Of a stretch of 64,000 nucleotides of DNA, positions 1 to 64,000 are shown piece after piece. The stretch covers positions 1 to 64,000 of the forward strand of contig NZ_PVTI01000021.1 of assembly GCF_003002895.1 (NCBI RefSeq). The letters are read 5' to 3'. The notes below the pieces were generated by a model, which was not told where the DNA came from, searched no databases, and was given only the letters and a program-made list of their open reading frames with translations. How positions within the stretch are numbered: position 1 is the first letter of the stretch; the number at the start of each line of letters is the position of its first letter. This DNA comes from Knoellia remsis (GTDB taxonomy: Bacteria > Actinomycetota > Actinomycetes > Actinomycetales > Dermatophilaceae). The position numbers and the translations under genes are program-made.

Positions 1-108
1 CCGTCCCCAACCGTCCAATTGGGTGAGCTCGGGACACACCCGTCCAATGGGGTGAGCTCGGGACACGGGCCCACCGTCCCCAACCGTCCAATTGGGTGAG
101 CTCGGGAC
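1..108. repeat. Direct repeats at window edge (35-nt unit)
   Basis: A 35-nt unit is present identically at 1-35 and 74-108, and a shortened copy lies at 40-64. Each copy contains a CCAATTGG-like palindrome (altered in the middle copy) and a GAGCTC palindrome, and is bounded by GTCC and GGGAC. It sits directly downstream of the minus-strand gene ending at 115. The array may continue beyond the left edge of the window. No coding role is evident; transcription-end hairpins or a slipped-strand repeat are both possible. Confidence 0.8.
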
Positions 109-114
109 GGCGGC

Positions 115-1350
115 TCAGGCGGGCAGCGGGGTGAGCTCGACCTCGCGCAGGTCGAGGTGGTCCGCGAGCGCGGTCAGCTCTTCGTGGAGCTCGCGCGCGT
201 CGTCCACTCCCCCACGTCCCGGCTCCCACGTCACCCTGCGAGCGAGCAGCCGCCCGCCGGGTCGGTCGGCCTTGAGGTCGACGCGCGCGACGAGGTCCTC
301 CCCGAGGAGGAAGGGCAGCACGTAGTAGCCGTGCACCCGCTTCTCCTCGGGCACGTAGATCTCGAGCCGGTAGTCGAAGTCGAAGAGCGCGGCCGTCCGG
401 TCCCGCTGCCAGATGAGCGAGTCGAAGGGTGAGAGCAGCGCCCGCGCCGCGATGCGTCGTGGTCGCCGAGCGTCGACGTGCAGGTATGCCGGCCGCTTCC
501 ACCCGTCGATGTTCACCGGTTCCAGCTCACCGGCCGCGACAAGCGCGGCGATGGCGGGGCGGGCCTGCTCGGGCCTGAGGCGGAAGTAGTCGCGCAGGCA
601 CTGCTCGGTCCCGACCCCGTGGGCCCGGGCCGCGATGCGGACGAGCTCGACGAACGCCTCCGCGTCGCTCGGCCGCAGGGCCGGTGACTCGGCGACGTCG
701 CGAAGGTGGGGTGGGAGCACCCGGGACGGGACGGCATACCGACGCTCGAACTGGCTGGTGCGCCCGGCCGAGCTGACCTCACCGGCCCAGAAGAGGTGCT
801 CCAGGGCGGCCTTGACGAGCGACCAGTTCCACCCCCAGTGCTCGCGCTCGCGTGGGCGGTCGTGGGCGAGGGCGGACTCGACCTGCCGGCTCGTCATCGG
901 GCCGCGGGCGCGGACCTCGGCGAGGACGGCGTCGACGATCTCGGGGTGGTCGCGCTTGACGCGCTGCATGCCACCCCAGGACTCGTCATGGGCCCGGCGC
1001 ATCCGGAAGTCGAGCAGCGGCCACGTCGCGGGCGGGATGAGCGAGGCCTCGTGCGCCCAGTACTCGACGAGGCGGCGCGGCGCCCGGTCGCGCGCCCGGT
1101 CGACGAGGGCGCGGTCGTGCGGCCCGAGGCGGGAGTAGAACGGCAGGTAGTGGCTGCGCGAGACGACGTTGACGCTGTCGATCTGGACGATGCCGACGGT
1201 GTCGATGACCCGCTGGACGTGCCGTGACGTCGCCGTCCACGGGTCGGGGCGGGGCGCCGCGAACCCCTGCGCGGCGAGGGCGATCCGGCGTGCGGCGCGC
1301 TGGGTCAGCCGGCGCGGTGGGACGGGTGTCACCGGCGCGACGCTGCTCAT
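115..1350 (-). CDS. YcaQ/AlkX-type winged-helix DNA glycosylase (DUF1006)
   Basis: 411 residues of the winged-helix YcaQ family, whose characterised members (Streptomyces AlkZ, E. coli YcaQ/AlkX) unhook interstrand crosslinks by excising N7-alkylpurines. The N-terminal region carries [17 protein letters not shown]. Its Q-hydrophobic-D triad matches the AlkX-type catalytic motif rather than the QxQ of AlkZ (assignment from family knowledge). Further along, a central winged-helix region (EHLFWAGEV) and the C-terminal [13 protein letters not shown] block are typical of the family. I chose the ATG at 1350; a longer frame reaches 1401 but its extra residues look non-conserved. It is monocistronic on the minus strand, upstream of a repeat array. 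Function as a repair enzyme is family-based; substrate range is unknown. Confidence 0.85.
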
Positions 1351-1421
1351 GCACCCATCATCACCGCAGGCACCGACATCGCCGCGACCAGCCGGGGGCA
1401 CGGGGGTGACGGGAGCGCCGG

Positions 1422-2135
1422 TCAGGCGTCGGGCTCGATGAGGTTGCGACGCAGGGCGTAGAGCGCAGCCTCGACGCGGGAGTGCAGCTGGAGCTTCTCG
1501 AGGATGTTGCGCACGTGGTTCTTCACCGTGTTCTCGCTGATGAAGAGCTGGCTCGCGATCTCCTTGTTGGCCTTGCCCTTGGCCACGAGCGCCAGCACCT
1601 CGAGCTCACGCTCGGTGAGGCGTGGCCCGCTCGTCGCCTCCTTGGGTGGCTCGTTGCTCAGCCGGGAGAACTCGGCGATGAGCTGGCTGGCCATGTGCGG
1701 CGGCACCATCGACTGGCCCGCGTGGGCGAGCCGCACCGACTGGGCGATCTCCTCGGTGGGGAGGTCCTTGAGGAGGTAGCCGCTCGCACCGGCCTTGATG
1801 GCGGCGAAGAGGTCGGCCTCGTCGTCGGACGCCGTGAGGATGAGGATCTTGGTGCCGGGCGACTTCTCCTTGATCGCGGTGCACGCCTCGATGCCGCTGT
1901 TGCCCGGCATGCGCACGTCGAGCAGCACGACGTCGGGTTCGTGCTCGAAGACCTTGGCGACGGCCTCGGCTCCGGAGCCCGCCTCGGCGACGATGTCGAG
2001 GTCGGGCTCCAGGCCGATGACCGCCTGCATGCCACGACGGTAGAGGTCGTGGTCATCGGCGATGACGATGCGGATACGGTCAGTGGCCTCCCCCGGGGAC
2101 GAGGCCTGCTGACCCCTCAAGGGTTGCGGACTCAC
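1422..2135 (-). CDS. NarL/LuxR-family response regulator
   Basis: 237-residue two-component response regulator. The receiver domain has the acidic pair in IADDHD, the phospho-acceptor Asp73 in LLDVRMPG and the conserved Lys in LLKDL. The C-terminal LuxR helix-turn-helix runs from [15 protein letters not shown] through [13 protein letters not shown]. The GTG start at 2135 is preceded by CACCAT six nt upstream, which fits the leaderless pattern seen elsewhere in this window; the reading frame is open to 2216 but that extension is unlike receiver domains. No histidine kinase lies beside it, so it is an orphan here. It follows hpf on the same strand after about 100 nt. Its target genes cannot be deduced from sequence. 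Confidence 0.9.
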
Positions 2136-2231
2136 CGCGTCATGGTGACACACATCGACACCACGTGGAGGCAAAACAGAACATTCCACCTGCGCAGATG
2201 CCGGCGTCCCCGTCAACCGGGGTGACCGAAG

Positions 2232-2915
2232 TCAGGATGCGGCGGCGCGCTCCGGGGCCGCTGCGGGCTCTGGGACCGCGGCCGGACCGGACCCGGTCTG
2301 CGCGTCGGTGCCGCCGTCGAGGTCGAGGTGCAGCACCCCGTAGGACCAGCCGCGGCGCCGGTAGACCACGCTCGCCTTGTCGGTCTCGACGTCGTGGAAG
2401 AGGTAGAAGTCGTGACCGACGAGCTCCATCTCCTTGAGCGCCTGCTCGAGGGACATCGGGCTCGACACATGGACCTTCTCGCGCACCTCGATCGGGGAGT
2501 CGGCGAACATCCCGCCGTCGTCCTCGGAGTCGTCGTGGGCGGCACCGTTGCTGCTCGGCTCCGGTGGCACGAACGCGGTGGCCGTGGCCACGGACTCCTG
2601 CGTGTGCCGGCCGCGGCGCACACTGCGGTCGTGCTTGCGGCGCAGCCGTTCGAGGAGCTTGTCGAGGGCCACGTCCACGGCGGCGTACTTGTCCTCCTGG
2701 CACGCCTCGGCACGCACGACCGGGCCCTTGACGTGGACCGTGATCTCGATGCGCTCGCAGGCCTTGGACTGGCGGCGGTTCGCCTCATGACTGACGACGA
2801 CGTCGATGCGGCGGGCGCGGGGCGCGAGCTGCTGCACCTTGTCGAGCTTGGCGGTGATGTGCTGCCGGAAGCGGTCCGAGACGGTGGTGTGACGTCCGGT
2901 GACGACGATGTCCAC
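2232..2915 (-). CDS. hpf: Long-form ribosome hibernation promoting factor
   Basis: 227 residues, the length of long HPF. These proteins bind the decoding centre of idle 30S subunits and dimerise 70S ribosomes into 100S particles. The N-terminal S30AE/YfiA domain (about 1-105) opens DIVVTGRHTTVSDRFRQHI. A charged, low-complexity linker follows, and the C-terminal dimerisation domain contains ALKEMELVGHDFYLFHDVET and ends in an acidic, Ala/Pro-rich tail. The GTG start at 2915 has a strong AGGAGG Shine-Dalgarno at a 5-nt spacing. It lies between comF and a response regulator, an arrangement typical of actinobacteria, where secA usually follows nearby. Confidence 0.95.
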   Translation of the reverse strand: MDIVVTGRHTTVSDRFRQHITAKLDKVQQLAPRARRIDVVVSHEANRRQSKACERIEITVHVKGPVVRAEACQEDKYAAVDVALDKLLERLRRKHDRSVRRGRHTQESVATATAFVPPEPSSNGAAHDDSEDDGGMFADSPIEVREKVHVSSPMSLEQALKEMELVGHDFYLFHDVETDKASVVYRRRGWSYGVLHLDLDGGTDAQTGSGPAAVPEPAAAPERAAAS

Positions 2916-3046
2916 TGATCCTCCTGAAGACGGGGGCGTGCCTGGCTGGCCTGACGTGCCTGTCGAGGGCTACGGGCGAACGGCTCCACCTCCCACGGAG
3001 GGTGCGGCGTCTGATAGAGCGACGGTAGACCTGTCGATGAGCCCTT

Positions 3047-3778
3047 TCAAGAGATGGGTCGGGATCCACCGCCGAAGCGCCGGGGCGTCGCCCCGATGGC
3101 GGCCGCGACGACCCCTGCCGCACCGGCGTCGGTGAGCGCACGGGCCGCCTCGGTCAGCGTCGCACCGGTCGTCACGAGGTCGTCCACGACGACGCAGACC
3201 GACCCCCGCACGGTCGGCTCACGCCGTTCCGGCACCGCCATGGAGTGCGCGAGGTTGTCCGCCCGGGCCTGCGCGCCGAGCCGGGACTGGTCCCTCGTGA
3301 CCCGCGTCGGCACGAGCACCGGGGCCACGACGACCCGCCCGGGCAGGGCCCGGGACGCAGCCTGCACCACGGACACGAGCGGCACGTCGCCGCGACGACG
3401 GCGAGCCCTGGGCGAGCCCAGAACGGGGACGACGAGCAGGCCGCGTCCGACGAGGGCGGCCCGCGCCTCGGGACCGGCGGCAGCACGTCGCAGGGCCGGC
3501 GCCAGGAGCGCGCCGAGCGCGCCGGCGAGGTCCCGCCGGTCCTCGTCCTTGTATGCCGTGACGAGCGCCCGCAGCGCACCGGTCGCCGCCCCGGCGACCC
3601 AGCAGGACGGCATACCGGCTGGTTCGGGGTCGGGACGACACCGGGTGACGTCGACGGAGAGGCACGCTCGCACCTCCCCGCGACAGGTCCGGCACAGCCG
3701 GGCCCCCGGACGGTGGCAGAGGGCGCACGTCACGGGCAGGACGAGGTCGACGAGGTCACGCAGCACGAGCACAGCCAA
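3047..3778 (-). CDS. ComF-family phosphoribosyltransferase-like protein
   Basis: 243 residues. The N-terminus carries two CxxC pairs (CALCHRPGARLCRTC) expected to bind zinc. The C-terminal half has a PRPP-binding loop of type-I phosphoribosyltransferases, VVVDDLVTTGATLTEA. ComF proteins support uptake of single-stranded DNA during natural transformation in several bacteria, but the family is also common in organisms not shown to be competent. The frame opens with TTG at 3778; GTG at 3772 is an alternative and neither has a clear ribosome site. It lies on the same strand between lpqB and hpf. Because the window carries a dense DNA-uptake-sequence-like octamer, its possible competence role deserves attention (inference). 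Confidence 0.88.
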   Translation of the reverse strand: MAVLVLRDLVDLVLPVTCALCHRPGARLCRTCRGEVRACLSVDVTRCRPDPEPAGMPSCWVAGAATGALRALVTAYKDEDRRDLAGALGALLAPALRRAAAGPEARAALVGRGLLVVPVLGSPRARRRRGDVPLVSVVQAASRALPGRVVVAPVLVPTRVTRDQSRLGAQARADNLAHSMAVPERREPTVRGSVCVVVDDLVTTGATLTEAARALTDAGAAGVVAAAIGATPRRFGGGSRPIS

Positions 3779-3862
3779 GCCGGGGGGTCACCGTCGCGCC
3801 ATCGCCGCAGGGACCCACTGTGGACGACGAGCCGTCCGGTCCTCGCCTGTGGACGAGTGGAG

Positions 3863-5713
3863 TCAGTGCGCGGGGACGGCCACGTCACTGCCGGTGCCGA
3901 GCGAGAGCCACTGTCCCCCGGCCCGGCTGAGCACGCGCTGGTCCGAGGTGGTGACGATGATGTCGCGCTCGCCGCCGACCGTCGTGATCGCCACGGCGTC
4001 CGGGGTCTCGGCGAGCGGCTGGTCCTGCCCGTCGACGGAGATGACGTAGGGCCGCAGCTTCTCGTTCGTCCCGACCCGCTGCCCCAGCGCCGCCAGGGAC
4101 AGGTCCGAGAGCCAGACGAGGTCCTTGAGAGCGGTCAGGGTGGCCCCGAGCCGCAGCGGCGGAGCGAGCCGCGCGGGCACACCACCCTCGCCACGGGCCA
4201 CGCCGGCGAGGTCGATGCGCGGGTCGGACCCGTTCGCGGCCGTGTGCAGGACGGCCACCCGGTCACCCTCCGGCGACGGCTTCGCCTCGACGACCCTGCG
4301 TCCTGCGAGCCACTCCGCGCTGACCGGCTGGGCCGTGGCCAGCCGCTCGCGAGAGGGGTCGCCGGAGACGTCGACCGTCCACAGCGAGATGTCCGAGTCC
4401 TCGTCGAGACCGGTGCCGCCGAGCCACAGCCGACCCGTGCGGTCGTAGGACGGGCGACCGACGTTGGTGCCGAAGAACGGCACCTCGTATCGGGTCACCC
4501 CACGGAACCGTGAGATGCCCTTGCCGTCCGGGTCGACGGCGGCGATCTCCTCACCGTCCGCCGAGAGGGCGAGCGAGGTGAAGTCGTGTGGGACGTCGAC
4601 GTTGCCGGAGGGCTGGGGGTCCTCCTCGCTCCCGAACGTCGTGGGCAGGAACGAGATCGCCGCACGTCGCCGGACCACGGCACGCCCGGTCGAGGACACG
4701 TCGGGCTCGACGAAGCCGACCTGTTCCAGTGAGCGGACGGGCAGGTCGACGTCGGGGAGCTCGAGCGTCGTGTCGCCGACCTTGACCCGGACCCCTTGGA
4801 CGCTGGGGTCCTGCACCAGGGTGGAGACGAGCTGGACGTAGACGTTCTCGCGCTGCGTGCGGTCCGTCGGGACCGACCCGGTGATCTCGACCTCGGCGAC
4901 GCCGTCGGTCACCGTGACCGAGTCGGCGATGAGCCGTGAGCCTGCGGGGATCGCCGTGGTCACCGCATCGGCGAGGTATGCCGGTGGGGCGCCGAGCTGC
5001 GCGCGCGCCAGTCGCGTGGCGAGATGGTCGCGCGGGAACCACAGGCGGTCGGGGACGAGCGAGCGGCCGTCGCGGCTGAGGTAGTGCACGTCGTAGGGCT
5101 TGAGCAGCCTGCCCAGGTCCGAGGTCGTGAGCCAGCGCCCGAAACCCTTGGGAACACTGCTGATCCGCCATTCGTCGTTGATCCGGGCGAAGCCGAAGTC
5201 GGCGCTGCGTGTCGTCCCCTGACGGGCGCCGACGAAGCGGCCGTCGGGCCCGATCGTCGAGTCCACGACCGCGGTGAGGCGGGCGCTGTCGGCCTTGATC
5301 GGGGTGACCTTCGGCGGGGCACTCGTGGAGTAGAGGACGACCTCGCCCTCGGGGACCCAGGTGCGCGCGGCGTCCTCGGTGAGGTAGCTGCGCGCCGTGG
5401 AGTAGTCGCCGTCACTCGCCGCCCCGGCACGCACGAAGCCGAGGATGACCTGCTCCTGCGTCGCGCCCTTCGTCGGCCCCGGGAAGAGCGCTCGGGGCGG
5501 TTGCACGTCCGCTCCGCGCACCTCGAGCCCCGGCTCGACCGGGGTGTGCGCACCGACGCTCGCGCAGCCGGTGAGGACGACCGCAGCAAGGAGCGTGGCG
5601 AGCAGAGCACGACCGGCGCGGACGGAGCGGGTGCCGGCGGTGGCCCGGAACCGGCCGGCACGCGCCGGTCCCACGCGCGGCACCGGCCGGCATACGTGAG
5701 TGGTCCGGGTCAT
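3863..5713 (-). CDS. lpqB: Lipoprotein LpqB, MtrAB accessory protein
   Basis: 616-residue lipoprotein. A long basic N-region precedes a hydrophobic stretch and the lipobox LTGC, with Cys50 as the acylated residue. The periplasmic part begins with a GerMN-type region (AYLADAVTTAIPAGSRLI) and continues into a beta-propeller-like C-terminal half. In mycobacteria LpqB binds the extracytoplasmic domain of MtrB and modulates its signalling. Here the ATG overlaps the mtrB stop by four nt (ATGA), so the two are translationally coupled. An open frame upstream of the ATG to 5818 lies inside mtrB and is not used. The order mtrA-mtrB-lpqB is the canonical one. Confidence 0.95.
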   Translation of the reverse strand: MTRTTHVCRPVPRVGPARAGRFRATAGTRSVRAGRALLATLLAAVVLTGCASVGAHTPVEPGLEVRGADVQPPRALFPGPTKGATQEQVILGFVRAGAASDGDYSTARSYLTEDAARTWVPEGEVVLYSTSAPPKVTPIKADSARLTAVVDSTIGPDGRFVGARQGTTRSADFGFARINDEWRISSVPKGFGRWLTTSDLGRLLKPYDVHYLSRDGRSLVPDRLWFPRDHLATRLARAQLGAPPAYLADAVTTAIPAGSRLIADSVTVTDGVAEVEITGSVPTDRTQRENVYVQLVSTLVQDPSVQGVRVKVGDTTLELPDVDLPVRSLEQVGFVEPDVSSTGRAVVRRRAAISFLPTTFGSEEDPQPSGNVDVPHDFTSLALSADGEEIAAVDPDGKGISRFRGVTRYEVPFFGTNVGRPSYDRTGRLWLGGTGLDEDSDISLWTVDVSGDPSRERLATAQPVSAEWLAGRRVVEAKPSPEGDRVAVLHTAANGSDPRIDLAGVARGEGGVPARLAPPLRLGATLTALKDLVWLSDLSLAALGQRVGTNEKLRPYVISVDGQDQPLAETPDAVAITTVGGERDIIVTTSDQRVLSRAGGQWLSLGTGSDVAVPAH

Positions 5714-7395
5714 GGCCGCTCCCCCGGCGAGAGCGGCAGCGGCGAGGCGGTCAGCGTCTCCCCCGACCGCTCGGGGAGGGTGAGCCGGAAGCGGGAGCCG
5801 ACCCCGGGCTCGCCCCATGCCTGGAGCCAGCCGTTGTGCAGCCGGGCGTCCTCGAGGGCGATGGCGAGGCCGAGGCCGGTGCCGCCGGTGGTCCGCGCCC
5901 GGGCCGGGTCGGCCCGCCAGAAGCGGGTGAACACCATCGAGGCCTCCCCCGGCCGCAGGCCGACGCCGTGGTCCTCGACGACGACGGCGACGGCCCCGTC
6001 CTCGGCGCGCAGGTGCACGGTGACCGGCTGGCCCTCCCCGTGCTCGATGGCGTTGACGACGAGGTTGCGCAGGATGCGCTCCACGCGACGCTCGTCCACC
6101 TCCGCCTCGACCGGGCCGGGCGCGACGACGGTGACGGTGGACCCACGGCGCTCGGCGAGGGGTCGCGCCGCCTCGACGACCTCGGCGACGGTGTCGCGCA
6201 GGTCGACGGGCTCGACGTCGAGTGCGGCGGCACCCGCGTCGAAGCGGCTGATCTCGAGGAGGTCCGAGAGCAGGGACTCGAACCGGTCGAGCTCGCCCTC
6301 GAGCAGCTCGGCGGACCGGCTGACGACCGGGTCGAAGTCACCGCGCGACTCGTGGATGAGGTCGCTCGCCATGCGGATGGTCGTGAGCGGGGTGCGCAGC
6401 TCGTGGGAGACGTCCGAGACGAACCGCTGCTGCACACGGCTCAGGCCTTCGAGCTGGCGGATCTGCGCCTGCAGGCTGTCGGCCATCGCGTTGAAGGAGG
6501 TGCCGAGGAGCGCGAGGTCGTCCTCGCCGCGGGCCGGCATACGTTCGTTGAGCTTGCCCGACGAGAGGCGCTCGGCGACCTCGGCGGCACGGCGCACCGG
6601 TGAGACGACCTGTCGGGTGACCACCCATGCGACCGCGCCGACGAGGACGATGAGGATGAGGCCGGCGACGGTGAACGCGGTGGAGATGAGGTCCATGGTC
6701 CGCAGCTCCTGCGCCATGGGGAAGATGTAGTAGAGGTCGTAGCGGCCGGCGCCCGGGACCTCGACCGAGCTGCCGACGAAGACGGCGGGGACCTGGCGGC
6801 CGTCGACGAGGATGTCGCCCACCATGCGCTGCTGGCGCGTCGGGTTCGCGGCGACCTGCTCGCGCAGCTCCTGGCTCACCGACGCCAGACCGATGCGGTT
6901 GGACTCCAGTGGCGTGAGCTGGATCGGGCTGTTGTTGCCGGCTCCCCGCATGAAGACGACGTAGCGCGACGGGTCGGTGCCCGGAGGGGTGAGCGTCGAG
7001 CTCATGATGTCGCTGGCGAGGATGTTGAGCGCCTGCGAGGTCGTCGCCGGGGCGCTGTTGTCCCACTGGCTCTGCGCCTCGGACGTCAGCAGCTGGGCCT
7101 CGGCCTCGCTCGCGCGGATCTTGTCGGCCTGCAGCCCGGTCGCGATCTCGTTGTAGAGGTAGGAGCCGAGCAGCGAGATGACGACGATGCTCAGTGCGAC
7201 GGTGGTCGTGACCACGCGGAACTGGAGCGAGCGGCGCCAGGTGCGCCGCAGTGCCCGCCACCCGCGCACGATGGCCCGCGCGACCGTCCCCAGGACGCTC
7301 TGCGCCGCCGCCCCGAGCTGGCGCATGTGCCCGGCCAGGGTGGGTGAGGGCGACGACGTGCCGATCGTCGTCTTGCTGATCGGCGTCCCCGCCAT
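5710..7395 (-). CDS. mtrB: Sensor histidine kinase MtrB
   Basis: 561-residue membrane sensor kinase partnering MtrA in control of cell-wall metabolism, division and osmotic response. Order: a cytoplasmic basic leader, TM1 (about 60-82), an extracytoplasmic sensor of about 150 residues, TM2 (about 236-260), HAMP, and a HisKA domain with phospho-His331 in SDVSHELRTPLTTI. The HATPase domain follows with N-box NAIEHGEG, G1 VEDHGVGL, the F-box-like VFTRFWR and G2 GGTGLGLAIA. The ATG at 7395 lies two nt after the mtrA stop, and the stop overlaps lpqB. An open frame extends upstream to 7578 inside mtrA and is rejected as a start. Confidence 0.96.
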   Translation of the reverse strand: MAGTPISKTTIGTSSPSPTLAGHMRQLGAAAQSVLGTVARAIVRGWRALRRTWRRSLQFRVVTTTVALSIVVISLLGSYLYNEIATGLQADKIRASEAEAQLLTSEAQSQWDNSAPATTSQALNILASDIMSSTLTPPGTDPSRYVVFMRGAGNNSPIQLTPLESNRIGLASVSQELREQVAANPTRQQRMVGDILVDGRQVPAVFVGSSVEVPGAGRYDLYYIFPMAQELRTMDLISTAFTVAGLILIVLVGAVAWVVTRQVVSPVRRAAEVAERLSSGKLNERMPARGEDDLALLGTSFNAMADSLQAQIRQLEGLSRVQQRFVSDVSHELRTPLTTIRMASDLIHESRGDFDPVVSRSAELLEGELDRFESLLSDLLEISRFDAGAAALDVEPVDLRDTVAEVVEAARPLAERRGSTVTVVAPGPVEAEVDERRVERILRNLVVNAIEHGEGQPVTVHLRAEDGAVAVVVEDHGVGLRPGEASMVFTRFWRADPARARTTGGTGLGLAIALEDARLHNGWLQAWGEPGVGSRFRLTLPERSGETLTASPLPLSPGERP

Positions 7396-7397
7396 GG

Positions 7398-8075
7398 TCA
7401 GCTCGATCCGGCGCGGTACCCGACGCCGCGAACCGTCACGACGACCTCCGGGTGCTCGGGGTCCTTCTCGATCTTGGAGCGCAGGCGCTGGACGTGGACG
7501 TTGACGAGGCGGGTGTCGCCGGCATGCCGGTAGCCCCAGACCTGCTCGAGCAGCACCTCGCGGGTGAAGACCTGCCACGGCTTGCGGGCGAGTGCGACGA
7601 GCAGGTCGAACTCGAGCGGGGTGAGGCCGAGCTCCTCGTCGCCGCGCTTCACGGTGTGGCCGGCGACGTCGATGGTGAGGTCGCCGATGGTGAGCCGCTC
7701 GTGCTCGACGTCGTCACCACGGCGGAGGCGGGCGCGGACGCGGGCGATGAGCTCCTGCGGCTTGAACGGCTTGACGACGTAGTCGTCGGCGCCGGACTCG
7801 AGGCCGACGACGACGTCGACGGTGTCGGTGCGGGCGGTGAGCATGACGATGGGGACGCCGGACTCGGCGCGGATGCGCCGGCACACCTCGAGGCCGTCGA
7901 TGCCGGGGAGCATGACGTCGAGGAGCACGAGGTCGGGCCGCGACTCACGGAATGCCGCGAGCGCGCCGTTGCCGTCGGCGACATGGCTGACCTCGAGGCC
8001 CTCGTTGCTCAGCACGATCCCGAGCATCTCGGCCAGCGCCTGGTCGTCATCGACGACGAGCACGCGTCCCTTCAC
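7398..8075 (-). CDS. mtrA: Response regulator MtrA
   Basis: 225-residue OmpR/PhoB-type regulator, close in length to M. tuberculosis MtrA (about 228). The receiver has VVDDD, phospho-acceptor Asp53 in LLDVMLPG and Lys in VVKPFKP. The winged-helix output domain contains LTPLEFDLLVALARKPWQVF, RLVNVHVQRLRSKIEKDP and the terminal VRGVGYRAG. The GTG at 8075 was chosen because GGGAGGG lies six nt upstream and the protein then matches mycobacterial MtrA; the frame stays open to 8147. It heads mtrA-mtrB-lpqB. Its regulon may include the two secreted wall proteins in this window whose upstream regions carry GTCACA repeats. Confidence 0.97.
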   Translation of the reverse strand: MKGRVLVVDDDQALAEMLGIVLSNEGLEVSHVADGNGALAAFRESRPDLVLLDVMLPGIDGLEVCRRIRAESGVPIVMLTARTDTVDVVVGLESGADDYVVKPFKPQELIARVRARLRRGDDVEHERLTIGDLTIDVAGHTVKRGDEELGLTPLEFDLLVALARKPWQVFTREVLLEQVWGYRHAGDTRLVNVHVQRLRSKIEKDPEHPEVVVTVRGVGYRAGSS

Positions 8076-8280
8076 GGTTTGCCCTCCCGGTGGCACCACG
8101 GTTCCGACACGGATACGAACGGTGCGGAGCGCCGCACCGTTCCGCACATCGTCGCACAGTCACCTCGGCGTTTCGGTGAGCTTGCCCGTCAGACGACCGT
8201 ATGCCGTCCGCTCACCCGCGCACCGCGCGCAGTACCTCGGGCTCGCTGGCGAAAAACCGGGGCAAAGCCTCCGAAAACGA

Positions 8281-8337
8281 CGGTATGCCGGCCGCGCAGG
8301 AGCGCGGACGGCATACCGACAGCGGCCCGAAGGGCCG
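8281..8337 (-). terminator. ahcY terminator: two hairpins, one built from the GTATGCCG motif
   Basis: Downstream of the ahcY stop on the minus strand there are two inverted repeats. A 6-bp hairpin with a 3-nt loop occupies 8323-8337. A much longer one has arms 8281-8297 and 8302-8318: 17 bp with one mismatch and a 4-nt loop. The outer part of the long stem is an inverted pair of GTATGCCG/CGGCATAC. No U-tract follows. Its position before mtrA suggests separation of ahcY from mtrAB transcription. Confidence 0.6.
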
Positions 8338-8349
8338 AAGGACACGACC

Positions 8350-9801
<1,452 letters not shown>

Positions 9802-9836
9802 GGGTGATCTCTTCCGTGTCTGTGTCGTATGACGCC

Positions 9837-9857
9837 CGCTCACCGTGGCGGTGAGCG
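9837..9857 (-). other. Perfect hairpin in ahcY 5' leader
   Basis: A 9-bp perfect inverted repeat with a 3-nt loop (arm CGCTCACCG) lies 36-56 nt upstream of the ahcY start codon. If transcription begins near the TACAGT box at 9972-9977, this hairpin is in the mRNA leader. I could not match the leader to the SAH riboswitch consensus. Confidence 0.5.
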
Positions 9858-9971
9858 CGGACGCCCGGTTGTCTGACCCGGCGCAGCCCATCTGGGCGAA
9901 CACGGTCGCGGCGACGGGCACAGGTGGCCCGAGGTCACGTGGAGCGGGGCATCTCCCGCGCCGGCACCCCC

Positions 9972-9977
9972 ACTGTA
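9972..9977 (-). promoter_or_regulatory. Candidate -10 box of ahcY (TACAGT)
   Basis: TACAGT on the minus strand, giving a predicted leader of roughly 165 nt before the ahcY ATG. No convincing -35 is visible; assignment rests on the TANNNT pattern only. Confidence 0.4.
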
Positions 9978-10055
9978 CCGAGCGGCGCGGTAGACATGAA
10001 CGTGTGCGGGGCTCGCCCGCACCAGCAGCGACGAGCACGACGGGAGTCCAGAGCG

Positions 10056-10319
10056 ATGAGCATGAGCGAGTCCGAGAACACCGAGACACCTGCCGACACG
10101 GAGGCCACCGGGGGCACCGAGGACACCCGAGGTGGCACGGAGGACACCCGGGGTGACGCGGAGCCGGCGCCCGAGCGAGTCACCGACGACGAGGTTCGCG
10201 ACGAGGTCCGCCTCGACCTGGACCAGGAGAGCATCGAGGACTGGGACGACGTGCGCGACGACTACGCCGTCGACCCCGGCCAGGACCCGGTGCGTCCGGC
10301 CCTCAGCGAGGACGAGTAG
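10056..10319 (+). CDS. Small acidic hypothetical protein
   Basis: 87-residue, strongly acidic protein opening [14 protein letters not shown]. An 18-nt internal duplication encodes two GGTEDTRG-type units, and the C-terminal part is rich in Asp/Glu ([19 protein letters not shown]). No signal peptide, membrane segment or recognised domain. The ATG at 10056 has GGGAG upstream, with a GTG-free leader containing a hairpin at 10004-10022. It is divergent from ahcY. Function unknown; small acidic proteins of this type are common in actinobacteria. Codon use matches neighbouring genes, so I regard it as real. Confidence 0.7.
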
Positions 10320-10380
10320 GCCGGCCCCGGGGTCGGCGAACTCCCCGACCGCTCACGCCCCTCTCGCGCTGGCCGATGGC

Positions 10381-10386
10381 TAGCGT
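10381..10386 (+). promoter_or_regulatory. -10 box (TAGCGT) of the CsbD-like gene
   Basis: TAGCGT ends five nt before a GTG at 10392. Transcription probably starts at about 10392, giving either a leaderless GTG start or a leader of about 39 nt to the ATG at 10431. Confidence 0.5.
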
Positions 10387-10430
10387 GGCTCGTGTCCAAC
10401 CGACCGAGAATCAACTCCGAGGAGATGGCC

Positions 10431-10940
10431 ATGGGCATGGACGACATCAGGAACAGCGCCGCGAACACTGCCGACGAGGCAGCGGGCAAGGCCAAGGAGC
10501 AGTGGGGCAAGGCGACCGGCAACGAGTCGCTCGAGGCCGAAGGTCGCATGCAGGACGCGACGGCCGACGTGCGCCAGGACGCCGACGCCGTGCGTGACCG
10601 CTTCGACGACACCGACGGCAGCTTCGGCGACAAGGTCGACGCCGCGCGTGACGAGGCCGGAGACCGGTTCGACTCCACCCGCGACTCCGCCGGCGAGGCC
10701 ACCGACTCGTTCGGCGACCGGGTCGACGCCGCGCGCGACAACGCGGGCGACCGTCTCGATGCCGCCCGCGACGACGTCAGCGAGAAGCTCGACGTCGAGG
10801 ACCGGGGCGACCCGGGCCTCGGGCCGGTCGGCGAGGGCATGCGCAAGGCCGAGGACTCGGTGAGCGCCGCCGAGGACAAGGTCGGCGACGCCGTGCGCGG
10901 GCTCGGCGACAAGATCAAGGGCGCCTTCGACAAGAAGTGA
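10431..10940 (+). CDS. CsbD/LEA-like stress protein
   Basis: 169-residue hydrophilic, probably disordered or helical protein. The N-terminal third resembles CsbD family stress proteins (AANTADEAAGKAKEQWGKAT, then GNESLEAEGRMQ). The rest consists of repeated 11-15 residue blocks around DAARDxAGDRxD, reminiscent of LEA-type repeats, and ends GDKIKGAFDKK. There is no signal peptide or membrane segment. Three ATGs compete at 10425, 10431 and 10437; I chose 10431 because GAGGAG sits six nt upstream. A GTG at 10392 directly after a -10 box is an alternative. CsbD proteins are usually induced by general stress; the exact role is unknown. Confidence 0.75.
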   Translation: MGMDDIRNSAANTADEAAGKAKEQWGKATGNESLEAEGRMQDATADVRQDADAVRDRFDDTDGSFGDKVDAARDEAGDRFDSTRDSAGEATDSFGDRVDAARDNAGDRLDAARDDVSEKLDVEDRGDPGLGPVGEGMRKAEDSVSAAEDKVGDAVRGLGDKIKGAFDKK

Positions 10941-10959
10941 GCCCCCGTCGCGGTCTGGG

Positions 10960-10965
10960 TAGGGT
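10960..10965 (+). promoter_or_regulatory. -10 box (TAGGGT) for mini-ORF and DUF808 gene
   Basis: TAGGGT ends six nt before the GTG at 10972, fitting the leaderless arrangement repeated in this window. Confidence 0.5.
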
Positions 10966-10971
10966 GACGTC

Positions 10972-11018
10972 GTGACGCACTCGACCCAGACCGCCCTGAC
11001 GATCGAGCGAGCCCGCTG

Positions 11019-11019
<1 letters not shown>
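10972..11019 (+). CDS. Putative leaderless 15-codon upstream ORF
   Basis: A GTG placed at the expected transcription start opens a 15-codon frame reading VTHSTQTALTIERAR. It ends in a TGA that overlaps the ATG of the DUF808 gene by one nt (TGATG). That geometry would let ribosomes loaded on the leaderless start re-initiate on the downstream gene, which lacks a clear Shine-Dalgarno of its own. The peptide has no recognisable domain and may matter only for coupling. This is an inference from geometry; chance is not excluded. Confidence 0.35.
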
Positions 11020-12035
<1,016 letters not shown>

Positions 12036-12040
12036 GCCGT

Positions 12041-12571
12041 ATGCCGTCCGCTCGCGGAACGCTGGACTGGTCGCCTGCCGGTGACCACACCGACCTGCTC
12101 GCCGATGCGGTGGCCACCGCACTCGCGACGGCGCCGGGGGCCGAGGTGGCTCCCATCGACGCAACGCTCGCGGACACCGAGAGGTTCTGTGCGGCATACG
12201 ACGTCGCCCTCGAGGCGAGCGCCAACTGCGTCATCGTGGCGGGCAAACGCGCCGGTGAGGTGCGCCGGGCCGCGGTCATGGTGCTCGCGACCGACCGTGC
12301 TGACATCAACGGGGTCGTGCGGCGGTACCTCAACGTGCGCAAGATCAGCTTCGCCCCGATGGACGAGGCGGTCACGCTGACCGGCATGGAGTACGGCGGC
12401 ATCACGCCGATCGGGCTGCCCGCGGACTGGCCGGTGGTCGTCGACTCGGCCGTGGTCGCCGCGGGGCCGGTCGTCATCGGCAGCGGCATCCGCGGCAGCA
12501 AGCTGCTCGTGGAGGGGTCGGTGCTCGCGGACCTGCCGACGGCCGAGGTCCTCGACCTCGCCCAGCGCTGA
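12041..12571 (+). CDS. YbaK/EbsC-family aminoacyl-tRNA deacylase
   Basis: 176 residues with the YbaK fold. Members hydrolyse mischarged aminoacyl-tRNA (for example Cys-tRNAPro) in trans. Visible landmarks: CVIVAGKRAGEVRRAAVMV with the conserved Lys, RRYLNVRKISFAPMDEAV, GMEYGGITPIGLP and a late VVIGSGIRGSKLLV. The start ATG lies inside a copy of the GTATGCCG motif (12039-12046), five nt after the DUF808 stop. Substrate specificity cannot be read from the sequence. The gene probably forms a two-gene operon with DUF808. Confidence 0.88.
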   Translation: MPSARGTLDWSPAGDHTDLLADAVATALATAPGAEVAPIDATLADTERFCAAYDVALEASANCVIVAGKRAGEVRRAAVMVLATDRADINGVVRRYLNVRKISFAPMDEAVTLTGMEYGGITPIGLPADWPVVVDSAVVAAGPVVIGSGIRGSKLLVEGSVLADLPTAEVLDLAQR

Positions 12572-12807
12572 CGGGATGCCGCTCGTGACTCAGACCGTGT
12601 CCGTCAGCCGGTGGGGCGAGGTCCCATCCTCAGGCCGTCGCCGGCTTCTTGTCCTACCGGGCGCGGGATGATCGCGTCGGGTCCAGCGCGGGTGGTGGCG
12701 CACTTTGCGCGCGATGACGCAGTTTTGTCTGCGTCCTGCCGCGCAATCTGCGGCCGGCACCCAGCGGCCGCGGACCCGGGGCTTGGCGCCGGGGCGGGCG
12801 CGCTGGG
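12572..12807. other. Convergent intergenic region
   Basis: 236 nt between convergent genes. Apart from the small inverted repeat at 12717-12734, I see no RNA gene, mobile element or coding signal. A 66-codon plus-strand frame here (12611-12811) has random-looking composition and runs into the neighbouring gene. Confidence 0.6.
12717..12734. terminator. Possible bidirectional terminator hairpin
   Basis: ACGCAG and CTGCGT pair across a six-nt T-rich loop in the convergent gap between the YbaK gene and the SIS-isomerase gene. The stem is short and lacks a T-tract, so the call is weak. Confidence 0.3.
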
Positions 12808-14001
12808 CTAGCTGGTGCGGTCGCGCAGCTCGGTGACGTGCCGGGAGACGGCCGGGTCGAGCCCGAGCCCCAGCGCGAGGTAGGTCGCGGCGAAGTCGGT
12901 GAGGGCGATGAGCGAGGCGAGCCGCTCGATGGGGTGAGCGCCCGTCGCCTCGACCTCGAGAACGCTCACGCCGGCCTCCCGCGCCGACTCCGTCACCGCA
13001 TCGGCGAGCCGCACGGCCTCGAGGCTCGCTCCCCCGGCCGGGTCGTCGGGCGGAGCCGGACGGTCCCGCACCATGAGCAGTCCGAGCTGCGGTGCGGGCG
13101 GGCCGTCGAGGTAGGGGTCGGCGAAGATGTCCCGTCCACCGTCCGGCGCCCGCCCGGCGGCGTTGCCGCCACCAGAGCTCGTGAACGGCCCGTCGAACGT
13201 GGCGACCACCTGCGAAGCCGCATCGGGCAACGCACCGTGCGTGGCCGGCATACGGGCGGTGCGGGCGAGCATCGCGGCCGCGCGGCCGGCAGCCACTCCC
13301 GTGAGCGCCCCATCACCGAGGACGACGGGCACGGTCTCGGCGAGGCCGACCGCGATGACCTTGGCGGGGTTGACGAACGACTCCGAGCTCGGGCGGCACT
13401 CCTCCGCGCGCTCGTCGAGGAGGTCGGCGACGCGCTCGAGCACCGGCTCGGGGCAGTCGACGAGGCCGAGGCCGTCGGCCGCGAGCAGCACCGGGGTGAG
13501 CATCGACCACAGCGCGGCGCGCGAGCTCGGCGCGTCGGACGCGATGTCGACGTGCACGCCGCGGCCGCGAGCAGCGACGTCAGCCAGGGGCGAGTCCGGG
13601 GCGCCGACGGTGAGCAGCGCGGCGCCGCGGCGGGCCGCCTCGGCGGCCAGCGCCAGCGGTCCCGCGGCCCGGCCCGACTGCGAGACGGCGATGACGAGGT
13701 CGAGCGGACCGATCCACCCCGGCAGCGGCGCCTCGCGCCGCGTCGTCAGCGGAACCGGTGACCCCGGCTCGGCGAGGACGTCGAGGACATCGCACACGAC
13801 GGCGGACCCGCCGAGCGACGCGACGAGGACCGACCGCGGCCGGTCTCCCCCGGCGACCCGGTCGATGCCCGCCTCACGGGCGGCGACGAACGCCCGGCGC
13901 ACCTGCGCACCGGCAGTCGCGAGTGCCCGCAGCGACCCACGGGAGTCGAGCGACTCCAGCGCGTCCACGGAGTCGAGGAAGGACTCGTCGAGCTGCGGCA
14001 C
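12808..14001 (-). CDS. SIS-domain phosphosugar isomerase (phosphoglucose/phosphomannose type)
   Basis: 397 residues. A first SIS module contains [19 protein letters not shown] and LVIAVSQSGRAAGPLALA. A second C-terminal half carries the bifunctional phosphoglucose/phosphomannose-isomerase C-terminal domain. In actinobacteria this gene follows manB and a Trm112 gene (Rv3256c position) and is thought to feed GDP-mannose synthesis. The GTG at 14001 opens the conserved VPQLDESFLDSVDAL; the frame continues open to 14202 only by reading through a 20-bp tandem repeat. A GTATGCCG-motif copy overlaps the start region. Interconversion of fructose-6-P with glucose-6-P or mannose-6-P is likely but unproven here. 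Confidence 0.85.
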   Translation of the reverse strand: MPQLDESFLDSVDALESLDSRGSLRALATAGAQVRRAFVAAREAGIDRVAGGDRPRSVLVASLGGSAVVCDVLDVLAEPGSPVPLTTRREAPLPGWIGPLDLVIAVSQSGRAAGPLALAAEAARRGAALLTVGAPDSPLADVAARGRGVHVDIASDAPSSRAALWSMLTPVLLAADGLGLVDCPEPVLERVADLLDERAEECRPSSESFVNPAKVIAVGLAETVPVVLGDGALTGVAAGRAAAMLARTARMPATHGALPDAASQVVATFDGPFTSSGGGNAAGRAPDGGRDIFADPYLDGPPAPQLGLLMVRDRPAPPDDPAGGASLEAVRLADAVTESAREAGVSVLEVEATGAHPIERLASLIALTDFAATYLALGLGLDPAVSRHVTELRDRTS

Positions 14002-14038
14002 GGCATACCTCGCGTTCGTCGGCGTACGAAGTCTTGGG

Positions 14039-14106
14039 CCCGGAGGGTGAGGCGCGACCCCGGAGGGTGAGGCGCGACCCCGGAGGGTGAGGCGCGACCC
14101 CGGAGG
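14039..14106. repeat. 20-bp tandem repeat, 3.4 copies
   Basis: Three perfect 20-bp units (CCCGGAGGGTGAGGCGCGAC) at 14039-14058, 14059-14078 and 14079-14098, plus an 8-nt partial copy to 14106. They fill most of the 113-nt gap between the Trm112 gene and the SIS-isomerase gene on the same operon strand. Copy number could vary by slippage. Confidence 0.92.
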
Positions 14107-14114
14107 ACGCAGGC

Positions 14115-14300
14115 TCAGCCCGGGCGGCGGGCCTCGTCGACGAGGAGCACGGGCACGCCGTCGTCGACCCGGTAGACGAGGCCGCACTCGGTGTTGGTGC
14201 ACGCGAGCTCGGGGCCCTCGGCGCCGGTCTCGTCACGCAGCTCCGCGCGGCAGTTCGGGCAGCGCAGGATCTCGCGCAGCCAGGGTTCCATGGTCGCCAT
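14115..14300 (-). CDS. Trm112-family zinc-ribbon protein
   Basis: 61 residues of the Trm112/UPF0434 family: MEPWLREILRCPNCRAELRD followed by ACTNTECGLVYRVDDGVPVLL. The CPNC pair and a second Cys pair are consistent with a small zinc ribbon. Eukaryotic Trm112 activates methyltransferases; the bacterial role is not established. The ATG at 14300 lies two nt after the manB stop; a second ATG at 14291 is possible. Placement between manB and the SIS isomerase is conserved in actinobacteria. Confidence 0.88.
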   Translation of the reverse strand: MATMEPWLREILRCPNCRAELRDETGAEGPELACTNTECGLVYRVDDGVPVLLVDEARRPG

Positions 14301-14302
14301 CG

Positions 14303-15736
14303 TCAGCTTCCTCTCACGATCGTCAGGACATCGTCGCGCACTCTGGCCATGGTGTCCGCATCGGCCGCCTCGACGTTGAGCCGGAGCAGCGGCTCCGTGT
14401 TCGACGCGCGCAGGTTGAGCCACCACATTGTGTCGTCGTTGCCGCTGCCGGCGTGGGTCAGGGTGAGACCGTCGAGCTCGTCCACGGTGACGTCCTTGTC
14501 CGCCGCCCAGGCGCGCACGGCCTCGGTGCTCGCGGCCTGGTCGTCGACGGTCGAGTTGATCTCGCCGGACGCCACGTATGCCGTGTAGTCGCCCATGAGC
14601 GCGCTGAGCGGGCCGTCCTGCTCACCGAGTGCGGCGAGGACGTGCATCGCGGCGAGCATGCCGGTGTCGGCGAACCAGAAGTCGCGGAAGTAGTAGTGGG
14701 CACTGTGCTCACCGCCGAAGACGGCGTCGGCGCGGGCCATCTCGCCCTTGATGAACGAGTGCCCGACGCGGGTGCGGACCGCGCGGGCTCCGAGGCCGGC
14801 GATGACCTCCGGGACCTGGGCGCTCGTGATGACGTTGTGGACGATGGCGACGTCCTGTGGTGTGCGTCCGGCAGCGACCTCGCGGGCGACCTCGCGCGTC
14901 GCGATGAGCGCGGTGATGGCGCTCGGGCTCACCGGCTCGCCCCGCTCGTCGACGACGAAGCAGCGGTCGGCGTCGCCATCGAACGCCAGCCCGAGGTCGG
15001 CGCCGTGCTCGACGACGGCGGCCTGGAGGTCCCGCAGGTTCTCGGGCTCGAGCGGGTTCGCCTCGTGGTTGGGGAACGTGCCGTCGAGCTCGAAGTAGAG
15101 CGGGATGATCGTGAGCGGCAGCTCCGGCAGCCCGGCCTGCGTGCCGAGAACCGCGGGCACCGTGTGCCCGGCCATGCCGTTGCCGGCGTCGACGACGACG
15201 GTGAGCGGGCGGCCACCGGAGAGGTCGACGAGGCCGCGGAGGAAGCCGGCGTAGTCGGCGAGCACGTCGCGGTCGGTCGTCGCGCCGACGTCGGAGCGAC
15301 GCAGCTCACCGGTGCCGTCGAGGATCTCCTGGGCGAGGTCGCGCACCTCGGCAAGACCGGAGTCCTGGCCGACCGGGCGGGCACCGGGGCGGCACAGCTT
15401 GATGCCGTTGTATGCCGCGGGGTTGTGGCTCGCGGTGAACATCGCGCCCGCGAGGTCCAGGCTGCCGCTGGCGAAGTAGAGCTGGTCGGTGCTCGCGAGG
15501 CCGATGTGGGTCACGTCGACACCGCGGCTCGCGACGCCCGTGCCGAACGCCTGGGAAAGCTCGGGCGAGGTGGCACGCATGTCGTGCCCGATGACGCAGC
15601 CGGTGCCGCCTTCTCGCGCGACGACGACCTCCGCGAACGCGGCTCCGAGAGCCCAGGCGACGTCGACGTCGAGCTGCTCGGGGACGAGGCCGCGTACGTC
15701 GTACGCCTTGACGAAGTCGGTGAGTTGGTGAGGCAC
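14303..15736 (-). CDS. manB: Phosphomannomutase/phosphoglucomutase
   Basis: 477-residue alpha-D-phosphohexomutase that would interconvert mannose-6-P and mannose-1-P for GDP-mannose supply. Landmarks in order: metal/phosphoserine loop MFTASHNPAAYNGIKLC, metal-binding AFDGDADRCFVVDE, sugar-specificity loop GGEHSAHYYFRDF, and C-terminal phosphate-binding RASNTEPLLRLNVE. The GTG at 15736 is seven nt after a TAGAGT -10 box and gives the family N-terminus (FVKAYDVRGLVPEQL); the frame is open upstream to 15904 but without similarity. It heads manB - Trm112 - SIS on the minus strand. Confidence 0.95.
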   Translation of the reverse strand: MPHQLTDFVKAYDVRGLVPEQLDVDVAWALGAAFAEVVVAREGGTGCVIGHDMRATSPELSQAFGTGVASRGVDVTHIGLASTDQLYFASGSLDLAGAMFTASHNPAAYNGIKLCRPGARPVGQDSGLAEVRDLAQEILDGTGELRRSDVGATTDRDVLADYAGFLRGLVDLSGGRPLTVVVDAGNGMAGHTVPAVLGTQAGLPELPLTIIPLYFELDGTFPNHEANPLEPENLRDLQAAVVEHGADLGLAFDGDADRCFVVDERGEPVSPSAITALIATREVAREVAAGRTPQDVAIVHNVITSAQVPEVIAGLGARAVRTRVGHSFIKGEMARADAVFGGEHSAHYYFRDFWFADTGMLAAMHVLAALGEQDGPLSALMGDYTAYVASGEINSTVDDQAASTEAVRAWAADKDVTVDELDGLTLTHAGSGNDDTMWWLNLRASNTEPLLRLNVEAADADTMARVRDDVLTIVRGS

Positions 15737-15743
15737 GCCCGCG

Positions 15744-15749
15744 ACTCTA
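15744..15749 (-). promoter_or_regulatory. -10 box (TAGAGT), leaderless manB promoter
   Basis: TAGAGT on the minus strand ends seven nt before the manB GTG, the same spacing and hexamer as at scoA and the DUF3499 gene. Confidence 0.6.
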
Positions 15750-15778
15750 CTGGCGCGCTGCCGCGCGACGTGCGCGGC

Positions 15779-15807
15779 CGGCATACCTCTGATTCGGTCG
15801 TATGCCG
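15779..15807. repeat. Inverted pair of the CGGCATAC/GTATGCCG motif
   Basis: CGGCATAC (15779-15786) and GTATGCCG (15800-15807) face each other across 13 nt in the divergent manB/uvrA-like intergenic region. A third copy lies at 15877-15884. Confidence 0.8.
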
Positions 15808-15908
15808 TTTCGTTCGTGTGCCGTTGCGCTGGCTCGCGCAGTGGCGTCGCGTGAGGAGCAGAGCAACGGGAGCCGACGGCATACCACTGGGCTGCCGTTG
15901 CCACGCAC

Positions 15909-15914
15909 TAGCGT
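15909..15914 (+). promoter_or_regulatory. -10 box (TAGCGT), leaderless uvrA-like promoter
   Basis: TAGCGT ends seven nt before the GTG at 15922. Confidence 0.6.
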
Positions 15915-15921
15915 GGCGCTC

Positions 15922-18288
15922 GTGAGCGAACCGACACACCCTGCCGACGGCCACGACCTCATCCGCGTCCAGGGTGCGCGCGAGAACAACCTCAAGGACG
16001 TGAGCATCGACCTTCCCAAACGACGGCTCACGGTCTTCACCGGCGTGTCCGGGTCGGGCAAGAGCTCGCTCGTGTTCTCGACGATCGCAGCCGAGTCGCA
16101 GCGGATGATCAACGAGACCTACAGCGCGTTCGTCCAGGGCTTCATGCCGGCGCTGGCCCGGCCCGACGTCGACGTCCTCGAGGGACTGACGACGGCCATC
16201 ATCGTCGACCAGGAGCGCATGGGCGCCAACATCCGCTCGACCGTCGGCACCGCGACCGACGTCAACGCGATGCTGCGAATCCTGTTCTCGCGCTTGGGCA
16301 AACCGCACATCGGCACGGCGAAGGCATTCTCGTTCAACGTCGCATCCATCTCCGGTGCCGGCGCGGTGACGATGACCAAGGGTGGCGAGACGGTCAAGGA
16401 GCGGCGCGAGTTCAGCGTCCAAGGCGGCATGTGCCCCCGGTGCGAGGGCACGGGCAACGTCACCGACTTCGACTACACGGCCATCTATGACGAGGACAAG
16501 TCGCTGCGCGAGGGCGCGCTGACGATTCCCGGCTACAGCATGGAGGGCTGGTACGGCCGGGTCTTCATGGGCAGCGGGTTCTTCGACCCGGACAAGCCGA
16601 TCAAGAAGTACACCAAGCGCGAGCTCGCCGACCTGCTCCACAAGGGCCCGACGAAGATCAAGGTCGACGGCATCAACATCACCTATGAAGGCGTCATCCC
16701 GCGCATCCAGAAGTCGATGCTGTCCAAGGACCGCGACGCGATGCAGCCGCACATCCGTGCGTTCGTCGACCGGGCGGTGACGTTCACGACCTGCCCCGAG
16801 TGCGATGGGACGCGCCTGAACGAGCGGGCCCGCTCGTCGAAGATCAAGGGCATCTCCATCGCCGACGCGTGCGCGATGCAGATCAGCGACCTCGCGCAGT
16901 GGGTGGTTGAGCTCGAGGAGCCCTCTCTCGCACCGCTGCTCGAGGCGCTGCGCGAGACACTCGACTCGTTCGTGGAGATCGGGCTGGGCTACCTCTCACT
17001 CGACCGCCCGGCCGGGACACTCTCCGGCGGCGAGGCCCAGCGCACGAAGATGATCCGCCACCTCGGGTCCTCCCTCACCGACGTCACCTACGTCTTCGAC
17101 GAGCCCACGATCGGGCTGCACCCGCACGACATCCAGCGGATGAACGAGCTGCTGAAGCGACTGCGCGACAAGGGCAACACCGTCCTCGTCGTCGAGCACA
17201 AGCCGGAGGCCATCGCCGTCGCCGACCACGTCGTCGACCTCGGACCGGGCGCGGGGACCGACGGCGGTGAGGTGGTGTTCGAGGGCACCGTCGACGGGCT
17301 GCGCGCCTCCGACACCCTTACCGGCCGCCACCTCGACGACCGCGCCCGGCTCAAGGACGAGGTCCGTACACCCACCGGCGCGCTCGAGATCCGGGGCGCC
17401 TCGACGCACAACCTGCGGGACGTCGACGTCGATGTGCCGACGGGCGTCCTCGTCGTCGTCACCGGCGTCGCCGGGTCGGGCAAGAGCTCACTCATCCACG
17501 GCTCCCTCGCGAAGCAGGACGGCGTCGTCGTCATCGACCAGGGCGCGATCAAGGGGTCACGGCGCTCCAACCCCGCGACCTACACCGGCCTGCTGGAGCC
17601 GATCCGCAAGGCGTTCGCCAAGGCCAACGGCGTCAAGCCGGCTCTGTTCAGCGCGAACTCCGAGGGCGCCTGCCCGACGTGCAACGGCGCCGGCGTCGTC
17701 TACATGGACCTCGCGATGATGGCCGGCGTCGCGACGACGTGCGACGAGTGCGAGGGACGACGTTTCCAGGCATCGGTGCTCGAGTACACCTTCGGCGGCA
17801 AGGACATCAGCGAGGTCCTTGCGATGCCCGTGGCGCAGGCCGAGCAGTTCTTCGGCGAAGGCGAGGCGCGCATCCCCGCGGCGCACAAGATCCTCACCCG
17901 GCTCGTCGACGTCGGGCTCGGCTACGTCACCCTCGGGCAGCCGCTCACGACCCTGTCCGGCGGCGAGCGCCAGCGGCTCAAGCTCGCCTCCCAGATGGGC
18001 GACACGGGTGAGGTCTACATCCTCGACGAGCCGACGACCGGCCTGCATCTCGCCGATGTCGAGAACCTACTCCAGCTCCTCGACCGGCTCGTCGACGGTG
18101 GGAAGTCGGTCATCGTGATCGAGCACCACCAGGCCGTCATGGCGCATGCCGACTGGCTGATCGACCTCGGACCGGGAGCCGGGCACGACGGCGGTCGGGT
18201 CGTCTTCGAGGGGACGCCGTCCGAGCTCGTGCAGGCGCGCTCCACGATCACCGGCGAGCACCTCGCCGACTACGTCGCGTCCCGCTGA
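15922..18288 (+). CDS. Short UvrA paralogue (UvrA2-like ABC ATPase)
   Basis: 788 residues, about 150 shorter than housekeeping UvrA. Two ABC modules are present: Walker A GVSGSGKSSL and GVAGSGKSSL, signatures LSGGEAQRTKM and LSGGERQRLKL, Walker B YVFDEPTIGLHP and YILDEPTTGLH. Zinc-type Cys clusters lie at MCPRCEGTG, CPECDGTRL, CPTCNGAG and CDECEGRRF. The segment after the first Walker A is too short to hold the UvrB-binding domain, so a classical UvrAB role is unlikely. Relatives include DrrC/UvrA2 proteins linked to tolerance of DNA-binding drugs. Start GTG 15922 follows a -10 box by seven nt; the open frame back to 15802 is promoter DNA. Confidence 0.9.
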   Translation: MSEPTHPADGHDLIRVQGARENNLKDVSIDLPKRRLTVFTGVSGSGKSSLVFSTIAAESQRMINETYSAFVQGFMPALARPDVDVLEGLTTAIIVDQERMGANIRSTVGTATDVNAMLRILFSRLGKPHIGTAKAFSFNVASISGAGAVTMTKGGETVKERREFSVQGGMCPRCEGTGNVTDFDYTAIYDEDKSLREGALTIPGYSMEGWYGRVFMGSGFFDPDKPIKKYTKRELADLLHKGPTKIKVDGINITYEGVIPRIQKSMLSKDRDAMQPHIRAFVDRAVTFTTCPECDGTRLNERARSSKIKGISIADACAMQISDLAQWVVELEEPSLAPLLEALRETLDSFVEIGLGYLSLDRPAGTLSGGEAQRTKMIRHLGSSLTDVTYVFDEPTIGLHPHDIQRMNELLKRLRDKGNTVLVVEHKPEAIAVADHVVDLGPGAGTDGGEVVFEGTVDGLRASDTLTGRHLDDRARLKDEVRTPTGALEIRGASTHNLRDVDVDVPTGVLVVVTGVAGSGKSSLIHGSLAKQDGVVVIDQGAIKGSRRSNPATYTGLLEPIRKAFAKANGVKPALFSANSEGACPTCNGAGVVYMDLAMMAGVATTCDECEGRRFQASVLEYTFGGKDISEVLAMPVAQAEQFFGEGEARIPAAHKILTRLVDVGLGYVTLGQPLTTLSGGERQRLKLASQMGDTGEVYILDEPTTGLHLADVENLLQLLDRLVDGGKSVIVIEHHQAVMAHADWLIDLGPGAGHDGGRVVFEGTPSELVQARSTITGEHLADYVASR

Positions 18289-18337
18289 GCGCCCCGCCCA
18301 ACGGGCGTGGCGCGGGCACGGCACCCCGAGGGGTCGG

Positions 18338-18724
18338 TCAGGCGTCGGCGCTGCCGGTGCCCGGCAGGACGCGCAGGTGACCTCGGCGCTGCTCCCCCGG
18401 CAGCGGCATGGCGCCGACGACGGCGCTCGCCACGGTGGACTGCGAGGGGGGCGGAGTGCGGGTCTCCCGCACGGCGTCCACGACGGCGAGGAGGTCATCC
18501 TGCTCCGGGGCCGGCACATACCCGTCGGAGTCGAGGCGCACGACCTCCCAGCCCTGGGGTGCAGTGAGCCGCATCGCGTGGTTCGCGCACAGGTCGTACG
18601 AGTGGGGCTCGGCATAGGTGGCGAGCGGGCCGAGCACGACGGCGCGGTCGGCATACGCGTAGGTGAGGGTGGCGACGGCGGGCTGGCCGCACGCGGTCTT
18701 CGTGCACTTCCTCGACGCGTTCAC
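18338..18724 (-). CDS. DUF3499 family protein
   Basis: 128 residues of the actinobacterial DUF3499 family. It opens NASRKCTKTACGQPAVATLTYAY, has CANHAMRLTAPQGWE in the middle and an acidic/proline-rich tail. Two CxxxxC-like groups plus CxxH suggest a small metal-binding fold. Function unknown; in actinobacteria it sits divergently beside the zincin-like gene, as here. The GTG at 18724 follows TAGAGT by seven nt, a leaderless start. It converges on the uvrA-like gene. Confidence 0.85.
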   Translation of the reverse strand: MNASRKCTKTACGQPAVATLTYAYADRAVVLGPLATYAEPHSYDLCANHAMRLTAPQGWEVVRLDSDGYVPAPEQDDLLAVVDAVRETRTPPPSQSTVASAVVGAMPLPGEQRRGHLRVLPGTGSADA

Positions 18725-18731
18725 CCCATGG

Positions 18732-18737
18732 ACTCTA
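18732..18737 (-). promoter_or_regulatory. -10 box (TAGAGT), leaderless DUF3499 promoter
   Basis: TAGAGT on the minus strand, seven nt before the GTG at 18724; divergent from the promoter at 18773. Confidence 0.6.
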
Positions 18738-18772
18738 GGTCACCGCTCCGACAGCCGCGCGGTGGCACGCCG

Positions 18773-18778
18773 TACGCT
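18773..18778 (+). promoter_or_regulatory. -10 box (TACGCT), leaderless zincin-like promoter
   Basis: TACGCT ends six nt before the GTG at 18785. Confidence 0.5.
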
Positions 18779-18784
18779 GCTCGA

Positions 18785-19210
18785 GTGACCCCGAGCCGCC
18801 CCCGCTCCCCCGCGCCGGGCCGCAGCCGGGACCGCCGTGGACGTGGCCCGCGAGGCCCGCTCGCGTGGCCGCCCGTGCCGGCGATGCGCTCGCGCCGGGA
18901 GGTCTTCGACGACATCGTCATCGATGTCGCCGAGCGTGCCCGCACCTATCTCGGGAGCCGGTATGCCGGTGTCGAGTTCGCCGTGGAGGACGTGCCCCTG
19001 TCCGATCCGGCGCCGTGGGAGGAGCCTGCCGCGCCGCTCGGACGGCTGCTGCCCGTGGGTGGCTCGGTCGGGCACCGCGTCGTCGTCTACCGGCGTCCGG
19101 TCGAGGCGCGCGTGCGCGACGCGGACGACCTCGGGGCGGTGGTGCGAGAGGTGGTCGCCGAGCAGGTGGCGGCGCTCCTCGGGGTGCCACCTTCGGAGAT
19201 CGAGCTCTAA
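18785..19210 (+). CDS. Metallopeptidase-family (zincin-like) protein with degenerate active site
   Basis: 141 residues. A basic, Pro/Arg-rich leader is followed by MRSRREVFDDIVIDVAERA and FAVEDVPL, matching the small actinobacterial zincin-like family at the Rv3259-equivalent position. In active members the late helix holds HExxH (usually in a VHEIAHHFGI-type context). Here the aligned stretch reads VVREVVAEQVAALLGV, so both zinc histidines are gone. The protein is therefore probably not a protease, although a structural or regulatory role could be kept. The GTG at 18785 is chosen from its -10 box. It ends just before a 24-bp tandem repeat. Confidence 0.75.
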   Translation: MTPSRPRSPAPGRSRDRRGRGPRGPLAWPPVPAMRSRREVFDDIVIDVAERARTYLGSRYAGVEFAVEDVPLSDPAPWEEPAAPLGRLLPVGGSVGHRVVVYRRPVEARVRDADDLGAVVREVVAEQVAALLGVPPSEIEL

Positions 19211-19330
19211 GGCGTCACGACAGCAAGAGAGTCAGGCATCACGGCACCGAGAGAGCCCGGCGTCACGGCACCGGGCAGGCCCGGCATCGGAGTACCGAGG
19301 AGGCCCGGCGTCAGGGCATCGGGTGGGCCC
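19211..19330. repeat. 24-bp imperfect tandem repeat, five units
   Basis: Five consecutive units of 24 bp start at 19211, 19235, 19259, 19283 and 19307, each beginning GGCRTC and most ending GCCC. The last unit includes the stop codon of the DUF5719 gene. Because 24 is a multiple of three, the array reads as an eight-residue repeat in open frames on both strands, but outside the annotated genes. Confidence 0.88.
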
Positions 19331-20762
19331 GGCTCACCCTCGAGACCTCCGCCGCCGCGACGAGCGGTGAGACGGAGACCAACCGCGCGCCGGGTACACC
19401 AGCCATGGACACGACGCCGGCGCGCACGTCGCCCGACCCGGCACTCCGACGCACGAACACCGCTTCTGCGGCACCGAGCTCGACCGTGACCCCGGTGTCC
19501 TGGGCGAGGGCGAGGCTGCGGGTGCGCCACTGTCCGCCGGTGAGCCACGCGAGCTCCGCCGTGGCCGGGGCGCGGGACGCGACGACGGAGACCGTCCTCG
19601 TCACCCCCTCGGTCCTGGGGAAGGCCCCGCCGACCAGGCCCGCCGCTGGCTCGGTGGACGCCCCCCAGACGAAGTCCCCGAGGCCGGAGCCGACCCGTCC
19701 GGTCGACCAGAGCGATGCGACGACCGGGACGTCCGAGGTGACCTCGACGGCATACGTGCCGCCCTTGAGTCCGGTGAGCGGCAGCTCTCCGGTGGACCGT
19801 CCCGACACGCGAGCCACCCCTCCGCCCGGGACGGGCACGGGGCCGTCCTTGCCGAGGATGCGGGCGCTGACGACGGCTTGTTGCTCACCGGGCACCGCGA
19901 TCCGCAGCGAACCGGAGGTGCCGACGGCGGCAGCCGGGATGACCTGCCGGGTCGCAGGCTTCGCCGTGGGCAGGGAGGTCTCCGCACCGACAGGGGTCGA
20001 CCCGTCGAGCCAGATGTCGCTGAGTACGGCACGCACGGAGCCACCGGTGGCCCGGACCCGGATCGCGGGTGACTCCTCGGCGCCGGTGACCGCGTCGACG
20101 AGCAGGGCTGTGCGACCTCCGGCCGGTACGACCGTGCCACCCGTGGGCGTGGCGACCGGTCCCTTGCGACCGAGGACCTCGAGGTCGACGGTCACCTCGT
20201 TCGCACCGGGGTTGGTGAGAACGAGACGCTCCTGCCGTCCGGGGGCGCCGCCACCGGCGAGGAGCCACAGGTCGGCCCCGGGCGCGGCGCAGGGCACCGT
20301 CGCGAGGCCCCGGAGCTCCGGTCGCGTCGAGACCCATTCCTGGCCGGCGGCCAGGCCGGGCGCGAGCGCGCCGGATGCCTCGACGGTGGCGGGGCGGTTG
20401 GCGGCCAGCGGCAGCGAAGTTGCCGCTCCGCGCTCCGGTGGCGGGGTGACCTTCTGTCCCGCAGCGGCCAGGCCGCTCGCGCCACCGGGGGTGACCGACA
20501 GCATCGACTGGGGCGCGGTCGCGACGGCCAGCCGGGGCGCCACCTCGATGTCGTCGACGTCCCGGACGCCGCTCAGCTCAGGGCCGGGGCAGGTCGTGCT
20601 CGCCGAGCTCACTGGCGCGAGCGAGGCCCCCTCGCCCTGCGGACCCTGTGGTCCGGTGGGGGCGCCGTCCGCCGGCGCGAGCGTGGCGAGGGCGACGAGT
20701 CCGGCGGCACCCGCCGCGGTGAGGGCGAGCCGCCCCGGAGCGAGCAGCTGGGCGCGGTTCAT
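19311..20762 (-). CDS. Secreted/anchored DUF5719 family protein
   Basis: 483 residues. An N-terminal signal or anchor (LALTAAGAAGLVALATLAPA) is followed by an extracytoplasmic, beta-rich Ala/Gly/Val sequence with no catalytic motif I recognise. The family is found beside the large GT2 gene and whiB in actinobacteria. The ATG at 20762 overlaps the GT2 stop by four nt, so the two are co-translated and probably act together at the envelope (inference). Its C-terminus enters a 24-bp tandem repeat, so its final residues may vary among relatives. Confidence 0.82.
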   Translation of the reverse strand: MNRAQLLAPGRLALTAAGAAGLVALATLAPADGAPTGPQGPQGEGASLAPVSSASTTCPGPELSGVRDVDDIEVAPRLAVATAPQSMLSVTPGGASGLAAAGQKVTPPPERGAATSLPLAANRPATVEASGALAPGLAAGQEWVSTRPELRGLATVPCAAPGADLWLLAGGGAPGRQERLVLTNPGANEVTVDLEVLGRKGPVATPTGGTVVPAGGRTALLVDAVTGAEESPAIRVRATGGSVRAVLSDIWLDGSTPVGAETSLPTAKPATRQVIPAAAVGTSGSLRIAVPGEQQAVVSARILGKDGPVPVPGGGVARVSGRSTGELPLTGLKGGTYAVEVTSDVPVVASLWSTGRVGSGLGDFVWGASTEPAAGLVGGAFPRTEGVTRTVSVVASRAPATAELAWLTGGQWRTRSLALAQDTGVTVELGAAEAVFVRRSAGSGDVRAGVVSMAGVPGARLVSVSPLVAAAEVSRVSRAHPMP

Positions 20763-23700
20763 CGACGGCTCCTCGACGCACGGGTACCGAACGGGATGGC
20801 GAGGAACGCCACGGCGAACAGGGCCAGTCCCTGCAGCAGCCGCCACCACGGATGGTCGGTCCGCACGTCGATCGAGAGACGGTGCTCCCCGGCAGGCAGG
20901 GCGTAGGTCGGGACCGCGGCGTCGTCGGCGGCGTTGAGCTCGCGGCCGTCGACGCGCACCTCGGCGTGCCGGGCCCACTGCGGCGGCTCGGCGACGGTGA
21001 GGACGTCCCCGGCGCGGGCGGTGATGGTGGTCTCGGTCGCGGCGTGCTCGCCGGTCGTGGGGACGAGGACCCGCTCCGCTCCTCGCACGAGGGTGAGGCG
21101 CGTCGGTGCCACGGGGACGGTGGCGCCCTCCCCCGCGGAGGAGACCCGCCAGAAGTCGTACCCGTCCCGGCTCGCGAGGCGGGACAGCTTGTCGCTGGAG
21201 TCGAGCCGGCGCGTCACCTCGTCACCGGCACTCTGTGCGACCCCCAGGAAGCCGATGGCCTGCTCGGCGAGGCGTTCGCCGGCATCCTCCCGGCTGCCGT
21301 CGAGAAGGCCGCTCACGTCCGGCGCGATCCGCGCGTCCGCGGCGGCGTCCCGGGGCAGGGTGCGCGCGAGCGCGCCGGTCTCGCGTCCGACGATCCGGTA
21401 TGCCGCCCCGCCGGCTTCGGGGGTCACGAGGACCGTGCGGTTGGCGAGGTCCCCGCTGGCCTGGTCGACGGCCACGGCGGGGCGAGGGTCGGTCCACGTG
21501 CCGAGCGTGCTGCCGAACCCGAACCAGGCCAGCGCCACGGCGCCGACGAGCGCGACCGCCACGAGGCCGGTGAGGGACATGGCACGGGCCCGGCCGCGCA
21601 GCGCCTCGACGCCGATGACGGCAGAGGCGAGGAGGGCCAGGGTGAGGGGCAGCATGAACGTGCCCACCCAGGGCGTCAGCCCGTCATCGCTGAGCGAGAC
21701 CCGGGGGCTGGCGAGCACCGCGGCGAGTGAGGCCAGGCCGAGCAGGGCGGCGCCGGTCGTGACCGAGCGGACCCGTCCCGGGGCGAGCAGGCCGAGCAGT
21801 CCCGCCGCGACGACGAGACCGCCGACCCACCACGGGGTGGAGCCGTCGCCACCGGGATGGAGCAGGGCCAGGGCTGCCGGCTCGGGGACGGTCGTGCCCC
21901 ACTGGGTGAGACCCGGGCCGGTCGCGAGCACCGGCCAGTCCTGCACGGCGTCGACGATCCAGGGACCGAGCAGCAGTGGCGCCACGACGGCGGGCACCAA
22001 CGCCCGCCCCCGAGCCCCGGGCATGCCGCACAGGGCCACCGCGAGGCAGGCGAGGACCACGAGCACGAGGAGGGGCGGCGCGAAGGCACCGAGGACGGCA
22101 GCAGCGAGAGCCGTCGCGAAGGCAACGGTGGCGGTGCCGGTGGGGCGGGCCAGCATCACGAGCCCGGCGAGGACGACGGGCAGGAGGACGAGCGCGGCGA
22201 CGGCACCCAGACGACCCTGGGCGACGGCTGCACCGGCAGCCCCGGTGCTCACCCAGGCCAACGCCGCGATGCCCCGCACGAGCCGACGACCGGTGAGGAC
22301 GCCGGCGCTGAGGTACGCCGTGACGGTCGCTGCCGGGAGGGCGAGGACGAGGAGCGCCCCGACGACGGCGCCCGACGGCGAGGTGAGGTCGGCGCCACCC
22401 GGGAGCTGCTCGACGAACCAGGTCGGGATCGCGAGCAGCGCGAGTGAGGGGCTGCCGATGGCGCTGCTCCCGAGACCGCTGCCACTCCAGCCGTCGAAGG
22501 CCGCGTGCCACAGGCTGCTGGCGGTGGCCCGGGTCGTGACGAGCTCACCCCCGGTGACGCCGGACCCGAGTCGGCTCACGAGGCCGCCGCCGATCTCCCG
22601 TCCGGCTGCGACGACGACGGCGAGTGCCGCCACGGTCGCGAGGACCGCGGGGTGCAGCGCGACCTGGGCGACGAGCGAGCGGCGCTCGGCCGCCTCCGTG
22701 CCGCCTTCGTCCGGAAGCGCGGACGGTGCGACGAGCGACTCGTGGGCCCGGTCGAGGCCGCGACGCACCACGGTCGACGCCGGCACGAACACGGTCGCGA
22801 TGTCGCGGTGGCGCACCGCCGCAGGCCCCCGAGTGCGCCATTTCGAGCGAAGCGCCCGGACGGGGTCGAGGGCGCCCAGGTCAGCGAACGCCACAGCAGC
22901 GGCACGTGGTCTCTTGAGGAGGAGCAGGGCGATACCGGAGGCGATGGCGCTCAGCGCCACCCACAGCGCGAGGAAGGGGACCGCCCACCACGACGCCCGG
23001 GCGAGCGCCACCCGGCGAGCGGCCCGACGTCGCGGCCCGGTGGTCGCGGTGGCGAGGCCGGCTGCCCCGGTCGAACGCATCCGGGCCTCGGGCACCACGA
23101 CGACACGATGCCCCCGGCGCTGGGCACGCCAGCCGAGGTCGAGGTCTGCTCCGAGGTCTCCGAAGCCGTTCTCCCACCCCAGCTCGCGCAGCACCCCCGC
23201 GGTGCCGAGGAGGCCGGCGAACGGCACGGCGATGACGTCGCGGCGGGCGTCGTGCTGGCCCTGGTCGTGGGTGCCGGGAGCCGGGTCCTCGATGACGCGA
23301 CCGGAGCGGGTGGTGCGAATGCCCACGGAGCGCAGCTGCCCGGGCGAGGTCGCCACGACGTGCTTGGGACCGACGATGCCGACCGACGGGCTGCGCCGGT
23401 GCGCTGCCACGAGCCGGGTGAGTGCCTCCGGCTCGGGGACCGACCCCGTGGGAAGGACCCAGACGAGGTCCTCGTCGGACACCTCCCCCGAGGCGAGCCA
23501 CGCCTGCAGCGCCGCACGGGCCGGCATACCGGCGTCGAGACGGACACGCTCGACGGGGAAGGTGCCGGACGACGCGGCAGCGACCACCGCGGGGACGTCG
23601 TCCCCGCTGGTCGTGTCGAGGACGGTCACCTCGTCAGGAGCGGTGGACGACGCGGCGAGCGCGTCGAGGAGGGCGCGCAGGCCGGTGTCCGAGCCCGTGG

Positions 23701-23779
23701 TGACGATGACGGCCCGCACCGTCGGCCCGGTCGCAGGGGCGGAGGCAGGGGGGAGCACGGCGGCGGGCGTCAGCGTCAT
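20759..23779 (-). CDS. Large GT2-family membrane glycosyltransferase
   Basis: 1006 residues. Residues about 20-260 form a GT-A type glycosyltransferase-2 domain (VRAVIVTTGSDTGLRALLDAL; VGIVGPKHV; GFGDLGADLDLGWRAQRRGHRV). The canonical DxD is not obvious, and the ADLDLGWR block fills the conserved acidic/acceptor region. Many predicted membrane helices follow (for example WWAVPFLALWVALSAIASGIALLLL), then a soluble C-terminal region and a terminal helix. This architecture is standard for the gene next to whiB in actinobacteria; donor and acceptor are unknown. It overlaps DUF5719 by four nt. Confidence 0.88.
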   Translation of the reverse strand: MTLTPAAVLPPASAPATGPTVRAVIVTTGSDTGLRALLDALAASSTAPDEVTVLDTTSGDDVPAVVAAASSGTFPVERVRLDAGMPARAALQAWLASGEVSDEDLVWVLPTGSVPEPEALTRLVAAHRRSPSVGIVGPKHVVATSPGQLRSVGIRTTRSGRVIEDPAPGTHDQGQHDARRDVIAVPFAGLLGTAGVLRELGWENGFGDLGADLDLGWRAQRRGHRVVVVPEARMRSTGAAGLATATTGPRRRAARRVALARASWWAVPFLALWVALSAIASGIALLLLKRPRAAAVAFADLGALDPVRALRSKWRTRGPAAVRHRDIATVFVPASTVVRRGLDRAHESLVAPSALPDEGGTEAAERRSLVAQVALHPAVLATVAALAVVVAAGREIGGGLVSRLGSGVTGGELVTTRATASSLWHAAFDGWSGSGLGSSAIGSPSLALLAIPTWFVEQLPGGADLTSPSGAVVGALLVLALPAATVTAYLSAGVLTGRRLVRGIAALAWVSTGAAGAAVAQGRLGAVAALVLLPVVLAGLVMLARPTGTATVAFATALAAAVLGAFAPPLLVLVVLACLAVALCGMPGARGRALVPAVVAPLLLGPWIVDAVQDWPVLATGPGLTQWGTTVPEPAALALLHPGGDGSTPWWVGGLVVAAGLLGLLAPGRVRSVTTGAALLGLASLAAVLASPRVSLSDDGLTPWVGTFMLPLTLALLASAVIGVEALRGRARAMSLTGLVAVALVGAVALAWFGFGSTLGTWTDPRPAVAVDQASGDLANRTVLVTPEAGGAAYRIVGRETGALARTLPRDAAADARIAPDVSGLLDGSREDAGERLAEQAIGFLGVAQSAGDEVTRRLDSSDKLSRLASRDGYDFWRVSSAGEGATVPVAPTRLTLVRGAERVLVPTTGEHAATETTITARAGDVLTVAEPPQWARHAEVRVDGRELNAADDAAVPTYALPAGEHRLSIDVRTDHPWWRLLQGLALFAVAFLAIPFGTRASRSRR

Positions 23780-23810
23780 GCGATGGCCGTCATCAGGGGT
23801 GGGCGCGCCG

Positions 23811-24074
23811 TCAGACGGCGCGCTTCTTCAGCTTCCGGCGCTCGCGCTCGGAGAGCCCACCCCAGATCCCGAACCGCTCGTCGTTCGCCAGTGCGTACTC
23901 GAGGCACTCGGCGCGGACCTCGCAGCCCACGCACACCTTCTTGGCCTCACGGGTCGAACCGCCCTTCTCGGGGAAGAACGCCTCGGGATCCGTCTGAGCG
24001 CACAGGCTCCGCTCCTGCCAGGAGAGCACCGTCTCCTCTTCGATCATGGCGTCGATCAACGTCAACTCGTGCAT
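23811..24074 (-). CDS. whiB2: WhiB-family iron-sulfur regulator (WhiB2-like)
   Basis: 87 residues with all four [4Fe-4S] cysteines: Cys25 (SLCAQTDPEAFFPEKG), Cys48 and Cys51 (VCVGC) and Cys57 (AECLEYAL). The GIWGG turn (69-73) and a basic tail RERRKLKKRAV follow. WhiB proteins bind the primary sigma factor and act as redox- or NO-responsive regulators; WhiB2/WhmD is linked to septation. Assignment to WhiB2 rests on size, sequence and position between GT2 and fbiA. The ATG at 24074 has GAGGAGG five to six nt upstream. Confidence 0.92.
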   Translation of the reverse strand: MHELTLIDAMIEEETVLSWQERSLCAQTDPEAFFPEKGGSTREAKKVCVGCEVRAECLEYALANDERFGIWGGLSERERRKLKKRAV

Positions 24075-24268
24075 CGCAGCCTCCTCGACCCTTTTCGCGA
24101 CCCTGCGCCCCGACCGTCCCCCCGTGCGAGGGCCGGAGTTCACCGGGACACAATGATGAAATTACACGCGTGTCATCCCCATCCGTCAAGCCGGAATCTG
24201 CTATCGGCACAACCGAATCGGCTAGCGGGCGGGTCTGGACCGCGTGTCGCGGCGACACGCGGGTGGGT

Positions 24269-24274
24269 CAGACT
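24269..24274 (+). promoter_or_regulatory. Candidate -10 (CAGACT), leaderless fbiA promoter
   Basis: CAGACT ends seven nt before the fbiA ATG. The first base departs from TANNNT, so this is a weaker example. Confidence 0.4.
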
Positions 24275-24281
24275 GACCATC

Positions 24282-25286
24282 ATGCCCAGTGACCCCGCCC
24301 TCTTGTCGGGCCGCCCCCTGCGCGTCACCGCCCTCGCCGGCGGTGTCGGCGGTGCGCGTTTCCTGCGTGGCCTGCGCCGTCACCTCGACGCCGTGGCGCC
24401 CGACTCCGAGCTCACCGTCGTCGCCAACACCGGCGACGACATCACCCTCTTCGGGCTGCGCGTCTGCCCCGACATCGACACCCTGCTCTACACCCTCGGC
24501 GGCGGTGTCGAGGAGTCGCAGGGCTGGGGTCGGGCGGAGGAGTCGACGCGGGTCCAGGGCGAGCTGGCGGCCTACGGGGCGGAGCCGCAGTGGTTCAGCC
24601 TCGGCGACCTCGACTTCGGCACGCACATCGTGCGCTCGCAGTGGCTCGGGCAGGGACTGACGTCGTCAGAGGTCACGGCCCGCCTCGCGACCCGGTGGGG
24701 GTTGCCGGAGCAGGGCATCACGCTGCTGCCGATGACCGACGTCCCCGTCGAGACGCACGTCGTGCTCGAGGAGGACGGTGAGCAGAGGGCGGTGCACTTC
24801 CAGGAGTGGTGGGTGCGCATGCAGGCGGCCGTGCCGGCGTCGCGCTTCGTCGTGGCCGGGCTCGACCGGGCGACCGCCGCGCCGGGGGTCCTCGACGCGA
24901 TCCGGCAGGCCGACGTCGTCGTCCTGCCGCCCAGCAACCCGGTCGTGTCGATCGGCATCATCCTCGGGGTGCCCGGCGTGCGAGATGCGTTGCGCGGCAC
25001 CGCTGCTCCCGTCGTGGGGGTGTCGCCGCTCATCTCCGGGCGGCCGGTGCGCGGGCATGCCGATGCGTGCCTCTCGGCGATCGGCGTCGAGTCGTCGAGC
25101 GCCGCCGTGGCGGGGCTCTATGCCGACTTCCTCGACGGGTGGCTTGTCGACCCCGCGGACGCCGACGTGTCGGTGCGCGGGGTGACGACGGCCATGCACC
25201 CGGCACCCCTCCTCATGACGGACGTGGAGGCGACGGCGTCGATCGCGGGTTCGCTGCTCGAGCTCGCGGATCGCGTCCGGCGGTGA
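24282..25286 (+). CDS. fbiA: FbiA/CofD phospho-(enol)pyruvyl/lactate transferase
   Basis: 334 residues. The enzyme transfers the 2-phospholactyl or phosphoenolpyruvyl moiety from its GDP-activated donor to Fo, giving (dehydro)F420-0. Seen: VTALAGGVGGARFLRGLRRH near the N-terminus, VVANTGDDITLFGLRVCPDIDT, VVLPPSNPVVSIGIIL, and VSPLISGRPVRGHADACLSAIG. In mycobacteria the donor is PEP-derived; which donor is used here cannot be told from sequence. The ATG at 24282 is chosen from the family N-terminus and the upstream -10-like box. A very long open frame extends upstream on this strand to 20934 but is antisense shadow of GT2. The stop overlaps fbiB. Confidence 0.95.
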   Translation: MPSDPALLSGRPLRVTALAGGVGGARFLRGLRRHLDAVAPDSELTVVANTGDDITLFGLRVCPDIDTLLYTLGGGVEESQGWGRAEESTRVQGELAAYGAEPQWFSLGDLDFGTHIVRSQWLGQGLTSSEVTARLATRWGLPEQGITLLPMTDVPVETHVVLEEDGEQRAVHFQEWWVRMQAAVPASRFVVAGLDRATAAPGVLDAIRQADVVVLPPSNPVVSIGIILGVPGVRDALRGTAAPVVGVSPLISGRPVRGHADACLSAIGVESSSAAVAGLYADFLDGWLVDPADADVSVRGVTTAMHPAPLLMTDVEATASIAGSLLELADRVRR

Positions 25287-26416
25287 CCCGCCCGATCACC
25301 GTCGTGCCCGTCCTCGGGGTGCCCGAGGTCATGGCCGGCGACGACCTGGCGGCTCTGCTGCTGGCGGGGGTGGCGAGGTCTGTCAAGGGCGGCCTGACTG
25401 CCGGGGACGTGCTCGTCGTGTCGAGCAAGGTCGTCTCGAAATCATTGGGGCTCAAGGCTGTTGGCGATGACAAGTCAGGCGTCGTCGCCGCCGAGACGGT
25501 GCGTGTCGTGGCCGAGCGGCACGCCGGGGACCGGGTCACGCGAGTCGTCGAGTCGGCTGCCGGTCCGGTCATGGCCGCGGCCGGTGTCGACGCGTCGAAC
25601 ACCGGCCCGTCCGGCGAGCTGCTGCTCCTGCCGCGCAACCCGGACGGGTGCGCGCGCGAGCTCCTCGCTGCGCTGCGCGCAGGTGCCGGTATGCCGTCCG
25701 CGGCGCCTCTCGCGGTGGTCCTCAGCGACACGGCCGGACGCCCGTGGCGGGCCGGGCTGACGGACTTCGCGCTGGGGGCGGCGGGACTGCGGGTCCTGCT
25801 CGACCACCGCGGGACGACGGACGCCGACGGACGGGTCCTGTCGGTGACGGCTCGGGCCGTGGCCGACGAGGTCGCCGCCGCCGCGGATCTCGTCAAGGGC
25901 AAGTCCGACGGCGTCGCGGCAGCGGTGGTGCGGGGGCTGCCCGAGGACTGGTTCACCCCCGGCGACCCGAGCAACCCCGGCGACCTGGGCGACCCGAGCA
26001 ACCCCGGCGATCCGGGCGAGTTCCCTTCCGGCGCAAGGTCGCTCGTGCGCACCGGTCCCGGCGACTGGTTCGCCCTCGGCCACGTCGAGGCGCTGCGCGC
26101 GGCACTCGGCATCGACCCGGGGTCCTCCGACTCGCACGCCGTCGGCATCCGCTCGGTCACCCCGGAGCCGTGGCCCACGCGGGTCGGGCGCGTCGTGGCC
26201 CTCACCCTCTTTGCTGACGAGGACGCGAGCGCCGATGTGCAGACGACCGCCGACTCGGCCACGGTGATGCTCGGCGCGACCGACCCGTTCGGCCTCGGAC
26301 GGCTGGCGACTCGGCTCGAGGTGGCCGCCGCCAGTGAGGACCTCGCGGTGACGACCTGGGGCATCCCGACCGGCGAGCACACCGTCACCGCGACCCTCGT
26401 GCCGCGCGACGCCTGA
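25283..26416 (+). CDS. fbiB: F420-0:L-glutamate ligase, CofE domain with atypical C-terminus
   Basis: 377 residues. Residues 1 to about 245 form the GTP-dependent CofE domain that adds glutamates to F420-0 (VLVVSSKVVSKSLGLK, AGVDASNTGPSGELLLLPRNP, VLSDTAGRPWRAGLTDFALG, LVKGKSDGVAAAVVRG). A low-complexity linker made of GDPSNPGD repeats follows. The last 125 residues (ALGHVEALRAALGI ... GIPTGEHTVTATLV) are too short for, and do not resemble, the FMN nitroreductase domain of mycobacterial FbiB (448 aa), which reduces dehydro-F420-0. The GTG at 25283 overlaps the fbiA stop (GTGA). Confidence 0.9.
   Translation: MTRPITVVPVLGVPEVMAGDDLAALLLAGVARSVKGGLTAGDVLVVSSKVVSKSLGLKAVGDDKSGVVAAETVRVVAERHAGDRVTRVVESAAGPVMAAAGVDASNTGPSGELLLLPRNPDGCARELLAALRAGAGMPSAAPLAVVLSDTAGRPWRAGLTDFALGAAGLRVLLDHRGTTDADGRVLSVTARAVADEVAAAADLVKGKSDGVAAAVVRGLPEDWFTPGDPSNPGDLGDPSNPGDPGEFPSGARSLVRTGPGDWFALGHVEALRAALGIDPGSSDSHAVGIRSVTPEPWPTRVGRVVALTLFADEDASADVQTTADSATVMLGATDPFGLGRLATRLEVAAASEDLAVTTWGIPTGEHTVTATLVPRDA
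25968..26022. repeat. In-frame GDPSNPGD coding repeat in fbiB
   Basis: The linker of fbiB contains two near-identical 24-nt blocks encoding GDPSNPGD-type octapeptides plus a degenerate third. It is a short coding minisatellite located between the ligase domain and the unusual C-terminal part. Confidence 0.7.
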
Positions 26417-26496
26417 CCGTCCCACCGCGACACGGACACCGTTCGCGGCACGCGGCGGTGCGGCGAAACGCGGTGGCGAACGCACGGCATACCGGT

Positions 26497-26502
26497 CAGG
26501 CT
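26497..26502 (+). promoter_or_regulatory. Candidate -10 (CAGGCT), leaderless TOPRIM promoter
   Basis: CAGGCT ends six nt before the ATG at 26509 and directly follows a GGCATACC motif copy. Confidence 0.4.
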
Positions 26503-26508
26503 CGTGCC

Positions 26509-27255
26509 ATGACCACGGCAGGCGAGCACTCCCCCGTCGTCGTCCTGCTCGAGGGCGACAGCGATGTCGCCGCGGTGCGAACCCTGCGCTCCCGCAAGGG
26601 AATCCGCCCCGAGCACGAACCCTGCCGGCTCGTCGCGATGGGCGGCGCGACGAACATCCGGCGCCACCTCGGCGTTCTCGCCGAGCTGCCCGTCCGGCCG
26701 CGGGTCCTCGGGTTGTGCGACGAGGGCGAGGCGGGGTTCTTCGTGCGCGCGTTGGAGCGGTACGCCGCCCCGCTCGGGCTGGCGGGGACGCCGACGGCGG
26801 ACACCCTGCCGGAGCTGGGGTTCCAGGTGTGCCGCCGCGACCTCGAGGACGAGCTCATGCGAGCGCTCGGGGTCGGCGGCGTGCGCGCGGTGCTGGGCGA
26901 CCTCGGGCTGGACGGGTCGTTCGAGGCGTTCCGGCGCCAGCAGGCCTGGGTAGGCCGACCGGTGGAGGCACAGCTGCGACGGTTCGCGACGACGACGTCG
27001 GGACGCAAGGAGCTGCTCGCCGAGGCGATGGCCGCGGCCGTGCCGGACGGTCGGTGGCCGGCGCCGCCGCGCTCGTCGCCTCGATGCCGGACCGAACGAC
27101 ACAGCCCAACCGCACGTCAGTGCCCGACCCCACGACGATCCCCGGCCGAGGCTGACCGGCGGCCCTACCTCGGCAGGTGGGTCGGCAGGGTCATCCGCGG
27201 CCCACGGCGCGGCCGCATCGCGCCGCTGAGCTCGAGGAGCCGCTGCACGCGGTAG
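26509..27255 (+). CDS. TOPRIM-domain protein (OLD-nuclease-like), possible C-terminal frameshift
   Basis: 248 residues as read. The N-terminal VVVLLEGDSDVAAVRTLRSR and later GLCDEGEAGFFVRALER provide the Glu and Asp-x-Glu/Asp of a TOPRIM fold. Small proteins of this type are annotated as TOPRIM/OLD-family ATP-dependent endonuclease-like, though no ATPase domain is present here. The conserved part ends near FATTTSGRKELLAEAMAAAVP. Beyond about 27060 this frame becomes Arg/Ser/Pro-rich and overlaps the next gene by 91 nt. The +1 frame instead reads AAALVASMPD and stops at 27155, which suggests a frameshift. The ATG at 26509 follows a -10-like box by six nt. Confidence 0.65.
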   Translation: MTTAGEHSPVVVLLEGDSDVAAVRTLRSRKGIRPEHEPCRLVAMGGATNIRRHLGVLAELPVRPRVLGLCDEGEAGFFVRALERYAAPLGLAGTPTADTLPELGFQVCRRDLEDELMRALGVGGVRAVLGDLGLDGSFEAFRRQQAWVGRPVEAQLRRFATTTSGRKELLAEAMAAAVPDGRWPAPPRSSPRCRTERHSPTARQCPTPRRSPAEADRRPYLGRWVGRVIRGPRRGRIAPLSSRSRCTR

Positions 27256-28118
27256 CGGTGACCGGCGTACGGCTCGAGCAGCTCGGCCATGCCCTCGTCG
27301 TCGACGGGCGTGCCGGTGAGGGCCCACCCGACGTTCTTCGCGACGTGGTAGTCGCCGAAGCTCACCGCGTCCGCGTCACCGAGCGCCCGCTGGGCCACCT
27401 CGGCGCTCGACCAGCGGCCCACACCAGGCACGGACTCGATCCGCCGACGCGCGTCGAGGACCGGCAGGGCGGCGCACTCCTCGAGCCGCCCGGCCCGCGA
27501 GGCGACGAGGACGGCGGGCCTCGACCGAGCACCGTCCACGCCCGCGCGCAGCCACTCCCACGACGGGATCCGCGCCCATCCTGACGGCTCCGGCGGGACG
27601 ACGAGGCGCAGCTCCCCACCGGGTCCGGGAGCGAGAGTTCCATTGCGGCGCACGAGGATCCGGTATGCCGCGAACGCCTCCTTGCCGGTGACGCGCTGTT
27701 CGATGATCGTCGGCAGGAGCGACTGCACGACAAGACCGGACGACGGTACCCGCCAGCCTGCGAACCGGCGACGAGCCTCCCGCACGATGTTGTGGTGTGC
27801 GACGAAGCCGGAGTCGTCATCCTCCTCACCGAGCAGTCGCGGCAGCCGGTCGAGCATCCACTCGGCTCCCTCGCCCCACGCCTGCGCGACGACGTCGCCG
27901 TCACCCGCCCGCTGGCGCAGCCGCAGCGTCACCGGCCCCGTCGGCACCCGCCACGCGAAGACCCACGTCCCGAGGCGGTCGCTCCACGACGTCGGGTCAC
28001 CGGCACCGCGGCGGAACGTCGACACGACGGCACCGAGCTGCAAAGGCCGAGCCGACCGGAACGTCCGCTCGAGCGGCGCCGACGGCGCGGTGGGCTGCCC
28101 GTCGTCCGGCGGGGTCAC
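27165..28118 (-). CDS. AlkA-like DNA-3-methyladenine glycosylase
   Basis: 317 residues of the helix-hairpin-helix glycosylase superfamily. The HhH element ESVPGVGRWSSAEVAQRALG is followed by the catalytic Asp in DAVSFGDYHVAKNVGWAL. The N-terminal half is beta-rich as in AlkA, and VVQSLLPTIIEQRVTGKEAF matches the conserved helix before the HhH. It is expected to excise alkylated purines in base-excision repair. The GTG at 28118 has GGAG seven nt upstream; the open frame continues to 28616 only as shadow of the methyltransferase gene. It is 20 nt downstream of that gene on the same strand. Confidence 0.87.
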   Translation of the reverse strand: MTPPDDGQPTAPSAPLERTFRSARPLQLGAVVSTFRRGAGDPTSWSDRLGTWVFAWRVPTGPVTLRLRQRAGDGDVVAQAWGEGAEWMLDRLPRLLGEEDDDSGFVAHHNIVREARRRFAGWRVPSSGLVVQSLLPTIIEQRVTGKEAFAAYRILVRRNGTLAPGPGGELRLVVPPEPSGWARIPSWEWLRAGVDGARSRPAVLVASRAGRLEECAALPVLDARRRIESVPGVGRWSSAEVAQRALGDADAVSFGDYHVAKNVGWALTGTPVDDEGMAELLEPYAGHRYRVQRLLELSGAMRPRRGPRMTLPTHLPR

Positions 28119-28137
28119 GCGAGGTCTCCGTGACCCG

Positions 28138-28953
28138 TCATCCGACGTGCCGGGGCGACACGCGCAGGGGTGGCCCCGCGGGAGTGGCCGGCGACTTGAA
28201 CGCCAGCCAGACATAGGTGGGCACGAGCGGGAGCGTTGCCGCGAGGGCGCGTTCGGGCAGCCGTCCGACCCACTCGGGGATGACGTCGCCGCCCGAGAAC
28301 GCGGCGGGATCTGCGAGCACGGGCAGGGTGTAGTCCCAGACGTCGAAGTCGGCGAACATCCGCCGCAGCCCGGCGGGCGTGGCATACCGCTCGTAGTAGT
28401 GCTCGCCCTTGCCGGTGAGCCGCAGGTACCGGTCCGCCGCCCCTTGAGGCAGCCACGACAAGAACGGCAGCCGGTAGTGCGGCTCGATGACCTGCCACCG
28501 GTGCCCGATCCCGAGGTAGAGCACCCCGCCCGGTGCGAGCACCCGGTGGATGTCGGCGACGACGGCGTCGGGGTCGACGACGTGCTCGTAGATGTGGTTG
28601 AGCACGACGACGTCAACCGAGCCGTCCTCGAACGGCAGGTCCTCGCCGCGGGCGAGCCGGAAGTCGACGCGGTCGCCGAAGCGTTCGCGCGCCTTGGCCA
28701 GCCCGGGCTCGTCGATGTCCACGCCCGTCGTCCGCGCCCCGGCGAGGGCGAGCTCGTCGGCGATGAACCCGGCCGAGCAGCCGACGTCGACGGCGGTCAG
28801 ACCGGCGAGCGCACCGCCGGGGTCGGACGCGCTGCGACCCAGGCCGTGGGAGATGACCGAGATGAGCTTGGCGGCCTTGGTGCGGCGCGCCTCTTCGTCG
28901 AGCATCTTGTCCACGAGCTCGGAATAGGCGAGCTGCTCCTCGCGGTCGGTCAT
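28138..28953 (-). CDS. Class I SAM-dependent methyltransferase
   Basis: 271 residues. SAM-binding motif I is AVDVGCSAGFIADELA, followed by GVDIDEPGLAKARERFG, the motif-IV-like DVVVLNHIYEHVVDP and VLAPGGVLYLGIGH. An N-terminal helical part (SELVDKMLDEEARRTKAAKL) and a C-terminal hydrophobic segment are typical of surface-glycan or lipid-linked methyltransferases. Its ATG overlaps the flippase-like gene stop by four nt, placing it last in the operon GT2 - GT fusion - flippase-like - methyltransferase. Substrate unknown; a polyprenyl-linked glycan is likely from context. Confidence 0.85.
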   Translation of the reverse strand: MTDREEQLAYSELVDKMLDEEARRTKAAKLISVISHGLGRSASDPGGALAGLTAVDVGCSAGFIADELALAGARTTGVDIDEPGLAKARERFGDRVDFRLARGEDLPFEDGSVDVVVLNHIYEHVVDPDAVVADIHRVLAPGGVLYLGIGHRWQVIEPHYRLPFLSWLPQGAADRYLRLTGKGEHYYERYATPAGLRRMFADFDVWDYTLPVLADPAAFSGGDVIPEWVGRLPERALAATLPLVPTYVWLAFKSPATPAGPPLRVSPRHVG

Positions 28954-29906
28954 GGCGCCACCTCCTTCCGGCGTTCGGCGCGCGCACCGAGCAGGTGGTG
29001 CGAGCGCGCCCACAACCATCCCAGAGCCGCGACGACGACGTCGGCGACGACGCTGAAGAAGCGGGCGACGACGACGATGGTGAACGCCGCCGGGAAGGGC
29101 ATGAGCGCCCCGAGCAGCACCGCGAGAAGGCCGTCGCGCACCCCCACCCCGGCCGGCACGATGACCGAGAACATCCCGATGGCCGACGCGAGCGCGAACC
29201 CGCAGATCGACGTGACGACCATCGAGGTCACCGACCGCTCCGGCGCCATCGCGTCGGCGAGGGCGAGGATCGACAGCCCGGCCGCGAGCCACGCGAGGAC
29301 GAACCACAGTGTCGTCAGCCCGATCGCGGGCGCGGTGAGCTCGTGCTCGAGCGGCTCGCGCCGGAGGATCCGCAACGCCCGGGCGATGCCCCAGTTGAGC
29401 ACCCGCGGCCACAGCAGCAGCACCAACAGCACGGCCGGTGCGAACCACCACAGCGACCGCACCTCCCCCGTGCGCGCGAGCAGCAGCGGCACCGCCGGGA
29501 TCCCGACGATCGCTCCGGTGAGCACCGACAGCAGGATCGACAGCAGCCCGACGACGCCCGTGCGCCGGCGCGGCACCCCGAGCCGCGCCGCCATGTCTGC
29601 CTGCGCGACGACGCTCCACACGGACCCGGGCAGGTACTTGCCGAGCTGCCCGACGAAGAACACGCTCGCCCCCGCCGGCAGCGGCAGCCGGGTCCCGAGG
29701 TCGTTGAGCAGGACCCGCCAGCCGAGGTAGGAGAACACCGGCGCGAGCAGCGCCAGCACAAACGCCCCGAGCAGACGCGCACCCGCGATCTCGTGCAGGT
29801 GCGACGACACCTCGCTCCAGTTGCGCCACACCGCGACGACGACGGCGACGAGGACGAGCGCGGCGACGACGATCCGCACGACGTCGAGCAGGCGGCTGCG
29901 GTTCAT
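28950..29906 (-). CDS. Lysylphosphatidylglycerol-synthase TM-region/UPF0104 flippase-like protein
   Basis: 318-residue polytopic membrane protein with about eight hydrophobic segments. The family signatures GQLGKYLPGSVWSVVAQADMA and SVIVPAGVGVRDGLLAVLLG are those of the AglD/UPF0104 group, related to the MprF flippase domain. It probably moves or modifies lipid-linked intermediates. The ATG at 29906 is preferred over GTG 29912 because GAGG lies eight nt upstream of the ATG. It sits 10 nt after the GT fusion gene and overlaps the methyltransferase gene by four nt, so all are co-transcribed. Confidence 0.85.
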   Translation of the reverse strand: MNRSRLLDVVRIVVAALVLVAVVVAVWRNWSEVSSHLHEIAGARLLGAFVLALLAPVFSYLGWRVLLNDLGTRLPLPAGASVFFVGQLGKYLPGSVWSVVAQADMAARLGVPRRRTGVVGLLSILLSVLTGAIVGIPAVPLLLARTGEVRSLWWFAPAVLLVLLLWPRVLNWGIARALRILRREPLEHELTAPAIGLTTLWFVLAWLAAGLSILALADAMAPERSVTSMVVTSICGFALASAIGMFSVIVPAGVGVRDGLLAVLLGALMPFPAAFTIVVVARFFSVVADVVVAALGWLWARSHHLLGARAERRKEVAP

Positions 29907-29916
29907 GCTCACCGCC

Positions 29917-31896
29917 TCACTTGCGCCGGAACGTCAGTCGCAGGATCCCGTATGCCGGTGCCGCGCCTGCGCGCCGGCCCGCCGGTGTCGTCGCGCGCAC
30001 CTCGCGCGCCGAGGCGGAGGCCTCGCGCAGCCGCTCGGTGATGTCGCCGTCGAAGTCGCCGACGAGGACGAGCCCGAGGTCGTCGGCGCGGGCGATGATG
30101 CCGCGCACGTCGGCGGGCCGGATCGCCCACTGCGGGTCGTCGTCGCCGATGGGGATGGTGATGACGAGCAGCCCGCCGGAGCGCAGCGCCCACGACGCCT
30201 GGCCGACGGCGTGGTCGACGTCGTCGGCCCCGCACCCGCCCGGGTGCAGCCGGGCGATGACGTCGAGGCTCGCGGTGTCGACGTCGAGCACCTCGACCGA
30301 GGTCCGACGCCCGGTGAGCTCGAGCTCGACCGGGGCGAAGCCCAGCGTGCGCAGCCACCTCGAGAACGGCGACCGGGTGCCGGACTCGTCGACGACCACG
30401 CCGGCCCGGCGCCCGTCGTCGCCGATGCGCAGCACCGCGGCGACCGCGCCGAGCGCCGCCCACGCGGCGACCGCGTCGGAGCAGCGCGGAAGGCCGAGCT
30501 CGCGCGCGAGCGCCTGGGCATCGAGCGCCTCCGCGTCGAGGGCGAGGGCGTCGGAGGGCCGCACCCACTCGGGCAGGTCGGCCGGTCGCAGGTCGACCCG
30601 CTTGCGGCGCCGCAGCCGAGCCGCGGTGACGAGGTCCTTGGCCCGCTGGACCGGCGTGTCCGGCGGCGGCTCGGCCGTGGGCAGGTCGCCGGCGGCATCG
30701 GTCTCGGCACTCGCGAGCGCCTCGATCCCGCCGACGTAGTGCGCCCACGGCCCCGACAGGTCGGGTGGGCGCACCTGCGAACGCAGCTGTGCGGCATACG
30801 TCCTGTCGGAGAGGCGGCGCAGCGCCTCGACGAGCGCGGCCCGGTCGTTCGGCGGGACGAGCAGGCCGTCGACGCCGTCGCGCACCTGTGCGCCGAAGGT
30901 CCCGACGTGGGTGGCGAGGACGGGCAGGCCGTGGCGGTTGGCGAGGAGGACGTTCTGCGACGCGGTGGCGTGCCGGTAGGTCAGGGCGAGGACGTCGTGG
31001 TGCGCCAGGAGCGAGGCGATCCGGTCGGCGGGCACGTAGCCGCCGTGTACCTCGACGCGGCCCTCGAGGCGCGGGTCGGCGGCGAGCTCCTTGACGCGGC
31101 GCCCGCTCTCGCCCCACATCTCCCCCGCGACGGTGAGGCGCAGGTCTGGCACGTCGCGCAGGGCGTCGAGGAGCAGGTCGATGCCCTTGTAATCGCGCAC
31201 GATGCCGAGCGACAGCAGCCGTGTCGGACCCGTCGAGTCGACGTGCGGCTCCGGCGGCCCGCCCGGCAGGTGGGGCGGCAGGTCGAGCTCGCGCACGTGC
31301 CCGGCGCCGAGCTCGGTGGCGAGCTTGGCCTGGGAGTCGGAGTGGACGACGACGGAGTCGACGCGGCGGAACAGCGCCTCCATGAGCTGGCGGTCTCCCG
31401 GCCTCGACTCGTGCGGGAGGACGTTGTGGGTGATGACGATCGAGCGGGGCCCGAGGCCGCTGCTCGACGTGCGCCCGACACCGGCCGCGCGCAGCACGGC
31501 GAGGTGCGAGGGCACCGCCTGCGGGATGACGTGGACGACGATGATCGCGTCCATGCCGCGCAGCCGCCGGCCGGTGCGCACCCACGTGTCCGGCCGCGCC
31601 CACGACAGCGCGCGGATCGTGCGCGGGAACGGCTCGACGTCCGGCGCACCCCCGGGCACGGCCTGCTCGCCGGGGTAGAGCAGCGAGGGGTAGAGGTGGC
31701 TCCACGACACGAGCGTCACGTCGTGGCCCGCCTCGGCGAGCTCGTGGCACAGCTCTGTCGTGTGCGAGGCGACGCCGCCCTTGTAGGGGTGGGTCGGTCC
31801 GACGACGGCGAGCCGCAGCGACGCCGGGCCGGACCCGCCCGAGCCGGCCCCCTCCGCCTCCGTCACTGATTCGGGCCGAGTTCCCTTGTCAGACAC
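29917..31896 (-). CDS. Fusion of a GT4-type glycosyltransferase with a C-terminal methyltransferase-like domain
   Basis: 659 residues. Residues about 25-410 are a GT-B glycosyltransferase: VVGPTHPYKGGVASHTTELC at the N-terminus, LSLGIVRDYKGIDLLLDAL after the linker, and HATASQNVLLANRHGLPVLAT with the NDP-binding region. A linker (410-440) leads to a Rossmann-like C-terminal half: GAVAAVLRIGDDG, VEVLDVDTASLDVIARL, WALRSGGLLVITIPIGDDDP and GLVLVGDFDGDI. This part resembles the core of class I methyltransferases but lacks a clear glycine-rich motif I. The GTG at 31896 overlaps the GT2 gene by eight nt. It probably builds a methylated or otherwise modified lipid-linked glycan with its operon partners. 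Confidence 0.8.
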   Translation of the reverse strand: MSDKGTRPESVTEAEGAGSGGSGPASLRLAVVGPTHPYKGGVASHTTELCHELAEAGHDVTLVSWSHLYPSLLYPGEQAVPGGAPDVEPFPRTIRALSWARPDTWVRTGRRLRGMDAIIVVHVIPQAVPSHLAVLRAAGVGRTSSSGLGPRSIVITHNVLPHESRPGDRQLMEALFRRVDSVVVHSDSQAKLATELGAGHVRELDLPPHLPGGPPEPHVDSTGPTRLLSLGIVRDYKGIDLLLDALRDVPDLRLTVAGEMWGESGRRVKELAADPRLEGRVEVHGGYVPADRIASLLAHHDVLALTYRHATASQNVLLANRHGLPVLATHVGTFGAQVRDGVDGLLVPPNDRAALVEALRRLSDRTYAAQLRSQVRPPDLSGPWAHYVGGIEALASAETDAAGDLPTAEPPPDTPVQRAKDLVTAARLRRRKRVDLRPADLPEWVRPSDALALDAEALDAQALARELGLPRCSDAVAAWAALGAVAAVLRIGDDGRRAGVVVDESGTRSPFSRWLRTLGFAPVELELTGRRTSVEVLDVDTASLDVIARLHPGGCGADDVDHAVGQASWALRSGGLLVITIPIGDDDPQWAIRPADVRGIIARADDLGLVLVGDFDGDITERLREASASAREVRATTPAGRRAGAAPAYGILRLTFRRK

Positions 31897-32932
31897 CGTC
31901 TCTGGACCTCACCACGAGGTCGGAGAGCAGGGCGAGGGAGGCGATCATCAGGCCGCTCACGAAGAGCAGGACCGTGTTGGCCGGGAAGTAGAACGGGTGG
32001 CGCACCATGTCGACGATGCCCTTGACGACCCCGATGATGATGAGCCACAGCGCCGGAGGCATGAGCACCTTGAGCGGGTCGAAGTACATGACCATCCGCA
32101 GCACCTGGAGGATGTATCGGTAGGCGTCGCGGACGAAGTGGAACTTGCTCACGCCCTCGCGCTTGGCGTACTTCGTGTCGACGTACTTGATGTCGTGCTG
32201 GTTGGACAGGAACGCGATGGTGATCGTCGTGACGCACGAGAACCCCGCCGGCAGCAGCCGCAGGTAGGGCAGCGACACCTCGCGCCGGAACGCGCGCAGG
32301 CCGCTGTTGAGGTCCGGGATCTTCGTCTTGGTCAGCCACTCGGCGACCTTGCGGATGAACCACTTCGCGGGGACCCGGGCCCACTTGTGCGTGCCCTCCT
32401 CGGTCGTGCGCGCGCCGACGACCTGGTCGTAGCTCGCGTCGTCGCGCAGGATGCGGACGAGCTCGGGGATGCGCTCGTTCTCGTAGGTCATGTCCGCGTC
32501 GGTCCACACGACGATCTCGCCGTATGCCGCCTGTGTCCCGATGCGTCGCGCGGTGCCGGAGCCGCCGTTGCGCCGGAACGGCATGACCCGGATGTTGGCG
32601 AAGTCCCGGGCCGCCTGCTGCAGCACCTCGAGGGTGTCGTCGGTCGAGGCGTCGTCGATGCACAGCAGCTCGTAGGTGAACTCGCTGGCGTTCATCGCGG
32701 CCGTGATCCGGTCGATCTCGCGCAGGACGTGGGCACCCTCGTTGTAGCAGGGCAGCACGATCGTGACGTAGGGCCGGGGCGAGCCGTCCTCGAGCACCGC
32801 CGGTCGCGGGTCACGGTGGGTGCCGCCCCGGGCGCTCGGGTCGTCGCCGCTGCCAGCCAGCTCGCCCGAGCGGACCGCGATGCGCTCGGTCGGGGCGGCG
32901 GGGATGAGCTCGGTCTCGGGGTGCTCGTTCAT
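31889..32932 (-). CDS. GT2 polyprenyl-phosphate glycosyltransferase (DPM1/GtrB-like)
   Basis: 347 residues. The cytoplasmic GT-A domain contains VTIVLPCYNEGAHVLREIDRI, LCIDDASTDDTLEVL, RRNGGSGTARRIGTQAA, the metal-binding VVWTDADMTYENERIPEL (DAD) and DLNSGLRAFRREV. Two or three C-terminal hydrophobic segments (WLIIIGVVKGIVDM; NTVLLFVSGLMIASLALLSDL) anchor it. Such enzymes charge undecaprenyl phosphate with a hexose. The ATG at 32932 is chosen; ten upstream codons are open. It is first gene of the glycan operon running to 28138. Confidence 0.9.
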   Translation of the reverse strand: MNEHPETELIPAAPTERIAVRSGELAGSGDDPSARGGTHRDPRPAVLEDGSPRPYVTIVLPCYNEGAHVLREIDRITAAMNASEFTYELLCIDDASTDDTLEVLQQAARDFANIRVMPFRRNGGSGTARRIGTQAAYGEIVVWTDADMTYENERIPELVRILRDDASYDQVVGARTTEEGTHKWARVPAKWFIRKVAEWLTKTKIPDLNSGLRAFRREVSLPYLRLLPAGFSCVTTITIAFLSNQHDIKYVDTKYAKREGVSKFHFVRDAYRYILQVLRMVMYFDPLKVLMPPALWLIIIGVVKGIVDMVRHPFYFPANTVLLFVSGLMIASLALLSDLVVRSRDGV

Positions 32933-33006
32933 CGCTGCCGAGCGTACCCGTCGCGCGAGCACCGTCCGGCCACCGTCGCGCCCGCCGGGCGCGTGCCGCC
33001 GCGCAC

Positions 33007-33012
33007 TAGCCT
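33007..33012 (+). promoter_or_regulatory. -10 box (TAGCCT), leaderless TRIC promoter
   Basis: TAGCCT ends six nt before the GTG at 33019. Confidence 0.55.
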
Positions 33013-33018
33013 GTGCGC

Positions 33019-33648
33019 GTGAGCTCGCTGGCCATCCCCGTCTGGCTCGACGTCGTCGCCGTCGGGTTCGGCGGCCTCGCCGGCGCGCTCGCGGCCCGGC
33101 GCCAGGGGTTCGACATCGTCGGCGTGCTCTTCCTCGCCGTCATCGGCGGGCTCGGCGGCGCCCTGCTGCGCGACCTCCTCCTCCAGGTGCCGGTCCGGGC
33201 GCTCACGTCCCCGTGGCTGCTGCCGTCGGCCTTCGTCGGCGGCGTGCTCGTCGCTCCGCTGCTCAAGGTCGTCGGGCCGCTGCGGTTCCGCCGCGACGTC
33301 GCCTTCACGCTCCTCGACGCGATGTCGCTGGCGCTCTACTCGGTCCTCGGCACCGACCGCGCCATGACCGTGGGCCTGCCGGTCATCTCGTGCATCTTCG
33401 TCGGGGTGGTCGCCGGGGTCGGCGGCGCACTCATCCGCGACGTCCTCATCAACACGACGCCCGAGCACTTCAAGCCGGGCTCGTTCTATGTCCTCGCGGC
33501 CCTCCCCGGCTGCGTCTCCTACTACGTCCTGCGCACCCTCGAGCTGCCCGTGCTGGTGTCGGCGCTCGTGTCGATCAGCGTCGTCATCGCCGTGCGCATG
33601 TCGTCGTGGTCGCTCGACTGGCAGACCGGCACGCGGAGGTCGCGATGA
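33019..33648 (+). CDS. Trimeric intracellular cation (TRIC) channel family protein, UPF0126
   Basis: 209-residue membrane protein with the internal two-fold repeat of the family: IGGLGGALLRDLLLQVPVRAL in the first half and VGGALIRDVLINTTPEHF in the second, each flanked by hydrophobic helices (about seven in total). Bacterial TRIC homologues form K+-permeable homotrimers. GTG 33019 is preferred over GTG 33013 because a -10 box lies six nt upstream of it. The stop overlaps the GyrI-like gene (ATGA). Confidence 0.9.
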   Translation: MSSLAIPVWLDVVAVGFGGLAGALAARRQGFDIVGVLFLAVIGGLGGALLRDLLLQVPVRALTSPWLLPSAFVGGVLVAPLLKVVGPLRFRRDVAFTLLDAMSLALYSVLGTDRAMTVGLPVISCIFVGVVAGVGGALIRDVLINTTPEHFKPGSFYVLAALPGCVSYYVLRTLELPVLVSALVSISVVIAVRMSSWSLDWQTGTRRSR

Positions 33649-34259
33649 CAATCGACGTCAAGAAGGAGTACCGCGAGCTCTACGCCCCGAAGCCCGACGA
33701 CTTCGTCCTCGTCGACGTCCCGACGCTGACCTACCTCGCCGTCGACGGCCACGGCGACCCCAACGTGAGCGAGGACCACGCCGCCGCGGTGCAGGCGCTA
33801 TACAGCGCGGCATACGCCGTGAAGTTCGCGTCGAAGGCCGTCGGCCTGGACTTCGTCGTCGGCCCCCTCGAAGGGCTCTGGACGAGCGCGGACCCGACGG
33901 CCTTCGTCGACCGGCGCAAGGCGGAGTGGGACTGGACGATGCTCATCCACCTGCCGGCCGCCGTCGCGGCGGACTCGCTCGCGGCCGGTGTCGCCGCGGC
34001 GCGGGCGAAGAAGCCCGCGCTGCCCCTCGAGCGGGTCGACGTCCGGCAGCTCACGGAGGGCCCGAGCCTGCAGATCCTCCACGTCGGCAGCTACGACGAC
34101 GAGGGCCCCACCCTGGCCCGGCTGCACGACACGGTCATGCCGGAGCGCGGGCTGACGTTCAACGGGCCCCACCACGAGGTCTACCTCGGCGACCCGCGGC
34201 GCGTCCCGCCCGAACGGCTGAGGACGGTGCTGCGCCAGCCGGTGCGTCCGGCCGACTGA
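33645..34259 (+). CDS. GyrI-like small-molecule-binding domain protein
   Basis: 204 residues consisting of one GyrI-like (SBP_bac/AraC effector-type) domain: KKEYRELYAPKPDDFVLVDV, TYLAVDGHGDPN, EGLWTSADPTAFV, then LQILHVGSYDDEGPTLARLH and HHEVYLGDPRRVPPERLRTV. Stand-alone members are thought to bind hydrophobic or cationic ligands, and some hydrolyse cyclopropanoid or furanyl compounds. There is no DNA-binding domain. The ATG at 33645 overlaps the TRIC stop by four nt and has GGAGG upstream. Confidence 0.85.
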   Translation: MTIDVKKEYRELYAPKPDDFVLVDVPTLTYLAVDGHGDPNVSEDHAAAVQALYSAAYAVKFASKAVGLDFVVGPLEGLWTSADPTAFVDRRKAEWDWTMLIHLPAAVAADSLAAGVAAARAKKPALPLERVDVRQLTEGPSLQILHVGSYDDEGPTLARLHDTVMPERGLTFNGPHHEVYLGDPRRVPPERLRTVLRQPVRPAD

Positions 34260-34337
34260 CCGCCCCGCTGCCCTCCGTGGTGTCGGCGCGTGGGCCGGTA
34301 TGCCGTCCGCGCACCTCGTGTGGGAATGTGTGTGTCC

Positions 34338-35126
34338 GTGGACACAGCAGCCGTGCTCGACCTCCTGAAGCAGGTGGCCGCCGAGGTCATCACCCCGCGG
34401 TTCCGGGCCCTCGCCGACGGCGAGGTCATCGAGAAGAACCCCGGCGACCTCGTCACGGTCGCCGACCGCGAGGCGGAGGTGCTCCTCACGGAGGCGCTGC
34501 TCACGGCATACCCGGACGCGGTCGTCCTCGGTGAGGAGGCGCATGCCGCCGACCCGAGCGTGCTCGAGCGCTACCTCGCCGCCGACCACGCGTTCACCGT
34601 CGACCCCGTCGACGGCACGAAGAACTTCGTCCACGGCTCCCCCGACCACGCCGTCATGGTCGCCGAGACCCGCGGCGGCGAGACCGTCCGCGGGTGGATC
34701 TGGCAGCCGGAGCACGGCGTCGCCTGGGTCGCCGAGCGCGGCGCAGGCGTCGAGCGCAACGGCGAGAAGGTCACCCGTGAGCCGGTCGCGGACGGCACCC
34801 CGCCACGTGGGGCGACCTCGATCTGGTCCCTGCGCGGTCACGAGCTCGCCGACCTGCCGGCGCTGCGACCGTCATGGGTCTGCTGCGGCGTCGACTACCC
34901 CAAGCTCATCCAGGGCGAGGTCGACTACGTCCTCTACAGCCGCTCGAATGCATGGGACCACGCGCCGGGTTCGCTCATGGTCTCCGAGGCCGGTGGGCAC
35001 GTCGGCCACTTCGACGGCACGGACTACGGCCCGCGCTCGACCCAGCCCGGCATCATCGTCGCGGCCGACCCGGTGGCCTACGGCGCGGTGCAGCGCCGAC
35101 TGCCTGCCGATCTCGTGAGCCGCTGA
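34338..35126 (+). CDS. Inositol-monophosphatase-family phosphatase
   Basis: 262 residues of the Li+-sensitive IMPase superfamily. Metal ligands are visible in GEEAHAAD (Glu), FTVDPVDGTKNFVHG (DPxDGT) and the C-terminal NAWDHAPGSLMVSEAGG (WD..P). The substrate could be inositol-1-P, histidinol-P (HisN) or another sugar phosphate; sequence alone does not decide. Several in-frame starts crowd the N-terminus (ATG 34326, GTG 34332, GTG 34338). I take 34338, giving VDTAAVLDLL. A GTATGCCG motif with its GTCCGC extension lies just upstream at 34298. Confidence 0.87.
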   Translation: MDTAAVLDLLKQVAAEVITPRFRALADGEVIEKNPGDLVTVADREAEVLLTEALLTAYPDAVVLGEEAHAADPSVLERYLAADHAFTVDPVDGTKNFVHGSPDHAVMVAETRGGETVRGWIWQPEHGVAWVAERGAGVERNGEKVTREPVADGTPPRGATSIWSLRGHELADLPALRPSWVCCGVDYPKLIQGEVDYVLYSRSNAWDHAPGSLMVSEAGGHVGHFDGTDYGPRSTQPGIIVAADPVAYGAVQRRLPADLVSR

Positions 35127-35133
35127 CGCCCGC

Positions 35134-37254
35134 TCAGCCCTCGGGCGCGGCTGCCGGCGCCGGCGCCGGCGCCGTCCAGACCTCGAGGGAGATTGGCGCG
35201 AGCCCGTCGGGACGACGCTCGAGCAGCCGCTCGTCCTCGGCAACGAAGGTGTCGCTCACCTGACGAACCCCGTCTGCCTGCAACGCCTCCAGAGCCTGCG
35301 GACCCTCGGCCGCGAGGAGCACGAGCCGGCCGCCGTTCGCGCGGACGGCTGCCCCGATGGTGGCAACGGTCTGCGCGAGGCGCGCCGGGTCCTGCTGCAG
35401 CGCCCGGGTCGTCGAGAGCGACGGGACGCCGCATTGCCCGCGCAGCACCTGGGGCCACTCGTTCGCGGCGCGCGAGTCGACGGCGAGGACGACGTCTCCG
35501 GGCTCGAAGGACCGGCACACCCCCTCGACCGCGGCGAGCGCGCCCGCCTCGACCCGCTCCGCCCGGTGGGGCCAGGTCGCGGCGGCCGTCGGGACGAGCA
35601 TCGCGAGCGACAGCCCGGCACCGACGGTGGCCGCAACGCCGACGGGAGCGCGCCGGGAGAGGTGGCGGACGGCATACGCGGCTGCCGCGACGCAGAGGAC
35701 GACGACGAACGGCAGCACGATGAGCAGGCGCCGCTCCGCCCACGGGTGGTCCGGCGTGATCCCGGGTCGCCACAGGGTGAGGACGCTCGACCCGGCAGCG
35801 ACGAGGAGCGGTCCGGTCCACGCCGGCAGCACCTCGCCACGCGTCCACCGCGCCGTGGCGGTCCGGACCGCCCAGGCGAGCGCGGCCAGCGCGATGACGA
35901 GGGCCGGGACGCCGACCCACCACGACAGCCACACGACGGTCTGCTCGGCATAGGTGCGTCCGCCGTCGACGGTGAGGCCCTGGCGCAGCTGAAGCCCGGC
36001 GACGACCCGCGAGCCGGGGTCGTCGGGCGACTGGCGCACGGTCTGCCACAGCGGCCGGCTCGCGAGGAACAACCCGACAAGGACGACCACGCCAGCGAGC
36101 GCATCCGGCAGGTGACGCGAGATGTGTTGCGGCACAGTGGCTCCGCGGCGCTGCCACCACAGCAGCGCTCCTGAGGCGAGCGCCATGAGCACGGTGAGGG
36201 CGACGAGCGGGACGAGGCTGGCGGCGATCGTCCCGAGGTACTGGTTCGACAGCCACAGCGCCGCCCCGAACGCGAGCAGCGTCGACAGCCCGGCGCCGAC
36301 GAGCGTGGCCCGCGGCCACCGCTGCCCCTGCGCCAGCGCGAGTGCCGCGACGGGGACGAGGAGCATCGTCTCGCGCAGCCCGTCGATGCGGACGAGCGCC
36401 GTGCCGCCCACGAGGACGCCCGCGAGCAGCGCGGCTCGGCCGACGACGCCGTCGCGTCCCTCCCGGGCGGCGACGACGAGGGCGAGCAGGCCACCCCCCA
36501 GCGTGACCATCGCCAACGGCTCCGAGTAGGTCGCCCGCGCCGTGTGCAGCACGGGGAAGAGCAGCGCCACGCCGAGCGCCGCGAGCGGCGACCACCGCGC
36601 CCCGGCGCTGCGCGCCGCGAGCAACCCGATGGCGAGGATGCCGAGTGCGGACGCGACCGCCGGCAGCAGCATGGCCCCCGCCGGGCCGCCGAGCCACACC
36701 CCGAGCGACCACACCGCTCCCGGTCCGATGACGAACTGCGGCTGGACAGAAGGTTTCTCGTCGGTCCCGGTCTCATAGAACGCGGGGCTCGCCAGGGTCA
36801 CCCCGTCGAGAGCGAGCACCGCGGGCCCGCCGACCGACGCGGGGTCGACGGGCACGACGCGGCGATGCGTCTGCGCCATCGAGATCCCCGCTTGGAGGTT
36901 GCTCGCGGCATCGCGACGCGGCAGCACCTGCTCCGAGTGCGTCGCCGCCGTCCACACCCCGGCGCCCAGCGCCACGGCCGCGAGGAGGCCAGCGGTCCAC
37001 AGGGGCAGCGGACGGGCCGGTATGCCGTTCGCCCACCAGCCGCAGCCCGCCGCGGCGAGCGCTGCGAGCGGCAGGACGAGCCACGGGAACCACGCACCGA
37101 GACCGGCGAGGACGACCGCGAGGAGCGACATGACGACGACCCAGGTGGCCGCCCCGAGCACGAGCGTCTGGAGCCACCGGCCCGCCCGGTGCTCACCGAC
37201 GGTCGCCGGCAGGTCCTCGTCAGCGGTCGGGTGGGCCGACGGCGGGTGGCTCAT
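35134..37254 (-). CDS. Large polytopic membrane protein with C-terminal soluble domain (GT-like, unknown)
   Basis: 706 residues. After a short cytoplasmic N-terminus there are about twelve hydrophobic segments, starting at TLVLGAATWVVVMSLLAVVL, with extended polar loops such as LPRRDAASNLQAGISMAQTH. The C-terminal 150 residues (VCRSFEPGDVVLAVDSRAANEWPQ...) form a soluble domain. Topology resembles GT-C glycosyltransferases or mannosyltransferases, and ARATYSEPLAMVTLGGG with ETMLLVPVAAL is suggestive, but I cannot assign a family securely. The ATG at 37254 is divergent from the TIGR03089 gene, with only 36 nt between starts. Confidence 0.75.
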   Translation of the reverse strand: MSHPPSAHPTADEDLPATVGEHRAGRWLQTLVLGAATWVVVMSLLAVVLAGLGAWFPWLVLPLAALAAAGCGWWANGIPARPLPLWTAGLLAAVALGAGVWTAATHSEQVLPRRDAASNLQAGISMAQTHRRVVPVDPASVGGPAVLALDGVTLASPAFYETGTDEKPSVQPQFVIGPGAVWSLGVWLGGPAGAMLLPAVASALGILAIGLLAARSAGARWSPLAALGVALLFPVLHTARATYSEPLAMVTLGGGLLALVVAAREGRDGVVGRAALLAGVLVGGTALVRIDGLRETMLLVPVAALALAQGQRWPRATLVGAGLSTLLAFGAALWLSNQYLGTIAASLVPLVALTVLMALASGALLWWQRRGATVPQHISRHLPDALAGVVVLVGLFLASRPLWQTVRQSPDDPGSRVVAGLQLRQGLTVDGGRTYAEQTVVWLSWWVGVPALVIALAALAWAVRTATARWTRGEVLPAWTGPLLVAAGSSVLTLWRPGITPDHPWAERRLLIVLPFVVVLCVAAAAYAVRHLSRRAPVGVAATVGAGLSLAMLVPTAAATWPHRAERVEAGALAAVEGVCRSFEPGDVVLAVDSRAANEWPQVLRGQCGVPSLSTTRALQQDPARLAQTVATIGAAVRANGGRLVLLAAEGPQALEALQADGVRQVSDTFVAEDERLLERRPDGLAPISLEVWTAPAPAPAAAPEG

Positions 37255-37278
37255 GGACGGCAACGCTAGCGGGGCACC

Positions 37279-37284
37279 TACCCT
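37279..37284 (+). promoter_or_regulatory. -10 box (TACCCT), leaderless TIGR03089 promoter
   Basis: TACCCT ends six nt before the GTG at 37291. Confidence 0.55.
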
Positions 37285-37290
37285 GCAGAG

Positions 37291-38004
37291 GTGACCCGAC
37301 CCGCTGACGTCCTCGCCGAGCTGCTGCGCACCGACGCCGCCGCCCCGCGCATCACGACCTACGACGACACCGACGCCCCGACGCGGGGCGAGCGCATCGA
37401 GCTCTCCGCCCGAGTCCTGTCGAACTGGGTGAGCAAGGCCGCCAACGCCCTCCAGGACGACTTCGACGCCGCACCCGGGTCGGTCGTCCGCCTCGACCTG
37501 CCGCCGCACTGGCGCACGGCCTACTGGGCGCTCGCGACCTGGTCGGTCGGTGCAACGGTCAGCCTCGACGTCGAGGGGCCGGCCGACGTCGTCGTGACGA
37601 CCGACCCCGGCACCGCGGGTGCCGCGGCCGCAGCCGGCGTGGGCTCGGTGCTCGTCACCCTCGCCGGCCTCGCGCGGTCCGCGACCGTCCCGGTTCCCAC
37701 GGGAGTCATGGACGAGGCCAGGGAACTCTCCACCCACGCAGACCAGTTCGCCGCCTGGGAGGACGCGAGCGACGACGACGTGGCGCTCGTCGCGGCAGGC
37801 GAGCGGACGGCATACGCGAAGGTCGTTGCCGCGCAGGGGAACCCGGGCGAGCGGCGCCACCTCACGACCCCGGACACCGCGGAGTTCCTCCGGACCGCGC
37901 TCGGCCTCTGGGCGGCCGGCGGCTCCGTCGTCCTCAGCCGCGGCGATGCACCCGCGGACGTGCTGGCCCACAGGTCCGAGGTCGAGGGCAGCACCGGGCC
38001 GTGA
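37291..38004 (+). CDS. TIGR03089 family protein (AMP-ligase N-terminal-like)
   Basis: 237 residues matching the actinobacterial TIGR03089 family, a short relative of the acyl-CoA/AMP-ligase N-terminal region: ITTYDDTDAPTRGERIELSA, LSNWVSKAANALQDDFD, LPPHWRTAYWALATWSVGA. It lacks the AMP-binding P-loop and C-terminal domains of true ligases, so activity is doubtful. In mycobacteria the family member lies near LCP and rhamnosyltransferase genes, so a link to wall polymer assembly is often assumed (context only). GTG 37291 follows a -10 box. Confidence 0.87.
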   Translation: MTRPADVLAELLRTDAAAPRITTYDDTDAPTRGERIELSARVLSNWVSKAANALQDDFDAAPGSVVRLDLPPHWRTAYWALATWSVGATVSLDVEGPADVVVTTDPGTAGAAAAAGVGSVLVTLAGLARSATVPVPTGVMDEARELSTHADQFAAWEDASDDDVALVAAGERTAYAKVVAAQGNPGERRHLTTPDTAEFLRTALGLWAAGGSVVLSRGDAPADVLAHRSEVEGSTGP

Positions 38005-38025
38005 CCGGCGCCGCCCCCGCCTCGG

Positions 38026-39885
38026 TCACATCTGCTTCTCGATGGCCTTCCAGGTCAGCGTCGCGACGACACCGGTCGAGGCGATCCTCGCCCGCGTCTG
38101 GGCGGCCTTGACCGCGGCCTCCGTCGCCGGGCCGAACGACCCGTCCGCGGTGATCCGCAGCGCCTTCTGGAGCGCGACGACGTTCGAGCCGCGGCTGCCG
38201 CGCTTGGCGACGGTGTTCCACCAGGGCAGGAGCGGGTGGACCTTGAGCTCGACCTTGTCCCACGTCGCCCGGTCGACGACGCCCGTGGCGGCGAGGCCGA
38301 CGGACTTCTGGAAGGAGATGACGCGCGACTGCGTCCCCGGACCGAAGGCGCCGTCGACCGCGACGCCGCCGAGCCCGGACTGGAGCACCTTGACCGCCGT
38401 GCCGGTCGAGCCGCGACGCAGGACTGTCGACTTGTAGGGCGTGAACTCGGTCGACGTCGAGGTCGTCGCCGGCGGGGTCGTCGTCGTGGGCGTGCCGGTC
38501 GAGGTCTGCCCCATGAGGGCGTTCCACGTGGACGTCGCGACGACGCCGGTGGGGCTGATGCCCTTCGACTTCTGGTAGGCGATCACCGCGGCCTCCGTCG
38601 CCGGGCCGAACGACCCGTCCGCGGTGATGCGCAGCGCCTTCTGCAGGGCGACGACGGCCGCGCCGGTCGACCCGCGCCGCAGCGTCGTCGTCGCGTAGGG
38701 CGCGAGCGGGTGCGCCGTGGGTGACGTCGCGGTCGCGGCGATGAGGGCGTTCCACGTGGCCGTGGCGACGACACCCGTGGCGCTGATGCCCTTCGACTTC
38801 TGGAAGGCGATGACCGCTGCCTGCGTCGCCGGGCCGAACGACCCGTCGGCGGTGATGCGCAGCGCCTTCTGCAGCGCGATGACGGCGGTGCCGCGCGAGC
38901 CGCGCTGGAGCACCGTGTTGACGTAGGCCGACAGCGGGCTCGTCGTCGTCGAGCTGCCGCCGTTGCGGGCCGGCACGAGGCCGAGCTGGATCATCTTGGT
39001 CCACGTCGCGTTGTCGAGCTGCTTGGTCACCGGCACGCCCCGGCGGGACTGCCACGAGGCCAGCGTCGACTCGGTCATCGGCCCGAACGAGCCGTCCTTG
39101 GTGATGCCGAGGACGCCCTGGGCGAGCATGACGTCCTTGCCCGTGTCACCGCGCTTGAGCAGCGGATAGCCCGTCGCCGTGAGCGGCGGCGCGACAGGGA
39201 CCGGCGAGGTGGCGCCACTCGTCGGGCCGGTGTAGCGCACCGAGGTGAGGGCCTTGCCGGTCCACCACGACGTCTGCTTGTAGGCGCCGTCCCACGTGAA
39301 CGAGATGTGGATGTGGTCGGTGTGCGGCGAGGAGCCGGTGTAGGCCGCCCAGCCGCGTGCCGGGTCGTAGGAGCGCCACTGCTGGCGGTTCCAGATGATG
39401 TAGTTGATGCCGAGGCGCCGGGCCATCGCGCCCGGGCGGCCCTGGCTGTCGGGGGCCGAGAGCCAGCGCGTGATGGCGTTGCCGACCGCGAGGCCGTTCG
39501 GGTCGTTGGCGTTGACCATCCAGTCGAGGGCGCGGCCCTCACCGTGCTCGGCCGCACAGGTCCGGTTGATCCCGTAGACGTGGCGGCCGTAGGTCGCGTT
39601 GAGCAGCTGTGCGAAGGCCGTCGGACCGGGCAGGTCACCGCTGAGGCAGCGCCAGCCCTCCTGGTACTTCGGGGCGAAGTCGAGCTCGGCCGGCAGCGAC
39701 ACCGACGGCTTGGGTGGCGACGGCACGGCGGTCGGCACCGCGGCGGCGGCCGACCCACCCGTCAGGGTGATGCCGATGGGGATCGTCACCAGGGAGGCCG
39801 TGACGGCGCCGAGCGCACGGACGGGCCGAGTGGTCGGGCTCGAAGGCTGCGGCTGGGACTCGGTGGGCAGGGGCGTGCGCGTCAA
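38026..39885 (-). CDS. Secreted protein with ARB-07466-like domain and five peptidoglycan-binding repeats
   Basis: 619 residues. A signal peptide (about 22-48; VTASLVTIPIGITLTGGSAAAA) leads to a catalytic-looking domain (65-210) with CLSGDLPGPTAFAQLLNATYG, GEGRALDWMV and the metal-ligand-like SPHTDHIHISF. Five PG_binding_1 repeats follow, each around RGSxGxxVxALQKALRITADGSFGP, separated by Ser/Thr/Pro linkers. The repeats are very similar at DNA level, so recombination between them is likely. The start is TTG at 39885 with GAGGAG eight nt upstream. Upstream DNA carries several GTCACA boxes. Probably a cell-wall hydrolase or wall-associated peptidase. Confidence 0.87.
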   Translation of the reverse strand: MTRTPLPTESQPQPSSPTTRPVRALGAVTASLVTIPIGITLTGGSAAAAVPTAVPSPPKPSVSLPAELDFAPKYQEGWRCLSGDLPGPTAFAQLLNATYGRHVYGINRTCAAEHGEGRALDWMVNANDPNGLAVGNAITRWLSAPDSQGRPGAMARRLGINYIIWNRQQWRSYDPARGWAAYTGSSPHTDHIHISFTWDGAYKQTSWWTGKALTSVRYTGPTSGATSPVPVAPPLTATGYPLLKRGDTGKDVMLAQGVLGITKDGSFGPMTESTLASWQSRRGVPVTKQLDNATWTKMIQLGLVPARNGGSSTTTSPLSAYVNTVLQRGSRGTAVIALQKALRITADGSFGPATQAAVIAFQKSKGISATGVVATATWNALIAATATSPTAHPLAPYATTTLRRGSTGAAVVALQKALRITADGSFGPATEAAVIAYQKSKGISPTGVVATSTWNALMGQTSTGTPTTTTPPATTSTSTEFTPYKSTVLRRGSTGTAVKVLQSGLGGVAVDGAFGPGTQSRVISFQKSVGLAATGVVDRATWDKVELKVHPLLPWWNTVAKRGSRGSNVVALQKALRITADGSFGPATEAAVKAAQTRARIASTGVVATLTWKAIEKQM

Positions 39886-39941
39886 CGTCGGGCTCCTCGG
39901 GCGAGGCGGTTCAGGGGTGCGGGTCGGGTTGGCCCCCAGCC

Positions 39942-40007
39942 GTCACGATTTCCCGTCACAGAGGTCACACCAGACTCATTTGCGTGACAGTTGTCCCACT
40001 GGTCACA
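39942..40007. promoter_or_regulatory. GTCACA repeat array, candidate MtrA-binding region
   Basis: GTCAC-type pentamers occur at 39942, 39955, 39964 and 40002 and in inverted form (GTGACA) at 39984. Those at 39955 and 39964 form a direct repeat with exact 9-nt period (GTCACAGAG GTCACA). Mycobacterial MtrA is reported to recognise 9-mer direct repeats of GTCACAgcg type. The array lies 57-122 nt upstream of the secreted wall protein start. Confidence 0.5.
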
Positions 40008-40164
40008 CCCGTTCCGCAAGTGATGGGCCGCAAATTACACGGATGTACTTCGCCTGACCCCGCCTGACTGTGAAGATTTTCCGGTGCTCGCCTGAAAATT
40101 CAGGACGATCTCCACACGGCGCGCGGACGGCATACCGGCTCGGCAGGCACCTCGACGAGGTGGC

Positions 40165-40170
40165 TAGAGT
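40165..40170 (+). promoter_or_regulatory. -10 box (TAGAGT), leaderless scoA promoter
   Basis: TAGAGT ends seven nt before the scoA ATG at 40178. Confidence 0.6.
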
Positions 40171-40177
40171 CACCGCC

Positions 40178-40990
40178 ATGGACAAGGTCGTCTCCTCCGC
40201 CGCGCAGGCTCTCGAGGACGTGACCGACGGCGCCAGCCTGGCCGTCGGCGGGTTCGGACTCTGCGGCATCCCCAGCGTTCTCATCGCCGAGCTGCACGCC
40301 AAGGGGGTGCGTGACCTCGAGGTCTTCTCCAACAACTGCGGCGTGGACGACTGGGGCCTGGGCATCCTCCTCGGCTCGAAGCAGATCCGGCGCATGGTCT
40401 CCTCCTACGTCGGCGAGAACAAGGAGTTCGCGCGCCAGTACCTCGAGGGCGAGCTCGAGGTCGAGCTCACGCCGCAGGGCACCCTCGCCGAGCGCCTGCG
40501 CGCCGGGGGTGCCGGCATCGCCGCGTTCTTCACTCCCACGGGGGTCGGCAGCCAGGTCGCCGACGGTGGCCTGCCGTGGCGGTATGCCGCGGACGGCTCG
40601 GTCGCGCTCGCCTCGCCCCCGAAGGAGACGCGCACCTTCGCCCTCGGCGGCGAGGAGCGCACCTACGTCCTCGAGGAGGGCATCGTCGCGGACTTCGGTC
40701 TCGTGCGGGCCGCGAAGGGCGACCGCCACGGCAACCTCGTCTTCCACGAGTCGGCCCGCAACTTCAACCCGCTCTGTGCCATGTCGGGGCGCGTGACGAT
40801 CGCCGAGGTCGAGGAGCTCGTCGAGCCCGGTGAGATCGACGCCGACGCGGTCCACCTGCCCGGCATCTACGTCCAGCGCGTCGTTCCCTTGACCGCCGCA
40901 CAGGCCAAGGAGAAGCGGATCGAGAAGCGCACTGTGCGTCCCGCCGGCACCGACCCCGAGGCCGACCCGGCCGCCAAGAAGGAGCTCTGA
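40178..40990 (+). CDS. scoA: Succinyl-CoA:3-ketoacid CoA-transferase subunit A
   Basis: 270 residues, the alpha subunit of SCOT. The enzyme moves CoA from succinyl-CoA to acetoacetate for ketone-body/PHB use in central metabolism. Seen: [72 protein letters not shown] and [27 protein letters not shown]. The ATG at 40178 follows a TAGAGT -10 box by seven nt. scoB begins one nt after its stop. Confidence 0.95.
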
Positions 40991-40991
40991 C

Positions 40992-41630
40992 ATGGCCCTG
41001 ACCCGTGACGAGATGGCCGCGCGCGCGGCCCGCGAGCTCGAGGACGGCGCCTACGTCAACCTCGGCATCGGCCTGCCGACGCTCGTGCCGAACCACGTCC
41101 CCGACGACGTCGAGATCGTCCTGCAGTCCGAGAACGGCATCCTCGGCGTCGGCGCCTACCCGACCGAGGACGCCGTCGACCCCGACCTCATCAACGCCGG
41201 CAAGGAGACGGTGACGATCCGTCGCGGTGCGAGCTACTTCGACAGCGCGACGAGCTTCGGCATGATCCGCGGCGGCAAGGTCGACGCGGCCATCCTCGGT
41301 GCGATGCAGGTGTCGCGCGCCGGGGACATCGCCAACTGGATGATCCCCGGCAAGATGGTCAAGGGCATGGGTGGGGCCATGGACCTCGTCCACGGCGCGA
41401 AGCAGGTCATCGTGCTCATGGAGCACGTCGCCAAGGACGGCTCGCACAAGATCGTCGAGGAGTGCGACCTGCCCATCACCGGACTCGGCGTCGTGCAGCG
41501 GATCATCACCGACCTCGCCGTCATCGACGTCACGCAGGACGGCCTCGTGGTGCGCGAGCTCGCGCCGGGCGTGACCGAGGACGAGCTGCGCGAGAAGACC
41601 GGCCCTGAGCTGACCTTCGCCACGGCCTGA
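40992..41630 (+). CDS. scoB: Succinyl-CoA:3-ketoacid CoA-transferase subunit B
   Basis: 212 residues, the beta subunit. The catalytic glutamate is Glu47 in [15 protein letters not shown], which forms the glutamyl-CoA thioester. Also seen are [34 protein letters not shown] and [16 protein letters not shown]. It is directly coupled to scoA (one-nt gap) and ends 60 nt before a convergent amidase gene. Confidence 0.96.
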
Positions 41631-41652
41631 CGCCGTCGGTCGCCAGCGTGCG

Positions 41653-41669
41653 GGTGGTCTCGGACCACC
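41653..41669. terminator. Bidirectional terminator hairpin between scoB and the amidase gene
   Basis: GGTGGTC and GACCACC pair perfectly across a 3-nt loop in the 60-nt convergent gap. No T-tract follows on either strand. Confidence 0.5.
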
Positions 41670-41690
41670 GCGCGCTCGCGCGTCACGGGG

Positions 41691-44087
41691 TCACTCGAGC
41701 ACCGACTGCTGCAGCCGTCCCGCGACGAGGAGCGGCACGCTGGCCTCGCCACCCATGACGGTCACCCGGGAGAGGTTGGCGCGCCCGTCGAGCTCGGTGG
41801 CGACCTCGGCCGGGACACCCGCGCTCCGGACGTAGAACAGCTGTCGGCCGAGCTGACCGCCCGACAGGGCGTCCGCGAGCGCCGTCTGCGAGCCCGAGGA
41901 CGCGAGGACGTCGCTGCCCTGGACCCCGGAGCGGGTGGCCCACTGCGCGACGGCCACGGACACGGCATACCGCGACGCACCCCCGAGCCGGGTCGGTGAG
42001 GGCAGCTGCGCGAGGACCTCGTCCGAGACCGACCCCGGGCCGCCGGGCACGACGGTGCGACGGACGCCGAGCTCGGTGAGGGCGGCACTCGTCGCGGCCG
42101 CCATCGTCGTCGGCGGGGTCAGCAGGATCGGCCGGCGCAGCGCGGTCGCCGGGCCGGACGTGACGAGCCCGTCGGCCATCGCGTCCTGCTTGCCACTGGC
42201 GACGAAGACGTCGGGAGCACCCAGTGGCGCGACCGCGCGGGCGACCTCGGCCGCGACGCCGTAGCGGTCGCGTCCGCCGAAGCGCTGGACCGTGACGACC
42301 CCGAGCGACCTGAGCTGGTCGACGACCGTCTGCGAGACCGACCCCTCGCCGCCGACGACGTATGCCGTCCGCGCACCTCGCCGGGTGATCTCCGCGCGCG
42401 TCGCCGTCGGGAGACCGGCCGCGTTCGTGAGCAGGAGGACCGCGTCCTTGGTCCGCGCCAGGGGGGCGGAGACGAGGGCGTCGCCCATCGCCGCGTCCTG
42501 ACCGTTGGCGATGACGACGTTGGTCGTCGAGGCGTTCGCCTCGCGGCTCGCGGCGGCCGCGACGGCGAAGCGGTCCGCACCGCCGACGCGCGGCGGGCAG
42601 TACCCCGGCGGTGCGCCCACGGCGTCGCCGACGGTGACGGTCGTCCGCCACGGCGTCGCCGTCCCGGTGGCGGTCGTGCCGGAGGTCGCGGTGAGGGTCA
42701 GGGTGTAGCGGCCCGGGGGTGCCGGCGCCGAGCCGATCCGGCCGTCCCAGGTGGCGCTGAGGGCGGTCGATGTCGAGGTGCCGGTGCGGGTCGTCACGGG
42801 GGTGTCGCGACACACCGACCTCACCTCGAGGCGCCAGGTGAGGGCCTTGGACACCGCCGCCGAGATCGTCGCCCCACCGGTCGCGCCGTAGTCCCACGCG
42901 GTCCGGTTCAGCGAGGGGCGGTAGAACATGGCCCCCTGGGCCGCCCGCATCCTCGGGCGCAGCGTGTCGATCCGGTTGTAGAGCGAGTCACCCGGGCACT
43001 CGGTGCTCTTGTCCGCGTCGGCGAAGTCCCGGTGGCCCGAGACGTTGCGGAACACCTTGGTCGGGTAGCCGTCGGAGTCGGTGAGCGTCGTCGTGCCCAT
43101 CGGGTCGACGAGGCTCAGCGAGAGCTTCCACGCGAAGAGCGAGGTGTACGCGTCCTCGACGGCGGTGGGCACCGTCGTCGTGTTGTAGCTCCCGAGGACG
43201 GACATGGCGAAGGAGCGTGCGTTGTAGCCGCGGGTGTGCGCCCCCACGACCGGCTTGTCCATGCCACCCGCACGCCCCTCCCACATGCGTCCCCACTTGT
43301 CGACGAGGAAGTTGTAGCCGATGTCCTTCCAGCCCAGCGTCTTCACGTGGTACGCGTAGATGCCGCGGATGATCCCGGGAACGTCGCCGCTGGAGTAGGA
43401 GTTCGAGCCCGCGGTGTGGTGGACGAAGCCGATGTCGACCCGACCGTACTCGGGCGTCCCGGCGATCGACTCGTCGGCGCCCCAGTCAGCACGCGTGCGG
43501 ATCGCCGGCCGCACGCCGGCACCGGTCGCGCGGGGCAGGATCGACTCGCGGTCTGCCGCCGACGCGCCAGGGTCGATGAGGTCGAGCTCGAGCTTCGGGG
43601 GCACGCGGCCGCTGCTCGTCGCCACCTGGACCTGGACGTCGTCCGCACCGCTCACGATGAGCGGGTCACTCCCCGCACGGGCCGAGCCGGCCTCGGCCGT
43701 GCCGTCGTCGGGGCCGTGGCCCTCGTTGACGCCGAGCTCCTCCCATGCGCTCCAGCGGCCGCTGTCGCGCGTCCGCACCCGCACGTCCGTCACATCGCTG
43801 TGGGTGGGCCCGGCGGGGTCGTCCCAGCTCACGCCGACGACGGAGCTGCGGCCCACGGGAACGGCGGTGGAGACCGCGGCGACCGTGACGTCCGGGCCGG
43901 CCGCCCGGACCGCGGCGGCGTCGGCGCGGGCGTCGATACCGGTCAGCGGGACGGTGCGCGTCGCGCTCGCGACGGGCGAGGGGGCCGCGTCACTGGGGAC
44001 GATGGGTGCCACGAGGGCGGTCGCGGCGAGGGTCGCGACCGCGACGGCGGAACGCAGGAACGACGAAGAGGAGCGACGGTGTCGCAT
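41691..44087 (-). CDS. Secreted N-acetylmuramoyl-L-alanine amidase with three cell-wall-binding (CWB2) repeats
   Basis: 798 residues. A signal peptide (about 10-35; AVAVATLAATALVAPIVPSDA) and a beta-rich region precede the PGRP/amidase-2 domain: IRTRADWGADESI, IGFVHHTAGSNSYSS with zinc His, YNFLVDKWGRMWEGRAGG and NVSGHRDFADADKSTECPGD with the second zinc His and Cys. The C-terminal 270 residues contain three PF04122-type wall-binding repeats, starting RVGGADRFAVAAAASREA, RFGGRDRYGVAAEVARAV and RLGGASRYAVSVAVAQWA. It is expected to cleave the stem peptide from muramic acid. The ATG at 44087 has an AGGCAGG-like site, and GTCACA boxes lie upstream of the promoter. Confidence 0.93.
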   Translation of the reverse strand: MRHRRSSSSFLRSAVAVATLAATALVAPIVPSDAAPSPVASATRTVPLTGIDARADAAAVRAAGPDVTVAAVSTAVPVGRSSVVGVSWDDPAGPTHSDVTDVRVRTRDSGRWSAWEELGVNEGHGPDDGTAEAGSARAGSDPLIVSGADDVQVQVATSSGRVPPKLELDLIDPGASAADRESILPRATGAGVRPAIRTRADWGADESIAGTPEYGRVDIGFVHHTAGSNSYSSGDVPGIIRGIYAYHVKTLGWKDIGYNFLVDKWGRMWEGRAGGMDKPVVGAHTRGYNARSFAMSVLGSYNTTTVPTAVEDAYTSLFAWKLSLSLVDPMGTTTLTDSDGYPTKVFRNVSGHRDFADADKSTECPGDSLYNRIDTLRPRMRAAQGAMFYRPSLNRTAWDYGATGGATISAAVSKALTWRLEVRSVCRDTPVTTRTGTSTSTALSATWDGRIGSAPAPPGRYTLTLTATSGTTATGTATPWRTTVTVGDAVGAPPGYCPPRVGGADRFAVAAAASREANASTTNVVIANGQDAAMGDALVSAPLARTKDAVLLLTNAAGLPTATRAEITRRGARTAYVVGGEGSVSQTVVDQLRSLGVVTVQRFGGRDRYGVAAEVARAVAPLGAPDVFVASGKQDAMADGLVTSGPATALRRPILLTPPTTMAAATSAALTELGVRRTVVPGGPGSVSDEVLAQLPSPTRLGGASRYAVSVAVAQWATRSGVQGSDVLASSGSQTALADALSGGQLGRQLFYVRSAGVPAEVATELDGRANLSRVTVMGGEASVPLLVAGRLQQSVLE

Positions 44088-44121
44088 GGGCCTGCCTTGC
44101 CTTGGGGGTAATGGCCCGAAC

Positions 44122-44127
44122 AGGCTA
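44122..44127 (-). promoter_or_regulatory. Candidate -10 (TAGCCT) of the amidase gene
   Basis: TAGCCT on the minus strand, about 35 nt upstream of the amidase ATG, giving a short leader with a ribosome site. Confidence 0.4.
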
Positions 44128-44155
44128 CTCGCTTTCTAGCCCGTTTGCCCCATGA

Positions 44156-44179
44156 GTCACAGGTTGCGCATGGGTCACA
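44156..44179. promoter_or_regulatory. Paired GTCACA boxes upstream of the amidase, candidate MtrA site
   Basis: GTCACA at 44156-44161 and again at 44174-44179, an 18-nt period (twice 9). They lie about 30-50 nt upstream of the amidase -10 box, a usual activator position. Confidence 0.45.
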
Positions 44180-44210
44180 TCATCGTGAACTCGGCCAAAC
44201 ACAGGAGACG

Positions 44211-44248
44211 ACGACGGCGCCGCCTCCGGGCGGAGGCGGCGCCGTCGT
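44211..44248 (-). terminator. Strong intrinsic-type terminator after the nucleotide-sugar dehydrogenase
   Basis: A perfect 18-bp inverted repeat (arms 44211-44228 and 44231-44248) with a minimal loop begins 18 nt after the stop codon on the minus strand. The stem is extremely GC-rich; a U-tract is absent, as is common in actinobacteria. Confidence 0.8.
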
Positions 44249-44265
44249 GCAGCGTGGGGGGGTTG

Positions 44266-45567
44266 TCACCCGGCGGTGGCCAGCCCGATCACGCGGTGCG
44301 GGACACCCTCGAACCGGGCCGGGTCGGTGACCTTGCGGCCGTCGACGATGGCCTTGACCCCCGGCAGGTCCGCCGCGGAGAGGTCCTTGTACTCGGCGTG
44401 GTCGGCCTGAACGACGACCGCGTCGGTCTCGTCACCGACGTGGTACGGCGTCCAGCCGAAGCCCTGGATCTCCTCGTCGGAGTACATCGGGTCGTGCACC
44501 GACACCTCGGCGCCCTTCGCGCGAAGCGCCTCGACGAGCGGGAAGACGCCGGAGAACGCCGTCTCCTTGACGCCACCGCGGTAGGAGGCGCCGAGGACGG
44601 CCACCCGGGCACCGGCGAGGTCGCCGTACGCGCCCTCGAGGAGCAGGGTGGCGTGGTCGGGCATGCCCATGTTCGCCTCGCGCGCGGCACGCACGACCGT
44701 GGCATCGGGGTCGTTGAAGAGGTAGAGGCGCGGGTAGACGGGGATGCAGTGCCCGCCGACGGCGATGCCGGGCCGGTGGATGTGGCTGTAGGGCTGGCTG
44801 TTGCTCGCGTCGATGACCTGGTGGATGTCGATGCCGTTGCCCTCCGCGAACTTCGCGAACTGGTTCGCGAGGCCGATGTTGACGTCCCGGTAGGTCGTCT
44901 CGGCGAGCTTCGCCAGCTCGGAGGCCTCGGCCGAGCCGAGGTCCCACACCCCGTTGGCGCGCTCGAGGTTGGGACGGTCGTCGAAGTCGAGGACGGCCTC
45001 GTAGAACTCGGTCGCGCGAGCGGCGCCCTCGGGGCTGAGGCCACCGACGAGCTTGGGGTACTTGCGCAGGTCGGCGAAGACGCGACCGGTGAGCACGCGC
45101 TCGGGCGAGAAGACGAGGTGGAAGTCCGTGCCCTCGGTGAGGCCCGAACCCTCCTCGAGCATCGGCTTCCAGCGGTTGCGGGTCGTCCCGACGGGGAGGG
45201 TGGTCTCGTAGGACACGAGGGTGCCCGGCGTGAGGTGCTCGGCGATCGACCGGGTGGCGGAGTCCATCCAGCCGAAGTCCGGCTGCCAGGTCTCGTCGTT
45301 GACGAAGAGGGGCACGACGACGACGACGGCGTCGGCGCCCGGAATGGCCTGCGAGTAGTCGGTCGTCGCGGTCAGCCTGCCCTCCGGGACGAGGGTGGAG
45401 AGGCGCGCGTCGAGCTCGGCCTCACCCGGGAAGGGCTCGCGCCCCTCGTTGACGACCGCGACGAGGTCCTCGTTGACGTCGACGCCGACGACGTCGTGTC
45501 CCTTGCTGGCGAACTGGACGGCGAGCGGCAGGCCGATCTTGCCGAGGGCAACGACGGCGATCTTCAC
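44266..45567 (-). CDS. Nucleotide-sugar 6-dehydrogenase (UDP-GlcNAc/ManNAc type, WbpA/WecC-like)
   Basis: 433 residues, NAD-dependent two-step oxidation of UDP-HexNAc to UDP-HexNAcA. The N-terminal Rossmann motif is VALGKIGLPLAVQFASKGH, followed by FSPERVLTGRV, LAETTYRDVNIGLANQFA, and the catalytic Cys274 in GIAVGGHCIPVYP. A C-terminal nucleotide-binding domain (VLGASYRGGVKETAFSG) completes the fold. Sequence style fits the WecC/WbpA branch better than UDP-glucose dehydrogenase. The GTG at 45567 has AGGAG upstream. With the epimerase and the wbpB/E/D-like operon it completes a diacetamido-uronate pathway (inference). Divergent from wecB. Confidence 0.88.
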   Translation of the reverse strand: MKIAVVALGKIGLPLAVQFASKGHDVVGVDVNEDLVAVVNEGREPFPGEAELDARLSTLVPEGRLTATTDYSQAIPGADAVVVVVPLFVNDETWQPDFGWMDSATRSIAEHLTPGTLVSYETTLPVGTTRNRWKPMLEEGSGLTEGTDFHLVFSPERVLTGRVFADLRKYPKLVGGLSPEGAARATEFYEAVLDFDDRPNLERANGVWDLGSAEASELAKLAETTYRDVNIGLANQFAKFAEGNGIDIHQVIDASNSQPYSHIHRPGIAVGGHCIPVYPRLYLFNDPDATVVRAAREANMGMPDHATLLLEGAYGDLAGARVAVLGASYRGGVKETAFSGVFPLVEALRAKGAEVSVHDPMYSDEEIQGFGWTPYHVGDETDAVVVQADHAEYKDLSAADLPGVKAIVDGRKVTDPARFEGVPHRVIGLATAG

Positions 45568-45621
45568 GAAGACTCCTAGCTGTGGCGTGCGGGCGGTGCC
45601 CGTGCGACCACAGGCCGGGCC

Positions 45622-45627
45622 ATCCTA
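45622..45627 (-). promoter_or_regulatory. Candidate -10 (TAGGAT) of the nucleotide-sugar dehydrogenase gene
   Basis: TAGGAT on the minus strand, about 55 nt upstream of the GTG start; the gene also has a Shine-Dalgarno, so this transcript would be leadered. Confidence 0.4.
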
Positions 45628-45689
45628 CCGAGCCCGCCGGGCCGCAGGACTCGCGCACGGGCCACGCGTGCCGCCGCGGGCTGACGCCC

Positions 45690-45695
45690 TACATT
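45690..45695 (+). promoter_or_regulatory. -10 box (TACATT), leaderless wecB promoter
   Basis: TACATT ends seven nt before the GTG at 45703. Confidence 0.6.
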
Positions 45696-45702
45696 GGTCG
45701 CC

Positions 45703-46770
45703 GTGAAGGTACTCAGCATCGTCGGCGCCCGCCCCCAGTTCGTGAAGCTCGCACCCATCGCGCACGCTCTCGACGCCGCAGGCCACGAGCACGTCATCGT
45801 GCACACCGGCCAGCACTACGACGAGAAGATGTCCGACGTCTTCTTCGCCGACCTCGGCATCCCCGCGCCCGACGTGCACCTCGGTGTCGGCTCGGGGTCC
45901 CACGGCGTGCAGACCGGCTCGATGCTCACCCAGCTCGACGCCGTCCTCGAGGAGCACGACCCCGACTGGGTCCTCGTCTACGGCGACACGAACAGCACGA
46001 TCGCCGGTGCGCTCTCCGCCGTGAAGCTGCACTACCCGCTCGCCCACCTCGAGGCCGGGCTGCGGTCGTTCAACCGCCGCATGCCCGAGGAGCACAACCG
46101 CGTCCTCACCGACCACGCGGCCGACCTCTGCCTCGCCCCGACGGAGGTCGCGCTCGCCCACCTCACCGACGAGGGGCTGGGCGAGCGAGCCGTCGTCACG
46201 GGTGACGTCATGACCGACGTCTGCCTCGCGACGGCCGAGCGGGTCCGGGACCGCCAGCCCGACCTGCCCGAGGGCGTCGTCGCCGGCGAGTACGTCCTGT
46301 CGACCATCCACCGGGCCGAGAACACCGACGACCCGGACCGACTGTCCGCGATCATCACGGGACTCGCGGCGCTCCCCTACCCCGTCGTCCTCACGGCCCA
46401 CCCGCGCCTCGTCGCCAAGGCCAAGGACCAGGGCCTCGACCTGACCCAGGGGTCGCTGCACACCATCGAGCCGCTCGACTACCCGGCCATGGTGGGCGCC
46501 GTGCAGCACGCCCGCGCGGTCGTCACCGACTCCGGCGGGCTCCAGAAGGAGGCCTTCCTCCTGCGCACTCCCGCGACGACGGTGCGGACGGAGACGGAGT
46601 GGACCGAGACGGTCGACCTGGGCTGGAACGTGCTCGCCCTCGACCTCGACCGTCTCACCGAGCTCGTCGACCGCCCGGCCCCGGAGCCGACGGACGCGAC
46701 CCCCTACGGCGACGGCAATGCCGCAGCAGCGACGGTGACCGCGCTCGAAGAGCACCTCCCGCGACGCTGA
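45703..46770 (+). CDS. wecB: Non-hydrolysing UDP-N-acetylglucosamine 2-epimerase (WecB/WbpI type)
   Basis: 355 residues. It inverts C2 of UDP-GlcNAc or a derivative such as UDP-GlcNAc3NAcA. Family motifs: VGARPQFVKLAPIAHAL, HTGQHYDEKMSDVFF, VYGDTNSTIAGALSA, HLEAGLRSFNRRMPEEHNR, LSTIHRAENTDDPDRL, and VTDSGGLQKEAFLL. It may be the WbpI-type enzyme acting last in ManNAc3NAcA synthesis, given the wbpB/E/D-like operon nearby; a plain WecB role is the alternative. GTG 45703 follows TACATT by seven nt. A GT gene starts eight nt downstream. Confidence 0.92.
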   Translation: MKVLSIVGARPQFVKLAPIAHALDAAGHEHVIVHTGQHYDEKMSDVFFADLGIPAPDVHLGVGSGSHGVQTGSMLTQLDAVLEEHDPDWVLVYGDTNSTIAGALSAVKLHYPLAHLEAGLRSFNRRMPEEHNRVLTDHAADLCLAPTEVALAHLTDEGLGERAVVTGDVMTDVCLATAERVRDRQPDLPEGVVAGEYVLSTIHRAENTDDPDRLSAIITGLAALPYPVVLTAHPRLVAKAKDQGLDLTQGSLHTIEPLDYPAMVGAVQHARAVVTDSGGLQKEAFLLRTPATTVRTETEWTETVDLGWNVLALDLDRLTELVDRPAPEPTDATPYGDGNAAAATVTALEEHLPRR

Positions 46771-46778
46771 CCCCGCCG

Positions 46779-48104
46779 ATGAGCGCGCCGCACCTGCTCT
46801 ACCTCGCCTGGGGCTTCCCGCCCGCGGCCAAGTCCTGCACGTATCGCCTCCTCGCCACCGCGAACCTCTTCCGTCGGCAGGGGTGGGACGTCACGGTCGT
46901 GACCCTGACCGAGGAGGCCTGGCGACGCGAGCACGGGCTCGACCTCTCCCTGAGTGCCCTGGTCGACCCCGAGATCGAGGTCGTCCGGCTCCCCCTCCTG
47001 CGCGAGGACCTCGAGACCGACATCCGCACTTATCCCAAGGAGCGCGCGCAGCACCCACTGTCCTGGCTGCGACGCCACCGCAAGGAGGACGAGGAGTCCT
47101 TCCCCGAGCCGGTGTTCGGCCGCTGGCACGACGAGCTCGTCGCCCGCGTCCGCGAGCTCCACGAGGCCCGGCCCGCCGACCTCGTCCTGGCCACGGCCGC
47201 GCCCTACACCTTCTTCGCGCCGGCGCTCGACCTGCACCGCCGCACGGGTGTGCCGTTCGTCCTCGACTACCGCGACGCCTGGGCGATCGACATCCTGCGT
47301 GACGTCCCGGCGTTCACCCCCGACAGCCGGCGCGGCCGGATCGAGGCCGAGCTCATGGACTCCATGCACGAGGCCTGGTTCGTCAACACGCCCATCCGCG
47401 ACGCCTACGCCGAGCTCTACCCGGCACGCGCCGACGACCTCCACGTCGTCCGCAACGGCAGCGACCTCGACGGCTTCAGCCGCCCCGAGCCGCGCACGCC
47501 GGACCCCGACGCCGGTCTCACCTTCGGCTACCTCGGCACCATCACCTTCGGTGCCGACCTGACCCGGGCGGTGTGCGAGGGCTGGCGCCTGGCCCGCCGT
47601 CACGACCCCGTCCTGGCTCGCTCTCGGCTCGAGTTCCGGGGGCACGTCGGCGCCGGTGCGGCGCGCGGGAGCAACGCCCACGCCCGCATCATCGACGAGT
47701 TCGAGGAGGACGGCGTGAGCCTCAGCGGCCCGGTCCCCAAGGCACGGACACCCGAGGTGTATGCCGCGTGGGACGCCCTCGTGCTCTGCCTCGTCGGCGG
47801 CAAGTACGTCACCTCCGGCAAGGTCTACGACTACGTCGCGACCGGCCTGCCGGTCGTCTCCGCGCACGCGCCCGACCACGCCGCGGTCGAGATCCTGCGT
47901 GACTACCCGCTGTGGGTCCCGAACGCCGACCTCACCCCGGAAGCCCTCGCCGAGGCATTCCGCGCCGGCGCCGCCCGCGTTCTCGAGGCGACGCCGGACG
48001 AGCGCGCCGACGCCGCGGCCTACGCGCGCCGCTTCGAGCGCACCGCGCAGATCGAGCCGGCCGTCTCGCGGCTCACGGCCGAGTTCACCGGAGCCTCGGC
48101 ATGA
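46779..48104 (+). CDS. Glycosyltransferase (GT-B, family 4-like), paralogue of 53235-55145
   Basis: 441 residues. It opens LLYLAWGFPPAAKSCTYRLL, with DYRDAWAIDILRD in the acceptor domain, LTFGYLGTITFGADL at the linker and VLCLVGGKYVTSGKVYDYVA near the donor site. It is very similar over its full length to the first 440 residues of the protein at 53235-55145. The ATG at 46779 gives the shared N-terminus. It is translated right after wecB and overlaps the 159-residue gene by four nt. Predicted cytoplasmic, acting on a lipid-linked precursor; donor unknown. Confidence 0.88.
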   Translation: MSAPHLLYLAWGFPPAAKSCTYRLLATANLFRRQGWDVTVVTLTEEAWRREHGLDLSLSALVDPEIEVVRLPLLREDLETDIRTYPKERAQHPLSWLRRHRKEDEESFPEPVFGRWHDELVARVRELHEARPADLVLATAAPYTFFAPALDLHRRTGVPFVLDYRDAWAIDILRDVPAFTPDSRRGRIEAELMDSMHEAWFVNTPIRDAYAELYPARADDLHVVRNGSDLDGFSRPEPRTPDPDAGLTFGYLGTITFGADLTRAVCEGWRLARRHDPVLARSRLEFRGHVGAGAARGSNAHARIIDEFEEDGVSLSGPVPKARTPEVYAAWDALVLCLVGGKYVTSGKVYDYVATGLPVVSAHAPDHAAVEILRDYPLWVPNADLTPEALAEAFRAGAARVLEATPDERADAAAYARRFERTAQIEPAVSRLTAEFTGASA

Positions 48105-48580
48105 GCCACGTCGTCATCGTCGTCACCCGTCCGGCCGCGGCCCTCGTCGCGCACTCGATCACCCGGCTGCGAGACCACGGTCACGAGGTGACTCTCGTCG
48201 CGCCGCGGGTCGTCGGCGCCGAGGTCATCCAGGCCGCGGACCGGCACATCGAGGTGAGCCGACCGTTCGGCCGGGGACCCGCGCCGGCCGGCCTCGTCAA
48301 GGGGCGGCCCCGCTGGGTCGTCCACGTCGCCAAGGGCGTCGTGGACAAGGGCACCTCCGCGATCGGCAACCGCACGGTGGGCCCGGGCACCCTCTGGTGG
48401 CACGGCATACGGCGCTCGAACGCGGCACGCGAGGCGCTCGGATCGGCGGACGTCATGACGGCGGCCGACGCCAACGCCGTCTACACCGTGTGGCGGGCGG
48501 CCCGGGACAACGTGGGGGCCGACGCCGTCAACGGCATCGGCCCCACGATGGATCTCGTCGTCGACGACGTCAGAGCGTGA
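48101..48580 (+). CDS. Stand-alone NGIGPT-domain protein, GT partner of unknown function
   Basis: 159 residues with no family I recognise. It is clearly homologous to the C-terminal 170 residues of the GT at 53235-55145. Shared features are an N-terminal Rossmann-like start (VVIVVTRPAAALVAHSI), KGRPRW, the block WW/WH..RRS, then TAADANAVYTVWRAAR and a nearly invariant NGIGPTMD at the end. The gene overlaps its GT neighbour by four nt (ATGA), so gene pair and gene fusion describe the same partnership. It may be a second half-domain of a GT-B transferase or an acceptor-binding subunit (inference). Its 3' end overlaps the convergent oxidoreductase gene by 11 nt. Confidence 0.75.
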   Translation: MSHVVIVVTRPAAALVAHSITRLRDHGHEVTLVAPRVVGAEVIQAADRHIEVSRPFGRGPAPAGLVKGRPRWVVHVAKGVVDKGTSAIGNRTVGPGTLWWHGIRRSNAAREALGSADVMTAADANAVYTVWRAARDNVGADAVNGIGPTMDLVVDDVRA

Positions 48581-49556
48581 CGGTCTGACCCGTCTTCGCG
48601 GACTCGATGCAGGCCTCCGCGACGCGCACCGTCTCGAGACCCTGCTTCATCGTGACGATGTCGGTGTCCTTGCCGAGGACGGCGTCGCGGAACTGCTCGT
48701 GCTCGACACGCAGCGGCTCCGGCTTGCTGATCGCGTAGCGCACGACATCACCCTCGGAGACGCCGCGGAAGTTCGCGATGTCGTCCCACGTCGTCTGCAC
48801 CTCGCCGTTGGCGTAGAAGGTGAGGTCCGCCGTGAGGGTGTCCGCGACGAACGCACCCTTTTCGCCGGTGATGATCGTGACCCGCTCCTTGAGCGGCGAC
48901 AACCAGTTGACGAGGTGGTTCGTCACGACGCCGTTGGACAGCTGGCCGGTCACGGCGACGAGGTCCTCGTGCTCGCGGCCGCTCTTGTATGCCGTCCGCG
49001 CGGCAACCGCGGTGAACGTCTGCTGCGTCACCCAGGCCGTGAGGTCGATGTCGTGGGTGCCGAGGTCCTTGACGACACCCACGTCGGCGATGCGCGCGGG
49101 GAACGGGCCCTGTCGGCGAGTGGTCACCTGGTAGACGTCACCGAGGTCGCCGGCCTCGAGGCGACGGCGCGCCTCCTGCAGCGACGGGTTGTAGCGCTCG
49201 ATGTGCCCGACGGCTCCGACGAGGCCCTTGGCCTCGAACGCCTCGGCGACCTTCGTCGCGGCGGGCGTGTCCTGGGCGAGCGGCTTCTCGATGATGGCGT
49301 GGACGCCGGCCTCGGCAAGGGCCAGGCCGACCTCCTCGTGGTAGATCGTCGGCACGGCGACCATGCAGTAGTCCAGCCCCTGCTCGATGAGCTGCTCGAT
49401 GTTCTCGAGGACGGGGCGGCCACCGGCGACGCCGTGGACGTCACCGCCGGGGTCGGCGACGGCGACGAGGTCGACACCCGGCAGCGAGCCGAGCACCCTG
49501 CCGTGGTGGCGGCCCATCATGCCGAGCCCGATGAGTCCGGCGCGCAGGTTCGCCAT
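48570..49556 (-). CDS. Gfo/Idh/MocA-family sugar dehydrogenase (WbpB/WlbA-like)
   Basis: 328 residues. The NAD-binding motif GLIGLGMMGRHHGRVL is at 7-22, the EKP motif at 90-92 (IIEKPLAQDTP), GHIERYNPSLQE at 118-129 and the His of DLGTHDIDL at 168. The GHxERxNP and DxGxHDxDL blocks are those of WlbA/WbpB, which oxidises C3 of UDP-GlcNAcA with cofactor recycling by 2-oxoglutarate. The ATG at 49556 overlaps the aminotransferase stop by one nt. It is last gene of a three-gene operon. Specificity is inferred from the operon rather than demonstrated. Confidence 0.88.
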   Translation of the reverse strand: MANLRAGLIGLGMMGRHHGRVLGSLPGVDLVAVADPGGDVHGVAGGRPVLENIEQLIEQGLDYCMVAVPTIYHEEVGLALAEAGVHAIIEKPLAQDTPAATKVAEAFEAKGLVGAVGHIERYNPSLQEARRRLEAGDLGDVYQVTTRRQGPFPARIADVGVVKDLGTHDIDLTAWVTQQTFTAVAARTAYKSGREHEDLVAVTGQLSNGVVTNHLVNWLSPLKERVTIITGEKGAFVADTLTADLTFYANGEVQTTWDDIANFRGVSEGDVVRYAISKPEPLRVEHEQFRDAVLGKDTDIVTMKQGLETVRVAEACIESAKTGQTVTL

Positions 49557-50653
49557 CAGGCACCTGCCTTGGCGAGCGTGTTGACGCCCTCGACGATGCG
49601 CTCGAGGTCGGCCTGGGTGAGGCTCGGGTGCACCGGGAGCGAGAGGCACTCGGCGGCGGCCTTCATCGTCTCGGGCAGGTCAGAGTCGGCCGTGGTGCCG
49701 GCGAACGGCTTCAGCTGGTGGTTCGGCACCGGGTAGAACATGCCCGACCCGACGTTGAACTGCTCCTTGAGTGCGGCGGCGAGGCCGTCGCGGTCCTCCG
49801 GGACCCGGATCGTGTACTGGTGGTAGACGTGCACGGCCCCGTCGGCGACCGGCGGCGTCGTGACCCCCTCGAGGTTCTCGCTGAGGAAGGCGGCGTTGTC
49901 CTGGCGGGCCGTGGTCCAGCCGTCGACCTTGGTCAGCTGCACGCGGCCGATGGCGGCGTGGATGTCGGTCATGCGGGTGTTGAAGCCCACGACCTCGTTG
50001 TGGTACTGCTTCTCCATTCCCTGGTTGCGGTAGAGCCGCATGAGGCGCTCGACCTCGGCGTCCTCGACCGAGACCATGCCGCCCTCACCGGACGTCATGT
50101 TCTTCGTGGGGTAGAGGGAGAACATCGCGAAGGTGCCGAACGCGCCGACGGGAGTGCCGTTCAGGGAGGCGCCGTGGGCCTGGGCGGCGTCCTCGTAGAC
50201 CTGCAGCCCGTTCTTCTGCGCGATGGCCATGATCTGGTCCATCTTCGCGGGGTGGCCGTAGAGGTGGACCGGCATGATGCCCTTGGTCTTCTCGGTGATC
50301 CGCGACTCGATCGAGGCCGGGCTGATGCAGAAGTCGTCGGCGTCGATGTCGGCGAAGACCGGCGTGGCGCCGGTGAGCGCGACCGAGTTGCACGTCGCCG
50401 CGAACGTGAACGACGGGACGATGACCTCGTCTCCCGCCGTGACCCCACTCGAGAGCAGCCCGAGGTGCTGGCCGCTCGTGCCGGAGTTCACGGCGACGCA
50501 GGCACGTCCGAGGCCGAAGTGCTCGGCGAACTCCTCCTCGAACGCCTTGACCTCCGGGCCCTGGGCGAGCATGCCGCTGCGGAGGACGCGGTCGACGGCC
50601 GCGCGCTCCTCGTCGCCGATGAGCGGCTTCGCCGGGGGGATGAACTCGTTCAC
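49556..50653 (-). CDS. DegT/DnrJ/EryC1/StrS aminotransferase (WbpE-like)
   Basis: 365-residue PLP-dependent sugar aminotransferase. PLP contacts: NSGTSGQHLGLLSSG, VYEDAAQAHGA with Asp155, and the Schiff-base Lys184 in YPTKNMTSGEGGM. Also VPSFTFAATCNSVALTGATP and YRNQGMEKQYHNEVVGFNTRM. In the Wbp pathway the enzyme aminates the 3-keto sugar from WbpB using glutamate. Start is GTG 50653, overlapping the acyltransferase stop by four nt. Other StrS-family roles are possible, but the flanking dehydrogenase and acyltransferase support WbpE. Confidence 0.92.
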   Translation of the reverse strand: MNEFIPPAKPLIGDEERAAVDRVLRSGMLAQGPEVKAFEEEFAEHFGLGRACVAVNSGTSGQHLGLLSSGVTAGDEVIVPSFTFAATCNSVALTGATPVFADIDADDFCISPASIESRITEKTKGIMPVHLYGHPAKMDQIMAIAQKNGLQVYEDAAQAHGASLNGTPVGAFGTFAMFSLYPTKNMTSGEGGMVSVEDAEVERLMRLYRNQGMEKQYHNEVVGFNTRMTDIHAAIGRVQLTKVDGWTTARQDNAAFLSENLEGVTTPPVADGAVHVYHQYTIRVPEDRDGLAAALKEQFNVGSGMFYPVPNHQLKPFAGTTADSDLPETMKAAAECLSLPVHPSLTQADLERIVEGVNTLAKAGA

Positions 50654-51249
50654 TTCGCAGCCTCCGTCAGGCTCTCGTTGTCTTCGATGTAGGTCTCGCC
50701 GGTCTTGGGGCAGACCCAGGTGTTCGGGGCGTCACCGGGCTCGAGGGGGACGCCGGCGCGGCCGACCCACCTTATCCGCCGGGCGGGAACACCAGCGACG
50801 AGGGCGAAGTCGGGGACGTCCTTGGTGACGACGGAGCCGGCGGCGACGAGGGCCCACCGGCCGATCGTCACCGGCGCGACGCAGACGCTGCGCGCGCCGA
50901 TCGACGAGCCCTGCCGGCAGGTGACACCGACGGCCTCCCAGTCGTCGCCGCGCTTGAGCCGGCCGTCGGGGTCGATCGAGCGCGGGAAGTGGTCGTTGGT
51001 GAAGACGACCGCCGGTCCCACGAAGACGCCGTCCTCGAGGACGGCCGGCTCGTAGACGAGCGCGTAGTTCTGCAGCTTGCAGTTGTCCCCCATCGTCACG
51101 CCGGTGCCGACGTACGCGCCGCGCCCGACGATGCAGTTCTCCCCCAGGACGGCCTTCTCGCGGACCTGGGCGAGGTGCCAGACGCTCGACCCTTCTCCGA
51201 TCGTCGCCTCGTCGGACACGTCGGCGCTGGGCTGGATGGTGACTCCCAC
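50650..51249 (-). CDS. Left-handed beta-helix N-acyltransferase (WbpD-like)
   Basis: 199 residues of hexapeptide-repeat acetyltransferase: IGEGSSVWHLAQVREKAVLG, IVGRGAYVGTGVTMGDNCKLQ, VFVGPAVVFTNDHFPRSID, VAPVTIGRWALVAAGSVVTKD. The C-terminal extension WVCPKTGETYIED is the WbpD/WlbB-type tail. It would N-acetylate the 3-amino group made by the aminotransferase. The GTG at 51249 has GAGGAG eight nt upstream, making this the first gene of the operon acyltransferase - aminotransferase - dehydrogenase. Confidence 0.9.
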   Translation of the reverse strand: MGVTIQPSADVSDEATIGEGSSVWHLAQVREKAVLGENCIVGRGAYVGTGVTMGDNCKLQNYALVYEPAVLEDGVFVGPAVVFTNDHFPRSIDPDGRLKRGDDWEAVGVTCRQGSSIGARSVCVAPVTIGRWALVAAGSVVTKDVPDFALVAGVPARRIRWVGRAGVPLEPGDAPNTWVCPKTGETYIEDNESLTEAAK

Positions 51250-51387
51250 GAGTGGGCTCCTCGCTGGTCGAGCGGTCGGGTCGCGGTCCGGCAGCCACGC
51301 CTGACCGCGTCGTAGTCTGCCACCTCGGGGTCCCCGTCCCACGCGCCCACACCGCAGCACCGACGACCGGCGCGGGCGGCCACCGAG

Positions 51388-51393
51388 TATCGT
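51388..51393 (+). promoter_or_regulatory. Candidate -10 (TATCGT) of the GT pair at 51466
   Basis: TATCGT lies about 70 nt upstream of the GTG at 51466, which has its own AGGAG site, so this transcript would be leadered. Confidence 0.35.
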
Positions 51394-51465
51394 GATCGCC
51401 CGCGGGTGCGACCAGGGTCAGCCCCGACAACCGACCGCGATCCAGACCGGCCAGGAGCACACTGC

Positions 51466-53238
51466 GTGGACCAGCCCTCGACGCCCACTTCCCCGACAGC
51501 CTCGAGCGGAGACCTCCGGATCCCGCACCGCGACCCCGCCGCGGTCAAGCTCGCCACGTCGGTGAAGCGCCGGGTCACCTCGCTGCCCCGCTCCCCGGGG
51601 GAGGTGCGCGATCGCGCGGTCCGCGCCGTCGACAAGCGCATCCTCGACGTCCCGTCGCGCCGCGACGCCGTCATCTCCGGCACGGTGGCCCTGAGCCGTG
51701 TCCCGGGTGCCGGCGCCGTCGCCGCCGGCACCGCCGCCTGGATGGGTGACCGGCTCACGCGGCGCAAGGCGCCCACCGCGGCATACCGGCTGTATGCCGG
51801 TGTCGGACCTCGCGTGGCCGGCACCCCGGGCCTGCCCCTGCGGGTGCGCAAGGCGGTCGCGGACCTCAACGCGGGCGTGCGCCCCGACGACACCGACGAG
51901 CTCGTGCGCCTCAGTGTCGAGGCCGCCGACAGGGCCTACGAGGCGCGCCGCCACGACGCGGCGGCAGCCCACCTCCAGGCCGCGTTCGACCTCCTCTTCC
52001 ACCGGTACTTCCACTTCGAAGGACTCGCGTCCCCGTATGCGAAGGACCCGGTCGGCTACCTCGCGCCGCTGCGCGAGTCGAGCGCCTTCCGAGCCCTGAC
52101 GACCCCGTCGGACCGCGTCCGCACCCCGGCTGCGCCCGACCCGTCGCGGCCGCACCGGCTGCTCGTGACGACCGTGAGCAACTTCAACTTCGCGAAGGGC
52201 ATCATCGACGAGTGGTCGCAACGCGACGACGTCGAGGTGCGCACGCTCGACCTGCGCACGGTCCCCAAGGGGCCCTGGGAGGCGACCCCGGAGCGACTCG
52301 TCGCCAACCGCCTCCGGCAGGCGGACGGCATACCGTTCGAGGTGCCCGCGGAGGTGCGCGAGGACTTCGACTGGGCGGACACGGTCTTCACCGAGTGGGG
52401 CCACCGCGCCATGGTGTGGACGTCGATGCTGCCGGACCTGCAGGCACGCACGGTGAGCCGGATCCACAGTTATGAGGCGTTCACGCAGTTCCCGCACATG
52501 ACCGACTGGAGCGGCATCGACGACCTCGTGTTCGTCGCCGAGCACATCCGCAACCTCACCCAGGTCGGTGTGCCCGCGGTGGACCGCGGTCCGCGGCTGC
52601 ACGTCGTCCCGAACCGCAATGTCCTCGACGACTACACCCGGCCCAAGCGCGGCTCCTGGGAGCGAACGATGGCGCTCGTCGGGTGGGCCCAGATGGTCAA
52701 GGACCCGCTGTGGGCGCTCGACGTCCTCGACATCCTGCGCCGACACGACGACCGGTGGGAGCTTCGGCTGTTCGGCGCCGAGTTCGCGCCCGACGAGCAG
52801 CTCACGACGGTCGCCCGCGACTACCGCGACCGGGTCACGGCCCGCATCGCCGAGCTCGGCCCGGCCGTCCGGAAGATGGGCTACAGCAAGGACGTCGGCC
52901 ACGCGCTGCGCCGGGTGGGGGTCATTCTCTCCTCGAGCGTGCGCGAAGGTACCCACGAGGCCGTCATCCAGGGCGCTGCCAGCGGCGCGCTGCCCGTCGT
53001 GCGCAACTGGCCGTTCGTCGCCGCCTACGGGGGGCCGCGCACGATGTTCCCCGACATCTGGGTCGTCGAGACGCCGCAGCAGGCGGCCGACCGGATCATC
53101 GCCCACACCGACGACGTCAGCCTCGCCGACTCCGCTCGCGAGAGTGCGGCGTGGACCCGTGAGCACTACGACTGGCCCGTCATCGAGCCCCGGCTCGAAC
53201 AGCTCCTCCTCCGTCCGGAAGGCACCCCCACCGCATGA
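51466..53238 (+). CDS. Glycosyltransferase (GT-B) with long N-terminal extension
   Basis: 590 residues. About 220 N-terminal residues (VKLATSVKRRVTSLPRSPGE..., helical, Ala/Arg-rich) precede a GT-B fold: LLVTTVSNFNFAKGIIDEWS, FDWADTVFTEWGHRAMVW, FVAEHIRNLTQVG, ALVGWAQMVKDPLWALDVL and, at the donor site, ILSSSVREGTHEAVIQGAASG. Short hydrophobic stretches in the N-terminal part may touch the membrane. The GTG at 51466 has AGGAG eight nt upstream. An inverted pair of the GTATGCCG motif lies inside the coding region at 51779-51799. The stop overlaps the next GT gene by four nt. Confidence 0.85.
   Translation: MDQPSTPTSPTASSGDLRIPHRDPAAVKLATSVKRRVTSLPRSPGEVRDRAVRAVDKRILDVPSRRDAVISGTVALSRVPGAGAVAAGTAAWMGDRLTRRKAPTAAYRLYAGVGPRVAGTPGLPLRVRKAVADLNAGVRPDDTDELVRLSVEAADRAYEARRHDAAAAHLQAAFDLLFHRYFHFEGLASPYAKDPVGYLAPLRESSAFRALTTPSDRVRTPAAPDPSRPHRLLVTTVSNFNFAKGIIDEWSQRDDVEVRTLDLRTVPKGPWEATPERLVANRLRQADGIPFEVPAEVREDFDWADTVFTEWGHRAMVWTSMLPDLQARTVSRIHSYEAFTQFPHMTDWSGIDDLVFVAEHIRNLTQVGVPAVDRGPRLHVVPNRNVLDDYTRPKRGSWERTMALVGWAQMVKDPLWALDVLDILRRHDDRWELRLFGAEFAPDEQLTTVARDYRDRVTARIAELGPAVRKMGYSKDVGHALRRVGVILSSSVREGTHEAVIQGAASGALPVVRNWPFVAAYGGPRTMFPDIWVVETPQQAADRIIAHTDDVSLADSARESAAWTREHYDWPVIEPRLEQLLLRPEGTPTA
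51779..51799. repeat. Inverted CGGCATAC/GTATGCCG pair within a coding sequence
   Basis: CGGCATAC at 51779-51786 and GTATGCCG at 51792-51799 form an 8-bp stem with a 5-nt loop inside the GT gene, encoding AYRLYAG. Confidence 0.85.
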
Positions 53239-55145
53239 GCGACCAGCCCCACCTGCTCTACCTCGCCTGGGGGTTCCCGCCCGCCGCGAAGTCGTGCGTC
53301 TACCGCAAGCTGGCGACGGCGAACGCCTTCGTCCGCTCCGGGTGGAAGGTCACGGTCGTCACCCTGACCGAGAGTGCGTGGCGGCGCGAGCAGGGGCTCG
53401 ACGCGTCCCTCTCCTCACTCGTCGACCCGCGCATCGAGATCCACCGCCTACCGCTGTACCGCGAGGACTTCGAGACCGACATCCGCACGTACTCCGAGCT
53501 GAGGGCCCACCAACCGGGCCGCTGGCTCAAGCAGCACCGCAAGGGCGACGTCGAGCAGTTCCCCGAGGTCGTCTTCGGCCGCTGGCACGACCAGCTCATC
53601 GAGGCGGTGCGCGAGATCCACGACGCGATGGAGACGCCGCCCGACCTGCTGCTGACGTCGGCGTCGCCGTACACGTTCTTCGCCCCCGCGCTCGACCTCT
53701 ACCAGCGCAACGGACTTCCGTACGTCATCGACTACCGCGACGCGTGGGCGATCGACATCCTTCGCGACCGGCCGGCCTTCGCGCCCGACTCCCGGGCCGG
53801 GCTCTTCGAGCAGGAGCTCGTCGAGCACGCCACGGAGGCCTGGTTCGTCAACCGGCCCATCCGGGACGCGTACGCCGGGCTCTACCCCGAGGCCGCTGAC
53901 CGGATGCACATCGCCCGCAACGGCAGTGACATCGCCATCGGCACCAACCGGATCCACCACAGGACGCCGAACCCCGAGGACGGTCTCACCTTCGGCTTCC
54001 TCGGGACGGTGACGTTCGACGCCCACCGGATGCGGGCCCTGTGCGAGGGCTGGCGGCTGGCCCGGGAGGAGAACGAGGTGCTCCGCCGCTCGCGGCTGGT
54101 CTTCCGTGGACACCTGGGCTCGGGCTCGGCGCTCGGCACGAACGCCCAGGCCGCCGTCATCGACGAGTACGCCGAGCACGGCGTGAGCTTCGGTGGACCG
54201 GTGGCCAAGGCCGACACGGCCGCCGTCTACGAGAGCTGGGACGCCCTCGTGCTCTGCCTCGTCGGCGGCAAGTACGTCACCTCGGGCAAGGTCTTCGACT
54301 ACGTGTCGACCGGCCTGCCCATCATGTCCGCTCACGAGTGGGACCACGCCGCCACCGAGATCCTCGACGGCTACCCCCTGTGGGTCCGCAACGACGGCGT
54401 CGACGCCGAGGACCTCGCCGAGGCCTATGTCGAGACGGTCGACCGCGTGCTGTCGGCCACCGACGCGGACCGCGACGCCGCCAAGCGCCACGCCGACCAG
54501 TTCGAGCGCTACGCACAGCTCCAGCCGGCCGTCGACCGCCTCACCGAGAAGTTCGCGCCGGGCCTGGTCGACACCGAGCTCGACGCGGCTGCACTCGCCC
54601 CGCTCGAGTCCTCCCCGCGGGGCGAGGACTTCCACACCGAGTCGGTGGCGTCACCGCACGCGCGAGGCGAGCAGGTCGTGCTGATGTTCACCGTGCCCGT
54701 CCCCGATGTCGTGCGCAGCCAGATGCGCCGCATCCGCGACAACGGCGGCCGGCTGCACCTCATCGGACCGGAGAGCGCGGCCGACGACGGCCTGCGCGAC
54801 CTCGCCGACTCGGTGACCCTGCTCTCCCGCCCGACGAACGCCGTCCCCGTCGAGGGGCCGCTGCGCAAGGGGTCGCCGCGGTGGGCCCGGGTCGTGGCGC
54901 AGAACACCGTCCAGCGGGCCTTCGTGCGGAGGCAGGTGGCCAAGCACGGTCTGCCGCACGGCTGGTGGATCTCCACCCGGCGCAGCACCGAGGCCATGCG
55001 ACACCTGCGCGACGCCACGGTGCTCACGGCGCTCGACCAGGGCGCGGTCTACCCGATCTGGAACGCCGCGCGCCTCAACGCGCACGCGCCGGCGATCAAC
55101 GGCATCGGCCCGACCCTCGACGAGCTCGGCCTCGGCCGCGGTTGA
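53235..55145 (+). CDS. Glycosyltransferase fused to a C-terminal NGIGPT domain
   Basis: 636 residues. Residues 1-445 parallel the GT at 46779-48104 almost line by line (LLYLAWGFPPAAKSCVYRKL, DYRDAWAIDILRD, VLCLVGGKYVTSGKVFDYVS). After an acidic linker, residues about 475-636 match the separate 159-residue protein: VVLMFTVPVPDVVRSQMRRI, KGSPRWARVVAQ, WWISTRRSTEAM, TALDQGAVYPIWNAAR, INGIGPTLDEL. This is a gene fusion of what is a coupled gene pair 5 kb away, flanking the wbpB/E/D-like operon. The ATG at 53235 overlaps the preceding GT stop. Confidence 0.88.
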   Translation: MSDQPHLLYLAWGFPPAAKSCVYRKLATANAFVRSGWKVTVVTLTESAWRREQGLDASLSSLVDPRIEIHRLPLYREDFETDIRTYSELRAHQPGRWLKQHRKGDVEQFPEVVFGRWHDQLIEAVREIHDAMETPPDLLLTSASPYTFFAPALDLYQRNGLPYVIDYRDAWAIDILRDRPAFAPDSRAGLFEQELVEHATEAWFVNRPIRDAYAGLYPEAADRMHIARNGSDIAIGTNRIHHRTPNPEDGLTFGFLGTVTFDAHRMRALCEGWRLAREENEVLRRSRLVFRGHLGSGSALGTNAQAAVIDEYAEHGVSFGGPVAKADTAAVYESWDALVLCLVGGKYVTSGKVFDYVSTGLPIMSAHEWDHAATEILDGYPLWVRNDGVDAEDLAEAYVETVDRVLSATDADRDAAKRHADQFERYAQLQPAVDRLTEKFAPGLVDTELDAAALAPLESSPRGEDFHTESVASPHARGEQVVLMFTVPVPDVVRSQMRRIRDNGGRLHLIGPESAADDGLRDLADSVTLLSRPTNAVPVEGPLRKGSPRWARVVAQNTVQRAFVRRQVAKHGLPHGWWISTRRSTEAMRHLRDATVLTALDQGAVYPIWNAARLNAHAPAINGIGPTLDELGLGRG

Positions 55146-55161
55146 CCCACCTCACCGGCGC

Positions 55162-56685
55162 TCATCCCCACCGGGCGGCCAGGGCCGCGCAGTAGGCGTC
55201 GACCCCGCGGTCACCGACGACCGTGGCCTCGTGCGCTGCCAGCACGGCGAGGGCGTGCTCCCGCACCGCCGGCACCCACGGGGCGAGCGCGAGCCACGCC
55301 GCGGCATGCCGCTGCTGGTCCGGTGCTGCCCGGCGCCCTCGACGGGACACGTCGCGCGCGATCGTGGCGGCCGGGACACGACGCCACGGGCCACGACGCC
55401 ATGGGACGCGCCCACTGGGTCGGGCCACCCGGCGCAGGTAGGTCTCGCCGAGGGCGGCCAGCTCACGACCGGTGATGGCGGACCCGAATCGCTCGCCACG
55501 TGCGCACGCGACCGCGAACTCGAGGTCGAGCAGGGCGTGCGTGACGTCCTCGAGCTTGGGCTGGGCCGTGAACTGCGGCCGGTGGGGTGACACGCCGGCC
55601 GTCGGGTCACTGCCCTTGGACCACCCCCGGTGGACCGCGCCGAAGTCCGGCCAGTAGCTCCACTCCACGAGGCGTCCGACCGGCCGCAGCTGCCCACGGA
55701 GGGTGGCGGCGATGGCCGCGGCCCGTTCCCGGTGCGGGCCGTCGGCGCTCACCCGACCCAGCTCGAGGTGTGCGCGACCGACCGCGAGGAACTCGTTCGT
55801 CGGCAGCTCGACCCCGGCGAAGGAGACCGGCTGCTCGCGCGGCCACGCGTACCAGCCCAACCCGTCCGCGCTGCGGTACTCGCCGTCGTGGGTCGCGAGC
55901 GCCACCGTGGCCGCCTCGAGCCACGCGTCCACGCGCCGAGTGAGCCGCTGGCCCGCGGCCGTCGGGTGGGCCAGGACGAGCCGGGCCAGTTCGACGACGG
56001 GGAAGGCGAGCATGCCTGTCTGCGCCGCGAGGGACACGCGCGCAGGACGGCACGCGTACCTCCCCTCGCGCACCATGGCGGCGTCGGAGTCCCCCCGCAT
56101 GCGACTCGGGTCGCCGGGAACGGTGACAGTCGTGCGCGTGGCACCGGGATAGGCCCCGTATGCCGCACGCGGCGCCCACCGTGGGTGCGCCGGGTCGAGC
56201 GAGAGGTCGGCCAGGACATCCGTCTCACGGTCACCGTTCGTCACGGCCAGGGTGACCGTGCCGGACTGGCTCCCGGACCTGACCTCGACCCGCGCGCCGA
56301 CGCTGCCCGGCGGGCACACGTGCACGCACAGCGCCGCCTCGGCGTCGGGGTCCTCGCCCTTCCGCGGGATGCGCGCCGTGGCGACGGTGAAACCTCCCGT
56401 GCTGCTCCACACCGGAGCGGACACGCCGCGGAAGTCACGCACCCCGCGCACGCTGTCGCGCTGGTCGAGCACGAGCTCCACGGTGTGCGCCAAGCGGTGG
56501 AGGTGGGCTGGATCCCCGGTCTTCTCGAACATCAGCGCGTGGGAGCGCAGGACCCAGGCCGTGCCCCAGGCGAGCGACCCGCCGTCGTTGACGGGGACCT
56601 CGCCCTCCAGTCCTGCGACGGCACCGAGCCGGGACAGCAGCGCCGCGTGCCTCGCGGTCGCAACCCGCACGTCGGTCTCCCCCAC
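55162..56685 (-). CDS. Unknown protein in wall-polymer locus, probable alpha/alpha-toroid fold
   Basis: 507 residues, no signal peptide, no family I can name with confidence. Repeated helical blocks (ATARHAALLSRLGAVAG; SLAWGTAWVLRSHALMFEK; HRLAHTVELVLDQ; VELARLVLAHPTAAGQRL; VTHALLDLEFAVACA) alternate with loops rich in Trp, Tyr and His (WYAWPREQPVSF; WSYWPDFGAVHRGW). This pattern resembles alpha/alpha-barrel enzymes such as epimerases, lyases or glycoside hydrolases. I choose GTG 56685 because GGAGG is eight nt upstream; GTG 56694 is the longer option. Convergent with the GT fusion (16-nt gap). A uronic acid epimerase or trimming enzyme would suit the locus (speculation). Confidence 0.65.
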   Translation of the reverse strand: MGETDVRVATARHAALLSRLGAVAGLEGEVPVNDGGSLAWGTAWVLRSHALMFEKTGDPAHLHRLAHTVELVLDQRDSVRGVRDFRGVSAPVWSSTGGFTVATARIPRKGEDPDAEAALCVHVCPPGSVGARVEVRSGSQSGTVTLAVTNGDRETDVLADLSLDPAHPRWAPRAAYGAYPGATRTTVTVPGDPSRMRGDSDAAMVREGRYACRPARVSLAAQTGMLAFPVVELARLVLAHPTAAGQRLTRRVDAWLEAATVALATHDGEYRSADGLGWYAWPREQPVSFAGVELPTNEFLAVGRAHLELGRVSADGPHRERAAAIAATLRGQLRPVGRLVEWSYWPDFGAVHRGWSKGSDPTAGVSPHRPQFTAQPKLEDVTHALLDLEFAVACARGERFGSAITGRELAALGETYLRRVARPSGRVPWRRGPWRRVPAATIARDVSRRGRRAAPDQQRHAAAWLALAPWVPAVREHALAVLAAHEATVVGDRGVDAYCAALAARWG

Positions 56686-56737
56686 CGCAGCCACCTCCAG
56701 ACCGCCGAGAACGACAGGAGCCTACGACGCGGAGGTC

Positions 56738-58072
56738 TCAGGCACCCCCGAAGTCGAGCTGGAGCTCCTCGAGGTGCCACGGCCGGTCCGGGACCTCGAG
56801 ACCGGCGGTCGCGCCGCTCGGCAGGTCGCGGTAGACCTCGACGAGGTGACGCTCCTGGGTCTGCCAGGAGAACTCGTGGCGCAGCCGCGCGAGCACCCCC
56901 GGGTCCGGCCCCTCGCCGACCCGGACCCTCTCGAGCACCTCGACGAGCGCGCAGGCACAGTCGATCGCGTCGCGCTGCCGGAAGACCGCGCCGAGGCCGT
57001 GCTCGCGGACGAAACCCGCCATCGCGGCGATGTCGCTCGTCGCGATCGGCAGGCCGGCATGGATGAACTCGAACAGCTTGTTGGGCAGGGCCATGTCGTA
57101 GCTCGCCGAGTCCCCGTGGATCGGGCTCACCGCCACGTCGGCGGCGCTGAGGTAGCTCGGGACCTCGGCCGACGCGACGGGTGGGACGAGGTGGAGCCGG
57201 TCGGCGACACCCGCCTCGCGAGCCCGTCGCTCCAGCTCGGGCGCCATGGGGTGCGGGTGAGGCACGGCGACGACGGCGAGGTGCACCCCCGGCGCCGACG
57301 GCAGCGCGTCGATGACGGTGTCGAGGCCGCGGGCGGCGCTCACCGCGCCGGAGTACACCGCGAGCGCGGTGTCGGCGCCGACCCCCGCCTCGGCGCGCAG
57401 GTCTCGTGACGCCCTGAGGTGGTCCCACGCGAGCGGGGCGTTGTGCACCACGGCGACCGGGGCCCGCAGCGGGTGCTCGGCCTCGAGCCGGCGGGCGATG
57501 CCGTCCGCCACGGTGATGACCCGGTCGACGTGCGGGATCACTTCGGCCTCGAGGGCGGCCCAGCCGTCGACGACGCGGCGGGTCCGCGCCCCGGAGACCG
57601 CGAGGTCCGCGACGTACTCGTGCGCGTCGTAGACCACTGCCGGGCGGGTGGCGGGGTCCGGCCACGCCTCGAGCACGGCGCCGAGGACGTGGACGTCGTG
57701 GACGTGGACGACGTCCGGCGCGTGCTCGCGCAGGGCCGGGACGAAGGCGCGGGCGTATGCCGTCGTCGCGGCGAGGGACGTACGCCACCGCTCCGCGGGG
57801 CCGAGCCGCCCACGACGGCGCCGGACGGCATACGCAGCGTAGGACGCGGTGACCCCGCGCCTGGGGAAGGTCGGCAACCGGACGAAGTGCGCTCCGCCGG
57901 ACGTCGTCTCGGCGCCGGCGGCCCCGGCGGAGGCGACGCCGAACGCCGTGACGTCCGCGCCGGCCCGGGCGAGCGAGACCGCGGACTTGATGACCCGCGA
58001 GTCGTTGGCCATGCCGTTGTTGACGACCATCGCCACGCGCGGGCGGTGGACGGGTGCGGGTCCGTCGGTCAC
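56738..58072 (-). CDS. Glycosyltransferase family 4-like (GT-B)
   Basis: 444 residues. N-terminal acceptor domain VAMVVNNGMANDSRVIKSAVSL; mid-domain VVHVHDVHVLGAVLEAW and VVYDAHEYVADL; linker LAVYSGAVSAARGLDTVIDAL; donor site VSPIHGDSASYDMALPNKLFEFIHAGLP with the conserved NKLFE. The last 20 residues (PWHLEELQLDFGGA) are unusual. The GTG at 58072 overlaps the upstream GT gene (58069) by four nt. It belongs to the minus-strand export operon starting near 63145. It shares the DSRV..A and PNKLFE features with the GT at 60987-62150. Confidence 0.87.
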   Translation of the reverse strand: MTDGPAPVHRPRVAMVVNNGMANDSRVIKSAVSLARAGADVTAFGVASAGAAGAETTSGGAHFVRLPTFPRRGVTASYAAYAVRRRRGRLGPAERWRTSLAATTAYARAFVPALREHAPDVVHVHDVHVLGAVLEAWPDPATRPAVVYDAHEYVADLAVSGARTRRVVDGWAALEAEVIPHVDRVITVADGIARRLEAEHPLRAPVAVVHNAPLAWDHLRASRDLRAEAGVGADTALAVYSGAVSAARGLDTVIDALPSAPGVHLAVVAVPHPHPMAPELERRAREAGVADRLHLVPPVASAEVPSYLSAADVAVSPIHGDSASYDMALPNKLFEFIHAGLPIATSDIAAMAGFVREHGLGAVFRQRDAIDCACALVEVLERVRVGEGPDPGVLARLRHEFSWQTQERHLVEVYRDLPSGATAGLEVPDRPWHLEELQLDFGGA

Positions 58073-59139
58073 GGGACCAACCCGAGGACGGCTTCGGCTG
58101 CGACGTCGTAGGACGTGCGCGTCCCCGCCGCTCGGGGTGAGCGCACCCGCGAGCGGAGCTCGGGCTCGGCGGCGAGCCGGCGCAGGACGGCCCCTGCCTC
58201 CTGACCGTCACGCACGACGAAGCCGCCGACCTCCTCGCAGAGACGGCGCTGGCGGGGCAGCGGGGTGACGACGGGGACGAGGCCGGCGGCGATGTACTCG
58301 TGCAGTTTCGAGGGGAGCGCGTCGCGAAAGGCCGGGGTGTCCTCGAGCAGGGCGAAGCCCACCCACGCCCCGTGCGCGATCGCCCAGGCCTGTGCCGGGG
58401 GCTGACGGCCGTGCCACGAGATGCGCCGGGCGAGGTCGGGCTCGGCGGCGAGGAGGGCGTCGACCCGCACCTGGTCGGCCCCGGCGACGGGCCCCACGAC
58501 GTCCAGCCGCCAACCGGGCGCGGCACGGAGGGCGTCGAGCATGGCGAACAGCCCGCGGCTCGCCCGGACGTCACCGACGTAGGCCGCGCGCGGCTGCTCG
58601 TCCCAGGGCCGGGACGGCCCGATGAGCTCGTGGTCGGCCTCGTTGCGGACGACGAGCCGTCGGCGTGCCCTCCCCGGTGGCACGTGCTCGTCGGCGACGA
58701 GGGTCAGGTCCGCCCGGGCGGCCACGACCTCCGCGGCCCGGGCGACGACGCGGGCCCCCCGGCCGAGCAGCCCCTGGGCCCAGGCGCGATCCTCGAGCAT
58801 GCGCCGGTAGTCCTCGTGCACGTCGGCGACCACGGGGCGACCGGTCAGCCGGCCCCACGCCCGTGCCCAGATGAGCGAGTCCGGGTCCAGGGCGAGCAGC
58901 ACCGACCCCCGCGCCGCTCGCGCCATCGTCAGGCCGCGCAGCCCACGCCCGACCATCGAGCCGCGCGGCCAGGTCCGCACCTGCGCCCCGTCGGGGGCGT
59001 CCACCTCGGCGCCGAGACCGAGCACCTCGACGGCGGCGCCGCGGCGCTGGAGCGCGCGGGTGAGCCGGTGCAGCCGGGCGTCGGCGACGTCGTGCCCGGA
59101 CGTGACGATCGTGACGTCGGGGTGCCCCTCGCGGCTCAC
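58069..59139 (-). CDS. Glycosyltransferase (GT-B, family 4-like)
   Basis: 356 residues: VTIVTSGHDVADARLHRLTRAL, DPDSLIWARAWGRLTGRPVVADVHEDY, RAAYVGDVRASRGLFAMLDAL, and donor-site FALLEDTPAFRDALPSKLHEYIAAGL. PSKLHEY replaces the usual PNKLFEY. The GTG at 59139 overlaps the ABC-ATPase stop by four nt, so it is translated together with the exporter. Likely adds one sugar of the exported polymer. Confidence 0.85.
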   Translation of the reverse strand: MSREGHPDVTIVTSGHDVADARLHRLTRALQRRGAAVEVLGLGAEVDAPDGAQVRTWPRGSMVGRGLRGLTMARAARGSVLLALDPDSLIWARAWGRLTGRPVVADVHEDYRRMLEDRAWAQGLLGRGARVVARAAEVVAARADLTLVADEHVPPGRARRRLVVRNEADHELIGPSRPWDEQPRAAYVGDVRASRGLFAMLDALRAAPGWRLDVVGPVAGADQVRVDALLAAEPDLARRISWHGRQPPAQAWAIAHGAWVGFALLEDTPAFRDALPSKLHEYIAAGLVPVVTPLPRQRRLCEEVGGFVVRDGQEAGAVLRRLAAEPELRSRVRSPRAAGTRTSYDVAAEAVLGLVP

Positions 59140-59969
59140 AGGTCCTCGAGGCTGAAGGCGTCCTCACCGACCTTGAGGAACTTCGTGTAGGCCGCGATGA
59201 CCTCGTCCGGGCTGCCCTCGTACATGAGCGTGCCCTTGTGCAGCCAGATCGCCCGGTTGCACATCTCCTTGATGGAGCCGAGGCCGTGCGACACGAGGAA
59301 CATCGCGCGGGCCGACCCCATGAGCTCCTGCATCTTGTCCGCGGCCTTCTTCTTGAAGGCGGCGTCGCCCGCGGAGAGCGCCTCGTCGATCATGAGGATG
59401 TCGGGGTCCATGTGCACGGACACCGCAAAGGCGAGCTTGGACCGCATGCCCGAGGAGTAGGTGCGGATCGGCAGGTCCATGAAGTCGCCGAGCTCGGAGA
59501 ACTCGGCGATCTCCTCCGCTCGGGCAGCAACCTGGGCACGCGTCAGGCCGTTGGCGAGCCCGCCGAGGACGACGTTCTCGCGGCCCGAGAGGTTGGGGTT
59601 GAAGCCGACGCCGAGGGCGAGCAGGGCGCTGATCCGGCCATGGACCTCGATGCGGCCGCTCGTCGGCGGGAGGATGCCGCCGATGGTGCGGATGAGGGTG
59701 GACTTGCCGGCGCCATTGGCCCCGATGATGCCGAGGGAGGTGCCCTCGTTGACGGTGAAGGACACCTTCTTGAGGGCGTGGACCTCCCGCACCGCGCGCT
59801 CGCCGCGACCGAAGCGGACGATGGCCTGCTTGAAGGTCGGGGTGCGCTCGAACGTCGTCCGGTAGGTCACCGAGACGTCCTCGACCTTGACCGCGATGCG
59901 TTCGGGGTTCGGTGCGGTCCCGGTGGCGGTGGGCGTCGACACGGGCTCAGAGGCGGACAGCGAACTCAC
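59136..59969 (-). CDS. Polysaccharide/teichoic-acid ABC exporter ATPase (TagH/Wzt type)
   Basis: 277 residues. Walker A GANGAGKST (83-91), signature YSSGMRSKLAFAVS, Walker B ILMIDEALSAGD, H-loop LVSHGLGSI. The YSSGM signature and N-terminal VEDVSVTYRTTFERTPTFKQA place it with TagH/RfbB/Wzt exporters. It lacks the long carbohydrate-binding C-terminus of chain-terminating Wzt proteins, so export probably does not depend on recognition of a modified chain end. I chose GTG 59969 (GAGGGAG just upstream, 23-nt overlap with the permease gene); GTG 59942 is an alternative. Confidence 0.92.
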   Translation of the reverse strand: MSSLSASEPVSTPTATGTAPNPERIAVKVEDVSVTYRTTFERTPTFKQAIVRFGRGERAVREVHALKKVSFTVNEGTSLGIIGANGAGKSTLIRTIGGILPPTSGRIEVHGRISALLALGVGFNPNLSGRENVVLGGLANGLTRAQVAARAEEIAEFSELGDFMDLPIRTYSSGMRSKLAFAVSVHMDPDILMIDEALSAGDAAFKKKAADKMQELMGSARAMFLVSHGLGSIKEMCNRAIWLHKGTLMYEGSPDEVIAAYTKFLKVGEDAFSLEDL

Positions 59970-60924
59970 GCTCCCTCGAGATGAAGAACAGGAACCCGAC
60001 GACCGCCATGAGGACCGACCACACGGCCGCCATGACCCAGATGTGCAGCGGCGGCACGTCGGAGCGGACGAGCAGGTCGGTGAAGCCACCCAGGACGGAG
60101 AACAACGGGTTGAACTTCATGAACGGGGCGAGCTTGGCCGGCACCTCCTCGATGAACCAGAGCACCGGGCTGAGGTAGAGCCAGATGCGCAGGAAGTACG
60201 GCAGGAAGCTCAGCGTGTCGCGGAAGTACACCTGCAGGGTGGCGAAGAGTGCGGCCAGGCCGGCGGCGAACACCGTCATGCAGCCGAGGAAGTACGCGGC
60301 GAGCAGCATCTTCCACGACCAGGGCTGCCCGGTCGCGGCGTGGATGGCGAAGTAGACCGCGAGCGGTGGGAGGAACCGGAAGAACGCGGTCCGCACCGAC
60401 GACAGCGGCATGAGCAGCCGCGGGAAGGACATGTTCGCGATGAGCGCGCCGCCGCCGACGACGGACCGGGCACCGGTCGTGATCGCACCGGAGATGAAGT
60501 AGAAGGCGAAGATGCCGGCCGTGAGGTGCGCGAAGAACGCGGCGCCGTCCTGTCGGCGGGCGAGGATGAACAACAGGATGAAGTAGACGCCGGCGAGCAG
60601 GAGCGGGTTGATGACGAGCCAGATCTGGCCGAAGAACGTTCGGGTGTTGGCGGAGCGCATCTCCGCGCGCGAGAGCTCCGCGGCGAACTCGCGTCGGTTC
60701 CAGAGCTCGCGGAAGTACGGGACGAGGGGCGGCAGCCCGACCCGGTGGGGCTCGTAGACCTGGACCTCGGTGAGGTAGCCGGACCGAGCCGCGCGCTCGT
60801 TGGCCTCGCGGTTCGCGGCATGGTCGGCGGCCGCGGCGTCGGCGGCGGCCTGCTCCTCGGTCCGCCCGTCCCCGGCGTCGCGGTGGCCGGTGGCCTGGTC
60901 GGCCTCTGACATCCCGTCACCCAT
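59947..60924 (-). CDS. Polysaccharide ABC exporter permease (TagG/Wzm type)
   Basis: 325 residues. A 70-residue acidic/Ala-rich cytosolic N-terminus precedes an ABC2-type membrane domain of six helices: FGQIWLVINPLLLAGVYFIL, GIFAFYFISGAITTGARSV, MLLAAYFLGCMTVFAAGLAA, FLRIWLYLSPVLWFIEEVP and VMAAVWSVLMAVVGFLFFIS. The pattern NMSFPRLLMPLSSV and YLSPVLW is typical of TagG/Wzm. It would move undecaprenyl-PP-linked polymer across the membrane with the adjacent ATPase. Start ATG 60924; ATG 60912 is a close alternative. Confidence 0.92.
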   Translation of the reverse strand: MGDGMSEADQATGHRDAGDGRTEEQAAADAAAADHAANREANERAARSGYLTEVQVYEPHRVGLPPLVPYFRELWNRREFAAELSRAEMRSANTRTFFGQIWLVINPLLLAGVYFILLFILARRQDGAAFFAHLTAGIFAFYFISGAITTGARSVVGGGALIANMSFPRLLMPLSSVRTAFFRFLPPLAVYFAIHAATGQPWSWKMLLAAYFLGCMTVFAAGLAALFATLQVYFRDTLSFLPYFLRIWLYLSPVLWFIEEVPAKLAPFMKFNPLFSVLGGFTDLLVRSDVPPLHIWVMAAVWSVLMAVVGFLFFISREREFAVRL

Positions 60925-60986
60925 CTTTCGTCGTGTTCGCAGCGACCGTCGTCGACCTCTCGGGCAGGGTGCGGCGCGGCGACTCG

Positions 60987-62150
60987 TCAGTGTAGAGGAC
61001 GCCGGAGCTCCCCCAACGACCGATGGACCCGGACGAGCGCGGCGGCGTCGCGATCCCAGGACAGCTCGGCTCGGGCCCCACGGACCGCGTCGAGAAAGGC
61101 CGGGTGGTCGGCCCGCAGCCTCTCGACCGCTGCGACCAGCCCGTCGACCGACCCGGGAGGGTAGAGCGTGCCCACCCCGTGTTCCCGGACGAGCGCCCCG
61201 AGCTCTCCCACATCGGTCGCCACGACGGGGACGCCGACCGCCACCGCGTGGAAGAGCTTGTTGGGCATGGCGAGACGGTGGTTCTCCCATCGGTCGCTGT
61301 GCGTGACGAGGGCGGCACCCGCCTCCCGCAGCCGCTGGTCGACGACGTCGTGGCCGGCGCTCGGCTCGACCGTCGCCGCGCCGGGGTCGAACCCCTCGAG
61401 CCACTCGGCGTCGGCCGGGCCCATCAGCGTGACGGGCAGGTCGAGCCGACGGCTCGCCGCCGCGACGACCTCGAGCTCGCGGTCGCGAGCCAGCCGGCCG
61501 GCATACACGAGCCCCGCGGGTGGTGAGGCGACCCCCGCGGCGTCCGAGAGGGGGAAGGTGTTGCGCACGACGGTGATCTCCGGCCACGTCGGGTGGTCGC
61601 GCCGCAGGGCCCGCGCGACCCCGTCGCCGACCGTGACGACGGCCGCGGCGCCGGCGACGAGCTCGTCCTCGACTCGTGCCTCACGACGCAGGGCCACCGG
61701 GGCGGGACGCCCCTCGACCGGCCGGCCGACCCAGTACTCGTGGGTGTCGTAGACGTACGGCACCGACCACTCCCTGGCCAGCTCGACGCCCGGCTCGAGT
61801 GCCGTGAAGTCGTGTACGTGGACGACGTCCGGGACCCCGGCGTCACCGGCCCACGTGCGCGCGAGCCGCAACGCCTGCTCCTGCCACGCCCGCAGGCGTC
61901 GGGCCCGGTGCTGCGGCAGCAGCGCCCAGCGGGCGGCCCGCTCGGGGGCGCTCAGGCGCCGACCGCGTCCCTGGGCGGCCGGCGCCAGTCCCGCCGACCC
62001 GACGGTGATCCCCGGTCCGGGGTCGAAGTCGTCGGGCACGGCCCGTCCGATGATGTGCACGGTGTGCCCGGCCTCGACGAGGGCTCTCGCCTCGCGCAGG
62101 ACACGTGCGTCCGTCGCGACCCCGGTCCACACGAGCATGAGGATGCGCAT
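60987..62150 (-). CDS. Glycosyltransferase family 4-like (GT-B)
   Basis: 387 residues: MRILMLVWTGVATDARVLREA, VVHVHDFTALEPGVELA, PYVYDTHEYWVGRPV, LVYAGRLARDRELEVVAAA and donor-site HRLAMPNKLFHAVAVGVPVVAT. Similar layout to the GT at 56738-58072. The ATG at 62150 overlaps the preceding gene stop by one nt (TGATG). Located upstream of the exporter genes in the same minus-strand operon. Confidence 0.87.
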   Translation of the reverse strand: MRILMLVWTGVATDARVLREARALVEAGHTVHIIGRAVPDDFDPGPGITVGSAGLAPAAQGRGRRLSAPERAARWALLPQHRARRLRAWQEQALRLARTWAGDAGVPDVVHVHDFTALEPGVELAREWSVPYVYDTHEYWVGRPVEGRPAPVALRREARVEDELVAGAAAVVTVGDGVARALRRDHPTWPEITVVRNTFPLSDAAGVASPPAGLVYAGRLARDRELEVVAAASRRLDLPVTLMGPADAEWLEGFDPGAATVEPSAGHDVVDQRLREAGAALVTHSDRWENHRLAMPNKLFHAVAVGVPVVATDVGELGALVREHGVGTLYPPGSVDGLVAAVERLRADHPAFLDAVRGARAELSWDRDAAALVRVHRSLGELRRPLH

Positions 62151-63145
62151 CAGCTCACCCGCCCCAGGCTCTTCGGGCTCGTGAGGAACCCGACGCCCCA
62201 CGACCAGTGCATCGTCGCGAGGGCCACCGGTGTCAGGGCGCGCGTCGCGAGCGGCTCACCGCGACTGATCGCGGCGCCGCCCGCGGTGACGGCGAGCAGG
62301 TATGCCGCGGGGACCGCGAGCGCGGGCGCCCACGCCAGCCCCAGCAGGGTCGCCGCGGTCGTCCCGGCCACCATCGCGGGTGGGGCGAGGTAGCGGGCGT
62401 TCATGGTCTCGGGGTGCTCGCGGGCGACGACCCGGCGCCAGCGCCCGTACTCGAGGTACTGTCGCGCGAGCCGTCGCACGGTCGACCGGGGACGGTACGT
62501 CACCTCCATGTCCGGCGTGAACCACACGATCCCGCCCGTCTGCCGGATGCGGAGGTTGAGGTGCCAGTCCTGGGTACGCGTATAGCGCTCGTCGTAGCCA
62601 CCCACACGGTCGAGCGCGGCACGCCGGAAGGCACCGAGGTAGACGGTGTCGACAGGTCCTGCCCTGCCGCCGACATGGAAGGTGCCACCGCCGACGCCGA
62701 GGCGGCTGCGCATCGCGCAGGCGACGGCCCGCTCGAAGGGGGTGCGCCCCACGGCCTTCATCAGGCCCCCGACGTTGTCGGCACCCGTCTCCTCGAGGGT
62801 ACGTACCGCGGTCGCGACGTAGTCCGCGGGGATCTCGGCGTGCCCGTCCACCCGGACGATGACGTCGTGACGGGCTGCGGCGATCCCGGCGTTCAGGGCT
62901 GCGGGGGTACGGCCGCTCGGGTTGGGGACCGTCCGCACTCGCGGGTCGGCCGCGACGAGCTCGGCGGCGATGTCGTCGGTGTCATCGCTCGACGGGCCGA
63001 GAGCGAGGACGACCTCGAGCTCACCGGCAAACGACTGCGACAGGACCTGGTCGACCGCCGCACGAAGGTGCGCACCCTCGTTGAGGACCGGGATGACGAC
63101 GCTCACGGCCGGGTGCTCGGCGGAGGCTGGCATGGCGACGATCAT
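62150..63145 (-). CDS. GT2-family glycosyltransferase (ExoA/SuccinoglycanA-like)
   Basis: 331 residues. VSVVIPVLNEGAHLRAAVDQVL, LALGPSSDDTDDIAAEL, LNAGIAAARHDVIVRVDGHAEI (DGH in place of DxD, as in ExoA-type enzymes), VGGGTFHVGGRAGPVDTVYLGAFRR, GGYDERYTRTQDWHLNLRI (ED-like acceptor motif as QDW). Two C-terminal hydrophobic segments suggest membrane attachment. ATG 63145 or 63133; no strong ribosome site for either. First gene of the minus-strand operon, divergent from the LCP gene 82 nt away. Confidence 0.87.
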   Translation of the reverse strand: MIVAMPASAEHPAVSVVIPVLNEGAHLRAAVDQVLSQSFAGELEVVLALGPSSDDTDDIAAELVAADPRVRTVPNPSGRTPAALNAGIAAARHDVIVRVDGHAEIPADYVATAVRTLEETGADNVGGLMKAVGRTPFERAVACAMRSRLGVGGGTFHVGGRAGPVDTVYLGAFRRAALDRVGGYDERYTRTQDWHLNLRIRQTGGIVWFTPDMEVTYRPRSTVRRLARQYLEYGRWRRVVAREHPETMNARYLAPPAMVAGTTAATLLGLAWAPALAVPAAYLLAVTAGGAAISRGEPLATRALTPVALATMHWSWGVGFLTSPKSLGRVS

Positions 63146-63214
63146 TCCGCACGGGTACCTGTGGGGGTCGGCAAGGGTCGGCGCGTGGTTTTGCTTCGGC
63201 GACCGCGGTGAGCG

Positions 63215-63220
63215 GAGTAT
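63215..63220 (+). promoter_or_regulatory. Candidate -10 (GAGTAT), leaderless LCP promoter
   Basis: GAGTAT ends seven nt before the GTG at 63228. Confidence 0.4.
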
Positions 63221-63227
63221 GGGGCGC

Positions 63228-64000
63228 GTGCCCGACCGCCCGAGACGTGCAGACGACGCGCGCCCCCTGCCCCGGCGTGGGCCTGCGCGTCCCGCCCGCG
63301 ACGGGTCCGAGGACGACGACGGAGCCTTCACCGTCGACACCCGGGGTCGGCGTCGTTCCTCTCGTCGCCCGGTCCCGCCGCCCGCGCGTGAGCAGCGGCC
63401 TGCTCGGGAGCGGGCCGTCCGGGAGCGAGCCGTCCGGGAGCAGCCGCGCCCGCGCCCGGAACCCCCGGCGGTCCGCGGCGACGACACGTGGGACGACCGG
63501 GCCCGCGATCCGCGCAGCACGCGCAGCACGCGCGGCCGGCGCGACCCCCGCGCCCCGCGCGGACCTCGTGACCCACGGCGCCCTGTCGCGACTCCCCCGC
63601 CCCGGCGCCGCCGGCTCCGTTGGTGGCGCCTCGTGCCGGTGCTGCTCGTCGCGTGGCTCGCCTACCTCGTCTTCGCCCCGGTGCACGCCTGGAGCTCGGT
63701 GTCGCGCGTCGACGACCAGCCCTCCGGTGAGCGACCGGCCGAGACCGACGGCAACACCTACCTGCTGGTCGGTTCCGACTCGCGCGAGGGACTGTCCCGC
63801 GAGGAGCGCAACGAGCTCGGCACCGGTCAGGCCGAGGGCCGCCGGACGGACTCGATCATGCTCGTCCACGTTCCGTCCGGTGGCGGCAAGTCCGTCATCG
63901 TCTCGATCCCCCGCGACAGCTACATGCCGATCCCGGGCAACAACAGCAACAAGGTCAATGCGGCCTACGCGATCGGCGGCCCGGAGCTCCTCGTCGAGAC
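63228..64000 (+). CDS. LytR-CpsA-Psr (LCP) family ligase, truncated by window edge
   Basis: At least 257 residues, open at the right edge. A basic, Arg/Pro-rich cytosolic N-terminus of about 125 residues includes tandem RERAVRE units. One membrane segment (WWRLVPVLLVAWLAYLVFAP) leads to the LCP domain: NTYLLVGSDSREGLS, RRTDSIMLVHVPSGGGKSVIVSIPRDSYMPIPG and NKVNAAYAIGGPELLVE. The Asp, Arg and SIPRDS residues that bind the polyprenyl-pyrophosphate/metal are present. LCP enzymes transfer wall polymers from undecaprenyl-PP to peptidoglycan. GTG 63228 is preferred over ATG 63219 because of the -10 spacing. It is divergent from the polymer export operon. Confidence 0.92.
   Translation, partial: MPDRPRRADDARPLPRRGPARPARDGSEDDDGAFTVDTRGRRRSSRRPVPPPAREQRPARERAVRERAVREQPRPRPEPPAVRGDDTWDDRARDPRSTRSTRGRRDPRAPRGPRDPRRPVATPPPRRRRLRWWRLVPVLLVAWLAYLVFAPVHAWSSVSRVDDQPSGERPAETDGNTYLLVGSDSREGLSREERNELGTGQAEGRRTDSIMLVHVPSGGGKSVIVSIPRDSYMPIPGNNSNKVNAAYAIGGPELLVE

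What the first reader, a model, noticed from the sequence alone, without database searches (positions are those of the whole stretch)
44266..51249. Complete set for a UDP-ManNAc3NAcA-type sugar in a Gram-positive wall-polymer locus
Within 7 kb lie homologues of every enzyme of the Pseudomonas WbpA-WbpB-WbpE-WbpD-WbpI route: 6-dehydrogenase (Cys274), GHxERxNP oxidoreductase, Lys184 aminotransferase, beta-helix acyltransferase with the CPKTGETY tail, and a 2-epimerase. The middle three overlap by 1-4 nt. This predicts a diacetamido-dideoxy-mannuronic (or glucuronic) acid in the surface polymer, an anionic residue that could replace teichoic phosphate.
Basis: partly seen in the sequence, partly recalled or inferred. 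Interest (0 to 1): 0.65.

Follow-up and report, generated by a model that had tools for sequence, protein, structure and literature searches.

The report
Diamino-uronic acid genes for wall polymer
This actinobacterium (genus Knoellia) carries a full, tightly co-inherited gene set for an unusual acidic sugar, a diacetamido-uronic acid, probably used in its cell-wall polymer; the chemistry and a similar gene set are already known from Streptomyces, but three of the five enzymes are of other lineages than the textbook Pseudomonas ones.

Summary
The five genes are real and where stated, in a Knoellia genome. The product inference holds: the genome's only 2-epimerase is of the UDP-GlcNAc3NAcA type (349 bits to the solved enzyme, 119 to E. 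coli WecB; two of three diagnostic residues met), the acyltransferase is WlbB-like, and 6-dehydrogenase, oxidoreductase and acyltransferase occur in exactly the same 30 of 58 related genomes (epimerase in 24 of the 30 and in 0 of the other 28). Streptomyces-like genomes carry 58-73% identical enzymes in an order like that described for the S. griseus utr locus, whose wall polymer was shown by NMR (Cell 2025) to contain ManNAc3NAcA and GlcNAc3NAcA. So this is a new member of a known kind. 'Homologues of WbpA-B-E-D-I' needs correction: the oxidoreductase is not WbpB (p-AU 6e-13), the dehydrogenase is not of the WbpA/TviB group (p-AU 2e-40), and the aminotransferase lies apart from WbpE/WlbC. By profile the oxidoreductase is nearest UDP-GlcNAc 3-dehydrogenases (GnnA, archaeal), though the tree does not support that join; the 3-amino group may thus go on before C6 is oxidised. 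'Could replace teichoic phosphate': this genome lacks TagF, but relatives show no inverse link.

The parts
44266..45567 (-). UDP-sugar 6-dehydrogenase (Cys274), own clade with Haloferax and Priestia enzymes
   Evidence: orthologue in the same 30 of 58 genomes as the oxidoreductase
45703..46770 (+). non-hydrolysing 2-epimerase, UDP-GlcNAc3NAcA type; ORF opens at TTG 45694, and in that 358-residue numbering it has Tyr96, Trp303 and Leu19 (Ala in the solved enzyme)
   Evidence: only Epimerase_2 match in the genome
46779..48104 (+). GT4-type glycosyltransferase, 66% identical to the one at 53235
   Evidence: homologues 49-52% in Streptomyces-like loci
48101..48580 (+). small protein (start inferred from ATGA overlap), 38% identical to the C-terminal part of the 53235 protein; function unknown
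48570..49556 (-). Gfo/Idh/MocA oxidoreductase, predicted UDP-sugar 3-dehydrogenase (Lys91, His168, GHIERYNP), by profile nearest GnnA/archaeal UDP-GlcNAc 3-dehydrogenase
49556..50653 (-). PLP aminotransferase, DegT family (Lys184), predicted 3-aminotransferase
50650..51249 (-). left-handed beta-helix N-acyltransferase, WlbB/WbpD type with CPKTGETY tail
51406..53238 (+). glycosyltransferase-like protein (weak group-1 match, below the Pfam cut-off); start uncertain
   Evidence: 39-43% homologues in Streptomyces-like loci
53235..55145 (+). paralogue of the 46779 glycosyltransferase with a C-terminal extension; itself without a Pfam match
56738..58072 (-). glycosyltransferase group 1
58069..59139 (-). 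glycosyltransferase group 1-like
59136..60089 (-). ABC transporter ATPase (start uncertain), presumed polymer export
59947..61587 (-). ORF containing an ABC-2 type permease match (start uncertain)
   Evidence: 23.8 bits, below the Pfam cut-off of 26.9
60987..62201 (-). glycosyltransferase group 1
62150..63529 (-). glycosyltransferase family 2 (start uncertain)
62922..64000 (+). ORF of a LytR-CpsA-Psr (LCP) protein; true start probably nearer the LCP domain (contig 63843-64271); ORF ends at contig 64589, beyond the window

Best explanation
The five enzymes turn UDP-GlcNAc into UDP-2,3-diacetamido-2,3-dideoxy-glucuronic acid (UDP-GlcNAc3NAcA) and, by the epimerase as last step, into UDP-ManNAc3NAcA, which glycosyltransferases of the same locus build into a wall polysaccharide of teichuronic-acid type, exported by the neighbouring ABC transporter and probably fixed to peptidoglycan by an LCP ligase. 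Shown here: family membership, the epimerase residues, co-inheritance of the core genes with an optional epimerase, similarity in genes and order to Streptomyces-like utr-type loci. Inferred: every reaction, the order of the first four, the polymer structure and its attachment. That the epimerase is last is argued from the six genomes that keep the other genes but lack its orthologue.
For: Epimerase: best solved relative is the T. thermophilus UDP-GlcNAc3NAcA 2-epimerase, 349 bits, E. coli WecB 119 bits (1f6d as E. coli is recalled); Trp at the site that is Arg in UDP-GlcNAc enzymes and Tyr for His/Gln (residues from PMC10622841; tested, 57 of 60 loci with a match have Leu/Tyr/Trp, some genomes being there twice). 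Sole Epimerase_2 match in the genome. Acyltransferase: best solved relative WlbB 3mqg, 146 bits. Co-occurrence: oxidoreductase = dehydrogenase = acyltransferase in the same 30 of 58 genomes, epimerase in 24 of 30 and 0 of 28; class-wide, dehydrogenase in 42 of 46 oxidoreductase-positive and 0 of 151 other genomes. Aminotransferase next to the oxidoreductase in 28 of 29 relative loci at 50% coverage or more; in the 29th only part of it is on the contig. Streptomyces-like locus L174 with aminotransferase, oxidoreductase, TarS-linker glycosyltransferase, dehydrogenase, then a divergent block with two glycosyltransferase homologues and the epimerase resembles the described utrA-E and divergent utrF-J; the S. 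griseus polymer holds ManNAc3NAcA and a GlcNAc3NAcA linker by NMR, and a relative, S. anulatus, is said to lack a predicted epimerase (PMC13274773). ABC transporter and LCP genes in the locus.
Against: One of three diagnostic epimerase residues is not met (Leu where the solved enzyme has Ala). Oxidoreductase, aminotransferase and dehydrogenase do not fall with the Wbp enzymes; the aminotransferase's best solved relative is a scyllo-inositol transaminase-named protein, 276 bits, above WbpE, 206. I know of no assayed enzyme of these clades; in S. griseus the sugar steps are predictions, what is shown being the resistance mutations, the utrC deletion and the NMR structure. The genomes that look like Streptomyces are unnamed, and no single 19.5 kb stretch of theirs showed all five enzymes. 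Five relatives keep the acyltransferase at another locus. A 2025 study of C. acnes walls names glucose, mannose and galactose as primary sugars (abstract start) and its main text has no word beginning 'uronic'.
Confidence: 0.85

Rival explanations
1. Two separate sugars: the oxidoreductase-aminotransferase-acyltransferase trio makes UDP-GlcNAc3NAc (no carboxylate), and the epimerase plus 6-dehydrogenase make UDP-ManNAcA as in WecB-WecC.
For: The trio lies apart from dehydrogenase and epimerase, with two other genes between; in the drawn tree the dehydrogenase is on the WecC/Cap5O side rather than the WbpA side, its best solved relative is named a UDP-ManNAcA dehydrogenase, and NCBIfam ranks UDP-ManNAc dehydrogenase models above TviB.
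Against: Dehydrogenase occurs in exactly the trio's genomes, including six without the epimerase orthologue; one clade with WecC/Cap5O/4r16 is rejected, p-AU 1e-12; epimerase has Trp where UDP-GlcNAc enzymes have Arg.
Confidence: 0.05
2. Final sugar is GlcNAc3NAcA in the polymer backbone, and the epimerase serves another purpose or only a minor residue.
For: Six of 30 pathway genomes lack the epimerase orthologue; S. griseus uses GlcNAc3NAcA as linker.
Against: In this genome the epimerase is the only match of its family and the divergent neighbour of the dehydrogenase; in the 58 genomes its orthologue is in 24 of 30 with the pathway and in none of 28 without.
Confidence: 0.08
3. The 3-amino group carries something other than acetyl, so the sugar is a different 2-acetamido-3-acylamido uronic acid.
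For: Acyltransferase is only 36-44% identical to the WbpD/WlbB-type enzymes compared, and 36% to the Haloferax one; the acyl donor cannot be read from sequence.
Against: WlbB match and C-terminal CPxTGExYI tail kept; the S. griseus polymer is di-acetylated.
Confidence: 0.07

Closest known systems
Streptomyces griseus utr locus (teichuronic acid with ManNAc3NAcA; PMC13274773)
   Same: Corresponding five enzyme roles; Streptomyces-like loci resembling it in gene order have 58-70% identical AT/OXR/DH6/EPI, 67-73% AcT (one cut) and 39-52% identical glycosyltransferase homologues; actinobacterial wall
   Different: No TarS match among the 30 window-region ORFs scanned and no TagF match in the genome, so attachment to ribitol teichoic acid is unlikely; ABC transporter and LCP gene in the locus. 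S. griseus sequences themselves were not compared.
Pseudomonas aeruginosa WbpA-WbpB-WbpE-WbpD-WbpI pathway
   Same: Same five roles; epimerase 47% and acyltransferase 39% identical to a P. frederiksbergensis plasmid set
   Different: Oxidoreductase, dehydrogenase and aminotransferase fall in other clades
GnnA/GnnB (UDP-GlcNAc3N synthesis for lipid A) and archaeal UDP-GlcNAc 3-dehydrogenase (NF040723)
   Same: Best PDB match of the oxidoreductase is GnnA 7bvj: 74 bits by single sequence, 110.6 by profile; NF040723 196 bits
   Different: Below the NF040723 cut-off of 450; about 30% identity to GnnA; the tree gives the join no support
Haloferax mediterranei five-gene set on pHME505 (L065)
   Same: AcT-AT-OXR-DH-EPI adjacent; its DH and AT group with the window's (96/91 and 88/75)
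   Different: Oxidoreductase 31% and acyltransferase 36% identical; epimerase has Ala at the Leu site
Wall polysaccharides of Gram-positives with the sugar
   Same: 2,3-diamino-2,3-dideoxyglucuronic acid in the P. acnes wall (title of Cummins & White 1983 in a reference list); diaminomannuronic acid in a C. acnes biofilm polymer (passage); diacetamidodideoxyuronic acid in a B. stearothermophilus wall polymer (title of Schaffer 1999 in a reference list). A Cutibacterium MAG carries all five genes, the epimerase cut by the end of the stretch (L120)
   Different: C. acnes and B. stearothermophilus genomes were not searched here

Membership tests
UDP-ManNAc3NAcA biosynthesis set (functional kind) | UDP-sugar 6-dehydrogenase present | tested here: met
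   Pfam UDPG_MGDP_dh domains, Cys274
UDP-ManNAc3NAcA biosynthesis set (functional kind) | NAD-dependent oxidoreductase paired with a DegT aminotransferase | tested here: met
   Adjacent, 1-nt overlap; pair kept in 28 of 29 relative loci and 79 of 80 named loci, the rest being short or cut stretches
UDP-ManNAc3NAcA biosynthesis set (functional kind) | WlbB/WbpD-type N-acetyltransferase | tested here: met
   3mqg 146 bits, CPKTGETY tail
UDP-ManNAc3NAcA biosynthesis set (functional kind) | 2-epimerase specific for UDP-GlcNAc3NAcA (Trp, Tyr, Ala at three sites) | tested here: inconclusive
   Trp and Tyr met, Ala site is Leu; 8sxv best match, 230 bits above WecB
UDP-ManNAc3NAcA biosynthesis set (functional kind) | Measured conversion of UDP-GlcNAc to UDP-ManNAc3NAcA | not testable with these tools
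   needs in vitro reconstitution
WbpB family | Oxidoreductase groups with WbpB (3oa2, 3o9z) | tested here: not met
   p-AU 6e-13 against; WbpB not among the 60 best of 89 PDB matches of the profile
WlbA family | Oxidoreductase groups with WlbA relatives (Diaphorobacter, Massilia, Lawsonia rows) | tested here: inconclusive
   p-AU 0.041 against; 3q2k 81 bits, rank 13 by profile; fold tied
GnnA / UDP-GlcNAc 3-dehydrogenase | Oxidoreductase groups with GnnA and the archaeal enzyme | tested here: inconclusive
   Best profile match, in the best tree but support 38/0; NF040723 196 bits, below cut-off 450; in BLASTP a Rhizobium catabolic oxidoreductase scores 94 bits against 68 for GnnA
WbpA/TviB-type UDP-GlcNAc 6-dehydrogenase | Dehydrogenase groups with WbpA/TviB | tested here: not met
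   p-AU 2e-40 against
WecC-type UDP-ManNAc 6-dehydrogenase | Dehydrogenase groups with WecC/Cap5O/4r16 | tested here: not met
   p-AU 1e-12 against
utr-type teichuronic acid locus | Orthologous AT, OXR, 6-DH, EPI, AcT plus glycosyltransferases | tested here: inconclusive
   All five have 58-73% identical counterparts across six Streptomyces-like stretches, though no one stretch shows all five; S. griseus itself not compared
utr-type teichuronic acid locus | TarS-like UtrC and a TagF-type teichoic acid carrier | tested here: not met
   No TarS match in the 30 ORFs scanned (not every window ORF was scanned); no PF04464 match in the draft genome. Hence not filed as a utr locus.
teichuronic acid | Wall polymer with a uronic acid in its repeating unit | not testable with these tools
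   needs wall chemistry

The most novel reading that the evidence does not exclude
Actinobacteria (with haloarchaea) make the same sugar by a second, separately assembled route in which C3 is oxidised and aminated on UDP-GlcNAc first (GnnA-like oxidoreductase), the 3-amino group is acetylated, a dedicated dehydrogenase then oxidises C6 of UDP-GlcNAc3NAc, and the epimerase comes last. The Pseudomonas order (C6 first) would then not apply to the utr-type loci either.
Probability: 0.35. Interest if true: 0.5.

Novelty: new member of a known kind. Interest (0 to 1): 0.38.

Why it matters
It ties a class-wide enzyme module (oxidoreductase match at E 1e-60 in 46 of 197 sampled genomes) to a wall sugar now known to be part of a toxin receptor in Streptomyces, and suggests that presence or absence of one gene, the epimerase, predicts gluco- or manno-configured diamino-uronic acid species by species. 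It also corrects the reading of these genes as Wbp homologues and makes the step order directly testable.

Tried and rejected
Idea that the epimerase acts before the 6-dehydrogenase (suggested by the Leu for Ala change and the ManNAc-dehydrogenase-like scores): rejected because six of 30 pathway genomes keep the dehydrogenase without the epimerase orthologue. Idea that the polymer replaces teichoic acid: no inverse link with TagF in 58 genomes (11 of 30 against 8 of 28, p 0.58; matches over 100 bits only, 7 of 30 against 5 of 28). Fold comparison to separate GnnA from WlbA: by Foldseek GnnA is rank 2 and WlbA rank 47, but VIA-align ties them, Z 36.9 and 36.6, at ranks 12 and 15 behind other sugar dehydrogenases; WbpB is in neither list of 50 rows, which shows nothing by itself. 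Stealth_CR2 search in the own genome: no match, but no control genome rang, so uninformative. Single-sequence model of the 55162-56694 protein: pLDDT 38, unusable. First dehydrogenase tree held one row read in a wrong frame (OWN2_C8); rebuilt without it and with more references, and only the second is used. Knoellia wall chemistry: one paper search, listing only; none of the 12 titles listed is about it. I found no printed statement that the actinobacterial oxidoreductase is GnnA-like rather than WbpB-like in searches (listings) and in the parts of PMC13274773 seen; its other parts and supplements were not read.

Rows dropped before counts: in the 58 genomes only strong matches were counted (lowest counted and next best, in bits: oxidoreductase 387 and 95, dehydrogenase 544 and 209, acyltransferase 248 and 138, epimerase 450 and 262). 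In one search genes under 45% identity were not counted. In one search hits of 70% coverage or less were left out of the family sets (aminotransferase of L063, epimerase of L060). In one search one of the 46 (G072) is only 46% identical. Trees used hand-picked subsets of the rows at hand.
Full report
Observation. The epimerase probably starts at GTG 45703, nine bases inside the listed ORF. Between epimerase and oxidoreductase lie a glycosyltransferase (46779-48104) and a small protein (48101-48580) that the finding did not mention.

Organism. The window is the first 64 kb of contig 21 of a 3.57 Mb draft. Three same-genus genomes share contig lengths with Knoellia flava TL1, K. sinensis KCTC 19936 and Janibacter sp. 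HTCC2649, so the window is from the genus Knoellia (family Dermatophilaceae, recalled).

Epimerase. The best solved relative is the T. thermophilus UDP-GlcNAc3NAcA 2-epimerase, 349 bits; E. coli WecB scores 119. The structure paper (PMC10622841; abstract, first of three parts of Results, and Discussion read) names three changes from UDP-GlcNAc enzymes: Trp for Arg, Tyr for His/Gln, Ala for Leu/Met. The window has Trp and Tyr but Leu at the third site; the 16 actinobacterial orthologues aligned agree, and 57 of 60 loci with a match (one Phe for Tyr, one cut, one a WecB-type protein; some genomes are there twice). The nine other Trp-type relatives fetched (proteobacterial, deinococcal, archaeal, Bacillota) have Ala or Ser. 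The genome has no second Epimerase_2 match.

Oxidoreductase. A Pseudomonas plasmid locus with an annotated wbpA (L066) has an oxidoreductase that matches solved WbpB (3oa2) at 574 bits and, at E 1e-12, only 3o9z besides, also named wbpB. The window protein is another kind: its family profile ranks GnnA first with 110.6 bits (7bvj, titled UDP-N-acetylglucosamine 3-dehydrogenase GnnA), GenD2 of gentamicin synthesis second with 94, WlbA at rank 13 with 81, and WbpB not among the best 60. It matches the archaeal UDP-GlcNAc 3-dehydrogenase model NF040723 with 196 bits (cut-off 450), as does the Haloferax protein with 211, while the Pseudomonas and Deinococcus proteins of the WbpB clade do not at E 1e-20. 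In the tree with WlbA and WbpB rows, grouping with WbpB is rejected (p-AU 6e-13), with WlbA marginally (p-AU 0.041); grouping with GnnA and Haloferax is in the best tree but without support (38/0). By BLASTP a Rhizobium catabolic oxidoreductase scores higher (94 bits) than GnnA (68) and nearly as high as Haloferax (99). The predicted fold (pLDDT 92) does not separate GnnA from WlbA. So 'not WbpB' is firm; 'GnnA-like' is a lead.

Dehydrogenase and aminotransferase. In a tree with dehydrogenases of WbpB- and WlbA-type loci, the window's clade joins Priestia and Haloferax (96/91) and is rejected from the WbpA/TviB side (p-AU 2e-40) and from WecC/Cap5O/4r16 (p-AU 1e-12) (long branches are present). 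The aminotransferase falls with Haloferax (88/75), while WbpE, WlbC and relatives, Deinococcus and Priestia among them, form the other side (99/97). The acyltransferase is WlbB-like (146 bits to 3mqg), and the epimerase type is shared with the Gram-negative sets.

Co-inheritance. In 58 genomes (own, genus, family, order) the oxidoreductase orthologue is in 30; the dehydrogenase and the acyltransferase are in exactly those 30; the epimerase is in 24 of the 30 and none of the 28 others (tables). The aminotransferase was not searched genome-wide; it is beside the oxidoreductase in 28 of 29 relative loci and partly on the contig in the 29th. These genomes are related, so the Fisher values are not probabilities of independent events; but two of nine genus members (G002, G005) lack all of them, so the set is gained or lost together. 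In 197 genomes drawn from the class, the dehydrogenase is in 42 of 46 oxidoreductase-positive genomes and 0 of 151 others (some genomes are in both samples). In 80 named loci, 36 hold all five within reach, 26 lack only the epimerase, and 18 have other subsets; 31 of the 80 are shorter than 20 kb. Of the six genomes without the epimerase orthologue, four have no epimerase match at E 1e-20 and two only a 39% one. Hence the dehydrogenase is kept without the epimerase: the epimerase looks like an optional last step, and these six species should make the gluco-sugar only.

Link to a known polymer. The Cell 2025 paper on umbrella toxins (PMC13274773; passages and the receptor section seen) found a teichuronic-acid-like polymer in S. 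griseus, repeating GalNAc and ManNAc3NAcA with a GlcNAc3NAcA residue on ribitol phosphate, and assigned utrA/utrB (aminotransferase, oxidase), utrD, utrH and utrJ to the sugar on the Pseudomonas model. In L174 the order is aminotransferase, oxidoreductase, TarS-linker glycosyltransferase, dehydrogenase, then a divergent block with two glycosyltransferase homologues and the epimerase, beside an RNase E/G gene; L173 has the same layout by matches, without a Pfam run, and L170 also has the RNase E/G neighbour. This resembles the described utr order; that these are Streptomyces is inferred. The window's proteins at 46779, 51406 and 53235 have homologues there (39-52%). The sugar itself is old news in Gram-positive walls: P. 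acnes (title of a 1983 paper in a reference list, PMC3848858), a C. acnes biofilm polymer (PMC11094747, passage), B. stearothermophilus (title of a 1999 paper in a reference list, PMC5817068). Against this, a 2025 C. acnes wall study has no word beginning 'uronic' (PMC12879912, word search). In Methanococcus maripaludis an acetyltransferase gene, MMP0350, is linked to GlcNAc3NAcA in a glycan (PMC2952790, passages).

How it most likely works. UDP-GlcNAc is oxidised at C3 and aminated by the overlapping oxidoreductase/aminotransferase pair, N-acetylated by the beta-helix enzyme, oxidised at C6 by the dehydrogenase (before or after these steps), epimerised at C2, and polymerised. An ABC transporter pair and an LCP gene lie at the right end of the locus, and a wall amidase with CWB2 repeats at the left. 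With no TagF match in the genome (the same search rings in B. subtilis, Lactococcus lactis and Bacteroides ihuae), the polymer is more likely fixed directly to peptidoglycan than to ribitol teichoic acid. Enzyme families are shown; reactions, order and attachment are inferred.

Step order. For amination first: gnnA is described as catalysing 3-oxidation of UDP-GlcNAc itself (table passage in PMC5644692), as the name of the archaeal model says; the dehydrogenase match was never seen without the oxidoreductase in the two samples; an aminotransferase-oxidoreductase pair sits in a Streptomyces plasmid locus without an annotated dehydrogenase nearby (its gene table is incomplete). Against: about 30% identity is too far to carry substrate specificity, and the tree does not support the GnnA grouping. 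I give 0.35.

Verdict. A real, complete and well-supported set, but a new member of a kind already described in Actinobacteria; the main corrections are the enzyme lineages and the unsupported teichoic-replacement idea.

Noticed in passing
55162-56694 (-): 510-aa protein between the glycosyltransferases with no Pfam or NCBIfam match at E 0.001; 1 of 115 loci has a 28% homologue; a single-sequence model failed. A polymer-modifying enzyme would be a guess.
   Followed up: partly
46779-48104, 48101-48580, 53235-55145: Two glycosyltransferases are 66% identical paralogues, and the small protein after the first is 38% identical to the C-terminal extension of the second: the same two parts, split in one copy and fused in the other.
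   Followed up: partly
45703-46770 and relatives: The 16 actinobacterial Trp-type epimerases aligned carry Leu where the nine other Trp-type relatives fetched and the solved enzyme have Ala or Ser; the structure paper ties Ala to the flip of Tyr near the C6 group.
   Followed up: partly
L067:6874-9008: A Streptomyces plasmid has the aminotransferase-oxidoreductase pair beside FAD-oxidoreductase and phosphopantetheine-binding genes, with no wall genes annotated nearby: possibly a 3-amino sugar in a natural product.
   Followed up: no
G010 C32, G014 C203, G015 C40, G021 C94, G022 C1: In five relatives the acyltransferase lies away from the oxidoreductase, in three of them (G010, G021, G022) within about 11 kb of a second, 37-40% matching epimerase.
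   Followed up: no
L158: A Priestia megaterium plasmid has a Trp-type epimerase, a dehydrogenase of the window's clade and an aminotransferase, but no annotated oxidoreductase in 13 kb and none in the one unannotated gap checked, plus a D-glucuronyl C5-epimerase family gene.
   Followed up: partly
41691-44087 (-): Wall amidase with three CWB2 repeats next to the locus.
   Followed up: no
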